A stretch of 64,000 nt of DNA from NCBI GenBank assembly GCA_964019135.1, contig OZ025264.1:744001-808000 (forward strand). Reading direction: 5' to 3'. The notes below the pieces were generated by a model, which worked only from the letters and a program-made list of their open reading frames with translations, searched no databases and was not told the origin of the DNA. Source of the stretch: Arenicola marina. Its lineage: Eukaryota > Annelida > Polychaeta > Arenicolidae. Below are positions 1 to 64,000 of the stretch, piece after piece (within the stretch, counting starts at the first letter, position 1; each line of letters opens with the position of its first letter). Made by a program: the position numbers and the translations under genes.

Positions 1-432
1 ACGGCCCCATGGCATTCTCCCTCCCATGAGGCAGAAATAAAGCCAATTTCAGCCGAGCATGCTATGCGTGTTTTTGTGTGTTTTTTAACACCCTGCAGAA
101 AGAACAATTAAAGTAATACTCCGAAACGGCGCGAAATGCTGATAATGGCACTTCAGGGAAGCACCTCCCCCCGGGAGAGCCCCTCCCCCCCCACCCCCTC
201 CACACCTGCAGCTGCCAAAGCCGCTATCATTAATGGTTCCCAAGAAACCCATGAAGTATTAGTCGAGAAAAGTCGCTCTCGCTAATTGTTATCGCGATCG
301 TCGCCAGAAACACCAGATACCAAAGAAGTTAAATAAGTTAAATCAGCATAGATTTGAAAGATCTTTTTGTTGTAACATGGCTCTTGCCTTTTAGTTGTAA
401 CAACAAATATAAAAGCAGTTTGACTATAAAGC
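1..432. other. Left-edge sequence without a recognised gene
   Basis: No exon or RNA gene is recognisable. A C-rich tract lies near 165-205. The only reading frames are short and run out of the neighbouring tandem repeat, so they are not taken as genes. Confidence 0.5.
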
Positions 433-2146
433 AGCCGCCTCTTATAACCGGCCACAGCCGCCTCTTGGCCACAGCCGCCTCTTATAACCGGCCACAGCCC
501 CCTCTTATAACCGGCCACAGCCGCCTCTTATAACCGGCCACAGCCGCCTCTTATAACCGGCCACAGCCGCCTCTTATAACCGGCCACAGCCCCCTCTTAT
601 AACCGGCCACAGCCGCCTCTTATAACCGGCCACAGCCGCCTCTTATAACCGGCCACAGCCCCCTCTTATAACCGGCCACAGCCGCCTCTTATAACCGGCA
701 ACCGCCCCCTCTTATAACCGGCCACAGCCCCCTCTTATAACCGGCCACAGCCGCCTATTATAACCGGCCACAGCCGCCTCTTATAACCGGCCACAGCCCC
801 CTCTTATAACCGGCCACAGCCGCCTCTTATAATCGGCAACCGCCCCCTCTTATAACCGGCCACAGCCCCCTCTTATAACCGGCCACAGCCGCCTCTTATA
901 ACCGGCCACAGCCCCCTCTTATAACCGGCCACAGCCGCCTCTTATAACCGGCAACCGCCCCCTCTTATAACCGGCCACAGCCCCCTCTTATAACCGGCCA
1001 CAGCCGCCTCTTATAACCGGCCACAGCCCCCTCTTATAACCGGCCACAGCCGCCTCTTATAACCGGCCACAGCCGCCTCTTATAACCGGCCACAGCCGCC
1101 TCTTATAACTGGCCACAGCCCCCTCTTATAACCGGCCACAGCCGCCTCTTATAACCGGCCACAGCCGCCTCTTATAACCGGCCACAGCCGCCTCTTATAA
1201 CCGGCCACAGCCGCCTCTTATAACTGGCCACAGCCGCCTCTTATAACCGGCCACAACCGCCTCTTATAACCGGCCACAGCCCCCTCTTATAACCGGCCAC
1301 AGCCGCCTCTTATAACCGGCCACAGCCGCCTCTTATAACCGGCCACAGCCCCCTCTTATAACCGGCAACCGCCCCCTCTTATAACCGGCCACAGTACCCT
1401 CTTATAACCGGCCACAGCCGCCTCTTATAACCGGCCACAGCCCCCTCTTAATCCGGCCACTGCCGCCTCTTAATCCGGCCACTGCCGCCTCTTATAACCG
1501 GCCAGAGCCCCCTCTTATAACCGGCCACAGCCGCCTCTTATAACCGGCCACAGCCGCCTCTTATAACCGGCCACAGCCGCCTCTTATAACCGGCCACAGC
1601 CGCCTCTTATAACCGGCCACAGCCGCCTCTTATAACCGGCCACAACCGCCTCTTATAACCGGCCACAGCCGCCTCTTATAACCGGCCACAGCCGCCTCTT
1701 ATAACCGGCCACAGCCCCCTCTTATAACCGGCCACAGCCGCCTCTTATATCCGGCCACAGCCGCCTCTTATAACCGGCCACAGCCGCCTCTTATAACCGG
1801 CCACAGCCGCCTCTTATAACCGGCCACAGCCGCCTCTTATAACTGGCCACAGCCGCCTCTTATAACCGGCCACAGCCGCCTCTTATAACCGGCCACAGCC
1901 GCCTCTTATAACCGACCACAGTCGCCTCTTATAACCGGCCACAACCGCCTCTTATAACCGACCACAGCCGCCTCTTATAACCGGCCACAGCCGCCTCTTA
2001 TAACTGGCCACAGCCGCCTCTTATAACCGGCCACAGCCGCCTCTTATAACCGGCCACAGCCGCCTCTTATAACCGGCCACAGCCGCCTCTTATAACCGGC
2101 CACAGCCGCCTCTTATAACCGGCCACAGCCGCCTCTTATAACCGGT
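433..2146. repeat. 23-bp minisatellite array (sat1)
   Basis: About 74 tandem copies (length divided by unit) of a 23-bp unit that begins CCGCCTCTTATAACCGGCC. Two main variants differ by CCGCC versus CCCCC at the start. Rarer units have GGCAACCG in place of GGCCACAG, AATCCGG in place of TATAACCGG, or single changes such as AACTGG. Variant units recur in short runs, for example the GGCAACCG units near 700, 836, 950 and 1364, which suggests duplication of blocks. The array ends abruptly in CCGGTAATC near 2145. No gene can be tied to it. Confidence 0.95.
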
Positions 2147-2786
2147 AATCAGATCTTTGAATAAGGCACCAGCTACACTGCGCCAGATATTGATATACGG
2201 TACAATCTTGTTGTCGCGGTATCACTTTCAACCTTAACATTTACAATACGTGACGCCACTATTTTAAAAATCGGTTTTTAAAATCCAAACTGCTATCAAA
2301 GTAATAAACAGGCCTTAGATTTGCAACACATGTACACAAGCAAGCACTGGCAACACGTTACTGAAGGTGAAGCGTAGTTTTGAGACAAGCACGCCGCACC
2401 GCATATTGAGGCCCTCATCAGCCTACGTTGTGGCAGCTGCAACGAAGGCCAAATAGAGATCAGCCAATAAAACGGTTTGAGTCAGGCATGGATTCATCGT
2501 TGACAGAGATCGACGCCAGTAGCATCCTAAACAAGAGGGAGGTGACCAGTGTCGCCCCCTAGCGAAGGCAAGCCAAACGACCACATGGGAAACAGATTCA
2601 GCCGCTGCGTCCGAGGCAGCTGTCGCCAAGAGGCACTCTCCTCCCGTCCCTGTTTCGATCTACCCCCCACCCCCGTCTCTCTTTCTCTATATCTGTATAA
2701 TAGCTATTATTGTGTTGTTTAACGACGAAACATTTACATTTACAAATGTCATTAACATAGAGTTTTTTTCATGCTATAGGGTGAGA
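2147..2786. other. Unique spacer between two minisatellites
   Basis: Non-repetitive sequence of 640 bp between the 23-bp and the 37/39-bp arrays. No open frame longer than about 70 codons and no recognisable protein. I see no RNA gene in it. Confidence 0.5.
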
Positions 2787-5700
2787 TACACAGTGTAGCG
2801 TGTACCGGTCTAGAAAGTACCAACACACAGTGTACCATGTACCGGTCTAGAAAGTACCAACACACAGTGTACCATGTACCGGTCTAGAAAGTACCAACAC
2901 ACAGTGTAGCATGTACCGGTCTAGAGAGTAAAGACACACACAGTGTAGCATGTACCGGTCTAGAGAATACAGACACACACAGTGTAGCATGTACCGGTCT
3001 AGAGAGTACAGACACACACAGTGTAGCATGTACCGGTCTAGAGAGTACAGACACACACAGTGTAGCATGTACCGGTCTAGAGAGTACAGACACACACAGT
3101 GTAGCATGTACCGGTCTAGAAAGTACCAACACACAGTGTAGCGTGTACCGGTCTAGAGAATACAGACACACACAGTGTAGCGTGTACCGGTCTAGAGAGT
3201 ACAGACACACACAGTGTAGCGTGTACCGGTCTAGAGAGTACAGACACACACAGTGTAGCATGTACCGGTCTAGAAAGTACCAACACACAGTGTACCATGT
3301 ACCGGTCTAGAAAGTACCAACACACAGTGTACCATGTACCGGTCTAGAAAGTACCAACACACAGTGTAGCGTGTACCGGTCTAGAGAGTACAGACACACA
3401 CAGTGTAGCGTGTACCGGTCTAGAGAGTACAGACACACACAGTGTAGCATGTACCGGTCTAGAAAGTACCAACACACAGTGTACCATGTACCGGTCTAGA
3501 AAGTACCAACACACAGTGTAGCATGTACCGGTCTAGAGAGTACAGACACACACAGTGTAGCATGTACCGGTCTAGAGAGTAAAGACACACACAGTGTAGC
3601 ATGTACCGGTCTAGAGAATACAGACACACACAGTGTAGCGTGTAGCGGTCTAGAGAGTACAGACACACATAGTGTAGCGTGTAGCGGTCTAGAGAGTAAC
3701 GACACACACAGTGTAGCGTGTAGCGGTCTAGAGAGTACAGACACACAGTGTAGCATGTACCGGTCTAGAAAGTACCAACACACAGTGTAGCATGTACCGG
3801 TCTAGAGAATACAGACACACACAGTGTAGCATGTACCGGTCTAGAGAGTACAGACACACACAGTGTAGCGTGTACCGGTCTAGACAGTACAGACACACAC
3901 AGTGTAGCGTGTAGCGGTCCAGAGAGTACCGACACACACAGTGTAGCATGTACCGGTCTAGAAAGTACCAACACACAGTGTAACATGTACCGGTCTAGAA
4001 AGTACCAACACACAGTGTAGCATATACCGGTCTAGAGAGTAAAGACACACACAGTGTAGCATGTACCGGTCTAGAGAGTACCGACACACACAGTGTAGCG
4101 TGTACCGGTCTAGACAGTACCAACACACAGTGTAGCATGTACCGGTCTAGAAAGTACCAACACACAGTGTAACATGTACCGGTCTAGAAAGTACCAACAC
4201 ACAGTGTAGCATGTACCGGTCTAGAAAGTACCAACACACAGTGTAGCATGTACCGGTCTAGAGAGTACAGACACACAGTGTAGCATGTACCGGTCTAGAG
4301 AGTACAGACACACACAGTGTAGCATGTACCGGTCTAGAGAGTACAGACACACAGTGTAGCATGTACCGGTCTAGAAAGTACCAACACACAGTGTAGCATG
4401 TACCGGTCTAGAAAGTACAGACACACACAGTGTAGCATGTACCGGTCTAGAGAGTAACGACACACACAGTGTAGCATGTACCGGTCTAGAGAGTAAAGAC
4501 ACACACAGTGTAGCATGTACCGGTCTAGAGAATACAGACACACACAGTGTAGCATGTACCGGTCTAGAGAGTACAGACACACACAGTGTAGCATGTACCG
4601 GTCTAGAGAGTACAGACACACACAGTGTAGCATGTACCGGTCTAGAGAATACAGACACACACAGTGTAGCATGTACCGGTCTAGAGAGTACAGACACACA
4701 CAGTGTAGCATGTACCGGTCTAGAGAGTACAGACACACACAGTGTAGCATGTACCGGTCTAGAGAGTACAGACACACAGTGTAGCATGTACCGGTCTAGA
4801 AAGTACCAACACACAGTGTAGCATGTACCGGTCTAGAAAGTACCAACACACAGTGTAACATGTACCGGTCTAGAGAGTACAGACACACACAATGTAGCAT
4901 GTACCGGTCTAGAGAGTAAAGACACACACAGTGTAGCATGTACCGGTCTAGAGAGTACAGACACACACAGTGTAGCATGTACCGGTCTAGAGAGTACAGA
5001 CACACACAATGTAGCATGTACCGGTCTAGAGAGTAAAGACACACACAGTGTAGCATGTACCGGTCTAGAGAATACAGACACACACAGTGTAGCATGTACC
5101 GGTCTAGAGAGTACAGACACACAGTGTAGCATGTACCGGTCTACAGAGTACAGACACACACAGTGTAGCATGTACCGGTCTAGAGAGTAACGACACATAC
5201 AGTGTAGCATGTACCAGTCTATAGAGTACAGACACACACAGTGTAGCATGTACCGGTCTAGAGAGTACAGACACACACAGTGTAGCATGTACCGGTCTAG
5301 AGAGTAACGACACATACAGTGTAGCATGTACCAGTCTATAGAGTACAGACACACACAGTGTAGCATGTACCGGTCTAGAGAGTACAGACACACACAGTGT
5401 AGCATGTACCGGTCTAGAGAGCAACGACACACACAGTGTAGCATGTACCAGTCTATAGAGTACAGACACACACAGTGTAGCATGTACCGGTCTAGCGAGT
5501 ACAGTCACACACAGTGTAGCATGTACCGGTCTAGAGAGTACAAACACACAGTGTAGCATGTACTGGTCTAGAGAGTAACGACACACACAGTGTAGCGTGT
5601 AGCGGTCTAGAGAGTACAGACACACACAGTGTAGCATGTACCGGTCTAGAGAGTACAGACACACACAGTGTAGCATGTACCGGTCTAGAGAGTACAGACA

Positions 5701-8700
5701 CACACAGTGTAGCATGTACCGGTCTAGAGAGTACAGACACACAGTGTAGCGTGTACCGGTCTAGAGAGTACACACACACAGTGTAGCATGTACCGGTCTA
5801 GAGAGTACAGACACACACAGTGTAGCATGTACCGGTCTAGAGAGTACAGACACACAGTGTAGCATGTACCGGTCTAGAGAGTACAGACACACACAGTGTA
5901 GCGTGTAGCGGTCTAGAGAGTACAGACACACACAGTGTAGCGTGTAGCGGTCTAGAGAGTACAGACACACAGTGTAGCATGTACCGGTCTAGAGAGTACA
6001 GACACACACAGTGTAGCATGTACCGGTCTAGAGAGTACAGACACACACAGTGTAGCATGTACCGGTCTAGAGAGTACAGTCACACACAGTGTAGCATGTA
6101 CCGGTCTAGAGAGTACAGACACACACAGTGTAGCATGTACCGGTCTAGAGAGTAACGACACACACAGTGTAGCATGTACCGGTCTAGAGAGTACAGACAC
6201 ACAGTGTAGCGTGTACCGGTCTAGAGAGTACAGTCACACACAGTGTAGCATGTACCGGTCTAGAGAGTAGACACACACAGTGTAGCATGTACCGGTCAAG
6301 AGAGTACAGACACACACAGTGTAGCGTGTAGCGGTCTAGAGACTACAGACACACACAGTGTAGCGTGTAGCGGTCTAGAGAGTACAGACACACACAGTGT
6401 AGCATATATCGGTCTAGAGAGTAGAGACACACACAGTGTAGCATGTACCTGTCTAGAGAGTACAGACACACACAGTGTAGCATGTACCGGTCTAGAGAGT
6501 ACAGACACACACAGTGTAGCATGTACCAGTCTAGAGAGTACAGACACACACAGTGTAGCATGTACCGGTCTAGAGAGTACAGACACACACAGTGTAGCGT
6601 GCAGCGGTCTAGAGAGTACAGACACATACAGTGTAGCGTGTAGCGGTCTAGAGAGTACAGACACACACAGTGTAGCATGTACCGGTCTAGAGAGTACAGA
6701 CACACACAGTGTAGCGTGTAGCGGTCCAGAGAGTACCGACACACACAGTGTAGCGTGTACCGGTCTAGAAAGTACCAACACACAGTGTAGCATGTACCGG
6801 TCTAGAGAGTAAAGACACACACAGTGTAGCATGTACCGGTCTAGAAAGTACCAACACACAGTGTAGCATGTACCGGTCTAGAGAGTAGAGACACACACAG
6901 TGTAGCATGTACCGGTCTAGAAAGTACAGACACACACAGTGTAGCGTGTAGCGGTCTAGAAAGTACCAACACACAGTGTAGCATGTACCGGTCTAGAGAG
7001 TAAAGACACACACAGTGTAGCATGTACCGGTCTAGAAAGTACCAACACACAGTGTAGCATGTACCGGTCTAGAGAGTACAGACACACACAGTGTAGCATG
7101 TACCGGTCTAGAAAGTACCAACACACAGTGTAGCATGTACCGGTCTAGAAAGTACCAACACACAGTGTAGCATGTACCGGTCTAGAAAGTACCAACACAC
7201 AGTGTAGCACGTACCGGTCTAGAGAGTAGAGACACACACAGTGTAGCATGTACCGGTCTAAAAAGTACCAACACACAGTGTAGCATGTACCGGTCTAGAG
7301 AGTAGAGACACACACAGTGTAGCATGTACCGGTCTAGAAAGTACCAACACACAGTGTAGCATGTACCGGTCTAGAGAGTAGAGACACACACAGTGTAGCA
7401 TGTACCGGTCTAGAAAGTACCAACACACAGTGTAGCGTGTACCGGTCTAGAGAGTACAGACACACACAGTGTAGCATGTACCGGTCTAGAGAATACAGAC
7501 ACACACAGTGTAGCATGTACCGGTCTAGAGAGTACAGACACACACAGTGTAGCATGTACCGGTCTAGAGAGTAAAGACACACACAGTGTAGCATGTACCG
7601 GTCTAGAGAGTACAGACACACAGTGTAGCATGTACCGGTCTAGAAAGTACAGACACACAGTGTAGCATGTACCGGTCTAGAGAGTACAGACACACAGTGT
7701 AGCATGTACCGGTCTAGAGAGTACAGACACACAGTGTAGCATGTACCGGTCTAGAGAGTACAGACACACAGTGTAGCATGTACCGGTCTAGAAAGTACCG
7801 ACACACACAGTGTAGCATGTACCGGTCTAGAAAGTACCGACACACACAGTGTAGCATGTACCGGTCTAGAAAGTACCAACACACAGTGTAGCATGTACCG
7901 GTCTAGAGAGTACAGACACACAGTGTAGCATGTACCGGTCTAGAAAGTACCGACACACACAGTGTAGCATGTACCGGTCTAGAAAGTACCGACACACACA
8001 GTGTAGCATGTACCGGTCTAGAAAGTACCAACACACAGTGTAGCATGTACCGGTCTAGAAAGTACCAACACACAGTGTAGCATGTACCGGTCTAGAAAGT
8101 AAAGACACACACAGTGTAGCATGTACCGGTCTAGAGAGTACAGTCACACACAGTGTAGCATGTACCGGTCTAGAGAATACAGACACACACAGTGTAGCAT
8201 GTACCGGTCTAGAGAGTACAGACACACATAGTGTAGCATGTACCGGTCTAGAGAATACAGACACACACAGTGTAGCATGTACCGGTCTAGAGAGTACAGA
8301 CACACACAGTGTAGCATGTACCGGTCTAGAGAGTACAGACACACAGTGTAGCATGTACCGGTCTAGAGAGTACAGACACACAGTGTAGCATGTACCGGTC
8401 TAGAGAGTACAGACACACAGTGTAGCATGTACCGGTCTAGAAAGTACCGACACACACAGTGTAGCATGTACCGGTCTAGAAAGTACCGACACACACAGTG
8501 TAGCATGTACCGGTCTAGAAAGTACCAACACACAGTGTAGCATGTACCGGTCTAGAGAGTAAAGACACACACAGTGTAGCATGTACCGGTCTAGAGAATA
8601 CAGACACACACAGTGTAGCATGTACCGGTCTAGAGAGTACAGACACACACAGTGTAGCGTGTACCGGTCTAGAGAGTACAGACACACACAGTGTAGCATG

Positions 8701-11700
8701 TACCGGTCTAGAGAGTACAGACACACAGTGTGGCATGTACCGGTCTAGAGAGTACAGACACACAGTGTAGCATGTACCGTTCTAGATAGTACAGACACAC
8801 AGGGTAGCGTGTACCGGTCTAGAGAGTACAGTCACACACAGTGTAGCATGTACCGGTCTAGAGAGTACAGACACACAGTGTAGCATGTACCGTTCTAGAT
8901 AGTACAGACACACAGTGTAGCGTGTACCGGTCTAGAGAGTACAGACACACACAGTGTAGCATGTACCGGTCTAGAGAGTACAGACACACAGTGTAGCGTG
9001 TACCGGTCTAGAGAGTACACACACACAGTGTAGCATGTACCAGTCTAGAGAGTACAGACACACACAGTGTAGCATGTACCGGTCTAGAGAGTACAGACAC
9101 ACAGTGTAGCATGTACCGGTCTACAGAGTACAGACACACAGTGTAGCATGTACCGGTCTAGAGAGTACAGACACACACAGTGTAGCATGTACCGGTCTAG
9201 AGAGTACAGACACACAGTGTAGCATGTACCGGTCTAGAGAGTACAGACACACACAGTGTAGCATGCACCGGTCTAGAGAGTACAGACACACAGTGTAGCA
9301 TGTACCAGTCTAGAGAGTACAGACACACAGTGTAGCATGTACCGGTCTAGAGAGTACAGACACACAGTGTAGCATGTACCGGTCTAGAGAGTACAGACAC
9401 ACAGTGTAGCATGTACCGGTCTAGAGAGTACAGACACACAGTGTAGCATGTACCGGTCTAGAGAGTACAGACACACAGTGTAGCATGTACCGGTCTAGAG
9501 AGTACAGACACACAGTGTAGCATGTACCGGTCTACAGAGTACAGACACACAGTGTAGCATGTACCGGTCTAGAGAGTACAGACACACAGTGTAGCATGTA
9601 CCGGTCTAGAGAGTAAAGACACACACAGAGTAGCATGTACCGGTCTAGAGAGTACAGACACACACAGTGTAGCATGTACCGGTCTAGAGAGTACAGACAC
9701 ACAGTGTAGCATGTACCGTTCTAGATAGTACAGACACACAGGGTAGCGTGTACCGGTCTAGAGAGTACAGTCACAGACAGTGTAGCATGTACCGGTCTAG
9801 AGAGTACAGACACACAGGGTAGCGTGTACCGGTCTAGAGAGTACAGTCACAGACAGTGTAGCATGTACCGTTCTAGATAGTACAGACACACAGGGTAGCG
9901 TGTACCGGTCTAGAGAGTACAGTCACAGACAGTGTAGCATGTACCGGTCTAGAGAGTACAGACACACACAGTGTAGCATGTACCGGTCTAGAGAGTACAG
10001 ACACACAGTGTAGCATGTACCGTTCTAGATAGTACAGACACACAGGGTAGCGTGTACCGGTCTAGAGAGTACAGTCACAGACAGTGTAGCATGTACCGGT
10101 CTAGAGAGTACAGACACACACAGTGTAGCATGCACCGGTCTAGAGAGTACAGACACACAGTGTAGCATGTACCGTTCTAGATAGTACAGACACACAGGGT
10201 AGCGTGTACCGGTCTAGAGAGTACAGTCACAGACAGTGTAGCATGTACCGGTCTAGAGAGTACACACACACAGTGTAGCATGTACCGGTCTAGAGAGTAC
10301 AGTCACACACAGTGTAGCATGTACCGGTCTAGAGAGTACAGACACACACAGTGTAGCATGTACCGGTCTAGAGAGTACAGTCACACACAGTGTAGCGTGT
10401 ACCGGTCTAGAGAGTACACACACACAGTGTAGCATGTACCAGTCTAGAGAGTACAGACACACACAGTGTAGCTTGTACCGGTCTAGAGAGTACAGACACA
10501 CAGTGTAGCATGTACCGGTCTAGAGTACAGACACACACAGTGTAGCATGTATAGGTCTAGAGAGTACAGACACACACAGTGTAGCATGTACCGGTCTAGA
10601 GAGTAACGACACATACAGTGTAGCATGTACCAGTCTATAGAGTACAGACACACACAGTGTAGCATGTACCGGTCTAGAGAGTACAGACACACACAGTGTA
10701 GCATGTACCGGTCTAGAGAGCAACGACACACACAGTGTAGCATGTACCAGTCTATAGAGTACAGACACACACAGTGTAGCATGTACCGGTCTAGAGAGTA
10801 CAGTCACACACAGTGTAGCATGTACCGGTCTAGAGAGTACAAACACACAGTGTAGCATGTACCGGTCTAGAGAGTAACGACACACACAGTGTAGCGTGTA
10901 GCGGTCTAGAGAGTACAGACACACACAGTGTAGCATGTACCGGTCTAGAGAGTACAGACACAAACAGTGTAGCATGTACCGGTCTAGAGAGTACAGTCAC
11001 ACACAGTGTAGCATGTACCGGTCTAGAGAGTACAGACACACACAGTGTAGCATGTACCGGTCTAGAGAGTACAGACACACAGTGTAGCGTGTACCGGTCT
11101 AGAGAGTACACACACACAGTGTAGCATGTACCGGTCTAGAGAGTACAGACACACACAGTGTAGCATGTACCGGTCTAGAGAGTACAGACACACAGTGTAG
11201 CATGTACCGGTCTACAGAGTACAGACACACACAGTGTAGCATGTACCGGTCTAGAGAGTACAGACACACACAGTGTAGCATGTACCGGTCTAGAGAGTAA
11301 CGACACATACAGTGTAGCATGTACCAGTCTATAGAATACAGACACACACAGTGTAGCATGTACCGGTCTAGAGAGTACAGACACACACAGTGTAGCATGT
11401 ACCGGTCTAGAGAGTAACGACACACACAGTGTAGCGTGTACCGGTCTAGAGAGTACAGACACACACAGTGTAGCATGTACCGGTCTAGAGAGTACAGACA
11501 CACACAGTGTAGCATGTACCGGTCTAGAGAGTACAGACACACACAGTGTAGCATGTACCGGTCTAGAGAGTACAGTCACACACAGTGTAGCATGTACCGG
11601 TCTAGAGAGTACAAACACACAGTGTAGCATGTACCGGTCTAGCGGGTACAGACACACACAGTGTAGCATGTACCGGTCTAGAGAGTACAGTCACACACAG

Positions 11701-14011
11701 TGTAGCATGTACCGGTCTAGAGAGTACAGACACACACAGTGTAGCATGTACCGGTCTAGAGAGTAACGACACACACACACAGTGTAGCATGTACCGGTCT
11801 AGAGAGTACAGACACACACAGTGTAGCATGTACCGGTCTAGAGAGTACAGACACACAGTGTAGTATGTACCGGTCTACAGAGTACAGACACACACAGTGT
11901 AGCATGTACCGGTCTAGAGAGTACAGACACACACAGTGTAGCATGTACCGGTCTAGAGAGTAACGACACATACAGTGTAGCATGTACCAGTCTATAGAAT
12001 ACAGACACACACAGTGTAGCATGTACCGGTCTAGAGAGTACAGACACACACAGTGTAGCATGTACCGGTCTAGAGAGTAACGACACACACAGTGTAGCGT
12101 GTACCGGTCTAGAGAGTACAGACACACACAGTGTAGCATGTACCGGTCTAGAGAGTACAGACACACACAGTGTAGCATGTACCGGTCTAGAGAGTACAGA
12201 CACACACAGTGTAGCATGTACCGGTCTAGAGAGTACAGTCACACACAGTGTAGCATGTACCGGTCTAGAGAGTACAAACACACAGTGTAGCATGTACCGG
12301 TCTAGCGGGTACAGACACACACAGTGTAGCATGTACCGGTCTAGAGAGTACAGTCACACACAGTGTAGCATGTACCGGTCTAGAGAGTACAGACACACAC
12401 AGTGTAGCATGTACCGGTCTAGAGAGTAACGACACACACAGTGTAGCATGTACCGGTCTAGAGAGTACAGACACACAGTGTAGCATGTACCGGTCTAGAG
12501 AGTACAGACACACACAGTGTAGCATGTACCGGTCTAGAGAGTACAGACACACACAGTGTAGCATGTACCGGTCTAGAGAGTAACGACACACACAGTGTAG
12601 CATGTACCGGTCTAGAGAGTACAGACACACAGTGTAGCATGTACCGGTCTAGAGAGTACAGACACACACAGTGTAGCATGTACCGGTCTAGAGAGTAACG
12701 ACACACAGTGTAACATGTACCGGTCTAGAGAGTACAGACACACACAGTGTAGCATGTACCGGTCTAGAGAGTACAGACACACACAGTGTAGCATGTACCG
12801 GTCTAGAGAGTACAGACACACACAGTGTAGCATGTACCGGTCTAGAGAGTACAGTCACACACAGTGTAGCATGTAGCGGTCTAGAGAGTACAGACACACA
12901 CAGTGTAGCATGTACCTGTCTAGAGAGTACAGACACACACAGTGTAGCATGTACCGGTCTAGAGAGTACAGACACACACAGTGTAGCATGTAGCGGTCTA
13001 GAGAGTACAGACACACACAGTGTAGCATGTACCGGTCTAGAGAGTACAGACACACACAGTGTAGCGTGTACCGGTCTAGAGAGTACAGACACACACAGTG
13101 TAGCATGTACCGGTCTAGAGAGTACAGACACACAGTGTAGCGTGTACCGGTCTAGAGAGTACAGTCACACACAGTGTAGCATGTACCGGTCTACAGAGTA
13201 CAGACACACACAGTGTAGCATGTACCGGTCAAGAGAGTACAGACACACACAGTGTAGCGTGTAGCGGTCTAGAGACTACAGACACACACAGTGTAGCGTG
13301 TAGCGGTCTAGAGAGTACAGACACACACAGTGTAGCATGTATCGGTCTAGAGAGTAGAGACACACACAGTGTAGCATGTACCTGTCTAGAGAGTACAGAC
13401 ACACACAGTGTAGCATGTACCGGTCTAGAGAGTACAGACACACACAGTGTAGCGTGTAGCGGTCTAGAGAGTACAGACACACACAGTGTAGCATGTATCG
13501 GTCTAGAGAGTAGAGACACACACAGTGTAGCATGTACCTGTCTAGAGAGTACAGACACACACAGTGTAGCATGTACCGGTCTAGAGAGTACAGACACACA
13601 CAGTGTAGCGTGCAGCGGTCTAGAGAGTACAGACACATACAGTGTAGCATGTACCGGTCTAGAGCGTACAGACACATACAGTGTAGCGTGTAGCGGTCTA
13701 GAGAGTACAGACACACACAGTGTAGCATGTACCGGTCTAGAGAGTACAGACACACACAGTGTAGCGTGTAGCGGTCCAGAGAGTACCGACACACACATTG
13801 TAGCATGTACCGGTCTAGAGAGTACAGACACACACAGTGTAGCGTGTACCGGTCTAGAGAGTACAGACACACACAGTGTAGCATGTACCGGTCTAGAGAG
13901 TACAGACACACACAGTGTAGCATGTACCGGTCTAGAGAGTACAGACACACACAATGTAGCATGGACCGGTCTAGAGAGTAACGGCACACCGTGTAGCATG
14001 TACCAGTCTAG
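2787..14011. repeat. 11.2-kb minisatellite of 37/39-bp units (sat2)
   Basis: About 290 tandem copies of a unit beginning TGTAGCATGTACCGGTCTAG and ending in a CA-rich tail. Unit length is mostly 39 bp; the AAAGTACCAACACACAG form and forms missing one CA are 37 bp. Each unit holds the palindromes ACCGGT and TCTAGA. Because 39 is a multiple of three, frames stay open through runs of 39-bp units, giving 13-residue repeats in several frames on both strands; the 37-bp units break them. Higher-order duplication is clear: a block near 11100-11670 recurs 663 bp further on (17 x 39), and a block near 6296-6740 recurs at about 13229-13790. The terminal units are the most diverged. No host gene is recognised around it. 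Confidence 0.97.
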
Positions 14012-15857
14012 TTTCTATGGACGTCTTTTCGCTATAAAGTGAGACCGCTGCTAAGTTTCAGCCTACCCAGATAGGACACGCCAAGCTAACACTGGTTATA
14101 AATAGCTTGATTCCCCTGGAACAACGTATCGTTTTGCGTCATGATAATGAGAAGCTTCTAATGGGTTACGACGAAGTGATATTTACTCCATGCCGTGTCC
14201 ATGGTGATGTTTAATATGATCACGTATCGATCTCGCGAGGCGTGGGCGACGGATGCCACGCCATCAGGCTACGGACAGTCATAACGCCATCCTCTACGTG
14301 TTGCATAACGCCCTCAGGCTGATGCCTACACGCTATGTCAGTGTGAAGGAACGAGGCGCCACCTAGCGAATGAAAGCGTGGTCACGTTTTTCTTTTGTGA
14401 TCATTGATTCTCAGGTTGTGAGGCGAGAACCTAAGCGGTGCGCTCAATCCTAAAAACACTGGCATTGATGACAGCGTCAATACAGCACTGTTGTGCATTA
14501 TCTTCATGCCAAAGTCGTACACTATAAACACCGAAACACTGCAATGCTGGAGAACTGTTCTGTTCCGTATGTCGTCCTGAATGTCCACAGACAAATATCC
14601 CTTTAGTGGCCTCGCATTAGTGGAATGGGATTTGTTTCAGAAATCAGAATATGACTTATATTACTTGCGTCGATCTCAGAGAAATATAGATAATTATAAA
14701 GGCCACACAATGAAAAAGGTCGAGACAACTGATGCACACCCGATTATGGAACCTGCATTGGCACCTGATGGGTGCAGATGGGGCACTTTATCCGCTTTCT
14801 CCTTGGCACCCATCGTCAAACTGGGCACATTATGATGAACTGTATCAAATTAGCCAGATAAATACTGGTGCAGTTCATCACACGCTTGCAAGATCGAGTT
14901 GGGTACAACAATAACATATCCTGAGAGCAATGAAGGAATATACTTCTCAGGGTCTTATGACACAGTTGTATTCAAGCGCAGTTGGGCTAAAGCAGGCACG
15001 CAAAAAAAAAAAACCCATCATCATGTGCAAGGATTCATACCACCAACATTCGGTAACATCTCATTAGCCACAATACAATCACAGCACTGTAAAACTGAAA
15101 ACCATCATGCAAACTAACTAGTCATCAATGTAGCACCTGAAATTTGATCATATAATTTTCAACACAAATCCACTGAACCAATATTGGCCAGTCATACACT
15201 CCTAGACAATATGCATTGGATCATAGAGAACTTACCTTCTTAAAAATTATGACTTTACAGGCATGTAGTAAGATGTAAGTTTCTAAAATAATTAGATTTT
15301 GTCAAGATACATGTATAAATATTTTTTATAATACCCCTGCAGATACATTTTTAAGGCCAAAGTTTGGGTGCAGCTTCTATGTTGACAGCTTCAAAAAGGC
15401 AGTCAACAGTAATTATTTTACGAAGTGTGGCAAGTATAAGATCAACTTGGTGAGTATTTTCCAATAGTCTATCACCCAGCGTGATGATTGTCCAAAATGT
15501 TTTTTTAATTTTAACTTTTATTCAATGGCTGTTGCAGGGCAAGCCAGACTCATCTATAACAAGCAGTATATCTACTGCAGCACATTTTGTGCATATGTTA
15601 CATTAAAATTATAGCCTTGGGAATGGAAGCCTCACACTGGATATGGTCAGTGACATCATGGTAGGGGTTAATGTGCTCAAGGTATTCAATAAGATGTGCA
15701 TACTCATTTTTGTACTATTGAATAAAACCCTGAATATCAAGGTATGAAAGGTTTTCACCATAGTGTTCTGTTTTTCATGATTGTTTGGGTTTAAATTATT
15801 GGCTCAAGCTAGGCAATGAATCATTGCAATGCTTTAGTGCATATCTTAGCTTGGTGC
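14012..15857. other. Gene-poor unique DNA
   Basis: Mixed unique sequence without recognisable exons. Reading frames are all under 90 codons and show no known motif. A poly-A run lies at about 15003-15013. Near 14760-14825 there is an imperfect inverted repeat around GGTGC / GCACC with no obvious element attached. Confidence 0.45.
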
Positions 15858-16228
15858 TGATATTGGTTATTGCTGCTCAACAATTATGTGCAGCATCTAC
15901 CTATAAGGTTAATTGCATATCCAGATTATATGTGCCAAAAGAATTTAATTCATCAGTGACATAAAAGCTTGGTATTTGGGACAGTGATTGACAACAAGGT
16001 TCATAACCTACCGGTACCAATTTGAAGGAATCAATAATAATTGCCTAGCCTGTTACGCTAATAAGGTGGGGTTGTGGCCCATCTGGCCAACAGTAGCAGC
16101 TGTGGCTGGGGTAACCAGCCAAGTGTGTGTCACTTTGGTAAGGTCGAATTTATGTAAACACGCCATGGCGTACGAGTATATGAAACACTATCTACAGACT
16201 CTCAATACAACTCCCTTTTGATAGAATT
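15858..16228. repeat. Dispersed repeat, copy 1 of about 375 bp
   Basis: This segment begins near GGTTATTGCTGCTCAACA and ends near GATAGAATTTACC. It recurs with only scattered changes at 17071-17453 in the same orientation. A short open frame (15988-16221) is shared in large part by both copies, but nothing in it is recognisable and its start differs between them, so I do not call a protein. No terminal inverted repeats or tail are evident. Confidence 0.85.
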
Positions 16229-17070
16229 TACCACTCACTCAGGTATGCAATTTTTATTTTGTAAGCAAAAAAACATGAAGAGGTTTCTATTTATAGATAT
16301 AGAATATATATTTTTAGAAATAAAATGATCAAGAGAAGCATTTATTCAAAACCCTTGAAATTTGGATATATCAAAGATATATTAAGGTCAAAATCACAAA
16401 ATGCTATTCACACCCCTTTTGCTGATTTAAAAAAATCAATAATTGCTCTAAATTTATGTGAACAAATTTAACCACAGATTCCTTTCTTTAGCAAGAAATT
16501 GTTTTACTGTCTCCATTGCCTGAATTAATATTAATGCATGTATTGCCAGATAAAGCTTCACAAATGCTACTTTTTGTGACTTTACAGAATAGGTGACTTT
16601 TGTTGTGAACATTGGACCTATGTTTCAAATGGTGCCGTATATAAATAACAGGAGGTGTCAAGTGAATTCTGTTCATCTGACACTACCAGTTTTTGTACAC
16701 TTCAAAAATTTTCTAAATATTTGTGTAATAGCTTTCTTTAGAAACATTATGGGCTAAAAAATACATTATATTTTGCTAATTTCAAGAGAATGCATTTTTT
16801 TTAAAGTATTCAAATTAATGAAAAATGCTAAATTGTGTGATGTAACTTGGACGCCATACTCTATTTCAAGAACAAAAAATGTACATGTATTTATACTGGA
16901 ATACAGGACTTAAAATATCTCATGCACTTTTATTGGAGCAATCACTGGTCAGCTTGTATAGTCAATAAAATGTATGTTTATCTAGTTGTAATTTATTTCA
17001 ACAAAAAGTAAACATTTTCAGCTTAAATACAGGGTGGTTCTTTCAGTAAATGTGAACAAAAAAAAATTAT
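16229..17070. other. AT-rich spacer between the two 375-bp copies
   Basis: AT-rich unique sequence of 840 bp. No coding region or RNA gene recognised. Confidence 0.4.
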
Positions 17071-17453
17071 CAGGTTATTGCTGCTCAACACTTATGTGCA
17101 GCATCTACCTAAAAGGTTAATTGCATATCCAGACTACATGTGCCAAAAAGAATTTAATTCATCAGTGACATAAAAGCTTGGTATTTGGGACAGTGATCGA
17201 TAACAAGGTTCATAACCATGATAACTTACCAATTGGAAGGAATCAATAATAATTGCCTAGCCTGTTATGCTAATAAGGTGGGGTTGTGGCCCATCTGGCC
17301 AACAGTAGCAGCTGTGGCTGGGGTAACCAGCCAAGTGTGTGTCACTTTGGTAAGGTCGAATTTATGTAAACACGCCATGGCGTACGAGTATGTGAGACAC
17401 TATCTACAGACTCTCAATACAACTACCTTCTCACTCCCTTTGATAAAATTTAC
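17071..17453. repeat. Dispersed repeat, copy 2 of about 375 bp
   Basis: Near-identical partner of the segment at 15858-16228, in direct orientation about 1.2 kb away. It includes a small indel near its end (ACTACCTTCTCACTCCC against ACTCCC). It may be a local duplication or two insertions of one non-autonomous element. The flanks differ on both sides. Confidence 0.85.
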
Positions 17454-17595
17454 CTATACGAGCCAAAATGGTAGTCATAAATGGCGTTAGTGAGGGGGGT
17501 GCATAATAAAGGGGCTTTAACATGTAAAAGTGTTCTGTGCACAGAGAAAAGACCGGGTAATGAAGGGAGTCGTATAATGCAGGGACCACTGTACC
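17454..17595. mobile_element. Possible end of a DNA transposon
   Basis: Read on the minus strand, the segment begins TACAGTGGTCCCTGCATTA and continues with C-rich and TTATT motifs. This resembles the ends of pogo/Tigger-like elements, which start CAG next to a TA target. I found no convincing partner end, so this is a weak call based on sequence resemblance only. Confidence 0.25.
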
Positions 17596-19617
17596 CGCTT
17601 TTAAACATGTCTGAACTCATGACACTCTTTCCACCCAATATTTATCTTTGGTTGAAAGAGTAACTTTAATCTATAGTCATGATAATAAATACATTTATTG
17701 AATGATATATCAGCTTCATAATTTTAAATATATACAGGCATCATATCATTGATTATGCACAGAGAAAAAAAGAGAACAGTTATATATAGATTGCTCTTAA
17801 ACTAGCAAGCTTAAACTAGAAGACATGATAACTGTTAAGTACCAAGGTAGTTCTCCGGAACCTAGAAGCTTGGCCATCATCTTGGCAGAGTTTCTAGGTT
17901 TCTGAGATGGAAAGTATACCAAAGCATGTATTTGATAAAGTAACATTTCTCTAAAAAATTGTCAATGAAACCATAATGAGTACTCAAATATGCGATCCAA
18001 TACCTTAAGGGCAAATAAAGCAACTTAGTCTGCTTTCTATTTAGTTCAAAATTGATCCTGTTTACAATTTTAGTGTTAGAGATATGAGGCAATACTATTG
18101 ACTTGACTACTTTTGTTTTGGTCTATCTTATCTTGTGATATTATCGATATTATGCTGGTAACAGAGTAAGCCAGGCCCAGGGTTTTATTAAAACGTTATA
18201 ATTCAATCCGACTGTGTCTGTAATCAAGACATCAATATCACTGTTATTGAGTATTTCTTGAGGGCATAACTTCCTATGCCATATGGGAGGAACAAATAAT
18301 GTATTTGAATTATATGAAACCACGACCACTTTTTGAAACAAAAAATCTAAGGGTGTGTTCACGTATAAACCATCATATAATCATTCATTCAACAATGATT
18401 CACAAAATACAACTGAACAGCAACATGTTCAACAACACATTTGAACGAGAATCAAGATAAATGTGACAGCTGTGCAATTATACGAGGACCTACCTGGAAA
18501 ACCACTATAATCTTCGATTTCCAGGATGCCTTTGTGACGAATTGATCTCAATAGATCTATCTAAATCCTTGAATTTGCGGAGCAATCCGGCATTGCAACT
18601 GTTTTACTACCTTTCTCCCTGGGCTGTCACTTGGTAATGGCTTCCTGTAATGTCAACTCAGTGCACCATATCCCATAACTCCTCGCGCGCATTAGCAGCA
18701 CTGTGGTTTTAAAAGGTTAGCACATATCCTGAAACTTTGCAAAGATGTTTTGTGACGCGATCTACTGTTACGTTGTTTACACGGGTATTTAAAAGCTTAT
18801 ATTATCTTTTGCAAGCCATACAGGTATTGTTTTCTACGATTAACCTATATAGGTCAAATCTCTGACGTTTGGGTCAAATATTGACTAATGACGTAAACAA
18901 TACCACATGGCTGAGATCCCGAGTGCACGCGTACGCAAAGTAGACTTTACCTGCGCCTTCGCGCGTCTTCAAGTGCCAAAGTCCGGGACACTGTTAACTG
19001 ATCGTTTTCTGATAACTAAGCAAAAAACCTAGACCTATATTGCAACCAATCAGCGATAACAACGTCCGTGAGTATTATGACACCGATATGGCACATATAG
19101 GCCTAAGACCCGCGCGATCGCAGCCTTTTTCGTTTTAATTTTCACAGGTCAACAGTCGTTTACTTTGATTCTGATTGTGATAGTAATACCCGCGTGTACC
19201 GTATCTTGTTGGCTAAATGAATAAAACGATGAAACAGTGATTATGCTTATACCTAGTTTAATATTTTTGCGTTATGATAAAAATCGCAACCGTTGTATCG
19301 TAAATTGTGTCATGGTACAAATCAGGCACATATATTGGTAATTATCCTGTGGTATTACTGACCCCGAAAAGTAGGGCCTACAATCCGACTACATACATGC
19401 GGTATTGCATGAAGACTCCTTTATAGGCCAAACTACGTCATCGTCGTCAATTACATGAATGTCTTTAAAACAAACTTTCAAGGCTTTATAGCCAGAAAAC
19501 AGAGCTTGGTTAGATGCAAATTAAACCATGCACGGCATCGTCATGTTCCATTTCCACTCCCGGGTTGTCCATTGCTAGATATAGGGGTCTGGAAGTCGTA
19601 TATATATATATACGTTT
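17596..19617. other. Gene-poor DNA upstream of the WD40 gene
   Basis: No recognisable exon. Short frames on the minus strand at 17877-18092 and 18150-18362 match nothing I know. Near 18851-18895 there are two nuclear-receptor-like half sites (AGGTCA, GGGTCA) close to a TGACGTAA motif, which may be chance. The stretch may hold the promoter of the WD40 gene, but no clear core promoter is visible. Confidence 0.4.
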
Positions 19618-19697
19618 GTCGTATGTCGTTTTATTCGAGTGGACCTAACGAGATTTTGGTATGTCGTTTTATTCGAGTTGGCCTAACGAGATAATTT
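19618..19697. repeat. Two-copy 40-bp direct duplication
   Basis: GTATGTCGTTTTATTCGAG followed by a GGCCTAACGAGAT-like stretch occurs twice in tandem with few changes. A short TA run precedes it. It lies about 180 bp upstream of the WD40 start codon. Confidence 0.8.
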
Positions 19698-19877
19698 GAG
19701 GGGAGGTGCAACCCTACTACTTAATTACAAACTGTTTGAAGTGGGAAGGGGGGTTGGGTGAGCTGGATAAACCTCCCCATTCTGGATGCGCCGCAAGATT
19801 TGGTGATTTGTTGCAGATCTAGAAACCCCCATGCTGTGGCAGAGAGATTAAGAACCTGTCCGCATTGATCGGGAATA

Positions 19878-20125
19878 ATGCATGAGAAATTGGAACTGAT
19901 ATACCAGTCAGGTGACTGGGTCGAACACCTGTGTGCGTCTCCCGATGACAAGGTACTAGCCGTGTGTAGCGGCGACGCCGTTAAGGTGCTGTCAGCAGAC
20001 GCAATGTCTCCTCTCGCTCACTTACCACACTCCGGTGTCGTGTGGAAATGTTGCTTCACCAGCTTTACATCTCCTCGTTGTATAGTAACGGAACAACAAG
20101 ACAGCGCTAACGGAAGGCAGCGGAG

Positions 20126-20160
<35 letters not shown>

Positions 20161-20953
20161 GGGAAGGACACGTTCGGCGCTTGCTGTGTTCTGCCACCAG
20201 CACCGGAAGTGTTTTGGTATGGGACACAACCACGTGGTCCAGGGAAGACGAGGCGACCGCCGTCCACCGCGGCTGCGTTTTTGGCATACACGCTCACCCA
20301 CAATTGAACGGCGTTCTGGTTACGTGCGGCGCCGACAAACAAATCTGCGTTCTGAATCTGCATTCGACCACGTGGCCCGGACGCTGTGGCTATGGTAACC
20401 GGATTCACATAACGTCAATGATGCGGCTGTCTGCTGCGCATGAGTTCTCTGTGGAGGACGTCCAATTCTCACACGTCCATCATCTGTTTGCATCCTGCTC
20501 CAAGGACAAGACACTGCGACTATGGGAGCCGGCTCGCGTTGCTCTGTTCACGCAACGCCGCGGCAGTATTGAACAGGTTCAACCTTGTACAATGCTTGCT
20601 GTAAGAACGCTCCGCGCCAGGGAAATTACTCTCAATTCAAATGAGCCATCTACCCCAAAACACAGCCACTTGGTCACCAGAACAACTGTCCATCAACCAA
20701 CCCCAAACACGTGGCGATATAAGGTGTTGAGAGGTCACAAACACTGGGTGATGTCCTGCCGTTTCTCCGGCAACGGCAAACTCTTGGCTTCGACCTCAGC
20801 AGACAAGACGCTCGGCATCTGGTCGGTGCCAGGCGGTAGGTTGCTCAGAAAGCTACGAGGACACACGAACATCATCTGGGGCTGCTGCTTCATCAAGAGT
20901 GAAACAGCAACCTCGGAGCTTCTGGTCTCCTGCTCCAGCGATAGAACCTTAAG
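19878..20953 (+). CDS. WD40 gene exon 1
   Basis: Codes residues 1-358 plus two bases of codon 359. If the donor were ignored the frame would run into TAA at 20955. Continuation into exon 2 restores an intact LRLWD blade end, which supports splicing at 20953. Confidence 0.85.
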
Positions 20954-21420
20954 GTAACAAAGCTGAAGTAAAAGTTTGAAGGATAAGTAATGGATCCTCT
21001 TCTCTGCGAAGTAATTTAATCATGTTACATAAGTTAGTTATGTTTCAGGCGCATGGGAGTTATAGAAATCCTGGACGTACCATTTTACGACGCTGGAATA
21101 CTACGCAACTAGTGTTATTTCAAGATCACTTTTCTGATAACGAAGTTTTCAGTTAAGTAAATGGCCAGGGATCTTCTTGTTCATCGTCGGAGCTGACATG
21201 AACTTTCCTCAAGATGGTTTATTTATCCTGTAGATTGTGGGATGCACTCGGGCCGCGCCAGAACGAGGCCGTTTCGTGCGCTACCGTGGAACGCTCGTCC
21301 TCATCCAACAGAAGCGGTCAGCTCTTGTGTTGCACTCCCCACGACGGGGGCGCTGCAGTCGTCACTGGCGCCTTCGATGGTCACGTGTATATGATGAGCC
21401 ACGTGGTATCCAGAATATGA
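19878..21420 (+). CDS. WD40 beta-propeller protein, two exons, 420 residues
   Basis: Coding exons 19878-20953 and 21234-21420 join in frame (AG|GTAACA donor, TGTAG acceptor), giving 420 residues and a TGA stop. The start ATG has an in-frame stop 9 bases upstream. WD40 blades are visible: VLVWDTTT (112-119), LRLWEPAR (213-220), a full repeat from GHKHW to LGIW (286-315), GHTNIIWGCCF (328-338), and LRLWDALG built across the splice. The last visible blade is TGAFDGHVYM near the C terminus. A run of ten histidines sits at residues 84-93 in a loop between early blades; a second long loop (about 222-285) lacks WD features. Such propellers are protein-binding scaffolds; no catalytic domain is attached. 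I cannot assign an orthologue. The gene converges on ACBD6. Confidence 0.85.
20127..20156 (+). repeat. (CAT)10 microsatellite encoding polyhistidine
   Basis: Ten perfect CAT codons inside exon 1 of the WD40 gene. The run is in frame and gives ten histidines in a row. Length variation between individuals is likely for a pure triplet repeat. Confidence 0.97.
21234..21420 (+). CDS. WD40 gene exon 2 (terminal)
   Basis: Acceptor TTTATCCTGTAG at 21222-21233. The exon completes the blade LRLWD and one further blade (LLCCTPHDGGAAVVTGAF), ending VVSRI and TGA. The short C-terminal part would close the propeller. Confidence 0.8.
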
Positions 21421-23115
21421 CGAATCACATACAATATGGAGACGGTATACCCTTATCCATGGTAGTCACGCAGAAGTTGATATATTATGCAGTTTAGCAG
21501 GAGAAAGTGAAGACCAACATCTGCATTGGATAAGCCTTGGTTGACATCACGTAGTTTATTATTTTCATTTTGAACACTCTCCATGAGCAATGAACATGTT
21601 CCAGATACAGTGACTAAAATATTCATAATACATAACATCACGTATTATACGATTTCATTCATTTCAACTCTAGCATAAAATTCAATTAAAGTAAAAACAT
21701 GATCGACGAAGTGGTATATTATAGCAAGTTCTTATAGCAGTACACATCCTATTCATCTCATGATGATAATGATTTACTATCGCACGGAATCTGAAGGTCT
21801 CTGGGTGGAGCGAATTGGATGCTAAATGGAAATGCTCTATGTATTCAAACCAAGCACTGAAGGTTGACATCTTTGCCATTGCCGTTCCTTTTCGGATTGG
21901 CTAGGACTAACGTCCTCATCGAAGCTCGTGTTGGCGATTGGTTCTTTAACGGTTGCCAAGAAGCTTCAAAGATTTGTTAATCTCCGTGTTCAATGTGACT
22001 TTCAAGACAAAAATCAAACCCATGGTGCCATCAACAATCAATATCCGTTATATTTGGACGCGCTATTAAAAATATTTGCAATTACATGTGTCTCGACGCG
22101 GTAAAACGTCAAGAAACAGTCAGAGACGAGCTTTTGACGTTTCGCGGCGCCAGTGTCAGTCTCCCTGTGAAGAGCTGGCGCACTGTACGAAGGAGACGGG
22201 CGGTCGACCATACAGCTTCTTTTGGTAAAAAGACAACAACAAACAAAGCCGGGCAAATCTCTATTCCAGATATTATAAATTCAACCCATCGAACACGTAT
22301 TGGTAACCTCAATTCTCAAAAATATTAATTTATCTAAATATTTAGATAAGCTCTTCACCTGCCAATAATTTGATTTATATAGAGTTGGATGCCAGAGTTC
22401 CGACTTCGTGCTACACTGACCAAACTAGAAGCCATTTATTTTACACAACCACCCAGTTCAATATTTAATCGTCTGCGGGTACATTATCTTAATCTTACGA
22501 ATTAATTGACCCAGACGCTGGCCTGTCTTTAACAAAATAAACCCTATGCGTTGGGCAATCTCCAGTAAAAGGACCATGTAATCTCATTTCGTGTAAGTGC
22601 CTTGATACACTGCCAACGTAAATGATGCCATAGTTATATTCCTATGAAGTGAATGAGGCAAAGCGTGTTAGAAAGCAAGTCGCAACAGGTGTTACAGAAG
22701 TGTCTTGCCCCAGCGTAATATTGATGTGAGACTATTTGTATTTCTGCTACTGTTCTGTAACACTTAATACCGTCTTTTACGTGTATTTTCCTGTGCTATT
22801 TTCTGATACTCTAAATAATTTATTGTTCGGCTGTCCGAAAGATTATCAAAAATATCTATTACTAAATTGCTACAACAAAAACATGATTTCAACAGATAGT
22901 CCGAAAATATAGACTAATACGGGTTATACCACATGTATATGATGACAGAGATATTCTCTCGACCTAGACATCCAGGAAGCAATCACGTGACTTGGTGATC
23001 AAAGGCTTTTACACGCGCGCTATGAAGCAAACCTTGGCACTTGGCACATCGGTCAAAAGCACATAATCACACAATAATAATAATAATTTTATATAAATGG
23101 TGACGACCACTGCCA
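21421..23115. other. Convergent 3' region of the WD40 gene and ACBD6
   Basis: No further exon is recognised. Candidate poly-A signals are AATAAA at 22536-22541 on the plus strand (WD40 gene, about 1.1 kb after its stop; an ATTAAA near 21686 is closer) and AATAAA at 22819-22824 on the minus strand (ACBD6, about 300 bases after its stop). The two 3' UTRs may lie close together or overlap. An ATA-rich microsatellite lies at about 23071-23087. Confidence 0.4.
22819..22824 (-). terminator. Candidate poly-A signal of ACBD6
   Basis: AATAAA on the minus strand, 292 bases beyond the ACBD6 stop codon. It is the nearest perfect hexamer I found; no transcript evidence is available. Confidence 0.35.
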
Positions 23116-23258
23116 TCATCTCGCCTCCAGCAGATGTTTCATGTGGTCCTGCTCAGCTAAGTCGACAGCCGCCATGTTGTCATTGTCTCTTATTGTGACG
23201 TCAGCGTCATTTGCAACAAGGCACTGGACGACGGCCACGTGGTCACAAGACGCAGCTG
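23116..23258 (-). CDS. ACBD6: ACBD6 exon 7 (terminal)
   Basis: Completes the second ankyrin repeat (AASCDHVAVVQCLVANDADV) and a C-terminal helix ending MKHLLEAR then TGA. Acceptor TTCACGAG. Confidence 0.92.
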
Positions 23259-26200
23259 CTCGTGAATAAAATAAGAATTGGTTAATTAAAATTTACTACG
23301 TCAGATAATTGCTGACACGATTGTGGCTCAATGAATGGCTTTAAGATTGTTTGTGGCTTTTAAGATACATATATGCATATCGATATCGTGTCCATCATCT
23401 CGTCAATGACGTTGAGCTTTCATCGCGGAGACTTGAAGTAGGTAATGGGTACAACATTTTACATTGCATCCGCGCAAGAACGTTAATTGTGACGGTGGGC
23501 TTGTGTACGATATATCTAACCATAAACAACATTGGAATTACCCTAAAGTTTAAACATTATCATACATGTCTTAACTCTTTGTCAAGCTGTGACACACCGA
23601 CTTCGGTTCCGAAAGCCGTTTGCTTACCGTAGTGTAACGCAGTCTGCCCTTCGTAGTCCTATAACGAGGATAGATATATATAAGCTATATTTAGTTTTCC
23701 ATTTCCATTTTTTTTTTTAAAGTTTACGTTCGCATTTATTTACCGATAGATGTTGATCAACCCGCGAATATGATATTGAGGCAAGGTTATATTTGCAGTT
23801 CCAGCTTTTGTCTTAGGCTTACTTTAATTTGGTTCATCTGTTTACCAGTTCGCGCTGATCAATCCGCGAAACATCAATGATAGCGCACGGCATTCATTAC
23901 CAGAAGCATAACATTGAAACTTTCGTTAAAAAACAAACATGATATATAGAAAGAAAACAAAACAGCGGTATTTAAGGTTGGTGGTATGTTCAGGACGCTT
24001 TAACCAATTCTGGTCATATCGCGGAGCCATGTCCCCGGGGTAACCCCCTACTCTTTGCGAAGAAGGACATGATGGAATCGTTATCAATGCGACCACACAG
24101 ACATGACCATAGCGAGGCTGATCCACCGATTCACGTGCCGTTAGGTTCTCAGGGGGCCAGAGCGCTCAATGCGAGCGCTCTAATCCACTGAGCTATTGGG
24201 GTGGCCCTCGGTATTTAAGGAATTGACCAAGCTAAATCTATCAATGAAGATACTTAGATGTTGAATTTACCGTTGCATTAATGTCTGCCTTCATCCTAAG
24301 GAGTTGTTCCACGACGCAGTCATAGCCCCTGTCGGCAGCCCAGTGCAGCAGTGTCATACCCTGCAGACACATCGGGGTATCGCTCAGCAGTCGATCACAG
24401 GACAAGCATGCAGGTGACAAATAACACTGTTTCTAAAACTTTTCTTTTGAAGACGTTTTTTAAAGCAGCTTCAATAAAAGGTTAAGATTCATTTCCAAGC
24501 ATGCAATCAAGCATGGTTGGTTCAAGTACAATATACGCTTAGAGCTCTGTAAGTCGTATGGCGACAATGGCAAGGGTCCCGGTAGAGTGGAACATTGCCC
24601 CGGGGGTAATCCCCTACTCTTTACGAAGAAAGACCTGGGATTCTCATTTATCTTACACAAACATAGACATATGCACATGTGGGGTTCGAAATACTGTAAA
24701 GCATGCACATAATTTAGTACTTTTAATCGACATATTTAAATTGTGACTTTTGATAACGCAGCTAATTTTATCGACACAACAAGAATTCAGTGTGATGACA
24801 TGCAAAGGTCTATAAAGAATACGGCTAGAGATGGCCGCCGAGAGTTTACCCAAGCCATACACGTGTCGTTGAACTTCACACCTTCTAACAGAAGACCAGG
24901 CAGGATCTGTCCACACAAACCTCTTCATCAGTATCATTGACTGCTGCCCCTTGGCGGGAAAGAATGCGTGTGACTTCAGCGACGTGACCCTCCTTGCACC
25001 AATCAAAGATGGTCTTGTCAGCGTCGTCTATGGCATCTTCGGGCATTGCCAGCGTGCTCACACTCACGCCCATGCCAGACTTGACCTCCCCACAGTCCAT
25101 CTTCGACAAACAACAAAGAGGGACCCGGCTTTAACAGTGAAGTGCTTGAAATGCTTGAAACATTAGCGAGCAAATCAACAATATATTTACTATTTAATAA
25201 CTGTACTGTACATTTTATGTGAAATAAACATATACTTGTATATGTAATAGGCATAACGAGGTGTTTTAATTAAATGGTAATACAGGTAAGCAATGTTGAT
25301 GTGTCCACTCCTGGATATTCACATAATGATTCACCTTTTGCTCCCACTGGGGATCAATTACTGATACGGCTTCAACATATTCTTCCATAGCAGTGTCTTT
25401 TGACATTTTCCCAAGTTTTTTCCATGCTTCCCTGGAAAAAAAAGCAAAAGAGAATGATTCAAACACTTAGCAATATCACACAAAGTGAACAGAGCAATAT
25501 ACAAAATGATATGTCTAAGATAAACTAATCATAATCATATTGCACAGGTTGTACATTTGCCCATCTATGTGTCCGTTTTGAGACGTCAGAGGACATATCA
25601 AATCAGGATAAAGCACGGTCAATCTGTTCACAAAGATACCGACACACTCAACACATTTTATATTACAATATGCCTTCAAAGAGTCACTTGAAAGAGTCAT
25701 ACCATTTCTGTTTTCCATGAAAATCAAAGAACCCTGGCTTAGGGGTACAGCAAGGGCCTTCGCTGACCTGGAATCAACAATATGCAAGGTGTTGAAGACT
25801 TGTTTGATGAAGAATGGTGAAGTACAATTTATTCTGTTATGAGGAGCCTTTATATTATTGACAGAAGACACCCAATGCCACAAAGGTTAGGATATGAACA
25901 TAACAAGAAAGGTGAATAATCCTTGTATTCGTAAACGAATGGATGCTGAACAAATAATTGCATCCTTGAAGCCCATTGATATCCCACCCACTGGAATCTT
26001 CCTTCCATCCAGTCTCGTCTGATGCAACACTTGCCATCAGCCTCCAGTCCACCTTCACATTTCACACTTGCTTCCTTTCTACACGTTCAAACACTTCTCT
26101 CTACCTCCTTCTAGTCTCACTGTGTGCAACCCTTGCTCTCTCCCTCCTAGTCTCATTGTGAGCAACACTTGCTCTCTCCCTCCTTCTAGTTTTATTGTGT

Positions 26201-28581
26201 ACAACACTTGCCCTCTTCCTTTCTGCTAGCCTTGTCAGATATATACAACACTTGCCCTCTTCCTTTCTGCTTGCCTTGTCAGATATATACAACACTTGCC
26301 CTCTTCCTTTCTGCTAGCCTTGTCAGATATATACAACACTTGCCCTCTTCCTTGTTTCTATCCTAGTCAACTACAACACTTGCCCTCTTCCTTGTTTCTA
26401 TCCTAGTCAACTACAACACTTGTCCTCTTCCTTGTTTCTATCCTAGTCAACTACAACACTTGTCCTCTTCCTTGTTTCTATCCTAGTCAACTACAACACT
26501 TGTCCTCTTCCTTGTTTCTATCCTAGTCAACTACAACACTTGCCCTCTTCCTTGTTTCTATCCTAGTCAACTACAACACTTGCCCTCTTCCTTGTTTCTA
26601 TCCTAGTCAACTACAACACTTGTCCTCTTCCTTGTTTCTATCCTAGTCAACTACAACACTTGTCCTCTTCCTTGTTTCTATCCTAGTCAACTACAACACT
26701 TGTCCTCTTCTTTCTTTCTATCCTAGTCAACTACAACACTTGTCCTCTTCCTTGTTTCTATCCTAGTCAACTACAACACTTGTCCTCTTCCTTGTTTCTA
26801 TCCTAGTCAACTACAACACTTGCCCTCTTCCTTGTTTCTATCCTAGTCAACTACAACACTTGTCCTCTTCCTTGTTTCTATCCTAGTCAACTACAACACT
26901 TGTCCTCTTCCTTGTTTCTATCCTAGTCAACTACAACACTTGTCCTCTTCTTTCTTTCTATCCTAGTCAACTACAACACTTGTCCTCTTCTTTCTTTCTA
27001 GCCTAGTCAACTACAATACTTGTCCTCTTCTTTCTTTCTAGCCTAGTCAACTACAATACTTGTCGTCTTCCTTTCTTCAAGCCTAACTGTAGTCAGATAT
27101 AACACCTGCCCTCTTCTTTCTTTCTAGCCTAGTCAACTACAATACTTGTTCTCTTCCTTTCTTCAAGCCTAACTGTAGTCAGATATAACACCTGCCCTCT
27201 TCTTTCTTTCTAGCCGAGTCAACTACAACATTTGTCCTCTTCCTTCCTTCTAGCTTAATCATATGCAACACTTGCCTTTATCTTTCCTTCCAGCCTAGTC
27301 AACTACAACACTTACCTCCTCCCATTCTTCTAGCTTTATAGACCTCAACCATAACAGCATAAGGTGACAGGTCATTCAGCCTGCAGAATGTGTGGATTGC
27401 CTTTAAATTCAGACTGCAGGGTGTAATGAGTGGAGACTGGCAAGTAGGTAAAGAGCACAGTGAATGCATGGAGGTGTCTTGGCTATAATTTTATGGGATA
27501 TGGAAACAAGTCTTGGTGAAGATAAGATACAAAGATGGCTACCAGGTATTATTCATGAAGTTTGGTAACCATAATAAAATAACAGTGATACCATAGTATC
27601 AGTAAGGAATATGTTTTAACAAGCTCTATCAATGAAGTATAGAAGTCAGAGGGTAGACAGTAGGCACAGGGGCAGCTACAGGAATAGGAGATGTCAGATA
27701 GAAGGGATGCATATTTTACAGGCTGCTATGAATTAGGGACCTCTAAACTTATTAACCCTTAACCTAAATCTAAAAAAACATCATATAACCTAAATGCTTA
27801 AATCAAATTTTATAATAATGCCTAAACCTAAGTTTAATATTGTGCCTAAAATTAAATTCTTAACCTTAACTTACCTTACAAATGGTCAACCCTTTCAACA
27901 CGCTGCCTTTATATATGTACCCCAGAATAACGATAACAAATTCACACGATATTTACCTGTGCAGCCTAGGGATACCTATTTCCATAGATGTAAAATAGTC
28001 CGCTCTGATATGGGTCCAGTCACGGAACTACTGTTGGCGGTAGCCACAGTGGCTTGCTTGCAGGACTAAGGCCTAGTAAGGACTAAGCCTAAGGGGACCC
28101 TCCCCTAGTCCCTATACCCTACAGTTATATATCAATTTAAATATCAAATTACCCAGGCTACATAACCTTTAATGGCCCTATCAAGTGATAGCTCAATGTG
28201 CGCTTAAACACAACAAAATATATAGAAGGTGGACCAGTGATTGCGCAGGTACCAGTGATTGTGCACTAGGCGAAATGCACTGTTGGTTCATTTATTCATG
28301 TGAAATGTTGTCCAAACTTTTACCAGACAGATGTCTTGATGTGTGACACCTACCTTGACATGCATTTTAAAAGATTCCAAGCAATCTGCATATTATTTTA
28401 ACCCTCTTTTGCTATGTGCACAATCCCTGAAAACCATACAACATACCTGTTTGAATCGAGCATAAAGATACAAGAGCTTGTCTGATTTCAATTTTGCAGC
28501 TTCTGCCCGCACAAATAATGTTGCTTTCTTGAATATTGATTCAAAGTCTTCAAGCTCGTCTACCAAAGCGTCGATGTCCAT
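23116..28581 (-). CDS. ACBD6: ACBD6: acyl-CoA-binding protein with C-terminal ankyrin repeats
   Basis: Seven coding exons join in frame to 741 bases, 246 residues plus TGA; human ACBD6 is 282 residues with a longer N terminus. Residues 1-98 form the acyl-CoA-binding domain: LYLYARFKQ, TPKPGFFDFHGKQKW, EAWKKLG and AMEEYVEAV are all seen. The four acyl-CoA contact residues of the family (bovine ACBP Y28, K32, K54, Y73) correspond to Y40, K44, K66 and Y85 here, so binding should be intact. Two ankyrin repeats follow (about 160-189 and 190-225), with LLHWAADRGY and GQTALHYAA. In vertebrates ACBD6 binds long-chain acyl-CoA and assists N-myristoyltransferase; that role is inferred here. The ATG is the first after an in-frame stop about 55 bases upstream. 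It lies head to head with XPR1, as in human. Confidence 0.95.
23628..23658 (-). CDS. ACBD6: ACBD6 exon 6, a 31-base microexon
   Basis: Codes DYEGQTALHY plus one base, between TTATAG and GTAAGC. It matches NEGQTALHY of the second ankyrin repeat in human. It is too short for gene finders that rely on open-frame length. Skipping it would shift the frame. Confidence 0.92.
23985..24212 (-). mobile_element. tRNA-derived SINE-like copy in ACBD6 intron 5
   Basis: Read on the minus strand it begins GGGCCACCCCAATAGCTCAG. A perfect pol III A box TAGCTCAGTGG lies at 24185-24195, but no clear B box follows. The body contains a GTAACCCC-type segment at about 24028-24065 that is shared with a second piece at 24585-24645. 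A decayed tRNA-derived SINE fits best. Confidence 0.55.
24271..24360 (-). CDS. ACBD6: ACBD6 exon 5, first ankyrin repeat
   Basis: 90 bases, 30 codons, phase 0: GMTLLHWAADRGYDCVVEQL through KADINAT. This is one ankyrin repeat encoded by a single exon. Acceptor GTCTGCAG, donor GTAAAT. Confidence 0.95.
24553..24650 (-). mobile_element. Related SINE-like fragment in ACBD6 intron 4
   Basis: Shares the block CCCCTACTCTTTRCGAAGAA (plus strand) and the preceding CCCCGGGG-containing stretch with the element in intron 5, in the same orientation. The tRNA-like head is not seen here, so this looks like a 5'-truncated copy or a different subfamily. Confidence 0.5.
24921..25100 (-). CDS. ACBD6: ACBD6 exon 4
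   Basis: 60 codons from MDCGEVKSGMG through DKTIFDWCKEGHVAEV to NDTDEE, phase 0 at both ends. The acceptor after TTGTTTGTCGAAG is the one that keeps the frame. It codes the linker and the helix that leads into the ankyrin repeats. The donor GAG|GTTTGT is unusual but preserves the human DEE-G junction. Confidence 0.85.
25335..25431 (-). CDS. ACBD6: ACBD6 exon 3
   Basis: 97 bases completing W67 and coding EAWKKLGKMSKDTAMEEYVE to DPQWEQK, phase 0 at the end (donor AAG|GTGAAT). It closes the acyl-CoA-binding domain. The open frame continues past the donor, but the homology stops at WEQK. Confidence 0.92.
25703..25767 (-). CDS. ACBD6: ACBD6 exon 2
   Basis: 65 bases coding VSEGPCCTPKPGFF to GKQK plus two bases of a tryptophan codon. 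Acceptor GATTCCAG, donor GTATGA. The sequence matches the conserved NTPKPSFFDFEGKQKW region of human ACBD6. Confidence 0.95.
26058..27338. repeat. 40-bp minisatellite in ACBD6 intron 1
   Basis: The homogeneous core (about 26340-27060) is some 18 copies of a 40-bp unit beginning TCCTAGTCAACTACAACACT. Diverged units flank it on both sides, for example with AGATATATACAACACTTGCC on the left and TCTTTCTTTCTAGCC on the right. The plus strand is pyrimidine-rich, so the ACBD6 transcript is purine-rich here. Unlike the XPR1 arrays, it lies about 1.1 kb from the nearer donor and does not carry it. Confidence 0.95.
27339..28446. other. 5' part of ACBD6 intron 1
   Basis: No exon recognised. Around 27755-27860 the sequence is rich in TTAACCYTAA-like words. 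A short dispersed repeat (28002-28075) recurs in XPR1 intron 2. Confidence 0.4.
28002..28075. repeat. Dispersed repeat fragment, copy A
   Basis: Shares GTAGCCACAG, GCAGGACTA and the leading GCTCTSATATKGG with 33268-33335 in XPR1 intron 2, same orientation, with a gap of about ten bases. A diverged interspersed repeat of unknown family. Confidence 0.5.
28447..28581 (-). CDS. ACBD6: ACBD6 exon 1 (coding part)
   Basis: Residues 1-45, from MDIDALVDELED to LYLYARFKQ, ending in phase 0 before GTATGT. It contains the first helices of the acyl-CoA-binding domain and the Y40/K44 contact pair. Confidence 0.95.
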
Positions 28582-30217
28582 GATTGATTGTTTTAAATGT
28601 CTGTCAACCTTGGTTTTCCAGGATACACAAAATTATGACAGAAATCGACACAACGCTTTTTTTGATTCAAGAAACAACTTAAAACTCAAACATGCCACCC
28701 ACATGCGACATGCATGTCGTAGCTCGGAATGCCCATTTAGATCGGCCGTGGCCTTGACCTTGGAGATTGACATGTCATTTTCTATATCAAGTGGGCCGTT
28801 TTTTTACACATTTGTCAGCTCTTTTAAATGCGGAAGTTTAAATAGTAAACCCGTATACATCTATATCTTAATTAATAATTTTGTTAATTTTATTAATTAT
28901 TAAGATAATTAATGAAAATAACCAACACCAGGGCCAATCAAGGATTTAAAGAGACCATTTGGTTCAATTTGGGCGCCCCGAAAAGCCTTCGGCCTCCAAA
29001 AGGGGAGAGATAATCTATGAAGCTGAATTATTTAACCGGATGTAATAACTGTAAATTGGCTCTTACGTCTACATTTCCACAGACGCTTTTGAAGAAAATC
29101 CTATTGGTAATAACGTCCTCATATTGCATATATGATATAGGTGACAAATCGAGCATTTTCGAAAGTACGCAGATTCATTTAGAGAGGATAATTAAGGAGA
29201 CCATGGACAATGAATTTCAGTCGTAGGACTAAACACACATGACTTGCAGTATAGTTTGTAATACAAGGGCGGATTCAGGGAGCGGAGGGTGGGTCTTGGG
29301 TCTCTTGACCCCCCCCCCCCCTTCCCCTGCTCCTTTTTTTAGCAAGGAGTCTCTTTTACAATGGTAAGTAACGATACTCAAAATGATCTAAGGTCGACCC
29401 CCTCTTTTTAAAATGGACCCCCTTTTTTAATAGACCCTCTATATTATTGCGTGGCCGTATGATTTGATTTAATGTTGCCCCCCCACCCCGCCCCCCGACC
29501 CCGGCGTCCTTTAGATCTTAAATAATGCAATGAGGTTGATGGTAAGTAAAATTGTATATACATATTGAACAATGCACATGTTTCTTGATCTTTTTTGGGC
29601 TGCGCCTTTTCGTGTACGTGTTGTGCGTAGAAATCGATGTGCAGGGATTTAATTTAAAGCTCACAATACAGTAATTTCCATGTATGTTTAACGGCTATAT
29701 ATGTATTACTTGCATATTGTCTAATATTGGTAGTTGATTTGAAACTCATCATGAAGAGTATGCGTTATAATATCTTTATTCAAGTTAAACCGCAAAAATA
29801 TAGACTATCTGAAGTATATTTTTTAATAAAACTGTTTATTTATTGCACACCATATTGAAGAACCTGATAAAAAATTATCATACACAAATTATCCATCTAT
29901 ATACCTTACACAAATGTTTATGCCGTTATCGGACAATATATGAAGACTTTTTTTTTAACTGCAATTGTATCGGTGAGCTTCAGCTGTCCATATAGTATTA
30001 TAGACTATAAAGACTTTTTGTAATGAATAAACAACTTGAACACAGGCCCCCCCCTGACGACTAAACTTTGACACAAGCCGCTCAAGTCACGTGACGTCAT
30101 CTCTGCTCGATGCTGAATGGATTCCTTCAGCGGTTTGTGAAGATTTCTCATGAAGTTTTCCTGAATTTAACTTGTTTTGCATCGAAATATTGAACTTGAT
30201 GATTACAAACACCGGGG
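28582..30217. promoter_or_regulatory. Divergent intergenic region between ACBD6 and XPR1
   Basis: 1.6 kb separates the two start codons, which face away from each other. It must contain both 5' UTRs and promoters. Features seen: an AT-rich, partly palindromic stretch at about 28865-28915; C-tracts at about 29308-29335 and 29475-29510 that could form G-quadruplexes on the other strand; and a palindromic E-box/CRE site at 30086-30099. No TATA box is evident near either gene. The small frames here are not recognised. Confidence 0.6.
30086..30099. promoter_or_regulatory. Composite E-box/CRE site GTCACGTGACGTCA
   Basis: GTCACGTGAC is a perfect palindromic E-box of the TFEB/MITF (CLEAR-type) and USF class. 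It overlaps TGACGTCA, a perfect CREB/ATF site. The site lies about 120 bases upstream of the XPR1 start codon, the usual distance for a proximal promoter element. Function is inferred from motif and position only. Confidence 0.55.
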
Positions 30218-30286
30218 ATGAAGTTCACGGAACATTTGGCGGCGCATATCACGCCAGAGTGGCGGAAACAATACATAACGTACGAG
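30218..30286 (+). CDS. XPR1: XPR1 exon 1 (coding part)
   Basis: 23 codons, [19 protein letters not shown] through ITYE, phase 0, donor GAG|GTAAAG. Matches the human N terminus almost residue for residue and carries Y22 of the SPX ligand site. Confidence 0.97.
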
Positions 30287-33200
30287 GTAAAGTATCACTT
30301 TCGCGAAATTTCGTCTGCATCGCCATCGGCATCGCGAATGTTTCACTCTAGTTTGTATGGCTATGCTCACTGAGAAAATCACACATGATCAGTCTGATTG
30401 ATGAGTTCAGGACCCAAGGCCAAGTGTGATAGCTAGCCTTTGGTGATGGTAGACATTGTTTTAGTCTACAATGCCATGGATATCCACTCTCACTCTGAAC
30501 TGTTATGCCTGTGTACCAGTTCTGTTGACAGGTTTCCCAAGTTATCATTAACATTAAAGCAATATATTCCGTAATTTTTTGTATTACCAACCTCTTCCCC
30601 ATGTCAAATAATTATATTCCGTCTTGAATTTGAATCCTGAAAGCATGTGGGCTATCCGGAGAGAAGCATTTTGGTCAACAGAGCAGAAGTTGGTGGCCGG
30701 CGACTGCGGCTCGCTAGGACGTCCGCGCGCGATAAAAATAAACTGCAGAGTTTTATGTTGAAATTGTTGTTTTACAGACTCTCAGAGATCTAAAACATAT
30801 ATGCATCATAATTTTGAGATACTTTTAGTCTTGATTCTAACATGTAAACAATCTAAAATGGCGTATGTAAGTATATTGCTTTAAAGTGTTCGTGCCACGT
30901 TTTGCTCAGACTAAACTTGGTTTAGGGAAGATAAACAAATAACAATTTGTTTTAATGGAAGTTTAAACTTTGTATTCCACGATATCACTATAAACGCTTT
31001 CGTCAAAGTAGCAAAAGTGAGATCCCGCGGGTTTATTTCTGGGAGCATTGCATCTAAGCGTTATTTGAAAATTCCCCAATGATGTCACAAGATTGACAGG
31101 TGAGCGTTGATGCAGTGCGTAGACATCTGTAGTCGAGGGCGTGTATTGTTCTTATGGTTGAGTATGTTTTATTGAGTTCAAGCCAATGAGCAGAGAGAAT
31201 CTGAGACTTAATGTAAAAGCACATGCATTTGTATTCCCTTTTGACGTCACTTTCCTCGCTCGCAGAAGTTAAATTGGTAGGTGTAATAGAATTTGGTGGC
31301 AAGTAGGCCATGTCATGTAATAAGTTTATAGGAACAAATTATTGCCATGAATATAATGGTGCCTGGCCCTCTCCTTTTATGCGTAGTTCCCTACAGTAAT
31401 CTAAGGCGGCAAGGCTGGTGACTATACTCAAAACCAATACGGAGGATTTAGGTGTTATATTAAGCAGTATTTAAGAATAGCTGTTAGCTACACGGTGGTG
31501 CAATGTTGGGCCCACATGTTTACGTCCTTAAGGTGATAGCTAGGGGTCATGTGTGGCTCACTCGTGGGACACACGTGGGGACATGTAAAGGTCAGAAGGC
31601 ACACATGGTCATTTGTCCCCTTCTATAAGAATAGAGGAAGTCATGTGAACCCGAGCGTGTGTATTGCGTCACTGGATTCTTGGAAACTGCAACATTGTAT
31701 ACGTAATCGAACGTTAGGGCCAGACGACTGGCGCCTCTGTATGTGTCATAGTGAGCCGAGCCAGACGTAGAAAGATACATTGTTGCACGCCTGTTTGCGG
31801 GGTTGGTGCGAATTCGGGGCTATTTCAGAAGGTCTGTCTCAGACAGGGGTCAGTTCAGTTCAGATTTCAACTCGGGCCAGTAGCAGCGAACATATACCTT
31901 TCGGACTCATCTTTCCAAATTCCTTCTCAACCCGAAATTGGGAAAAGCAGGTTATACAAACCCTCGTGTGAGAGGTGCGCACAGCGCTTATTTTGTTGGG
32001 AAACCTGGAGCAGGACTTTGTGGAAGGACATCTGAATAAAAGCAGCATTGAACTCGGATTCCGTCTTTGTGATTGACAGTTCTCACCGGCAACTCACCCA
32101 TGCGCCGCGAACAACAACATTTCAGGCTACAGTAGGTGCGAAAACAAGTGGAAAAAATATGCCCTTCTACTATTTGGGGCATTACAGCTCGATAATATAA
32201 GCGTGAAAACACAGAAGATTAATATGAGCTAAAGTTTTTTTGGCGTGGCACGAATACTTTAACTTATTTTAAATAACACTGTTAAGCTTATATGATATTT
32301 ACAATATTTTACTATGTAAGACATAAAACTTGTAGATTTAAGTAAAATATTCATTGAGCTACCTAAATACATAAAATTTGAACAAAATTAGTCATTTTAG
32401 GGTATGGGTAAACCTTTCAACATGTTCAAATGGTTCAAATGGTGGCAGGATTCGGCAGGTGGCGTTGCATACACATGGCGGTTAGCCTATAGTAGGGAAA
32501 AGTCGCATGCTGCAACATTTCTTCACGAAATTATGACTGAAACAACTTAGTGTCGATACACTTTATTGATGTCAGATGACAGAACAAGGCATATAGAATA
32601 CGTAAATACTATGATTATTTGAGCACACCTTATAATAAAAGCTACAGTCGATTCCCTACTAATGCCTAAGGATTTTAACATTGATACCGTTGTACCCCTA
32701 GAAAAGTGGGCTTGCCTGGGGGCCCCTTGCGCCAAGGGTATAATTAACCCCGAAATGGACTCCTGTTTTGCGAAACAGAGTCTGTTATTATGAAACGAAA
32801 TAATAATAGGGAAAACAGTGGTTTTGGCGGTATTAGTAGTGTTAAGTTATAAACTACGAAGTATTATCTGTTATTCAATAAGGTATATCCTTTATATATG
32901 GAAAGGGAAAGTCAAATATTTCGGAGTGGTAAATATGAACTTTAAATGACATGTCTTCAAGAAAAATCATTGTCTTTTTTTCTGTAGACAATGAAAGACA
33001 TGCTGTATGAGGCAGTAGAACAGGCACCCTCACCTGAAAGTAAGTATACAGTTGTTGATGAGTTATATAGAATATGTAAGTAATAGAGTTCTCCCCTAAT
33101 AGCATGCAGCACTACTCCTGCTTATTTATGTATTCTAAATATTTACTTCTCTCTTAACTTGTTTAAGGCTGCTTCTGCAAATGTTTGTGAAATATGATAA

Positions 33201-36200
33201 TAAAACCTTTTGAAAAGAAAAACAATTACTGGTATAAGCTTAATACAAACTACAGGTTCAGGTTTTATGCTCTCATATTGGGCCAGTAGTGGAAGGCAGT
33301 AGCCACAGCATCTTACTAGCAGGACTATATAGGTACAGAGTGTTGACGGTAGAGAAAAATCTATCTCTGACTTGCTATGCACTCTCAGTTATGTGCACTT
33401 ACCTTAAAGTTACTCATACAGCAATATTTCCCCTCATAAACAATGATAAACATTGAGAAGTTTTTAATGGAACATGTGGAACATACCTATGCTATTACAA
33501 GATGTGCTGAGGCTTAAAACTTATGTGTATTCAATATTTCATTTGCCATTTCAATGTGCCATTGGTGAAAATCCATGACATGTAATATTTTTTGTGACCT
33601 TGATTCTCCTCCAGTGACTGACAAGGAACATCTGGACAAACACTTCGCTCAGTTTGATGAGCAATTCCTTCAGTATTGTGACAAAGAACTCCTCAAGATA
33701 AACACATTTTTCTCAGGTAATATTTAATAACTATGCTATATGGAGATACTTGCAGGTTTGGAATGATCAGTAACAACAGAAACTTTTCATGCTTGTTAAA
33801 GATCTGGGAATATCTAGCAAGCTGCCTGGGATAGATATATTTTTGGACGTTTTCAATTTGTTGTGTTCCCAATCAGGCAGAAGTTGGAAAATTTGTGTAA
33901 TGTAACTGACCTGTATTGGGGGAGGTTTGCTCATTTTCAAATCATTGCTGAATTCCATATTCCACATAGTACAAAGCTGCCTTTCAAAGTCACCCATGAT
34001 CGAGTGGTGGGCAAACTGATGTAGGCAACTGTGGGCAAGGTGACTCAGCCCCGAAAAGGAAATTGTGATTATTCGCCATTAAACTGCTGTTGAGTGTATT
34101 ATTCAGTAATGTTTTAAGTAATTTGTTTTGTGTTTCTTAGAAAAATTGGCTGAAGCAACAAGGAAGTTTGCCAGCCTGCAGTCAGATCTGAGTGCTTCAG
34201 AAAAGATGGAGCTCACACACCCGGGATTACGAAAACGACGGAAAAGCCAAGTGATGTTAGTCAAGGACAAGTCTAGTGCTGACATGAGCCACACAATCAA
34301 GAAATCTATGCATGATATCAAATTGGCGTTCAGTGAATTCTACCTTAGTGTTATACTGCTGCAGAACTATCAGACTTTGAACTTCACAGGCTTCAGGAAA
34401 ATACTGAAGAAGTATGATAAGGTAGGTGCTTATCTGAACCCCACACAGTTTGATCACTAAATATACAGTATTCAATGTATGTTTTATGATCGTCCACGTT
34501 TATATATATATTATTTAAACTTTATTTGGCCGATGACTACATTATGTGTGTGAACATTGATCGAACATTTATGATGTTATAATGTATATAGCGAACTTAA
34601 CCTTACATTTGACAGATTGATTTTGATTACCGGTATTTTCCTAGAGGCTGCTTTGCGCCATACATCCATGCATACAAATGCTTATTTTCAGTTGATAATG
34701 ACCAGTGTCTGTACATGTATTAACAAATGTATCAGTTCAAGTTTATGGCGATGGTCTGTGATCATTTTGGTTAAATGTCTGTTGATGTGTAAGTAAGAAT
34801 ATAAAATTCAGTTCACAGATGTGTATTTCTTATGTAGTTGATGGCTACAAATAGTGGGGCCAAGTGGCGACAAGGAAATGTGGAGACAGCGAACTTCTAT
34901 ACCAACAAGGACGTCGAGCATCTCATTCAAGAAACAGAGGTCAGATGCGCTGTGTGCTGGTACTGTTAGTATTAGAAATATCACCCTATAAACAGGTCAG
35001 ATGCACTGTGTACTGACACTGTTTGTATTAGAAGTATCACCCTATAAACAGGTCATATGCACTGTGTACTGACACTGTTTGTATTAGAAGTATCACCCTA
35101 TAAACAGGTCAGATGCACTGTGTACTGGTAATATTAGTATTAGAAATATCACCCTATAAACAGGTCAGATGCACTGTGTACTGACACTGTTTGTATTAGA
35201 AATATCGCCCTATAAACAGGTCAGATGCACTGTGTACTGACACTGTTAGTATTAGAAATATCACCCTATAAACAGGTCAGATGCACTGTGTACTGACACT
35301 GTTTGTATTAGAAGTATCACCCTATAAACAGGTCAGATGCACTGTGTACTGGTAATATTAGTATTAGAAATATCACCCTATAAACAGGTCAGATGCACTG
35401 TGTACTGACACTGTTTGTATTAGAAATATCGCCCTATAAACAGGTCAGATGCACTGTGTACTGACACTGTTAGTATTAGAAATATCACCCTATAAACAGG
35501 TCAGATGCACTGTGTACTGACACTGTTAGTATTAGAAATATCACCCTATAAACAGGTCAGATGCACTGTGTACTGACACTGTTTGTATTAGAAGTATCAC
35601 CCTATAAACAGGTCAGGTGCACTGTGTACTGACACTGTTAGTATTAGAAATATCACCCTATAAACAGGTCAGGTGCACTGTGTACTGACACTGTTAGTAT
35701 TAGAAATATCACCCTATAAACAGGTCAGATGCACTGTGTACTGACACTGTTTGTATTAGAAGTGTCACCCTATAAACAGGTCAGATGCACTGTGTACTGG
35801 TAATATTAGTATTAGAAATATCACCCTATAAACAGGTCAGGTGCACTGTGTACTGACACTGTTAGTATTAGAAATATCACCCTATAAACAGGTCAGATGC
35901 ACTGTGTACTGGTAATATTAGTATTAGAAATATCACCCTATAAACAGGTCAGATGCACTGTGTACTGACACTGTTAGTATTAGAAATATCACCCTATAAA
36001 CAGGTCAGGTGCACTGTGTACTGACACTGTTAGTATTAGAAATATCACCCTATAAACAGGTCAGATGCACTGTGTACTGACACTGTTTGTATTAGAAGTA
36101 TCGCCCTATAAACAGGTCAGGTGCACTGTGTACTGACACTGTTTGTATTAGAAATATCACCCTATAAACAGGTCAGGTGCACTGTGTACTGACACTGTTA

Positions 36201-39200
36201 GTATTAGAAATATCACCCTATAAACAGGTCAGGTGCACTGTGTACTGACACTGTTAGTATTAGAAATATCACCCTATAAACAGGTCAGATGCACTGTGTA
36301 CTGACACTGTTAGTATTAGAAATATCACCCTATAAACAGGTCAGATGCACTGTGTACTGACACTGTTTGTATTAGAAGTATCACCCTATAAACAGGTCAG
36401 ATGCACTGTGTACTGACACTGTTAGTATTAGAAATATCACCCTATAAACAGGTCAGGTGCACTGTGTACTGACACTGTTAGTATTAGAAATATCACCCTA
36501 TAAACAGGTCAGATGCACTGTGTACTGACACTGTTAGTATTAGAAATATCACCCTATAAACAGGTCAGATGCACTGTGTACTGACACTGTTTGTATTAGA
36601 AGTATCACCCTATAAACAGGTCAGATGCACTGTGTACTGACACTGTTAGTATTAGAAATATCACCCTATAAACAGGTCAGATGCACTGTGTACTGACACT
36701 GTTAGTATTAGAAATATCACCCTATAAACAGGTCAGATGCACTGTGTACTGGTAATATTAGTATTAGAAATATCACCCTATAAACAGGTCAGATGCACTG
36801 TGTACTGGTAATATTAGTATTAGAAATATCACCCTATAAACAGGTCAGGTGCACTGTGTACTGACACTGTTAGTATTAGAAATATCACCCTATAAACAGG
36901 TCAGATGCACTGTGTACTGGTAATATTAGTATTAGAAATATCACCCTATAAACAGGTCAGATGCACTGTGTACTGACACTGTTAGTATTAGAAATATCAC
37001 CCTATAAACAGGTCAGGTGCACTGTGTACTGACACTGTTAGTATTAGAAATATCACCCTATAAACAGGTCAGATGCACTGTGTACTGACACTGTTTGTAT
37101 TAGAAGTATCGCCCTATAAACAGGTCAGGTGCACTGTGTACTGACACTGTTTGTATTAGAAATATCACCCTATAAACAGGTCAGGTGCACTGTGTACTGA
37201 CACTGTTAGTATTAGAAATATCACCCTATAAACAGGTCAGGTGCACTGTGTACTGACACTGTTAGTATTAGAAATATCACCCTATAAACAGGTCAGATGC
37301 ACTGTGTACTGACACTGTTAGTATTAGAAATATCACCCTATAAACAGGTCAGATGCACTGTGTACTGACACTGTTTGTATTAGAAGTATCACCCTATAAA
37401 CAGGTCAGATGCACTGTGTACTGACACTGTTAGTATTAGAAATATCACCCTATAAACAGGTCAGGTGCACTGTGTACTGACACTGTTAGTATTAGAAATA
37501 TCACCCTATAAACAGGTCAGATGCACTGTGTACTGACACTGTTAGTATTAGAAATATCACCCTATAAACAGGTCAGATGCACTGTGTACTGACACTGTTT
37601 GTATTAGAAGTATCACCCTATAAACAGGTCAGATGCACTGTGTACTGACACTGTTAGTATTAGAAATATCACCCTATAAACAGGTCAGATGCACTGTGTA
37701 CTGACACTGTTAGTATTAGAAATATCACCCTATAAACAGGTCAGATGCACTGTGTACTGGTAATATTAGTATTAGAAATATCACCCTATAAACAGGTCAG
37801 ATGCACTGTGTACTGACACTGTTAGTATTAGAAATATCACCCTATAAACAGGTCAGATGCACTGTGTACTGGTAATATTAGTATTAGAAATATCACCCTA
37901 TAAACAGGTCAGGTGCACTGTGTACTGACACTGTTAGTATTAGAAATATCGCCCTATAAACAGGTCATATGCACTGTGTACTGACACTGTTTGTATTAGA
38001 AATATCACCCTATAAACAGGTCATATGCACTGTGTACTGGTAATATTAGTATTAGAAGTATCACCCTATAAACAGGTCAGGTGCACTGTGTACTGACACT
38101 GTTTGTATTAGAAATATCACCCTATAAACAGGTCAGATGCACTGTGTACTGGTAATATTAGTATTAGAAGTATCACCCTATAAACAGGTCATATGCACTG
38201 TGTACTGACACTGTTTGTATTAGAAATATCACCCTCTAAACAGGTCAGATGCACTGTGTACTGGTAATATTAGTATTAGAAGTATCACCCTATAAACAGG
38301 TCATATGCACTGTGTACTGACACTGTTTGTATTAGAAGTATCACCCTATAAACAGGTCAGATGCACTGTGTACTGACACTGTTAGTATTAGAAGTATCGC
38401 CCTATAAACAGGTCAGGTGCACTGTGTACTGGTAATATTAGTATTAGAAGTATCACCCTATAAACAGGTCAGATGCACTGTGTACTGACACTGTTAGTAT
38501 TAGAAGTATCACCCTATAAACAGGTCATATGCACTGTGTACTGACACTGTTTGTATTAGAAGTATCACCCTATAAACAGGTCAGATGCACTGTGTACTGA
38601 CACTGTTAGTATTAGAAATATCACCCTATAAACAGGTCAGATGCACTGTGTACTGACACTGTTTGTATTAGAAATATCACCCTATAAACAGGTCAGATGC
38701 ACTGTGTGCTGACACTGTTAGTATTAGAAGTATCACCCTATAAACAGGTCATATGCACTGTGTACTGACACTGTTTGTATTAGAAGTATCACCCTATAAA
38801 CAGGTCAGATGCACTGCGTACTGACACTGTTAGTATTAGAAGTATCGCCCTATAAACAGGTCAGATGCACTGTGTACTGACACTGTTAGTATTAGAAGTA
38901 TCGCCCTATAAACAGGTCAGATGCACTGTGTACTGACACTGTTAGTATTAGAAGCATCACCCTATAAACAGGTCAGATGCACTGTGTACTGACATTGTTA
39001 GTATTAGAAATATCACCCTATAAACAGGTCAGATGCACTGTGTACTGACACTGTTTGTATTAGAAATATCACCCTATAAACAGGTCAGATGCACTGTGTA
39101 CTGACACTGTTAGTATTAGAAGTATCACCCTATAAACAGGTCAGATGCACTGTGTACTGACACTGTTTGTATTAGAAATATCACCCTATAAACAGGTCAG

Positions 39201-42200
39201 ATGCACTGTGTACTGACACTGTTAGTATTAGAAGTATCACCCTATAAACAGGTCAGATGCACTGTGTACTGACACTGTTTGTATTAGAAATATCACCCTA
39301 TAAACAGGTCAGATGCACTGTGTACTGACACTGTTAGTATTAGAAGTATCACCCTATAAACAGGTCAGATGCACTGTGTACTGACACTGTTAGTATTAGA
39401 AATATCACCCTATAAACAGGTCAGGTGCACTGTGTACTGACACTGTTAGTATTAGAAATATCACCCTATAAACAGGTCAGATGCACTGTGTGCTAGTACT
39501 GTCAGTATTAGAAGTATCACCCTCTATACCGGTCAGATGCACTGTGTGCTAGTAATGTTAGTATTAGAAGTATCAGTGTCCCCCTGTCAACAGTCAGTTG
39601 CACTATGCTACCATTAAGAAGATCGCATTAGAATAGGCAAAATACCATAGCTCAAAGCCAACCCCAGGTATCAAATTGTTGCGACTTGTAGATGGGCTTT
39701 GAGATTTATGTCTCACAGCCAGTATGAGGCCTGACGCTTGGCTACTGTGTGTAATATACATATTTATTTTTCGAAGAGCCTGTTGCAGATCATGCGAAGT
39801 AAGAGTGGTAGTATTTTCTAATGTGAAACTTATTGTGAAGATTCAACTTAAGTTCAGTGCGGAGATACTTTTTGAAATCTCTCTGAATAATTCACGGTTG
39901 GATATTGATGTTTAAATTGGTTTCATGCTTGTAGAGTGTGTTCACGCAAAGACTGGAAGGTGGGGATCGACAGAAAGCCATGAAGAGGCTGCGAGTTCCA
40001 CCTCTCGGAGAGAAAGTTAGTTAACTGAACCTATGTGAACTTAACACGTGTAGCTAAGTAGTGGCTAGCGCGCCGAAGCACGGCATTATCAATTTATGTC
40101 TGATAATTTTTTTAATTATAATTCATGGTGATTGTCCTGAAGCGTTCTTCTTTATGCCCAAAAGACATTAATATTATTTTCTTGATGATATCCATGTCAA
40201 AAACCTTTTGTCTTTGTCTGCTATGTATTGTTCTCACGATGTGCTCAATATAGAATTCATATATTTCCAGCAAAATCCATGGTCTACATTCCGAATTGGT
40301 CTCTTCGCTGGGATCTTCATCGTACTCTTAACCGTTGGGATAATCGCAGGTAATAGCTGTTAGTGAGTGTAGCAGCAGTACTTTACACCCTGATTACACA
40401 GTTCACACTCAGGTAATAGCTGTTAATGAGTGTAGCAGCAGTACTTTACACCCTGATTACACAGTTCACACTCAGGTAACAGCTGTTAATGAGTGTAGCA
40501 GCAGTACTTTACACCCTGATTACACAGTTCACACTCAGGTAATAGCTGTTAATGAGTGTAGCAGCAGTACTTTACACCCTGATTACACAGTTCACACTCA
40601 GGTAATAGCTGTTAATGAGTGTAGCAGCAGTACTTTACACCCTGATTACACAGTTCACACTCAGGTAATAGCTGTTAATGAGTGTAGCAGCAGTACTTTA
40701 CACCCTGATTACACAGTTCACACTCAGGTAATAGCTGTTAATGAGTGTAGCAGCAGTACTTTACACCCTGATTACACAGTTCACACTCAAGTAATAGCTG
40801 TTAATGAGTGTAGCAGCAGTACTTTACACCCTGATTACACAGTTCACACCCAGGTAATAGCTGTTAGTGAGTGTAGCAGCAGTACTTTACACCCTGGTTA
40901 CACAGTTCACACTCAGGTAATAGCTGTTAATGAGTGTAGCAGCAGTACTTTACACCCTGATTACACAGTTCACACTCAGGTAATAGCTGTTAATGAGTGT
41001 AGCAGCAGTACTTTACACCCTGATTACACAGTTCACACTCAGGTAATAGCTGTTAATGAGTGTAGCAGCAGTACTTTACACCCTGATTACACAGTTCACA
41101 CTCAGGTAATAGCTGTTAATGAGTGTAGCAGCAGTACTTTACACCCTGATTACACAGTTCACACTCAGGTAATAGCTGTTAGTGAGTGTAGCAGCAGTAC
41201 TTTACACCCTGGTTACACAGTTCACACTCAGGTAATAGCTGTTAATGAGTGTAGCAGCAGTACTTTACACCCTGATTACACAGTTCACACTCAGGTAACA
41301 GCTGTTAGTGAGTGTAGCAGCAGTACTTTACACCCTGATTACACAGTTCACACTCAGGTAACAGCTGTTAATGAGTGTAGCAGCAGTACTTTACACCCTG
41401 ATTACACAGTTCACACTCAGGTAATAGCTGTTAATGAGTGTAGCAGCAGTACTTTACACCCTGATTACACAGTTCACACTCAGGTAACAGCTGTTAATCA
41501 GTGTAGCAGCAGTACTTTACACCCTGATAATCGCAGGTAACAGCTGTTAATCAGTGTAGCAGCAGTACTTTACACCCTGATAATCGCAGGTAATAGCTGT
41601 TAATGAGTGTAGCAGCAGTACTTTACATCCTGATTACACAGTTCACACTCAGGTAATAGCTGTTAGTGAGTGTAGCAGCAGTACTTTACACCCTGGTTAC
41701 ACAGTTCACACTCAGGTAACAGCTGTTAGTGAGTGTAGCAGCAGTACTTTACACCCTGATTACACAGTTCACACTCAGGTAACAGCTGTTAATGAGTGTA
41801 GCAGCAGTACTTTACACCCTGATTACACAGTTCACACTCAGGTAATAGCTGTTAATGAGTGTAGCAGCAGTACTTTACACCCTGATTACACAGTTCACAC
41901 TCAGGTAACAGCTGTTAATCAGTGTAGCAGCAGTACTTTACACCCTGATAATCGCAGGTAACAGCTGTTAATCAGTGTAGCAGCAGTACTTTACACCCTG
42001 ATAATCGCAGGTAATAGCTGTTAATGAGTGTAGCAGCAGTACTTTACACCCTGATTACACAGTTCACACTCAGGTAATAGCTGTTAGTGAGTGTAGCAGC
42101 AGTACTTTACACCCTGGTTACACAGTTCACACTCAGGTAATAGCTGTTAGTGAGTGTAGCAGCAGTACTTTACACCCTGATTACACAGTTCACACTCAGG

Positions 42201-45200
42201 TAACAGCTGTTAATGAGTGTAGCAGCAGTACTTTACACCCTGATTACACAGTTCACACTCAGGTAATAGCTGTTAATGAGTGTAGCAGCAGTACTTTACA
42301 CCCTGATTACACAGTTCACACTCAGGTAACAGCTGTTAATCAGTGTAGCAGCAGTACTTTACACCCTGATTACACAGTTCACACTCAGGTAACAGCTGTT
42401 AATGAGTGTAGCAGCGGTACTTTACACCCTGATTACACAGTTCACACTCAGGTAATAGCTGTTAGTGAGTGTAGCAGCAGTACTTTACACCCTGATTACA
42501 CAGTTCACACTCAGGTAACAGCTGTTAATGAGTGTAGCAGCAGTACTTTACACCCTGATTACACAGTTCACACTCAGGTAATAGCTGTTAGTGAGTGTAG
42601 CAGCAGTACTTTACACCCTGATTACACAGTTCACACTCAGGTAACAGCTGTTAATCAGTGTAGCAGCAGTACTTTACACCCTGATTACACAGTTCACACT
42701 CAGGTAACAGCTGTTAATGAGTGTAGCAGCAGTACTTTACACCCTGATTACACAGTTCACACTCAGGTAACAGCTGTTAATGAGTGTAGCAGCAGTACTT
42801 TACACCCTGATTACACAGTTCACACTCAGGTAATAGCTGTTAGTGAGTGTAGCAGCAGTACTTTACACCCTGGTTACACAGTTCACACTCAGGTAATAGC
42901 TGTTAGTGAGTGTAGCAGCAGTACTTTACACCCTGATTACACAGTTCACACTCAGGTAATAGCTGTTAGTGAGTGTAGCAGCAGTACTTTACACCCTGAT
43001 TACACAGTTCACACTCAGGTAATAGCTGTTAGTGAGTGTAGCAGCAGTACTTTACACCCTGATTACACAGTTCACACTCAGGTAACAGCTGTTAATGAGT
43101 GTAGCAGCAGTACTTTACACCCTGATTACACAGTTCACACTCAGGTAATAGCTGTTAATGAGTGTAGCAGCAGTACTTTACACCCTGATTACACAGTTCA
43201 CACTCAGGTAATAGCTGTTAGTGAGTGTAGCAGCAGTACTTTACACCCTGATTACACAGTTCACACTCAGGTAATAGCTGTTAATGAGTGTAGCAGCAGT
43301 ACTTTACACCCTGATTACACAGTTCACACTCAGGTAATAGCTGTTAATGAGTGTAGCAGCAGTACTTTACACCCTGATTACACAGTTCACACTCAGGTAA
43401 TAGCTGTTAATGAGTGTAGCAGCAGTACTTTACACCCTGATTACACAGTTCACACTCAGGTAATAGCTGTTAGTGAGTGTAGCAGCAGTACTTTACACCC
43501 TGGTTACACAGTTCACACTCAGGTAATAGCTGTTAATGAGTGTAGCAGCAGTACTTTACACCCTGATTACACAGTTCACACTCAGGTAATAGCTGTTAAT
43601 GAGTGTAGCAGCAGTACTTTACACCCTGATTACACAGTTCACACTCAGGTAATAGCTGTTAATGAGTGTAGCAGCAGTACTTTACACCCTGATTACACAG
43701 TTCACACTCAGGTAATAGCTGTTAATGAGTGTAGCAGCAGTACTTTACACCCTGATTACACAGTTCACACTCAGGTAATAGCTGTTAGTGAGTGTAGCAG
43801 CAGTACTTTACACCCTGGTTACACAGTTCGCACTCAGGTAATAGCTGTTAATGAGTGTAGCAGCAGTACTTTACACCCTGATTACACAGTTCACACTCAG
43901 GTAACAGCTGTTAGTGAGTGTAGCAGCAGTACTTTACACCCTGATTACACAGTTCACACTCAGGTAACAGCTGTTAATGAGTGTAGCAGCAGTACTTTAC
44001 ACCCTGATTACACAGTTCACACTCAGGTAATAGCTGTTAATGAGTGTAGCAGCAGTACTTTACACCCTGATTACACAGTTCACACTCAGGTAACAGCTGT
44101 TAATCAGTGTAGCAGCAGTACTTTACACCCTGATAATCGCAGGTAACAGCTGTTAATCAGTGTAGCAGCAGTACTTTACACCCTGATAATCGCAGGTAAT
44201 AGCTGTTAATGAGTGTAGCAGCAGTACTTTACACCCTGATTACACAGTTCACACTCAGGTAATAGCTGTTAGTGAGTGTAGCAGCAGTACTTTACACCCT
44301 GGTTACACAGTTCACACTCAGGTAACAGCTGTTAGTGAGTGTAGCAGCAGTACTTTACACCCTGATTACACAGTTCACACTCAGGTAACAGCTGTTAATG
44401 AGTGTAGCAGCAGTACTTTACACCCTGATTACACAGTTCACACTCAGGTAATAGCTGTTAATGAGTGTAGCAGCAGTACTTTACACCCTGATTACACAGT
44501 TCACACTCAGGTAACAGCTGTTAATCAGTGTAGCAGCAGTACTTTACACCCTGATAATCGCAGGTAACAGCTGTTAATCAGTGTAGCAGCAGTACTTTAC
44601 ACCCTGATAATCGCAGGTAATAGCTGTTAATGAGTGTAGCAGCAGTACTTTACACCCTGATTACACAGTTCACACTCAGGTAATAGCTGTTAGTGAGTGT
44701 AGCAGCAGTACTTTACACCCTGGTTACACAGTTCACACTCAGGTAATAGCTGTTAGTGAGTGTAGCAGCAGTACTTTACACCCTGATTACACAGTTCACA
44801 CTCAGGTAACAGCTGTTAATGAGTGTAGCAGCAGTACTTTACACCCTGATTACACAGTTCACACTCAGGTAATAGCTGTTAATGAGTGTAGCAGCAGTAC
44901 TTTACACCCTGATTACACAGTTCACACTCAGGTAACAGCTGTTAATCAGTGTAGCAGCAGTACTTTACACCCTGATTACACAGTTCACACTCAGGTAACA
45001 GCTGTTAATGAGTGTAGCAGCAGTACTTTACACCCTGATTACACAGTTCACACTCAGGTAATAGCTGTTAGTGAGTGTAGCAGCAGTACTTTACACCCTG
45101 ATTACACAGTTCACACTCAGGTAACAGCTGTTAATGAGTGTAGCAGCAGTACTTTACACCCTGATTACACAGTTCACACTCAGGTAATAGCTGTTAGTGA

Positions 45201-48200
45201 GTGTAGCAGCAGTACTTTACACCCTGATTACACAGTTCACACTCAGGTAACAGCTGTTAATCAGTGTAGCAGCAGTACTTTACACCCTGATTACACAGTT
45301 CACACTCAGGTAACAGCTGTTAATGAGTGTAGCAGCAGTACTTTACACCCTGATTACACAGTTCACACTCAGGTAACAGCTGTTAATGAGTGTAGCAGCA
45401 GTACTTTACACCCTGATTACACAGTTCACACTCAGGTAATAGCTGTTAGTGAGTGTAGCAGCAGTACTTTACACCCTGGTTACACAGTTCACACTCAGGT
45501 AATAGCTGTTAGTGAGTGTAGCAGCAGTACTTTACACCCTGATTACACAGTTCACACTCAGGTAATAGCTGTTAGTGAGTGTAGCAGCAGTACTTTACAC
45601 CCTGATTACACAGTTCACACTCAGGTAATAGCTGTTAGTGAGTGTAGCAGCAGTACTTTACACCCTGATTACACAGTTCACACTCAGGTAACAGCTGTTA
45701 ATGAGTGTAGCAGCAGTACTTTACACCCTGATTACACAGTTCACACTCAGGTAACAGCTGTTAATGAGTGTAGCAGCAGTACTTTACACCCTGATTACAC
45801 AGTTCACACTCAGGTAATAGCTGTTAGTGAGTGTAGCAGCAGTACTTTACACCCTGGTTACACAGTTCACACTCAGGTAACAGCTGTTAGTGAGTGTAGC
45901 AGCAGTACTTTACACCCTGATTACACAGTTCACACTCAGGTAATAGCTGTTAGTGAGTGTAGCAGCAGTACTTTACACCCTGGTTACACAGTTCACACTC
46001 AGGTAATAGCTGTTAGTGAGTGTAGCAGCAGTGCTTTACACCCTGATTACACAGTTCACACTCAGGTAACAGCTGTTAATGAGTGTAGCAGCAGTACTTT
46101 ACACCCTGATTACACAGTTCACACTCAGGTAATAGCTGTTAATGAGTGTAGCAGCAGTACTTTACACCCTGATTACACAGTTCACACTCAGGTAATAGCT
46201 GTTAATGAGTGTAGCAGCAGTACTTTACACCCTGATTACACAGTTCACACTCAGGTAATAGCTGTTAGTGAGTGTAGCAGCAGTACTTTACACCCTGGTT
46301 ACACAGTTCGCACTCAGGTAATAGCTGTTAATGAGTGTAGCAGCAGTACTTTACACCCTGATTACACAGTTCACACTCAGGTAACAGCTGTTAGTGAGTG
46401 TAGCAGCAGTACTTTACACCCTGATTACACAGTTCACACTCAGGTAACAGCTGTTAATGAGTGTAGCAGCAGTACTTTACACCCTGATTACACAGTTCAC
46501 ACTCAGGTAATAGCTGTTAATGAGTGTAGCAGCAGTACTTTACACCCTGATTACACAGTTCACACTCAGGTAACAGCTGTTAATCAGTGTAGCAGCAGTA
46601 CTTTACACCCTGATAATCGCAGGTAACAGCTGTTAATCAGTGTAGCAGCAGTACTTTACACCCTGATAATCGCAGGTAATAGCTGTTAATGAGTGTAGCA
46701 GCAGTACTTTACACCCTGATTACACAGTTCACACTCAGGTAATAGCTGTTAGTGAGTGTAGCAGCAGTACTTTACACCCTGGTTACACAGTTCACACTCA
46801 GGTAACAGCTGTTAGTGAGTGTAGCAGCAGTACTTTACACCCTGATTACACAGTTCACACTCAGGTAACAGCTGTTAATGAGTGTAGCAGCAGTACTTTA
46901 CACCCTGATTACACAGTTCACACTCAGGTAATAGCTGTTAATGAGTGTAGCAGCAGTACTTTACACCCTGATTACACAGTTCACACTCAGGTAACAGCTG
47001 TTAATCAGTGTAGCAGCAGTACTTTACACCCTGATAATCGCAGGTAACAGCTGTTAATCAGTGTAGCAGCAGTACTTTACACCCTGATAATCGCAGGTAA
47101 TAGCTGTTAATGAGTGTAGCAGCAGTACTTTACACCCTGATTACACAGTTCACACTCAGGTAATAGCTGTTAGTGAGTGTAGCAGCAGTACTTTACACCC
47201 TGGTTACACAGTTCACACTCAGGTAATAGCTGTTAGTGAGTGTAGCAGCAGTACTTTACACCCTGATTACACAGTTCACACTCAGGTAACAGCTGTTAAT
47301 GAGTGTAGCAGCAGTACTTTACACCCTGATTACACAGTTCACACTCAGGTAATAGCTGTTAATGAGTGTAGCAGCAGTACTTTACACCCTGATTACACAG
47401 TTCACACTCAGGTAACAGCTGTTAATCAGTGTAGCAGCAGTACTTTACACCCTGATTACACAGTTCACACTCAGGTAACAGCTGTTAATGAGTGTAGCAG
47501 CAGTACTTTACACCCTGATTACACAGTTCACACTCAGGTAATAGCTGTTAGTGAGTGTAGCAGCAGTACTTTACACCCTGATTACACAGTTCACACTCAG
47601 GTAACAGCTGTTAATGAGTGTAGCAGCAGTACTTTACACCCTGATTACACAGTTCACACTCAGGTAATAGCTGTTAGTGAGTGTAGCAGCAGTACTTTAC
47701 ACCCTGATTACACAGTTCACACTCAGGTAACAGCTGTTAATCAGTGTAGCAGCAGTACTTTACACCCTGATTACACAGTTCACACTCAGGTAACAGCTGT
47801 TAATGAGTGTAGCAGCAGTACTTTACACCCTGATTACACAGTTCACACTCAGGTAACAGCTGTTAATGAGTGTAGCAGCAGTACTTTACACCCTGATTAC
47901 ACAGTTCACACTCAGGTAATAGCTGTTAGTGAGTGTAGCAGCAGTACTTTACACCCTGGTTACACAGTTCACACTCAGGTAATAGCTGTTAGTGAGTGTA
48001 GCAGCAGTACTTTACACCCTGATTACACAGTTCACACTCAGGTAATAGCTGTTAGTGAGTGTAGCAGCAGTACTTTACACCCTGATTACACAGTTCACAC
48101 TCAGGTAATAGCTGTTAGTGAGTGTAGCAGCAGTACTTTACACCCTGATTACACAGTTCACACTCAGGTAACAGCTGTTAATGAGTGTAGCAGCAGTACT

Positions 48201-51200
48201 TTACACCCTGATTACACAGTTCACACTCAGGTAACAGCTGTTAATGAGTGTAGCAGCAGTACTTTACACCCTGATTACACAGTTCACACTCAGGTAATAG
48301 CTGTTAGTGAGTGTAGCAGCAGTACTTTACACCCTGGTTACACAGTTCACACTCAGGTAACAGCTGTTAGTGAGTGTAGCAGCAGTACTTTACACCCTGA
48401 TTACACAGTTCACACTCAGGTAATAGCTGTTAGTGAGTGTAGCAGCAGTACTTTACACCCTGATTACACAGTTCACACTCAGGTAATAGCTGTTAGTGAG
48501 TGTAGCAGCAGTACTTTACACCCTGATTACACAGTTCACACTCAGGTAATAGCTGTTAGTGAGTGTAGCAGCAGTACTTTACACCCTGGTTACACAGTTC
48601 ACACTCAGGTAATAGCTGTTAGTGAGTGTAGCAGCAGTGCTTTACACCCTGATTACACAGTTCACACTCAGGTAACAGCTGTTAATGAGTGTAGCAGCAG
48701 TACTTTACACCCTGATTACACAGTTCACACTCAGGTAATAGCTGTTAATGAGTGTAGCAGCAGTACTTTACACCCTGATTACACAGTTCACACTCAGGTA
48801 ACAGCTGTTAATCAGTGTAGCAGCAGTACTTTACACCCTGATTACACAGTTCACACTCAGGTAATAGCTGTTAATGAGTGTAGCAGCAGTACTTTACACC
48901 CTGATTACACAGTTCACACTCAGGTAATAGCTGTTAGTGAGTGTAGCAGCAGTACTTTACACCCTGATTACACAGTTCACACTCAGGTAACAGCTGTTAA
49001 TGAGTGTAGCAGCAGTACTTTACACCCTGATTACACAGTTCACACTCAGGTAATAGCTGTTAGTGAGTGTAGCAGCAGTACTTTACACCCTGATTACACA
49101 GTTCACACTCAGGTAACAGCTGTTAATCAGTGTAGCAGCAGTACTTTACACCCTGATTACACAGTTCACACTCAGGTAACAGCTGTTAATGAGTGTAGCA
49201 GCAGTACTTTACACCCTGATTACACAGTTCACACTCAGGTAACAGCTGTTAATGAGTGTAGCAGCAGTACTTTACACCCTGATTACACAGTTCACACTCA
49301 GGTAATAGCTGTTAGTGAGTGTAGCAGCAGTACTTTACACCCTGGTTACACAGTTCACACTCAGGTAATAGCTGTTAGTGAGTGTAGCAGCAGTACTTTA
49401 CACCCTGATTACACAGTTCACACTCAGGTAATAGCTGTTAGTGAGTGTAGCAGCAGTACTTTACACCCTGATTACACAGTTCACACTCAGGTAATAGCTG
49501 TTAGTGAGTGTAGCAGCAGTACTTTACACCCTGATTACACAGTTCACACTCAGGTAACAGCTGTTAATGAGTGTAGCAGCAGTACTTTACACCCTGATTA
49601 CACAGTTCACACTCAGGTAACAGCTGTTAATGAGTGTAGCAGCAGTACTTTACACCCTGATTACACAGTTCACACTCAGGTAATAGCTGTTAGTGAGTGT
49701 AGCAGCAGTACTTTACACCCTGGTTACACAGTTCACACTCAGGTAACAGCTGTTAGTGAGTGTAGCAGCAGTACTTTACACCCTGATTACACAGTTCACA
49801 CTCAGGTAATAGCTGTTAGTGAGTGTAGCAGCAGTACTTTACACCCTGATTACACAGTTCACACTCAGGTAATAGCTGTTAGTGAGTGTAGCAGCAGTAC
49901 TTTACACCCTGATTACACAGTTCACACTCAGGTAATAGCTGTTAGTGAGTGTAGCAGCAGTACTTTACACCCTGATTACACAGTTCACACTCAGGTAACA
50001 GCTGTTAGTGAGTGTAGCAGCAGTACTTTACACCCTGATTACACAGTTCACACTCAGGTAATAGCTGTTAGTGAGTGTAGCAGCAGTACTTTACACCCTG
50101 ATTACACAGTTCACACTCAGGTAATAGCTGTTAGTGAGTGTAGCAGCAGTACTTTACACCCTGATTACACAGTTCACACTCAGGTAATAGCTGTTAGTGA
50201 GTGTAGCAGCAGTACTTTACACCCTGGTTACACAGTTCACACTCAGGTAATAGCTGTTAATGAGTGTAGCAGCAGTACTTTACACCCTGATTACACAGTT
50301 CACACTCAGGTAATAGCTGTTAGTGAGTGTAGCAGCAGTACTTTACACCCTGATTACACAGTTCACACTCAGGTAATAGCTGTTAATGAGTGTAGCAGCA
50401 GTACTTTACACCCTGGTTACACAGTTCACACTCAGGTAATAGCTGTTAATGAGTGTAGCAGCAGTACTTTACACCCTGGTTACACAGTTCACACTCAGGT
50501 AACAGCTGTTAATGAGTGTAGCAGCAGTACTTTACACCCTGATTACACAGTTCACACTCAGGTAATAGCTGTTAGTGAGTGTAGCAGCAGTACTTTACAC
50601 CCTGATTACACAGTTCACACTCAGGTAATAGCTGTTAGTGAGTGTAGCAGCAGTACTTTACACCCTGGTTACACAGTTCACACTCAGGTAATAGCTGTTA
50701 GTGAGTGTAGCAGCAGTACTTTACACCCTGATTACACAGTTCACACTCAGGTAACAGCTGTTAGTGAGTGTAGCAGCAGTACTTTACACCCTGATTACAC
50801 AGTTCACACTCAGGTAATAGCTGTTAATGAGTGTAGCAGCAGTACTTTACACCCTGATTACACAGTTCACACTCAGGTAATAGCTGTTAGTGAGTGTAGC
50901 AGCAGTACTTTACACCCTGGTTACACAGTTCACACTCAGGTAATAGCTGTTAGTGAGTGTAGCAGCAGTACTTTACACCCTGGTTACACAGTTCACACTC
51001 AGGTAATAGCTGTTAGTGAGTGTAGCAGCAGTACTTTACACCCTGATTACACAGTTCACACTCAGGTAACAGCTGTTAGTGAGTGTAGCAGCAGTACTTT
51101 ACACCCTGATTACACAGTTCACACTCAGGTAATAGCTGTTAGTGAGTGTAGCAGCAGTACTTTACACCCTGATTACACAGTTCACACTCAGGTAACAGCT

Positions 51201-54200
51201 GTTAGTGAGTGTAGCAGCAGTACTTTACACCCTGATTACACAGTTCACACTCAGGTAATAGCTGTTAATGAGTGTAGCAGCAGTACTTTACACCCTGATT
51301 ACACAGTTCACACTCAGGTAATAGCTGTTAGTGAGTGTAGCAGCAGTACTTTACACCCTGGTTACACAGTTCACACTCAGGTAATAGCTGTTAGTGAGTG
51401 TAGCAGCAGTACTTTACACCCTGGTTACACAGTTCACACTCAGGTAATAGCTGTTAGTGAGTGTAGCAGCAGTACTTTACACCCTGATTACACAGTTCAC
51501 ACTCAGGTAACAGCTGTTAGTGAGTGTAGCAGCAGTACTTTACACCCTGATTACGCAGTTCACACTCAGGTAATAGCTGTTAATGAGTGTAGCAGCAGTA
51601 CTTTACACCCTGATTACACAGTTCACACTCAGGTAATAGCTGTTAGTGAGTGTAGCAGCAGTACTTTACACCCTGGTTACACAGTTCACACTCAGGTAAT
51701 AGCTGTTAGTGAGTGTAGCAGCAGTACTTTACACCCTGATTACACAGTTCACACTCAGGTAATAGCTGTTAGTGAGTGTAGCAGCAGTACTTTACACCCT
51801 GATTACACAGTTCACACTCAGGTAATAGCTGTTAATGAGTGTAGCAGCAGTACTTTACACCCTGATTACACAGTTCACACTCAGGTAATAGCTGTTAGTG
51901 AGTGTAGCAGCAGTACTTTACACCCTGATTACACAGTTCACACTCAGGTAATAGCTGTTAGTGAGTGTAGCAGCAGTACTTTACACCCTGGTTACACAGT
52001 TCACACTCAGGTAATAGCTGTTAGTGAGTGTAGCAGCAGTACTTTACACCCTGATTACACAGTTCACACTCAGGTAACAGCTGTTAATGAGTGTAGCAGC
52101 AGTACTTTACACCCTGATTACACAGTTCACACTCAGGTAATAGCTGTTAGTGAGTGTAGCAGCAGTACTTTACACCCTGATTACGCAGTTCACACTCAGG
52201 TAATAGCTGTTAATGAGTGTAGCAGCAGTACTTTACACCCTGATTACACAGTTCACACTCAGGTAATAGCTGTTAATGAGTGTAGCAGCAGTACTTTACA
52301 CCCTGATTACACAGTTCACACTCAGGTAATAGCTGTTAATGAGTGTAGCAGCAGTACTTTACACCCTGATTACACAGTTCACACTCAGGTAATAGCTGTT
52401 AATGAGTGTAGCAGCAGTACTTTACACCCTGATTACACAGTTCACACTCAGGTAATAGCTGTTAGTGAGTGTAGCAGCAGTACTTTACACCCTGATTACA
52501 CAGTTCACACTCAGGTAACAGCTGTTAATGAGTGTAGCAGCAGTACTTTACACCCTGATTACACAGTTCACACTCAGGTAATAGCTGTTAATGAGTGTAG
52601 CAGCAGTACTTTACACCCTGATTACACAGTTCACACTCAGGTAATAGCTGTTAATGAGTGTAGCAGCAGTACTTTACACCCTGGTTACACAGTTCACACT
52701 CAGGTAATAGCTGTTAATGAGTGTAGCAGCAGTACTTTACACCCTGGTTACACAGTTCACACTCAGGTAACAGCTGTTAATGAGTGTAGCAGCAGTACTT
52801 TACACCCTGATTACACAGTTCACACTCAGGTAATAGCTGTTAATGAGTGTAGCAGCAGTACTTTACACCCTGATTACACAGTTCACACTCAGGTAATAGC
52901 TGTTAATGAGTGTAGCAGCAGTACTTTACACCCTGATTACACAGTTCACACTCAGGTAATAGCTGTTAATGAGTGTAGCAGCAGTACTTTACACCCTGAT
53001 TACACAGTTCACACTCAGGTAATAGCTGTTAATGAGTGTAGCAGCAGTACTTTACACCCTGATTACACAGTTCACACTCAGGTAATAGCTGTTAATGAGT
53101 GTAGCAGCAGTACTTTACACCCTGATTACACAGTTCACACTCAGGTAACAGCTGTTAATGAGTGTAGCAGCAGTACTTTACACCCTGGTTACACAGTTCA
53201 CACTCAGGTAATAGCTGTTAGTGAGTGTAGCAGCAGTACTTTACACCCTGGTTACACAGTTCACACTCAGGTAATAGCTGTTAGTGAGTGTAGCAGCAGT
53301 ACTTTACACCCTGATTACACAGTTCACACTCAGGTAATAGCTGTTAGTGAGTGTAGCAGCAGTACTTTACACCCTGATTACACAGTTCACACTCAGGTAA
53401 TAGCTGTTAGTGAGTGTAGCAGCAGTACTTTACACCCTGATTACACAGTTCACACTCAGGTAACAGCTGTTAATGAGTGTAGCAGCAGTACTTTACACCC
53501 TGATTACACAGTTCACACTCAGGTAACAGCTGTTAGTGAGTGTAGCAGCAGTACTTTACACCCTGATTACACAGTTCACACTCAGGTAATAGCTGTTAGT
53601 GAGTGTAGCAGCAGTACTTTACACCCTGATTACACAGTTCACACTCAGGTAACAGCTGTTAATGAGTGTAGCAGCAGTACTTTACACCCTGATTACACAG
53701 TTCACACTCAGGTAACAGCTGTTAATGAGTGTAGCAGCAGTACTTTACACCCTGATTACACAGTTCACACTCAGGTAATAGCTGTTAGTGAGTGTAGCAG
53801 CAGTACTTTACACCCTGATTACACAGTTCACACTCAGGTAACAGCTGTTAATGAGTGTAGCAGCAGTACTTTACACCCTGATTACACAGTTCACACTCAG
53901 GTAACAGCTGTTAATGAGTGTAGCAGCAGTACTTTACACCCTGATTACACAGTTCACACTCAGGTAATAGCTGTTAATGAGTGTAGCAGCAGTACTTTAC
54001 ACCCATATTACACAGTTCACACTCAGGTAATAGCTGTTAATGAGTGTAGCAGCAGTACTTTACACCCTGATTACACAGTTCACACTCAGGTAATAGCTGT
54101 TAATGAGTGTAGCAGCAGTACTTTACACCCTGATTACACAGTTCACACTCAGGTAATAGCTGTTAGTGAGTGTAGCAGCAGTACTTTACACCCTGGTTAC

Positions 54201-57200
54201 ACAGTTCACACTCAGGTAACAGCTGTTAGTGAGTGTAGCAGCAGTACTTTACACCCTGATTACACAGTTCACACTCAGGTAATAGCTGTTAGTGAGTGTA
54301 GCAGCAGTACTTTACACCCTGATTACACAGTTCACACTCAGGTAACAGCTGTTAATCAGTGTAGCAGCAGTACTTTACACCCTGATTACACAGTTCACAC
54401 TCAGGTAATAGCTGTTAATGAGTGTAGCAGCAGTACTTTACACCCTGATTACACAGTTCACACTCAGGTAATAGCTGTTAGTGAGTGTAGCAGCAGTACT
54501 TTACACCCTGGTTACACAGTTCACACTCAGGTAATAGCTGTTAGTGAGTGTAGCAGCAGTACTTTACACCCTGGTTACACAGTTCACACTCAGGTAATAG
54601 CTGTTAGTGAGTGTAGCAGCAGTACTTTACACCCTGATTACACAGTTCACACTCAGGTAATAGCTGTTAGTGAGTGTAGCAGCAGTACTTTACACCCTGA
54701 TTACACAGTTCACACTCAGGTAATAGCTGTTAGTGAGTGTAGCAGCAGTACTTTACACCCTGATTACACAGTTCACACTCAGGTAACAGCTGTTAATGAG
54801 TGTAGCAGCAGTACTTTACACCCTGATTACACAGTTCACACTCAGGTAACAGCTGTTAGTGAGTGTAGCAGCAGTACTTTACACCCTGATTACACAGTTC
54901 ACACTCAGGTAATAGCTGTTAGTGAGTGTAGCAGCAGTACTTTACACCCTGATTACACAGTTCACACTCAGGTAACAGCTGTTAATGAGTGTAGCAGCAG
55001 TACTTTACACCCTGATTACACAGTTCACACTCAGGTAACAGCTGTTAATGAGTGTAGCAGCAGTACTTTACACCCTGATTACACAGTTCACACTCAGGTA
55101 ATAGCTGTTAGTGAGTGTAGCAGCAGTACTTTACACCCTGATTACACAGTTCACACTCAGGTAACAGCTGTTAATGAGTGTAGCAGCAGTACTTTACACC
55201 CTGATTACACAGTTCACACTCAGGTAACAGCTGTTAATGAGTGTAGCAGCAGTACTTTACGCCCTGATTACACAGTTCACACTCAGGTAATAGCTGTTAA
55301 TGAGTGTAGCAGCAGTACTTTACACCCAGATTACACAGTTCACACTCAGGTAATAGCTGTTAATGAGTGTAGCAGCAGTACTTTACACCCTGATTACACA
55401 GTTCACACTCAGGTAATAGCTGTTAATGAGTGTAGCAGCAGTACTTTACACCCTGATTACACAGTTCACACTCAGGTAATAGCTGTTAGTGAGTGTAGCA
55501 GCAGTACTTTACACCCTGGTTACACAGTTCACACTCAGGTAATAGCTGTTAGTGAGTGTAGCAGCAGTACTTTACACCCTGATTACACAGTTCACACTCA
55601 GGTAACAGCTGTTAATGAGTGTAGCAGCAGTACTTTACACCCTGATTACACAGTTCACACTCAGGTAATAGCTGTTAATGAGTGTAGCAGCAGTACTTTA
55701 CACCCTGATTACACAGTTCACACTCAGGTAATAGCTGTTAATGAGTGTAGCAGCAGTACTTTACACCCTGGTTACACAGTTCACACTCAGGTAATAGCTG
55801 TTAATGAGTGTAGCAGCAGTACTTTACACCCTGGTTACACAGTTCACACTCAGGTAACAGCTGTTAATGAGTGTAGCAGCAGTACTTTACACCCTGATTA
55901 CACAGTTCACACTCAGGTAATAGCTGTTAATGAGTGTAGCAGCAGTACTTTACACCCTGATTACACAGTTCACACTCAGGTAATAGCTGTTAATGAGTGT
56001 AGCAGCAGTACTTTACACCCTGATTACACAGTTCACACTCAGGTAATAGCTGTTAATGAGTGTAGCAGCAGTACTTTACACCCTGATTACACAGTTCACA
56101 CTCAGGTAATAGCTGTTAATGAGTGTAGCAGCAGTACTTTACACCCTGATTACACAGTTCACACTCAGGTAATAGCTGTTAATGAGTGTAGCAGCAGTAC
56201 TTTACACCCTGATTACACAGTTCACACTCAGGTAACAGCTGTTAATGAGTGTAGCAGCAGTACTTTACACCCTGGTTACACAGTTCACACTCAGGTAATA
56301 GCTGTTAGTGAGTGTAGCAGCAGTACTTTACACCCTGGTTACACAGTTCACACTCAGGTAATAGCTGTTAGTGAGTGTAGCAGCAGTACTTTACACCCTG
56401 ATTACACAGTTCACACTCAGGTAATAGCTGTTAGTGAGTGTAGCAGCAGTACTTTACACCCTGATTACACAGTTCACACTCAGGTAATAGCTGTTAGTGA
56501 GTGTAGCAGCAGTACTTTACACCCTGATTACACAGTTCACACTCAGGTAACAGCTGTTAATGAGTGTAGCAGCAGTACTTTACACCCTGATTACACAGTT
56601 CACACTCAGGTAACAGCTGTTAGTGAGTGTAGCAGCAGTACTTTACACCCTGATTACACAGTTCACACTCAGGTAATAGCTGTTAGTGAGTGTAGCAGCA
56701 GTACTTTACACCCTGATTACACAGTTCACACTCAGGTAACAGCTGTTAATGAGTGTAGCAGCAGTACTTTACACCCTGATTACACAGTTCACACTCAGGT
56801 AACAGCTGTTAATGAGTGTAGCAGCAGTACTTTACACCCTGATTACACAGTTCACACTCAGGTAATAGCTGTTAGTGAGTGTAGCAGCAGTACTTTACAC
56901 CCTGATTACACAGTTCACACTCAGGTAACAGCTGTTAATGAGTGTAGCAGCAGTACTTTACACCCTGATTACACAGTTCACACTCAGGTAACAGCTGTTA
57001 ATGAGTGTAGCAGCAGTACTTTACACCCTGATTACACAGTTCACACTCAGGTAATAGCTGTTAATGAGTGTAGCAGCAGTACTTTACACCCAGATTACAC
57101 AGTTCACACTCAGGTAATAGCTGTTAATGAGTGTAGCAGCAGTACTTTACACCCTGATTACACAGTTCACACTCAGGTAATAGCTGTTAATGAGTGTAGC

Positions 57201-60200
57201 AGCAGTACTTTACACCCTGATTACACAGTTCACACTCAGGTAATAGCTGTTAGTGAGTGTAGCAGCAGTACTTTACACCCTGGTTACACAGTTCACACTC
57301 AGGTAACAGCTGTTAGTGAGTGTAGCAGCAGTACTTTACACCCTGATTACACAGTTCACACTCAGGTAATAGCTGTTAGTGAGTGTAGCAGCAGTACTTT
57401 ACACCCTGATTACACAGTTCACACTCAGGTAACAGCTGTTAATCAGTGTAGCAGCAGTACTTTACACCCTGATTACACAGTTCACACTCAGGTAATAGCT
57501 GTTAATGAGTGTAGCAGCAGTACTTTACACCCTGATTACACAGTTCACACTCAGGTAATAGCTGTTAGTGAGTGTAGCAGCAGTACTTTACACCCTGGTT
57601 ACACAGTTCACACTCAGGTAATAGCTGTTAGTGAGTGTAGCAGCAGTACTTTACACCCTGGTTACACAGTTCACACTCAGGTAATAGCTGTTAGTGAGTG
57701 TAGCAGCAGTACTTTACACCCTGATTACACAGTTCACACTCAGGTAATAGCTGTTAGTGAGTGTAGCAGCAGTACTTTACACCCTGATTACACAGTTCAC
57801 ACTCAGGTAATAGCTGTTAGTGAGTGTAGCAGCAGTACTTTACACCCTGATTACACAGTTCACACTCAGGTAACAGCTGTTAATGAGTGTAGCAGCAGTA
57901 CTTTACACCCTGATTACACAGTTCACACTCAGGTAACAGCTGTTAGTGAGTGTAGCAGCAGTACTTTACACCCTGATTACACAGTTCACACTCAGGTAAT
58001 AGCTGTTAGTGAGTGTAGCAGCAGTACTTTACACCCTGATTACACAGTTCACACTCAGGTAACAGCTGTTAATGAGTGTAGCAGCAGTACTTTACACCCT
58101 GATTACACAGTTCACACTCAGGTAACAGCTGTTAATGAGTGTAGCAGCAGTACTTTACACCCTGATTACACAGTTCACACTCAGGTAATAGCTGTTAGTG
58201 AGTGTAGCAGCAGTACTTTACACCCTGATTACACAGTTCACACTCAGGTAACAGCTGTTAATGAGTGTAGCAGCAGTACTTTACACCCTGATTACACAGT
58301 TCACACTCAGGTAACAGCTGTTAATGAGTGTAGCAGCAGTACTTTACGCCCTGATTACACAGTTCACACTCAGGTAATAGCTGTTAATGAGTGTAGCAGC
58401 AGTACTTTACACCCAGATTACACAGTTCACACTCAGGTAATAGCTGTTAATGAGTGTAGCAGCAGTACTTTACACCCTGATTACACAGTTCACACTCAGG
58501 TAATAGCTGTTAATGAGTGTAGCAGCAGTACTTTACACCCTGATTACACAGTTCACACTCAGGTAATAGCTGTTAGTGAGTGTAGCAGCAGTACTTTACA
58601 CCCTGGTTACACAGTTCACACTCAGGTAACAGCTGTTAGTGAGTGTAGCAGCAGTACTTTACACCCTGATTACACAGTTCACACTCAGGTAATAGCTGTT
58701 AGTGAGTGTAGCAGCAGTACTTTACACCCTGATTACACAGTTCACACTCAGGTAACAGCTGTTAATCAGTGTAGCAGCAGTACTTTACACCCTGATTACA
58801 CAGTTCACACTCAGGTAATAGCTGTTAATGAGTGTAGCAGCAGTACTTTACACCCTGATTACACAGTTCACACTCAGGTAATAGCTGTTAATGAGTGTAG
58901 CAGCAGTACTTTACACCCTGATTACACAGTTCACACTCAGGTAATAGCTGTTAATCAGTGTAGCAGCAGTACTTTACACCCTGATTACACAGTTCACACT
59001 CAGGTAATAGCTGTTAATGAGTGTAGCAGCAGTACTTTACACCCTGATTACACAGTTCACACTCAGGTAATAGCTGTTAATGAGTGTAGCAGCAGTACTT
59101 TACACCCTGATTACACAGTTCACACTCAGGTAATAGCTGTTAATGAGTGTAGCAGCAGTACTTTACACCCTGATTACACAGTTCACACTCAGGTAATAGC
59201 TGTTAATGAGTGTAGCAGCAGTACTTTACACCCTGGTTACACAGTTCACACTCAGGTATTAGCTGTTAGTGAGTGTAGCAGCAGTACTTTACACCCTGAT
59301 TACACAGTTCACACTCAGGTAATAGCTGTTAATGAGTGTAGCAGCAGTACTTTACACCCTGATTACACAGTTCACACTCAGGTAACAGCTGTTAATGCGT
59401 GTAGCAGCAGTACTTTACACCCTGGTTACACAGTTCACACTCAGGTAATAGCTGTTAATGAGTGTAGCAGCAGTACTTTACACCCTGATTACACAGTTCA
59501 CACTCACCTCATTATACAGCCATTGTTGAGGACGAGTTTCATCTTCTCTATTTTACAGTTTGACTTACTTTCATTAACTGATAACTCTGAGTTTGTCATT
59601 TGTTATTTTTACTGTATTTTTAACACTCATAGTCAAAGCGAATAAAGCACACGCATTTGAGAGTCGATCCATGAGTTCCTGTGGCTGGCTTTCTGAATGC
59701 CCAATCAGCGCTGCGTCGTCAGCGAATACCAGTTCTCTTATTAGGAAGCGCCTCCGCTTGGACTTAGCGCACAATCTTGAAAGGTTGTACAGTTTCCCAT
59801 CAGATCTGGTGTGCACCCTCCGCATCCTCATCGAATGCGTGCGAATTGAGCATAGAGAAGAAGATGCCAAATAAAGTTGGCGCAAGAATACAACCCTGCT
59901 TCACGCCATTTCTGACTTGGAAGCTCTCGGACGTAGGTTCGTCGAACTGTACTGTGCTGAACGAGCATTCATGAAAGGAGCGGATAAGGTTAAGTAGTCT
60001 GCGCTGCCCAAGGAATCGATTGCATCATCCAACTGGCGAACCGAGGGAACTCTGTCCAGGTCGTTCATGACCGGCAGTCGGGGTAATGCGTCCAGCGCCG
60101 TTGCCGATACATAAGACTCGTGCGCGTACAATGAGACATATCGTTCCACCCAGCGAGACATCTGTTTGCTACGATCTGTAATCACCTCGCCATCAACATG

Positions 60201-63200
60201 ACTTTAAGGGGGTTGTTTTAGTGACCTTGGGGCCTAGGGCTTTCTTAATTCCGGTGTACTTTGCCGGCATATTACCTCTATCAGAAGCCTCGTGGATCTG
60301 CTCGCAGAGAGTTATTCAGTATTGATTGGCGCAATAACGCGCTGTTTTTTGTACTGCGTTTCTTGCCAGCCTCAGCTGTAACAGACGTGTTTGTCGGATT
60401 TTTATTGTGTTGTGTTTTTCATCTTTGGCTTCAATAACTGGTTCCATTTCTGCTGAGTGAGTGGCGAACCAAGTATTGTTATTTATCACGGCAAAAGGAT
60501 CCACCTTCCCGAAACAAGCGAAACGATATCGTATCGTATAATATCGTATAATTACAATATCGTGAATGTTGCATCCTCCTTTTTATATTGTCTGGAGCCT
60601 CCCTGGTTCCGTTGGTAAGCAGGCAGAGCTGCAGATCTCCCGGTTATGGGATCAAACCCTGTCTGGCACCTGCACCTGAGGCAGGTTTCGTGGCCTAATT
60701 TAGTTTTCAGGTGCACAAAAGTAGCATAAAACACCAACCCTTCATTTAATCTTTATATACCCGTGCTCCGCCGTATGTGAGCTTGTCGGGTTTTCTCCTA
60801 TATTTTATGTTTTTAGCGGTGTACATGTTCTACATCTTCCCTCGTTTGTGAGCTTATCGGGTTTTCTCCAATATTTTCGGTGTTTACTGATGTACAATTT
60901 CTATATCTTCCGTCGTTTGTGAGTTATCGGGTTTTCTCCAATGTTTTGCGGTGTTTAGGGGTGTACAATTTCTATATCTTCCGTCGTTTGTGAGTAATCG
61001 GGTTTTCTCCAATATTTTGCGGTGTTTAGGGGTGTACGATTTCTATATCTTCCCTCGTTTGTGAGTTATCAAGTTTTTTCCAATATTTTCGGTGTTTAGG
61101 GGTGTACATTTTCTATATCTTCCGCCGTTTGCAACTTTATCGGGTTTTCTTCAATATTTTCGGTGTTTAGGGGTGTACAATTTCTATATCTTCCGCCGTT
61201 TGTGAACTTATCGGGGTTTCTGCTATGTTTCTGGTGTTTAGCGGTGTACATCCGGCCCCTGCCCCGCGAGCAGTGGGAGCCCGCGCTGCGGATCTACCGC
61301 GGCGTCTTCCTCACCATCCTCTGCATGTTCCTGCTCGGCCTCAACACGTACGGCTGGCGCACCTCAGGTGTCAACCACGTGCTCATCTTCGAGCTCGACC
61401 CCCGAGACCACCTGACGCATCAACAGTTGCTGGAGGTGAGTGTGTGTGGAGGGGGGTGAAAGGGATCGGAGGGGGGGGGGGTCAGTTGTTACATCGTTGT
61501 TATATCTGGAGTCAGAACAAAAGAGCGGGTAGCGGTTTTATTTGGGCTAATCATGTGAAATAAAAGCGAGATGGAGTAGCCAAAACAATGTACGGTAGAC
61601 TTTTTTATTAGCGGAGTCGATAATATTATGATCGAAAGGTGGCGCATGAACCTACAACTGCAGACCGACATGGTGCAGGTTCACACGTCACCTGTGTCTT
61701 GCCTCGATCCACCTGTTTCATATCAGTGTCAACTCTCCTGGGAGCGGTGTCTCCCATTTGTTCTTAACAGTCTCCTGAAAAAAATCGATCAATGTCTGAC
61801 GAGTTACAGTGCCTCAAAACTTCTGAGTCTGAGTCTGTACATATTTTACACCATAAAATGACATTCTATGCAATTCCTGTTGTAATACGTCATACATATC
61901 AATAGGGTTCGGCCTTTGTTTCGTTGCAGATCGCCTGTTTGTTTGCCGTCATTTGGTCGCTCAGTATCCTGGCATTCTTGTTCAGCCCGGAGATCAACAT
62001 CCCGGGTCTAGTGAACCCCCTGTGTCTTGTGGTCTTTTGTGTCCTCTACCTCCTCAACCCGATCCACATTCTCCACTTTAAGGCCCGTCGCTGGCTCCTC
62101 AGGGTCCTGGTAAGTTAACACGCTGCCCCTGCTGACCCTCCTATGCCTGACGAATGATCTCTTTTACTGTACATACATATAAATATTTTCTGTTCCAAAG
62201 GACATGACCCTGACTTGTCAGACTGACAGACAGGTGCGTCTCGTCGTTTTTTGTGTTTAAAATGTTATTGATTTATTTTAGATGTTACCAATATTGAACT
62301 CAGGTGTGAAGGATCACCATAAGTGTTGCTTTCTTGTGTACTACGTCACCAAAACTGGGCCATAGCCATAGTCATTCGTAAAAATATAGGTAGACGTATC
62401 CAATAAATTTTGAAAAAAAAGTCTTTTGTATTGATAATACTATAATAGTAGTATGAATAGCTGTATGAACATCTTTAATTTTTTATCTTCCTCGTTTTAG
62501 TTAACGCGTCCTGTATCGGTAATAAACTTTTCTTTCTACGTTTTTTTTCACGGCTCCGCGTTGTTCGCATTTGTCTTCCAGTTCCGTATTTTCACGGCGC
62601 CGTTTCACCACGTGGGGTTCGCTGACTTCTGGCTGGCCGACCAGCTGAACAGTCTGACCATGGTACTACTCGACCTACAGTACCTCATCTGTTTCTATGC
62701 AGTCGAAGTGGAGTGGCTTAACTACTGTGAGTGTCTACACTGCTACCAAGCACATGGCAAGAACTACAGCCTGTCTATAATAAATTTACTCGTACATTAA
62801 AAGCCTTTAGGCCTATTGTCCTCAATGTAAACTAATTTAAATTTACAGACTGGCTACACTGTTACCATGTGCTGGTAATAAACTACAGTCTCTCTAGGCT
62901 GTTACCATGTGCTGGCAATGAACTACAGTCTGTCTAGACTATTACCATGTGCTGGCAATGAACTACAGTCTGTCTAGACTATTACCATGTGCTGGCAATG
63001 AACTATAGTCTGTCTAGACGGTTACAATGTGCTGGCAATGAACTATAGTCTGTCTAGACTGTTAGCAAGTGCTGGCAATGAACTATAGTCTGTCTAGACG
63101 GTTACCATGTGCTGGCAATGAACTATAGTCTGTCTAGACTGTTACCATGTGCTGGCAATGAACTATATTCTGTCTAGACTGTTAGCAAGTGCTGGCAATG

Positions 63201-64000
63201 AACTATAGTCTGTCTAGACTGTTAGCAAGTGCTGGCAATGAACTATGGTCTGTCTAGACTGTTAGCAAGTGCTGGCAATGAACTATAGTCTCTCTAGACT
63301 GTTACCATGTGCTGGCAATGAACTATAGTCTGTCTAGACTGTTACCATGTGCTGGCAATGAACTATAGTCTCTCTAGACTGTTACCATGTGCTGGCAATG
63401 AACTATAGTCTGTCTAGACTATTATCATGTGCTGGCAATGAACTATAGTCTCTCTAGACTGTTACCATGTGCTGGCAATGAACTATAGTCTGTCTAGACT
63501 GTTAGCAAGTGCTGGCAATGAACTATAGTCTCTCTAGACTGTTACCATGTGCTGGCAATGAACTATAGTCTGTCTAGACTGTTACCATGTGCTGGCAATG
63601 AACTATAGTCTCTCTAGACTGTTACCATGTGCTGGCAATGAACTATAGTCTCTCTAGACTGTTACCATGTGCTGGCAATGAACTATAGTCTGTCTAGACT
63701 ATTATCATGTGCTGGCAATGAACTATAGTCTCTCTAGACTGTTACCATGTGCTGGCAATGAACTATAGTCTCTCTAGACTGTTACCATGTGCTGGCAATG
63801 AACTATAGTCTCTCTAGACTGTTACCATGTGCTGGCAATGAACTATAGTCTGTCTAGACTATTATCATGTGCTGGCAATGAACTATAGTCTCTCTAGACT
63901 GTTACCATGTGCTGGCAATGAACTATAATCTGTCTAGACTGTTACCATGTGCTGGCAATGAACTATAATCTGTCTAGACTATTATCATGTGCTGGCAATG
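30218..64000 (+). CDS. XPR1: XPR1 phosphate exporter, N-terminal 428 residues (partial)
   Basis: Ten coding exons join in frame and the gene continues past the window; human XPR1 is 696 residues. XPR1 is the plasma-membrane inorganic phosphate exporter, gated by inositol pyrophosphates through its SPX domain. SPX spans about residues 1-180: [19 protein letters not shown] at the start, and Y22, K26, K161, K164 and K165 correspond to the human ligand-binding cluster Y22, K26, K158, K161, K162. Then come [15 protein letters not shown] (about 213-227) and hydrophobic segments near 238-258, 276-293, 321-339 and 350-365. [14 protein letters not shown] (392-405) opens the EXS region. The ATG has an in-frame stop 15 bases upstream. 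Introns 5, 7 and 10 are swollen by minisatellites that begin at their donors. Confidence 0.97.
30287..32987 (+). other. XPR1 intron 1
   Basis: 2.7-kb intron; besides the inverted-repeat element at 30881-32262 no gene or array is seen. A CpG-rich patch (GTCCGCGCGCGATAAAAA) lies near 30720. Confidence 0.7.
30881..32262. mobile_element. Non-autonomous DNA element with terminal inverted repeats in XPR1 intron 1
   Basis: Left end TTAAAGTGTTCGTGCCACG (30881-30899) and right end, read on the other strand, TTAAAGTATTCGTGCCACG (32262-32244): 18 of 19 positions match. TTAA (or its inner TA) flanks both ends and could be the target duplication, as in piggyBac-type (TTAA) or TA-targeting elements. The 1.4-kb interior has no long open frame, so no transposase. 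The family is undecided. Confidence 0.65.
32988..33039 (+). CDS. XPR1: XPR1 exon 2
   Basis: 52 bases: [17 protein letters not shown] plus one base; acceptor TTTCTGTAG, donor GTAAGT. Carries K26. Confidence 0.95.
33268..33335. repeat. Dispersed repeat fragment, copy B
   Basis: Partner of 28002-28075 (see there), in XPR1 intron 2. Confidence 0.5.
33615..33716 (+). CDS. XPR1: XPR1 exon 3
   Basis: [20 protein letters not shown] through INTFFS; acceptor TCTCCTCCAG, donor CAG|GTAATA. Second SPX subsegment. Confidence 0.95.
34141..34421 (+). CDS. XPR1: XPR1 exon 4
   Basis: 281 bases from [14 protein letters not shown] to [11 protein letters not shown], phase 0 at the end (AAG|GTAGGT). It holds the variable basic loop (RKRRKSQ) and the LAFSEFYLS / FRKILKK helices, the core of the SPX ligand-binding surface. 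Confidence 0.97.
34838..34939 (+). CDS. XPR1: XPR1 exon 5
   Basis: 34 codons: [20 protein letters not shown] through LIQETE, phase 0. The donor ACAGAG|GTCAGATGC is also the start of the 56-bp minisatellite that fills intron 5. Confidence 0.95.
34939..39600 (+). repeat. 56-bp minisatellite filling XPR1 intron 5
   Basis: About 83 tandem copies of a 56-bp unit beginning GGTCAGATGCACTG and ending CTATAAACA. The first copy starts exactly at the exon 5 donor (AG|GTCAGATGC) and is slightly diverged; the last two or three (from about 39480) are also diverged. Internal units alternate between variants (CAGATG, CAGGTG or CATATG; GACACTGTTAG, GACACTGTTTG or GGTAATATTAG; ATCACC or ATCGCC). The order of variants repeats with an 18-unit, 1008-bp period: the run at about 35940-36480 recurs at about 36949-37488. 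Every unit carries an AG|GTCAG donor-like junction. Confidence 0.97.
39601..39934 (+). other. 3' end of XPR1 intron 5
   Basis: Unique sequence between the array and exon 6, ending in the acceptor TTCATGCTTGTAG. The open frame at 39724-39915 has no recognisable content. Confidence 0.6.
39935..40015 (+). CDS. XPR1: XPR1 exon 6
   Basis: 27 codons: [20 protein letters not shown] then VPPLGEK, phase 0, donor [22 protein letters not shown] is a family hallmark. Confidence 0.97.
40271..40349 (+). CDS. XPR1: XPR1 exon 7
   Basis: [20 protein letters not shown] then TVGIIA plus one base: the first membrane segment. Acceptor ATATTTCCAG. The donor ATAATCGCAG|GTAATAGC is the founder of the intron 7 array. 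Confidence 0.97.
40350..59507 (+). repeat. 19.2-kb minisatellite of 63-bp units in XPR1 intron 7
   Basis: About 300 tandem copies, starting at the first base of intron 7. The unit begins GGTAATAGCTGTTA and ends CAGTTCACACTCA, so each junction reads CTCAG|GTAAYAG and repeats the real donor (CGCAG|GTAATAG). Main variants are GTAATAG/GTAACAG, GTTAATGAG/GTTAGTGAG/GTTAATCAG and CTGATTAC/CTGGTTAC. Twelve units are only 53 bp and end GATAATCGCAG, identical to the last 11 bases of exon 7; they occur in six adjacent pairs near 41.5, 41.9, 44.1, 44.6, 46.6 and 47.0 kb. Higher-order duplications are seen with offsets of 2480 bp (36 x 63 + 4 x 53) and 3087 bp (49 x 63). Array length in an assembly may be collapsed or misjoined. 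Confidence 0.98.
59560..60510 (-). mobile_element. Broken non-LTR retrotransposon (RTE-like LINE)
   Basis: On the minus strand, pieces of one LINE polyprotein can be read in order. 60504-60316 has [15 protein letters not shown] and [19 protein letters not shown]. The next stretch has an [17 protein letters not shown]-like segment. 60185-59990 has [20 protein letters not shown] and [11 protein letters not shown]. 59885-59574 has [19 protein letters not shown] and the reverse transcriptase active-site motif [13 protein letters not shown]. Most of the reverse transcriptase between AIDSL and the FADD region is missing, and frames change several times, so it is dead. The family is the one often mis-annotated as 'craniofacial development protein 2-like', probably RTE. 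It lies directly after the 63-bp array, antisense to XPR1. Confidence 0.85.
60591..60745 (+). mobile_element. tRNA-derived SINE in XPR1 intron 7
   Basis: A-box-like TGGTTCCGTTGG at 60604-60615 and B-box-like GGGATCAAACC at 60648-60658, spaced as in tRNA genes. They are followed by a non-tRNA body ending GCATAAAACACCAACCC. The head does not fold into a full tRNA, so it is a SINE rather than a tRNA gene. Confidence 0.7.
60771..61250 (+). repeat. 71-bp minisatellite ending in the exon 8 splice acceptor
   Basis: Seven copies at 71-bp spacing (one spacing is 70); the word CGTNTGTGAG or a close variant starts near 60772, 60843, 60914, 60985, 61056, 61126 and 61197. Each unit contains a T-rich stretch, GGTGTTTAG, then GGGTGTACA. 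The last copy is the real 3' splice site: TGGTGTTTAG|CGGTGTACATCC. The first copy even reads TTTTTAGCGGTGTACATG, identical across the junction. So the array is built from the intron 7 acceptor and the first bases of exon 8. Confidence 0.93.
61242..61435 (+). CDS. XPR1: XPR1 exon 8
   Basis: [20 protein letters not shown], then the second membrane segment and [20 protein letters not shown] to LTHQQLLE, phase 0, donor GAG|GTGAGT. The start at 61242 joins exon 7 to give GIIAAVYI, matching human LVLAAVFK. The open frame upstream of 61242 is intron. Confidence 0.95.
61436..61929 (+). other. XPR1 intron 8, no array
   Basis: Ordinary 494-base intron with a G-run near 61470 and acceptor TTTCGTTGCAG. 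No tandem repeat, in contrast to introns 5, 7 and 10. Confidence 0.8.
61930..62109 (+). CDS. XPR1: XPR1 exon 9
   Basis: 60 codons, [19 protein letters not shown] through RRWLLRVL: two hydrophobic segments. Acceptor TTGCAG, donor CTG|GTAAGT. Confidence 0.96.
62110..62581 (+). other. XPR1 intron 9, no array
   Basis: Ordinary 472-base AT-rich intron ending TTTGTCTTCCAG. Confidence 0.8.
62582..62726 (+). CDS. XPR1: XPR1 exon 10
   Basis: [20 protein letters not shown], then [19 protein letters not shown] to EVEWLNY plus one base; donor [19 protein letters not shown] is the most conserved stretch of the family and lies at the start of the EXS region. The following exon is outside the window. Confidence 0.96.
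62732..64000 (+). repeat. 40-bp minisatellite in XPR1 intron 10 (open at window end)
   Basis: A diverged founder copy (62732-62779) starts five bases inside the intron: TGTCTACACTGCTACC, then GAACTACAGCCTGTCT. After about 75 unrelated bases the array proper begins near 62852 and runs off the window: about 28 copies of a 40-bp unit beginning CTGTTACCATGTGCTGGCAA. Variants are TTACCATG/TTAGCAAG/TTATCATG and GTCTGTCT/GTCTCTCT. Confidence 0.95.

Follow-up and report, generated by a model that had tools for sequence, protein, structure and literature searches.

How does an intron come to open with some 300 copies of its own 5' splice site, and which of these copies directs splicing? We addressed these questions in the window, a stretch of 64,000 nucleotides (contig C19:744001-808000) of an annelid genome of 867 Mb in 762 contigs.

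The XPR1 Gene and Its Seventh Intron

The window carries a plus-strand gene whose coding exons, from position 30218 onward, correspond to XPR1/SLC53A1, the phosphate exporter. This identity, proposed in an initial annotation made from the sequence, was borne out by structure-chain, Pfam, and tblastn matches: the frame at 34122-34460 has its best match to solved XPR1 chains (E=2.7e-22) and is assigned to SPX by Pfam, a later frame matches Pfam EXS, and the exons were placed by tblastn in the window and its right flank with a human XPR1 query. Intron numbering follows the coding exons placed in this way, UTR exons lying outside the count, and exon edges throughout come from protein homology together with GT/AG and are hence inferred. 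The features that define the intron are as follows (a slash within a motif marks the splice junction).

40271 to 40349, plus strand: XPR1 coding exon 7 (tblastn match 40280-40351; 3' end from the GT and the reading phase)
40271, plus strand: inferred 5' end of exon 7, placed after TTTCCAG
40347 to 59506, plus strand: 63-bp tandem array of the 5' splice site, 306 units (TRF, 97% match)
41526 to 47100, plus strand: stretch of this array with 12 exon-tail units (pattern search, junction context)
60767 to 61251, plus strand: 71-bp tandem array of the 3' splice site, 6.8 copies, 86% match (TRF)
61242 to 61435, plus strand: XPR1 coding exon 8 (tblastn match 61241-61441; edges inferred via AG and GT)

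Exon 7 terminates in ...VGIIA G, in phase 1, at 40349, and the intron extends from the GT at 40350 to the AG at 61241 (20,892 bp). The initial annotation had described this intron as a 19-kb array that abuts its first base and supplies about 300 potential donors. The array is real and begins 3 bp within exon 7 (CAG/GTAAYAG), at the real 5' splice site; it occupies 91.7% of the intron, not the whole of it, with approximately 1.7 kb of non-array sequence besides. The exact word CAGGTAAYAG occurs 304 times in the array, at spacings of 63 bp (289 times), 53 bp (12), and 126 bp (2), and a looser pattern with an obligatory GT recovers 306 consecutive units of 23 types without a gap, the GT thus counted being kept in 306/306; the data are from a single assembly, and copy numbers of 20-kb arrays depend on assembly quality. 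This regular-expression count is free of the artefact of a segmentation in which the 53-bp units yield 12 spurious rows and, from the same cause, a "GT intact" value of 0.961. Scored against CAGGTRAGT, 304 units reach 7/9, exactly like the real donor, and two reach 6/9. By comparison with the consensus, the decoys are no weaker than the real donor; yet the donor in each unit, previously called perfect, is not so, since position +5 is T in about two-thirds of the units and C in about one-third, neither being the consensus G, and +6 is an off-consensus A.

The array also holds traces of the exon itself. Twelve internal units, those with 53-bp spacing, contain 11 bp identical to the exon-7 tail, GATAATCGCAG (at 41526, 41579, 41947, 42000, 44132, 44185, 44553, 44606, 46612, 46665, 47033, and 47086). 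They read ...CACCCTGATAATCGCAG/GTAAYAG, where the real exon end reads ...TTGGGATAATCGCAG/GTAATAG, and form a nested pattern: the two members of a pair are 53 bp from each other, two such pairs at a distance of 421 bp make a block, and the three blocks are spaced by 2,606 and 2,480 bp. The simplest reading is that a duplication started inside exon 7, was joined at GAT, and was later copied. CAG is common to the 63-bp unit and the exon end, and units meet at shared 3-bp words, CAG and GAT; such breakpoint words are too short as proof of microhomology. A higher-order repeat is apparent as well: units 49 positions apart show an identity of 0.34 versus 0.16 expected by composition, with an exact run of 24 units. 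These internal block duplications, read from one assembly, suggest turnover.

The opposite end of the intron is likewise duplicated. Units of the 71-bp array take in 10 bp from the start of exon 8. At seven sites, TTTAG or TTTAC precedes NGGTGTAC-like sequence, which is how exon 8 begins. The seventh of these sites is the real acceptor; AG is retained in five of the six copies upstream of it. No other acceptor array was found in XPR1.

Donor Arrays in XPR1 and in Neighboring Genes

Inspection by eye of 14 XPR1 donors revealed donor arrays at introns 5, 7, 11, and 14, some beyond the window and therefore given in contig coordinates; an array of another kind lies in intron 10.

34938 to 39575, plus strand: intron 5 donor array, 56 bp, 83 units, GT in 83/83 (TRF; exon end 34939)
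62727 to 64000, plus strand: intron 10, donor GTGAGTGTC..., then a 40-bp array from 62850
C19:808616-811812: intron 11 donor array, 42 bp, 76 units, each with about 28 nt of exon
C19:814794-815196: intron 14 donor array, 87 bp, 4.7 copies

Most decoys of intron 5 read CAG/GTCAGA, the real donor being GAG/GTCAGA. Intron 11 consists of array from within exon 11 up to 71 nt short of exon 12. The 40-bp array of intron 10, which extends past the window end to 64013, is related to the donor region (local alignment score 27, against a maximum of 17 in 1000 shuffles) and contains no donor.

Tandem repetition is pervasive in this region: arrays scoring at least 150 hold 49% of the bases in 264 kb around the window. 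Two further genes carry arrays at their donors.

C19:699344-719036: flotillin-1 donor array, 20-bp unit with AG/GTCAGT, about 1,042 units, 19.7 kb
C19:845442, minus strand: medium-chain acyl-CoA dehydrogenase exon ending in a 43-bp donor array of 18 units

The scale of the XPR1 array, initially held to be unusual, is not unique: the flotillin-1 array, 65 kb away, is slightly longer and has more units, and its GT is intact in 99.8% of them. This 20-bp array directly follows an exon matching flotillin-1 positions 184-240; the next exon (240-302) continues into a second donor array holding its last 24 nt. Pfam gave no name for either of these two exons. Near 738-740 kb, arrays contain exon tails that we recognized as, presumably, RXR-like. 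Among 44 arrays of at least three copies in the 264 kb, donor motifs are weakly enriched: four contain a motif of at least 8/9 (1.1 expected, reached by 4/300 shuffles) and 12 one of at least 7/9 (8.0 expected, reached by 25/300).

A Sample of Kinesin and Myosin Exons

Arrays were then counted at exons sampled through kinesin and myosin-head matches (77 and 133, 210 rows in all). Seventeen rows were removed (five on C390, C504, and C536, seven repeats in a myosin gene on C4, and five stop-containing or weak); every third of the 193 kept gave 65 rows, from which 45 exons were analyzed with 600-nt flanks. For arrays with a TRF score of at least 100, the only ones counted in this comparison, 11 of 15 downstream arrays have their start no more than 60 nt from where the exon match ends (p=5e-6 under a uniform null), whereas upstream arrays show no excess near the exon start (4 of 16, p=0.41); the two sides differ (one-sided Fisher p=0.009), with the provisos that exon-match edges are approximate, that the null is simple, and that kinesin and myosin genes may be atypical. 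By eye, eight of the 11 include the junction itself (L032, L040, L050, L051, L055, L059, L066, and L071), L040 having a GC donor and L066 a GT that is altered in the consensus, while three (L031, L042, and L067) have donor-side arrays without the donor. L050 is a two-copy duplication across the donor, 100% identical.

A recurrence test found repeats around the donor in 10/45 exons versus 7/45 deeper in the intron, and around the acceptor in 4/45 versus 5/45 deeper. As coverage at donors is thus close to that of deeper sequence, the clustering rests on where the arrays start. In several of the ten donor-side cases the best recurring GT lies near the donor and is not the donor itself, and 6/7 deeper cases fall in arrays whose start is no more than 60 nt from the end of the exon. 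Acceptor-side arrays in the sample are short (2.0 to 13.8 copies in four cases). That of L039 ends 27 nt upstream of the exon match.

Which Donor Is Used, and Do the Decoys Matter?

Splicing of intron 7 from any one of its 305 further donors would add an in-frame stop to the exon reading frame, and it is therefore likely, judging from the sequence, that the first, exon-proximal donor is the rule for splicing. Concealment of the decoys by RNA structure was considered and rejected, as the predicted unpaired probability shows no consistent masking: mean values for the real donor and the decoys are 0.30 versus 0.23-0.35 in intron 7 (eight decoys), 0.31 versus 0.11-0.32 in intron 5 (11 decoys), and 0.25 versus 0.16-0.41 in intron 11 (13 decoys).

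Might the decoys nonetheless serve a purpose? They could bind U1 along the 19-kb intron and so guard against early polyadenylation, or slow or buffer splicing, the latter an idea already raised in the initial annotation. The GT intact in every unit is what such a role would predict, as is the absence of AATAAA and ATTAAA from the sense strand of the array; yet the unit itself lacks both words, so that their absence from the array follows from its composition. In addition, in none of five arrays compared were the donor sites detectably more conserved than the remainder of the unit, among the nine positions of the intron 7 donor it is +5 that varies most, and the intron 10 array has lost its donor. 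With these observations and the lack of consistent masking, buffering or slowing finds no support, and we regard a function of the decoys as quite improbable.

Wrong choices could also be repaired. Because each unit runs GT...CAG, the sequence would allow every junction to act as both donor and acceptor, and an intron-like block of units, left in by a distal choice, might be removed in a second, recursive step. In human tandem repeats, AG/GT can indeed serve as donor and acceptor (PMC10809524). The phase GT...CAG is, however, automatic for any AG/GT tandem repeat, and by eye few pyrimidines precede each CAG, so recursive or dual-specific splicing seems unlikely here.

Origin of the Arrays

We consider it probable that the arrays are of the mirage type, arising by tandem duplication across splice sites, growing by unequal exchange, and tolerated through use of the exon-proximal donor. 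A short tandem duplication with breakpoints on both sides of the splice site would be enlarged through unequal exchange and block duplication. The duplications observed do cross splice junctions and are local, ranging from two identical copies (L050) to about 1,000. The clustered array starts of the exon sample speak for this origin; the small difference in coverage between donors and deeper intron, the three donor-side arrays that lack the donor, and the weak motif enrichment in the 264 kb weigh against it. The spliceosome would normally take the exon-proximal donor, the first to be transcribed and the one that borders the defined exon; such duplications would be tolerated because, with that donor used, the mRNA is the same whatever number of copies follows. 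Copies of the acceptor lie before the real one and might compete with that site, perhaps the reason why the acceptor arrays observed are short. A first-come rule would thus tolerate donor copies after the real donor and penalize acceptor copies before the real acceptor. The short acceptor array of XPR1 (6.8 copies) and those of the four sampled exons fit such a rule, though in few cases. As for the donors within the units, they are most likely passengers in arrays that are young.

Introners carry splice sites, and a mobile or introner-like element inserted at the splice site might have delivered one to the locus. The first 32 bases of the unit, searched with up to two mismatches, match 306 times in the 867 Mb genome, and all 306 matches lie within the window; as the unit is not dispersed, this explanation is rejected as extremely improbable. 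Neighboring arrays have other units, each matching its own exon, which also argues against it.

Alternatively, the introns themselves might be new, born by tandem duplication of an exonic AG/GT, instead of old introns that gained arrays. It has been suggested that mirages can give rise to new introns (PMC3087553), and intron 11, array from inside its exon to 71 nt before the next, would suit such a birth. Intron 7, however, also has its 1.7 kb outside the array and a distinct array at its acceptor, and we find intron gain very unlikely.

Within the mirage-type origin, a further and more tentative possibility is that, in this lineage, arrays are seeded at active 5' splice sites acting as hotspots of mutation, for example through polymerase pausing or R-loops where exon meets intron, and that transcription order decides which arrays survive. 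If so, donor copies would grow to about 1,000 and acceptor copies would be purged while short, and the genome would be a record of a "first donor wins" rule.

Relation to Known Systems

The closest parallel named by the initial annotation, the mirages of amphioxus, holds: the anatomy described here agrees with the published account. Mirages, reported from Adh, troponin C, globin, and PGBD5 genes, are minisatellite-like duplications over an exon-intron boundary, 5' or 3', whose repeats often contain AG/GT and in some cases abut the 5' splice site (PMC3087553, PMC3902484). The same features recur in XPR1, where the arrays are minisatellite-like (63 bp x 306 and 71 bp x 6.8), the units span the inferred boundaries (with CAG/GTAA or with 11 bp from exon 7; on the acceptor side, with 10 bp from exon 8), and the splice dinucleotides are retained (GT in 306/306 donor units, AG in 5/6 acceptor decoys). 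RT-PCR in amphioxus was reported to suggest regular splicing of mirage genes (PMC3087553). In contrast to these mirages, the host here is, by its mitochondrial gene order, an annelid and not a cephalochordate, the arrays reach 306 and approximately 1,042 units (19-20 kb) against the two to seven repeats given for the amphioxus globin and PGBD5 genes, and both ends of one intron are duplicated.

Other systems share single features. The dual-specific sites of human UBC are tandem units, each with an AG/GT that is a candidate donor and acceptor, as here, but the UBC units are coding whereas those of XPR1 are intronic (PMC10809524). In intron gain by tandem duplication, duplications involving exons can yield new splice sites (PMC4974935), whereas here an intron end is multiplied. 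Earthworm metallothionein intron 1 offers, like XPR1, intronic minisatellites in an annelid; its monomers average about 180 bp, the accessible portion of the report makes no mention of splice sites in the repeats, and exon-4 duplications of that gene are absent from the transcript (PMC12783039). Among the titles and abstract beginnings of the literature matches listed, a limited negative, there were no splice-site arrays outside amphioxus. The phylum, the scale, and the clustering of array starts at donors seem to be new, and our findings suggest that mirages are not confined to amphioxus.

The mitochondrial contig (C762), taken as this animal's, carries the order nad3-S1-nad2-cox1-N-cox2-D-atp8-Y-G-cox3, with tRNAs located by ARAGORN, cox1 by Pfam, and the other protein genes named by recognition. 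PMC2639372 tabulates the run cox1-N-cox2-D-atp8-Y...G-cox3 for Sipunculus, there with trnE in addition, and names the place between nad1 and nad2 as that of nad3 in annelids; PMC4866719 describes a mitochondrial protein-gene order common to many annelid families. On these grounds we assign the genome to Annelida; fluke, amphioxus, mollusc, and ribbon worm, considered before the order had been followed as far as cox3, were rejected. A haemoglobin query meant to probe for a nemertean had no match, a result that carries no weight.

Implications

A single genome here offers introns with about 5, 80, 300, and 1,000 copies of the real donor, and one intron with both ends copied. Work on the choice among equal splice sites usually relies on a small number of designed ones; these introns are a natural test of that choice among near-identical decoys, in which long-read RNA by itself could show how often splicing errs for each decoy. 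Should array starts prove to be clustered at donors throughout the genome, the growth of introns in this animal would be tied to their splice sites, a link from mutation and splicing to genome size.

Arrays and Frames around XPR1

Beside the 63-bp donor array of XPR1 intron 7, the window holds:

432-2145, array of a 23-bp unit, 75 copies
2788-14011, array of a 39-bp unit, 293 copies
26090-27313, arrays of 39- and 40-bp units, lying 5' of where the XPR1 coding exons begin
59574-60203, a pair of minus-strand frames resembling reverse transcriptase remnants

No exon was recognised at the edges of the 432-2145 and 2788-14011 arrays. The repeat unit at 26090-27313 resembles a 3' splice site (TTCTATCCTAG|TCAAC). 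These arrays are possibly an acceptor array of a UTR exon. The intron 7 array is crossed by an open frame of 4,184 codons (47091-59645), in a frame different from that of exon 7; this length is a by-product of the 63-bp unit period. A Pfam search with one of the two minus-strand frames named no family.

Candidates Elsewhere in the Assembly

Kinesin frames on contigs C390, C504, and C536 contain internal TAG and TAA, without TGA; these contigs are perhaps contaminant or symbiont DNA with reassigned stops, for example from a ciliate. On contig C4, myosin-head exon matches recur serially at about 0.8-1.4 kb (367768-371306 and 380231-384073), and would represent alternative exons or large-unit duplications. 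Two sampled kinesin/myosin-head exon pieces (positions within each piece) carry tandem duplications of about two copies:

L029, 156-363, 103 bp, 96% identical, seemingly spanning another donor, ATG|GTAAGT
L043, 1246-1359, 60 bp, 96% identical, seemingly spanning another donor, AAG|GTAAGG

Both duplications may be early stages of arrays.
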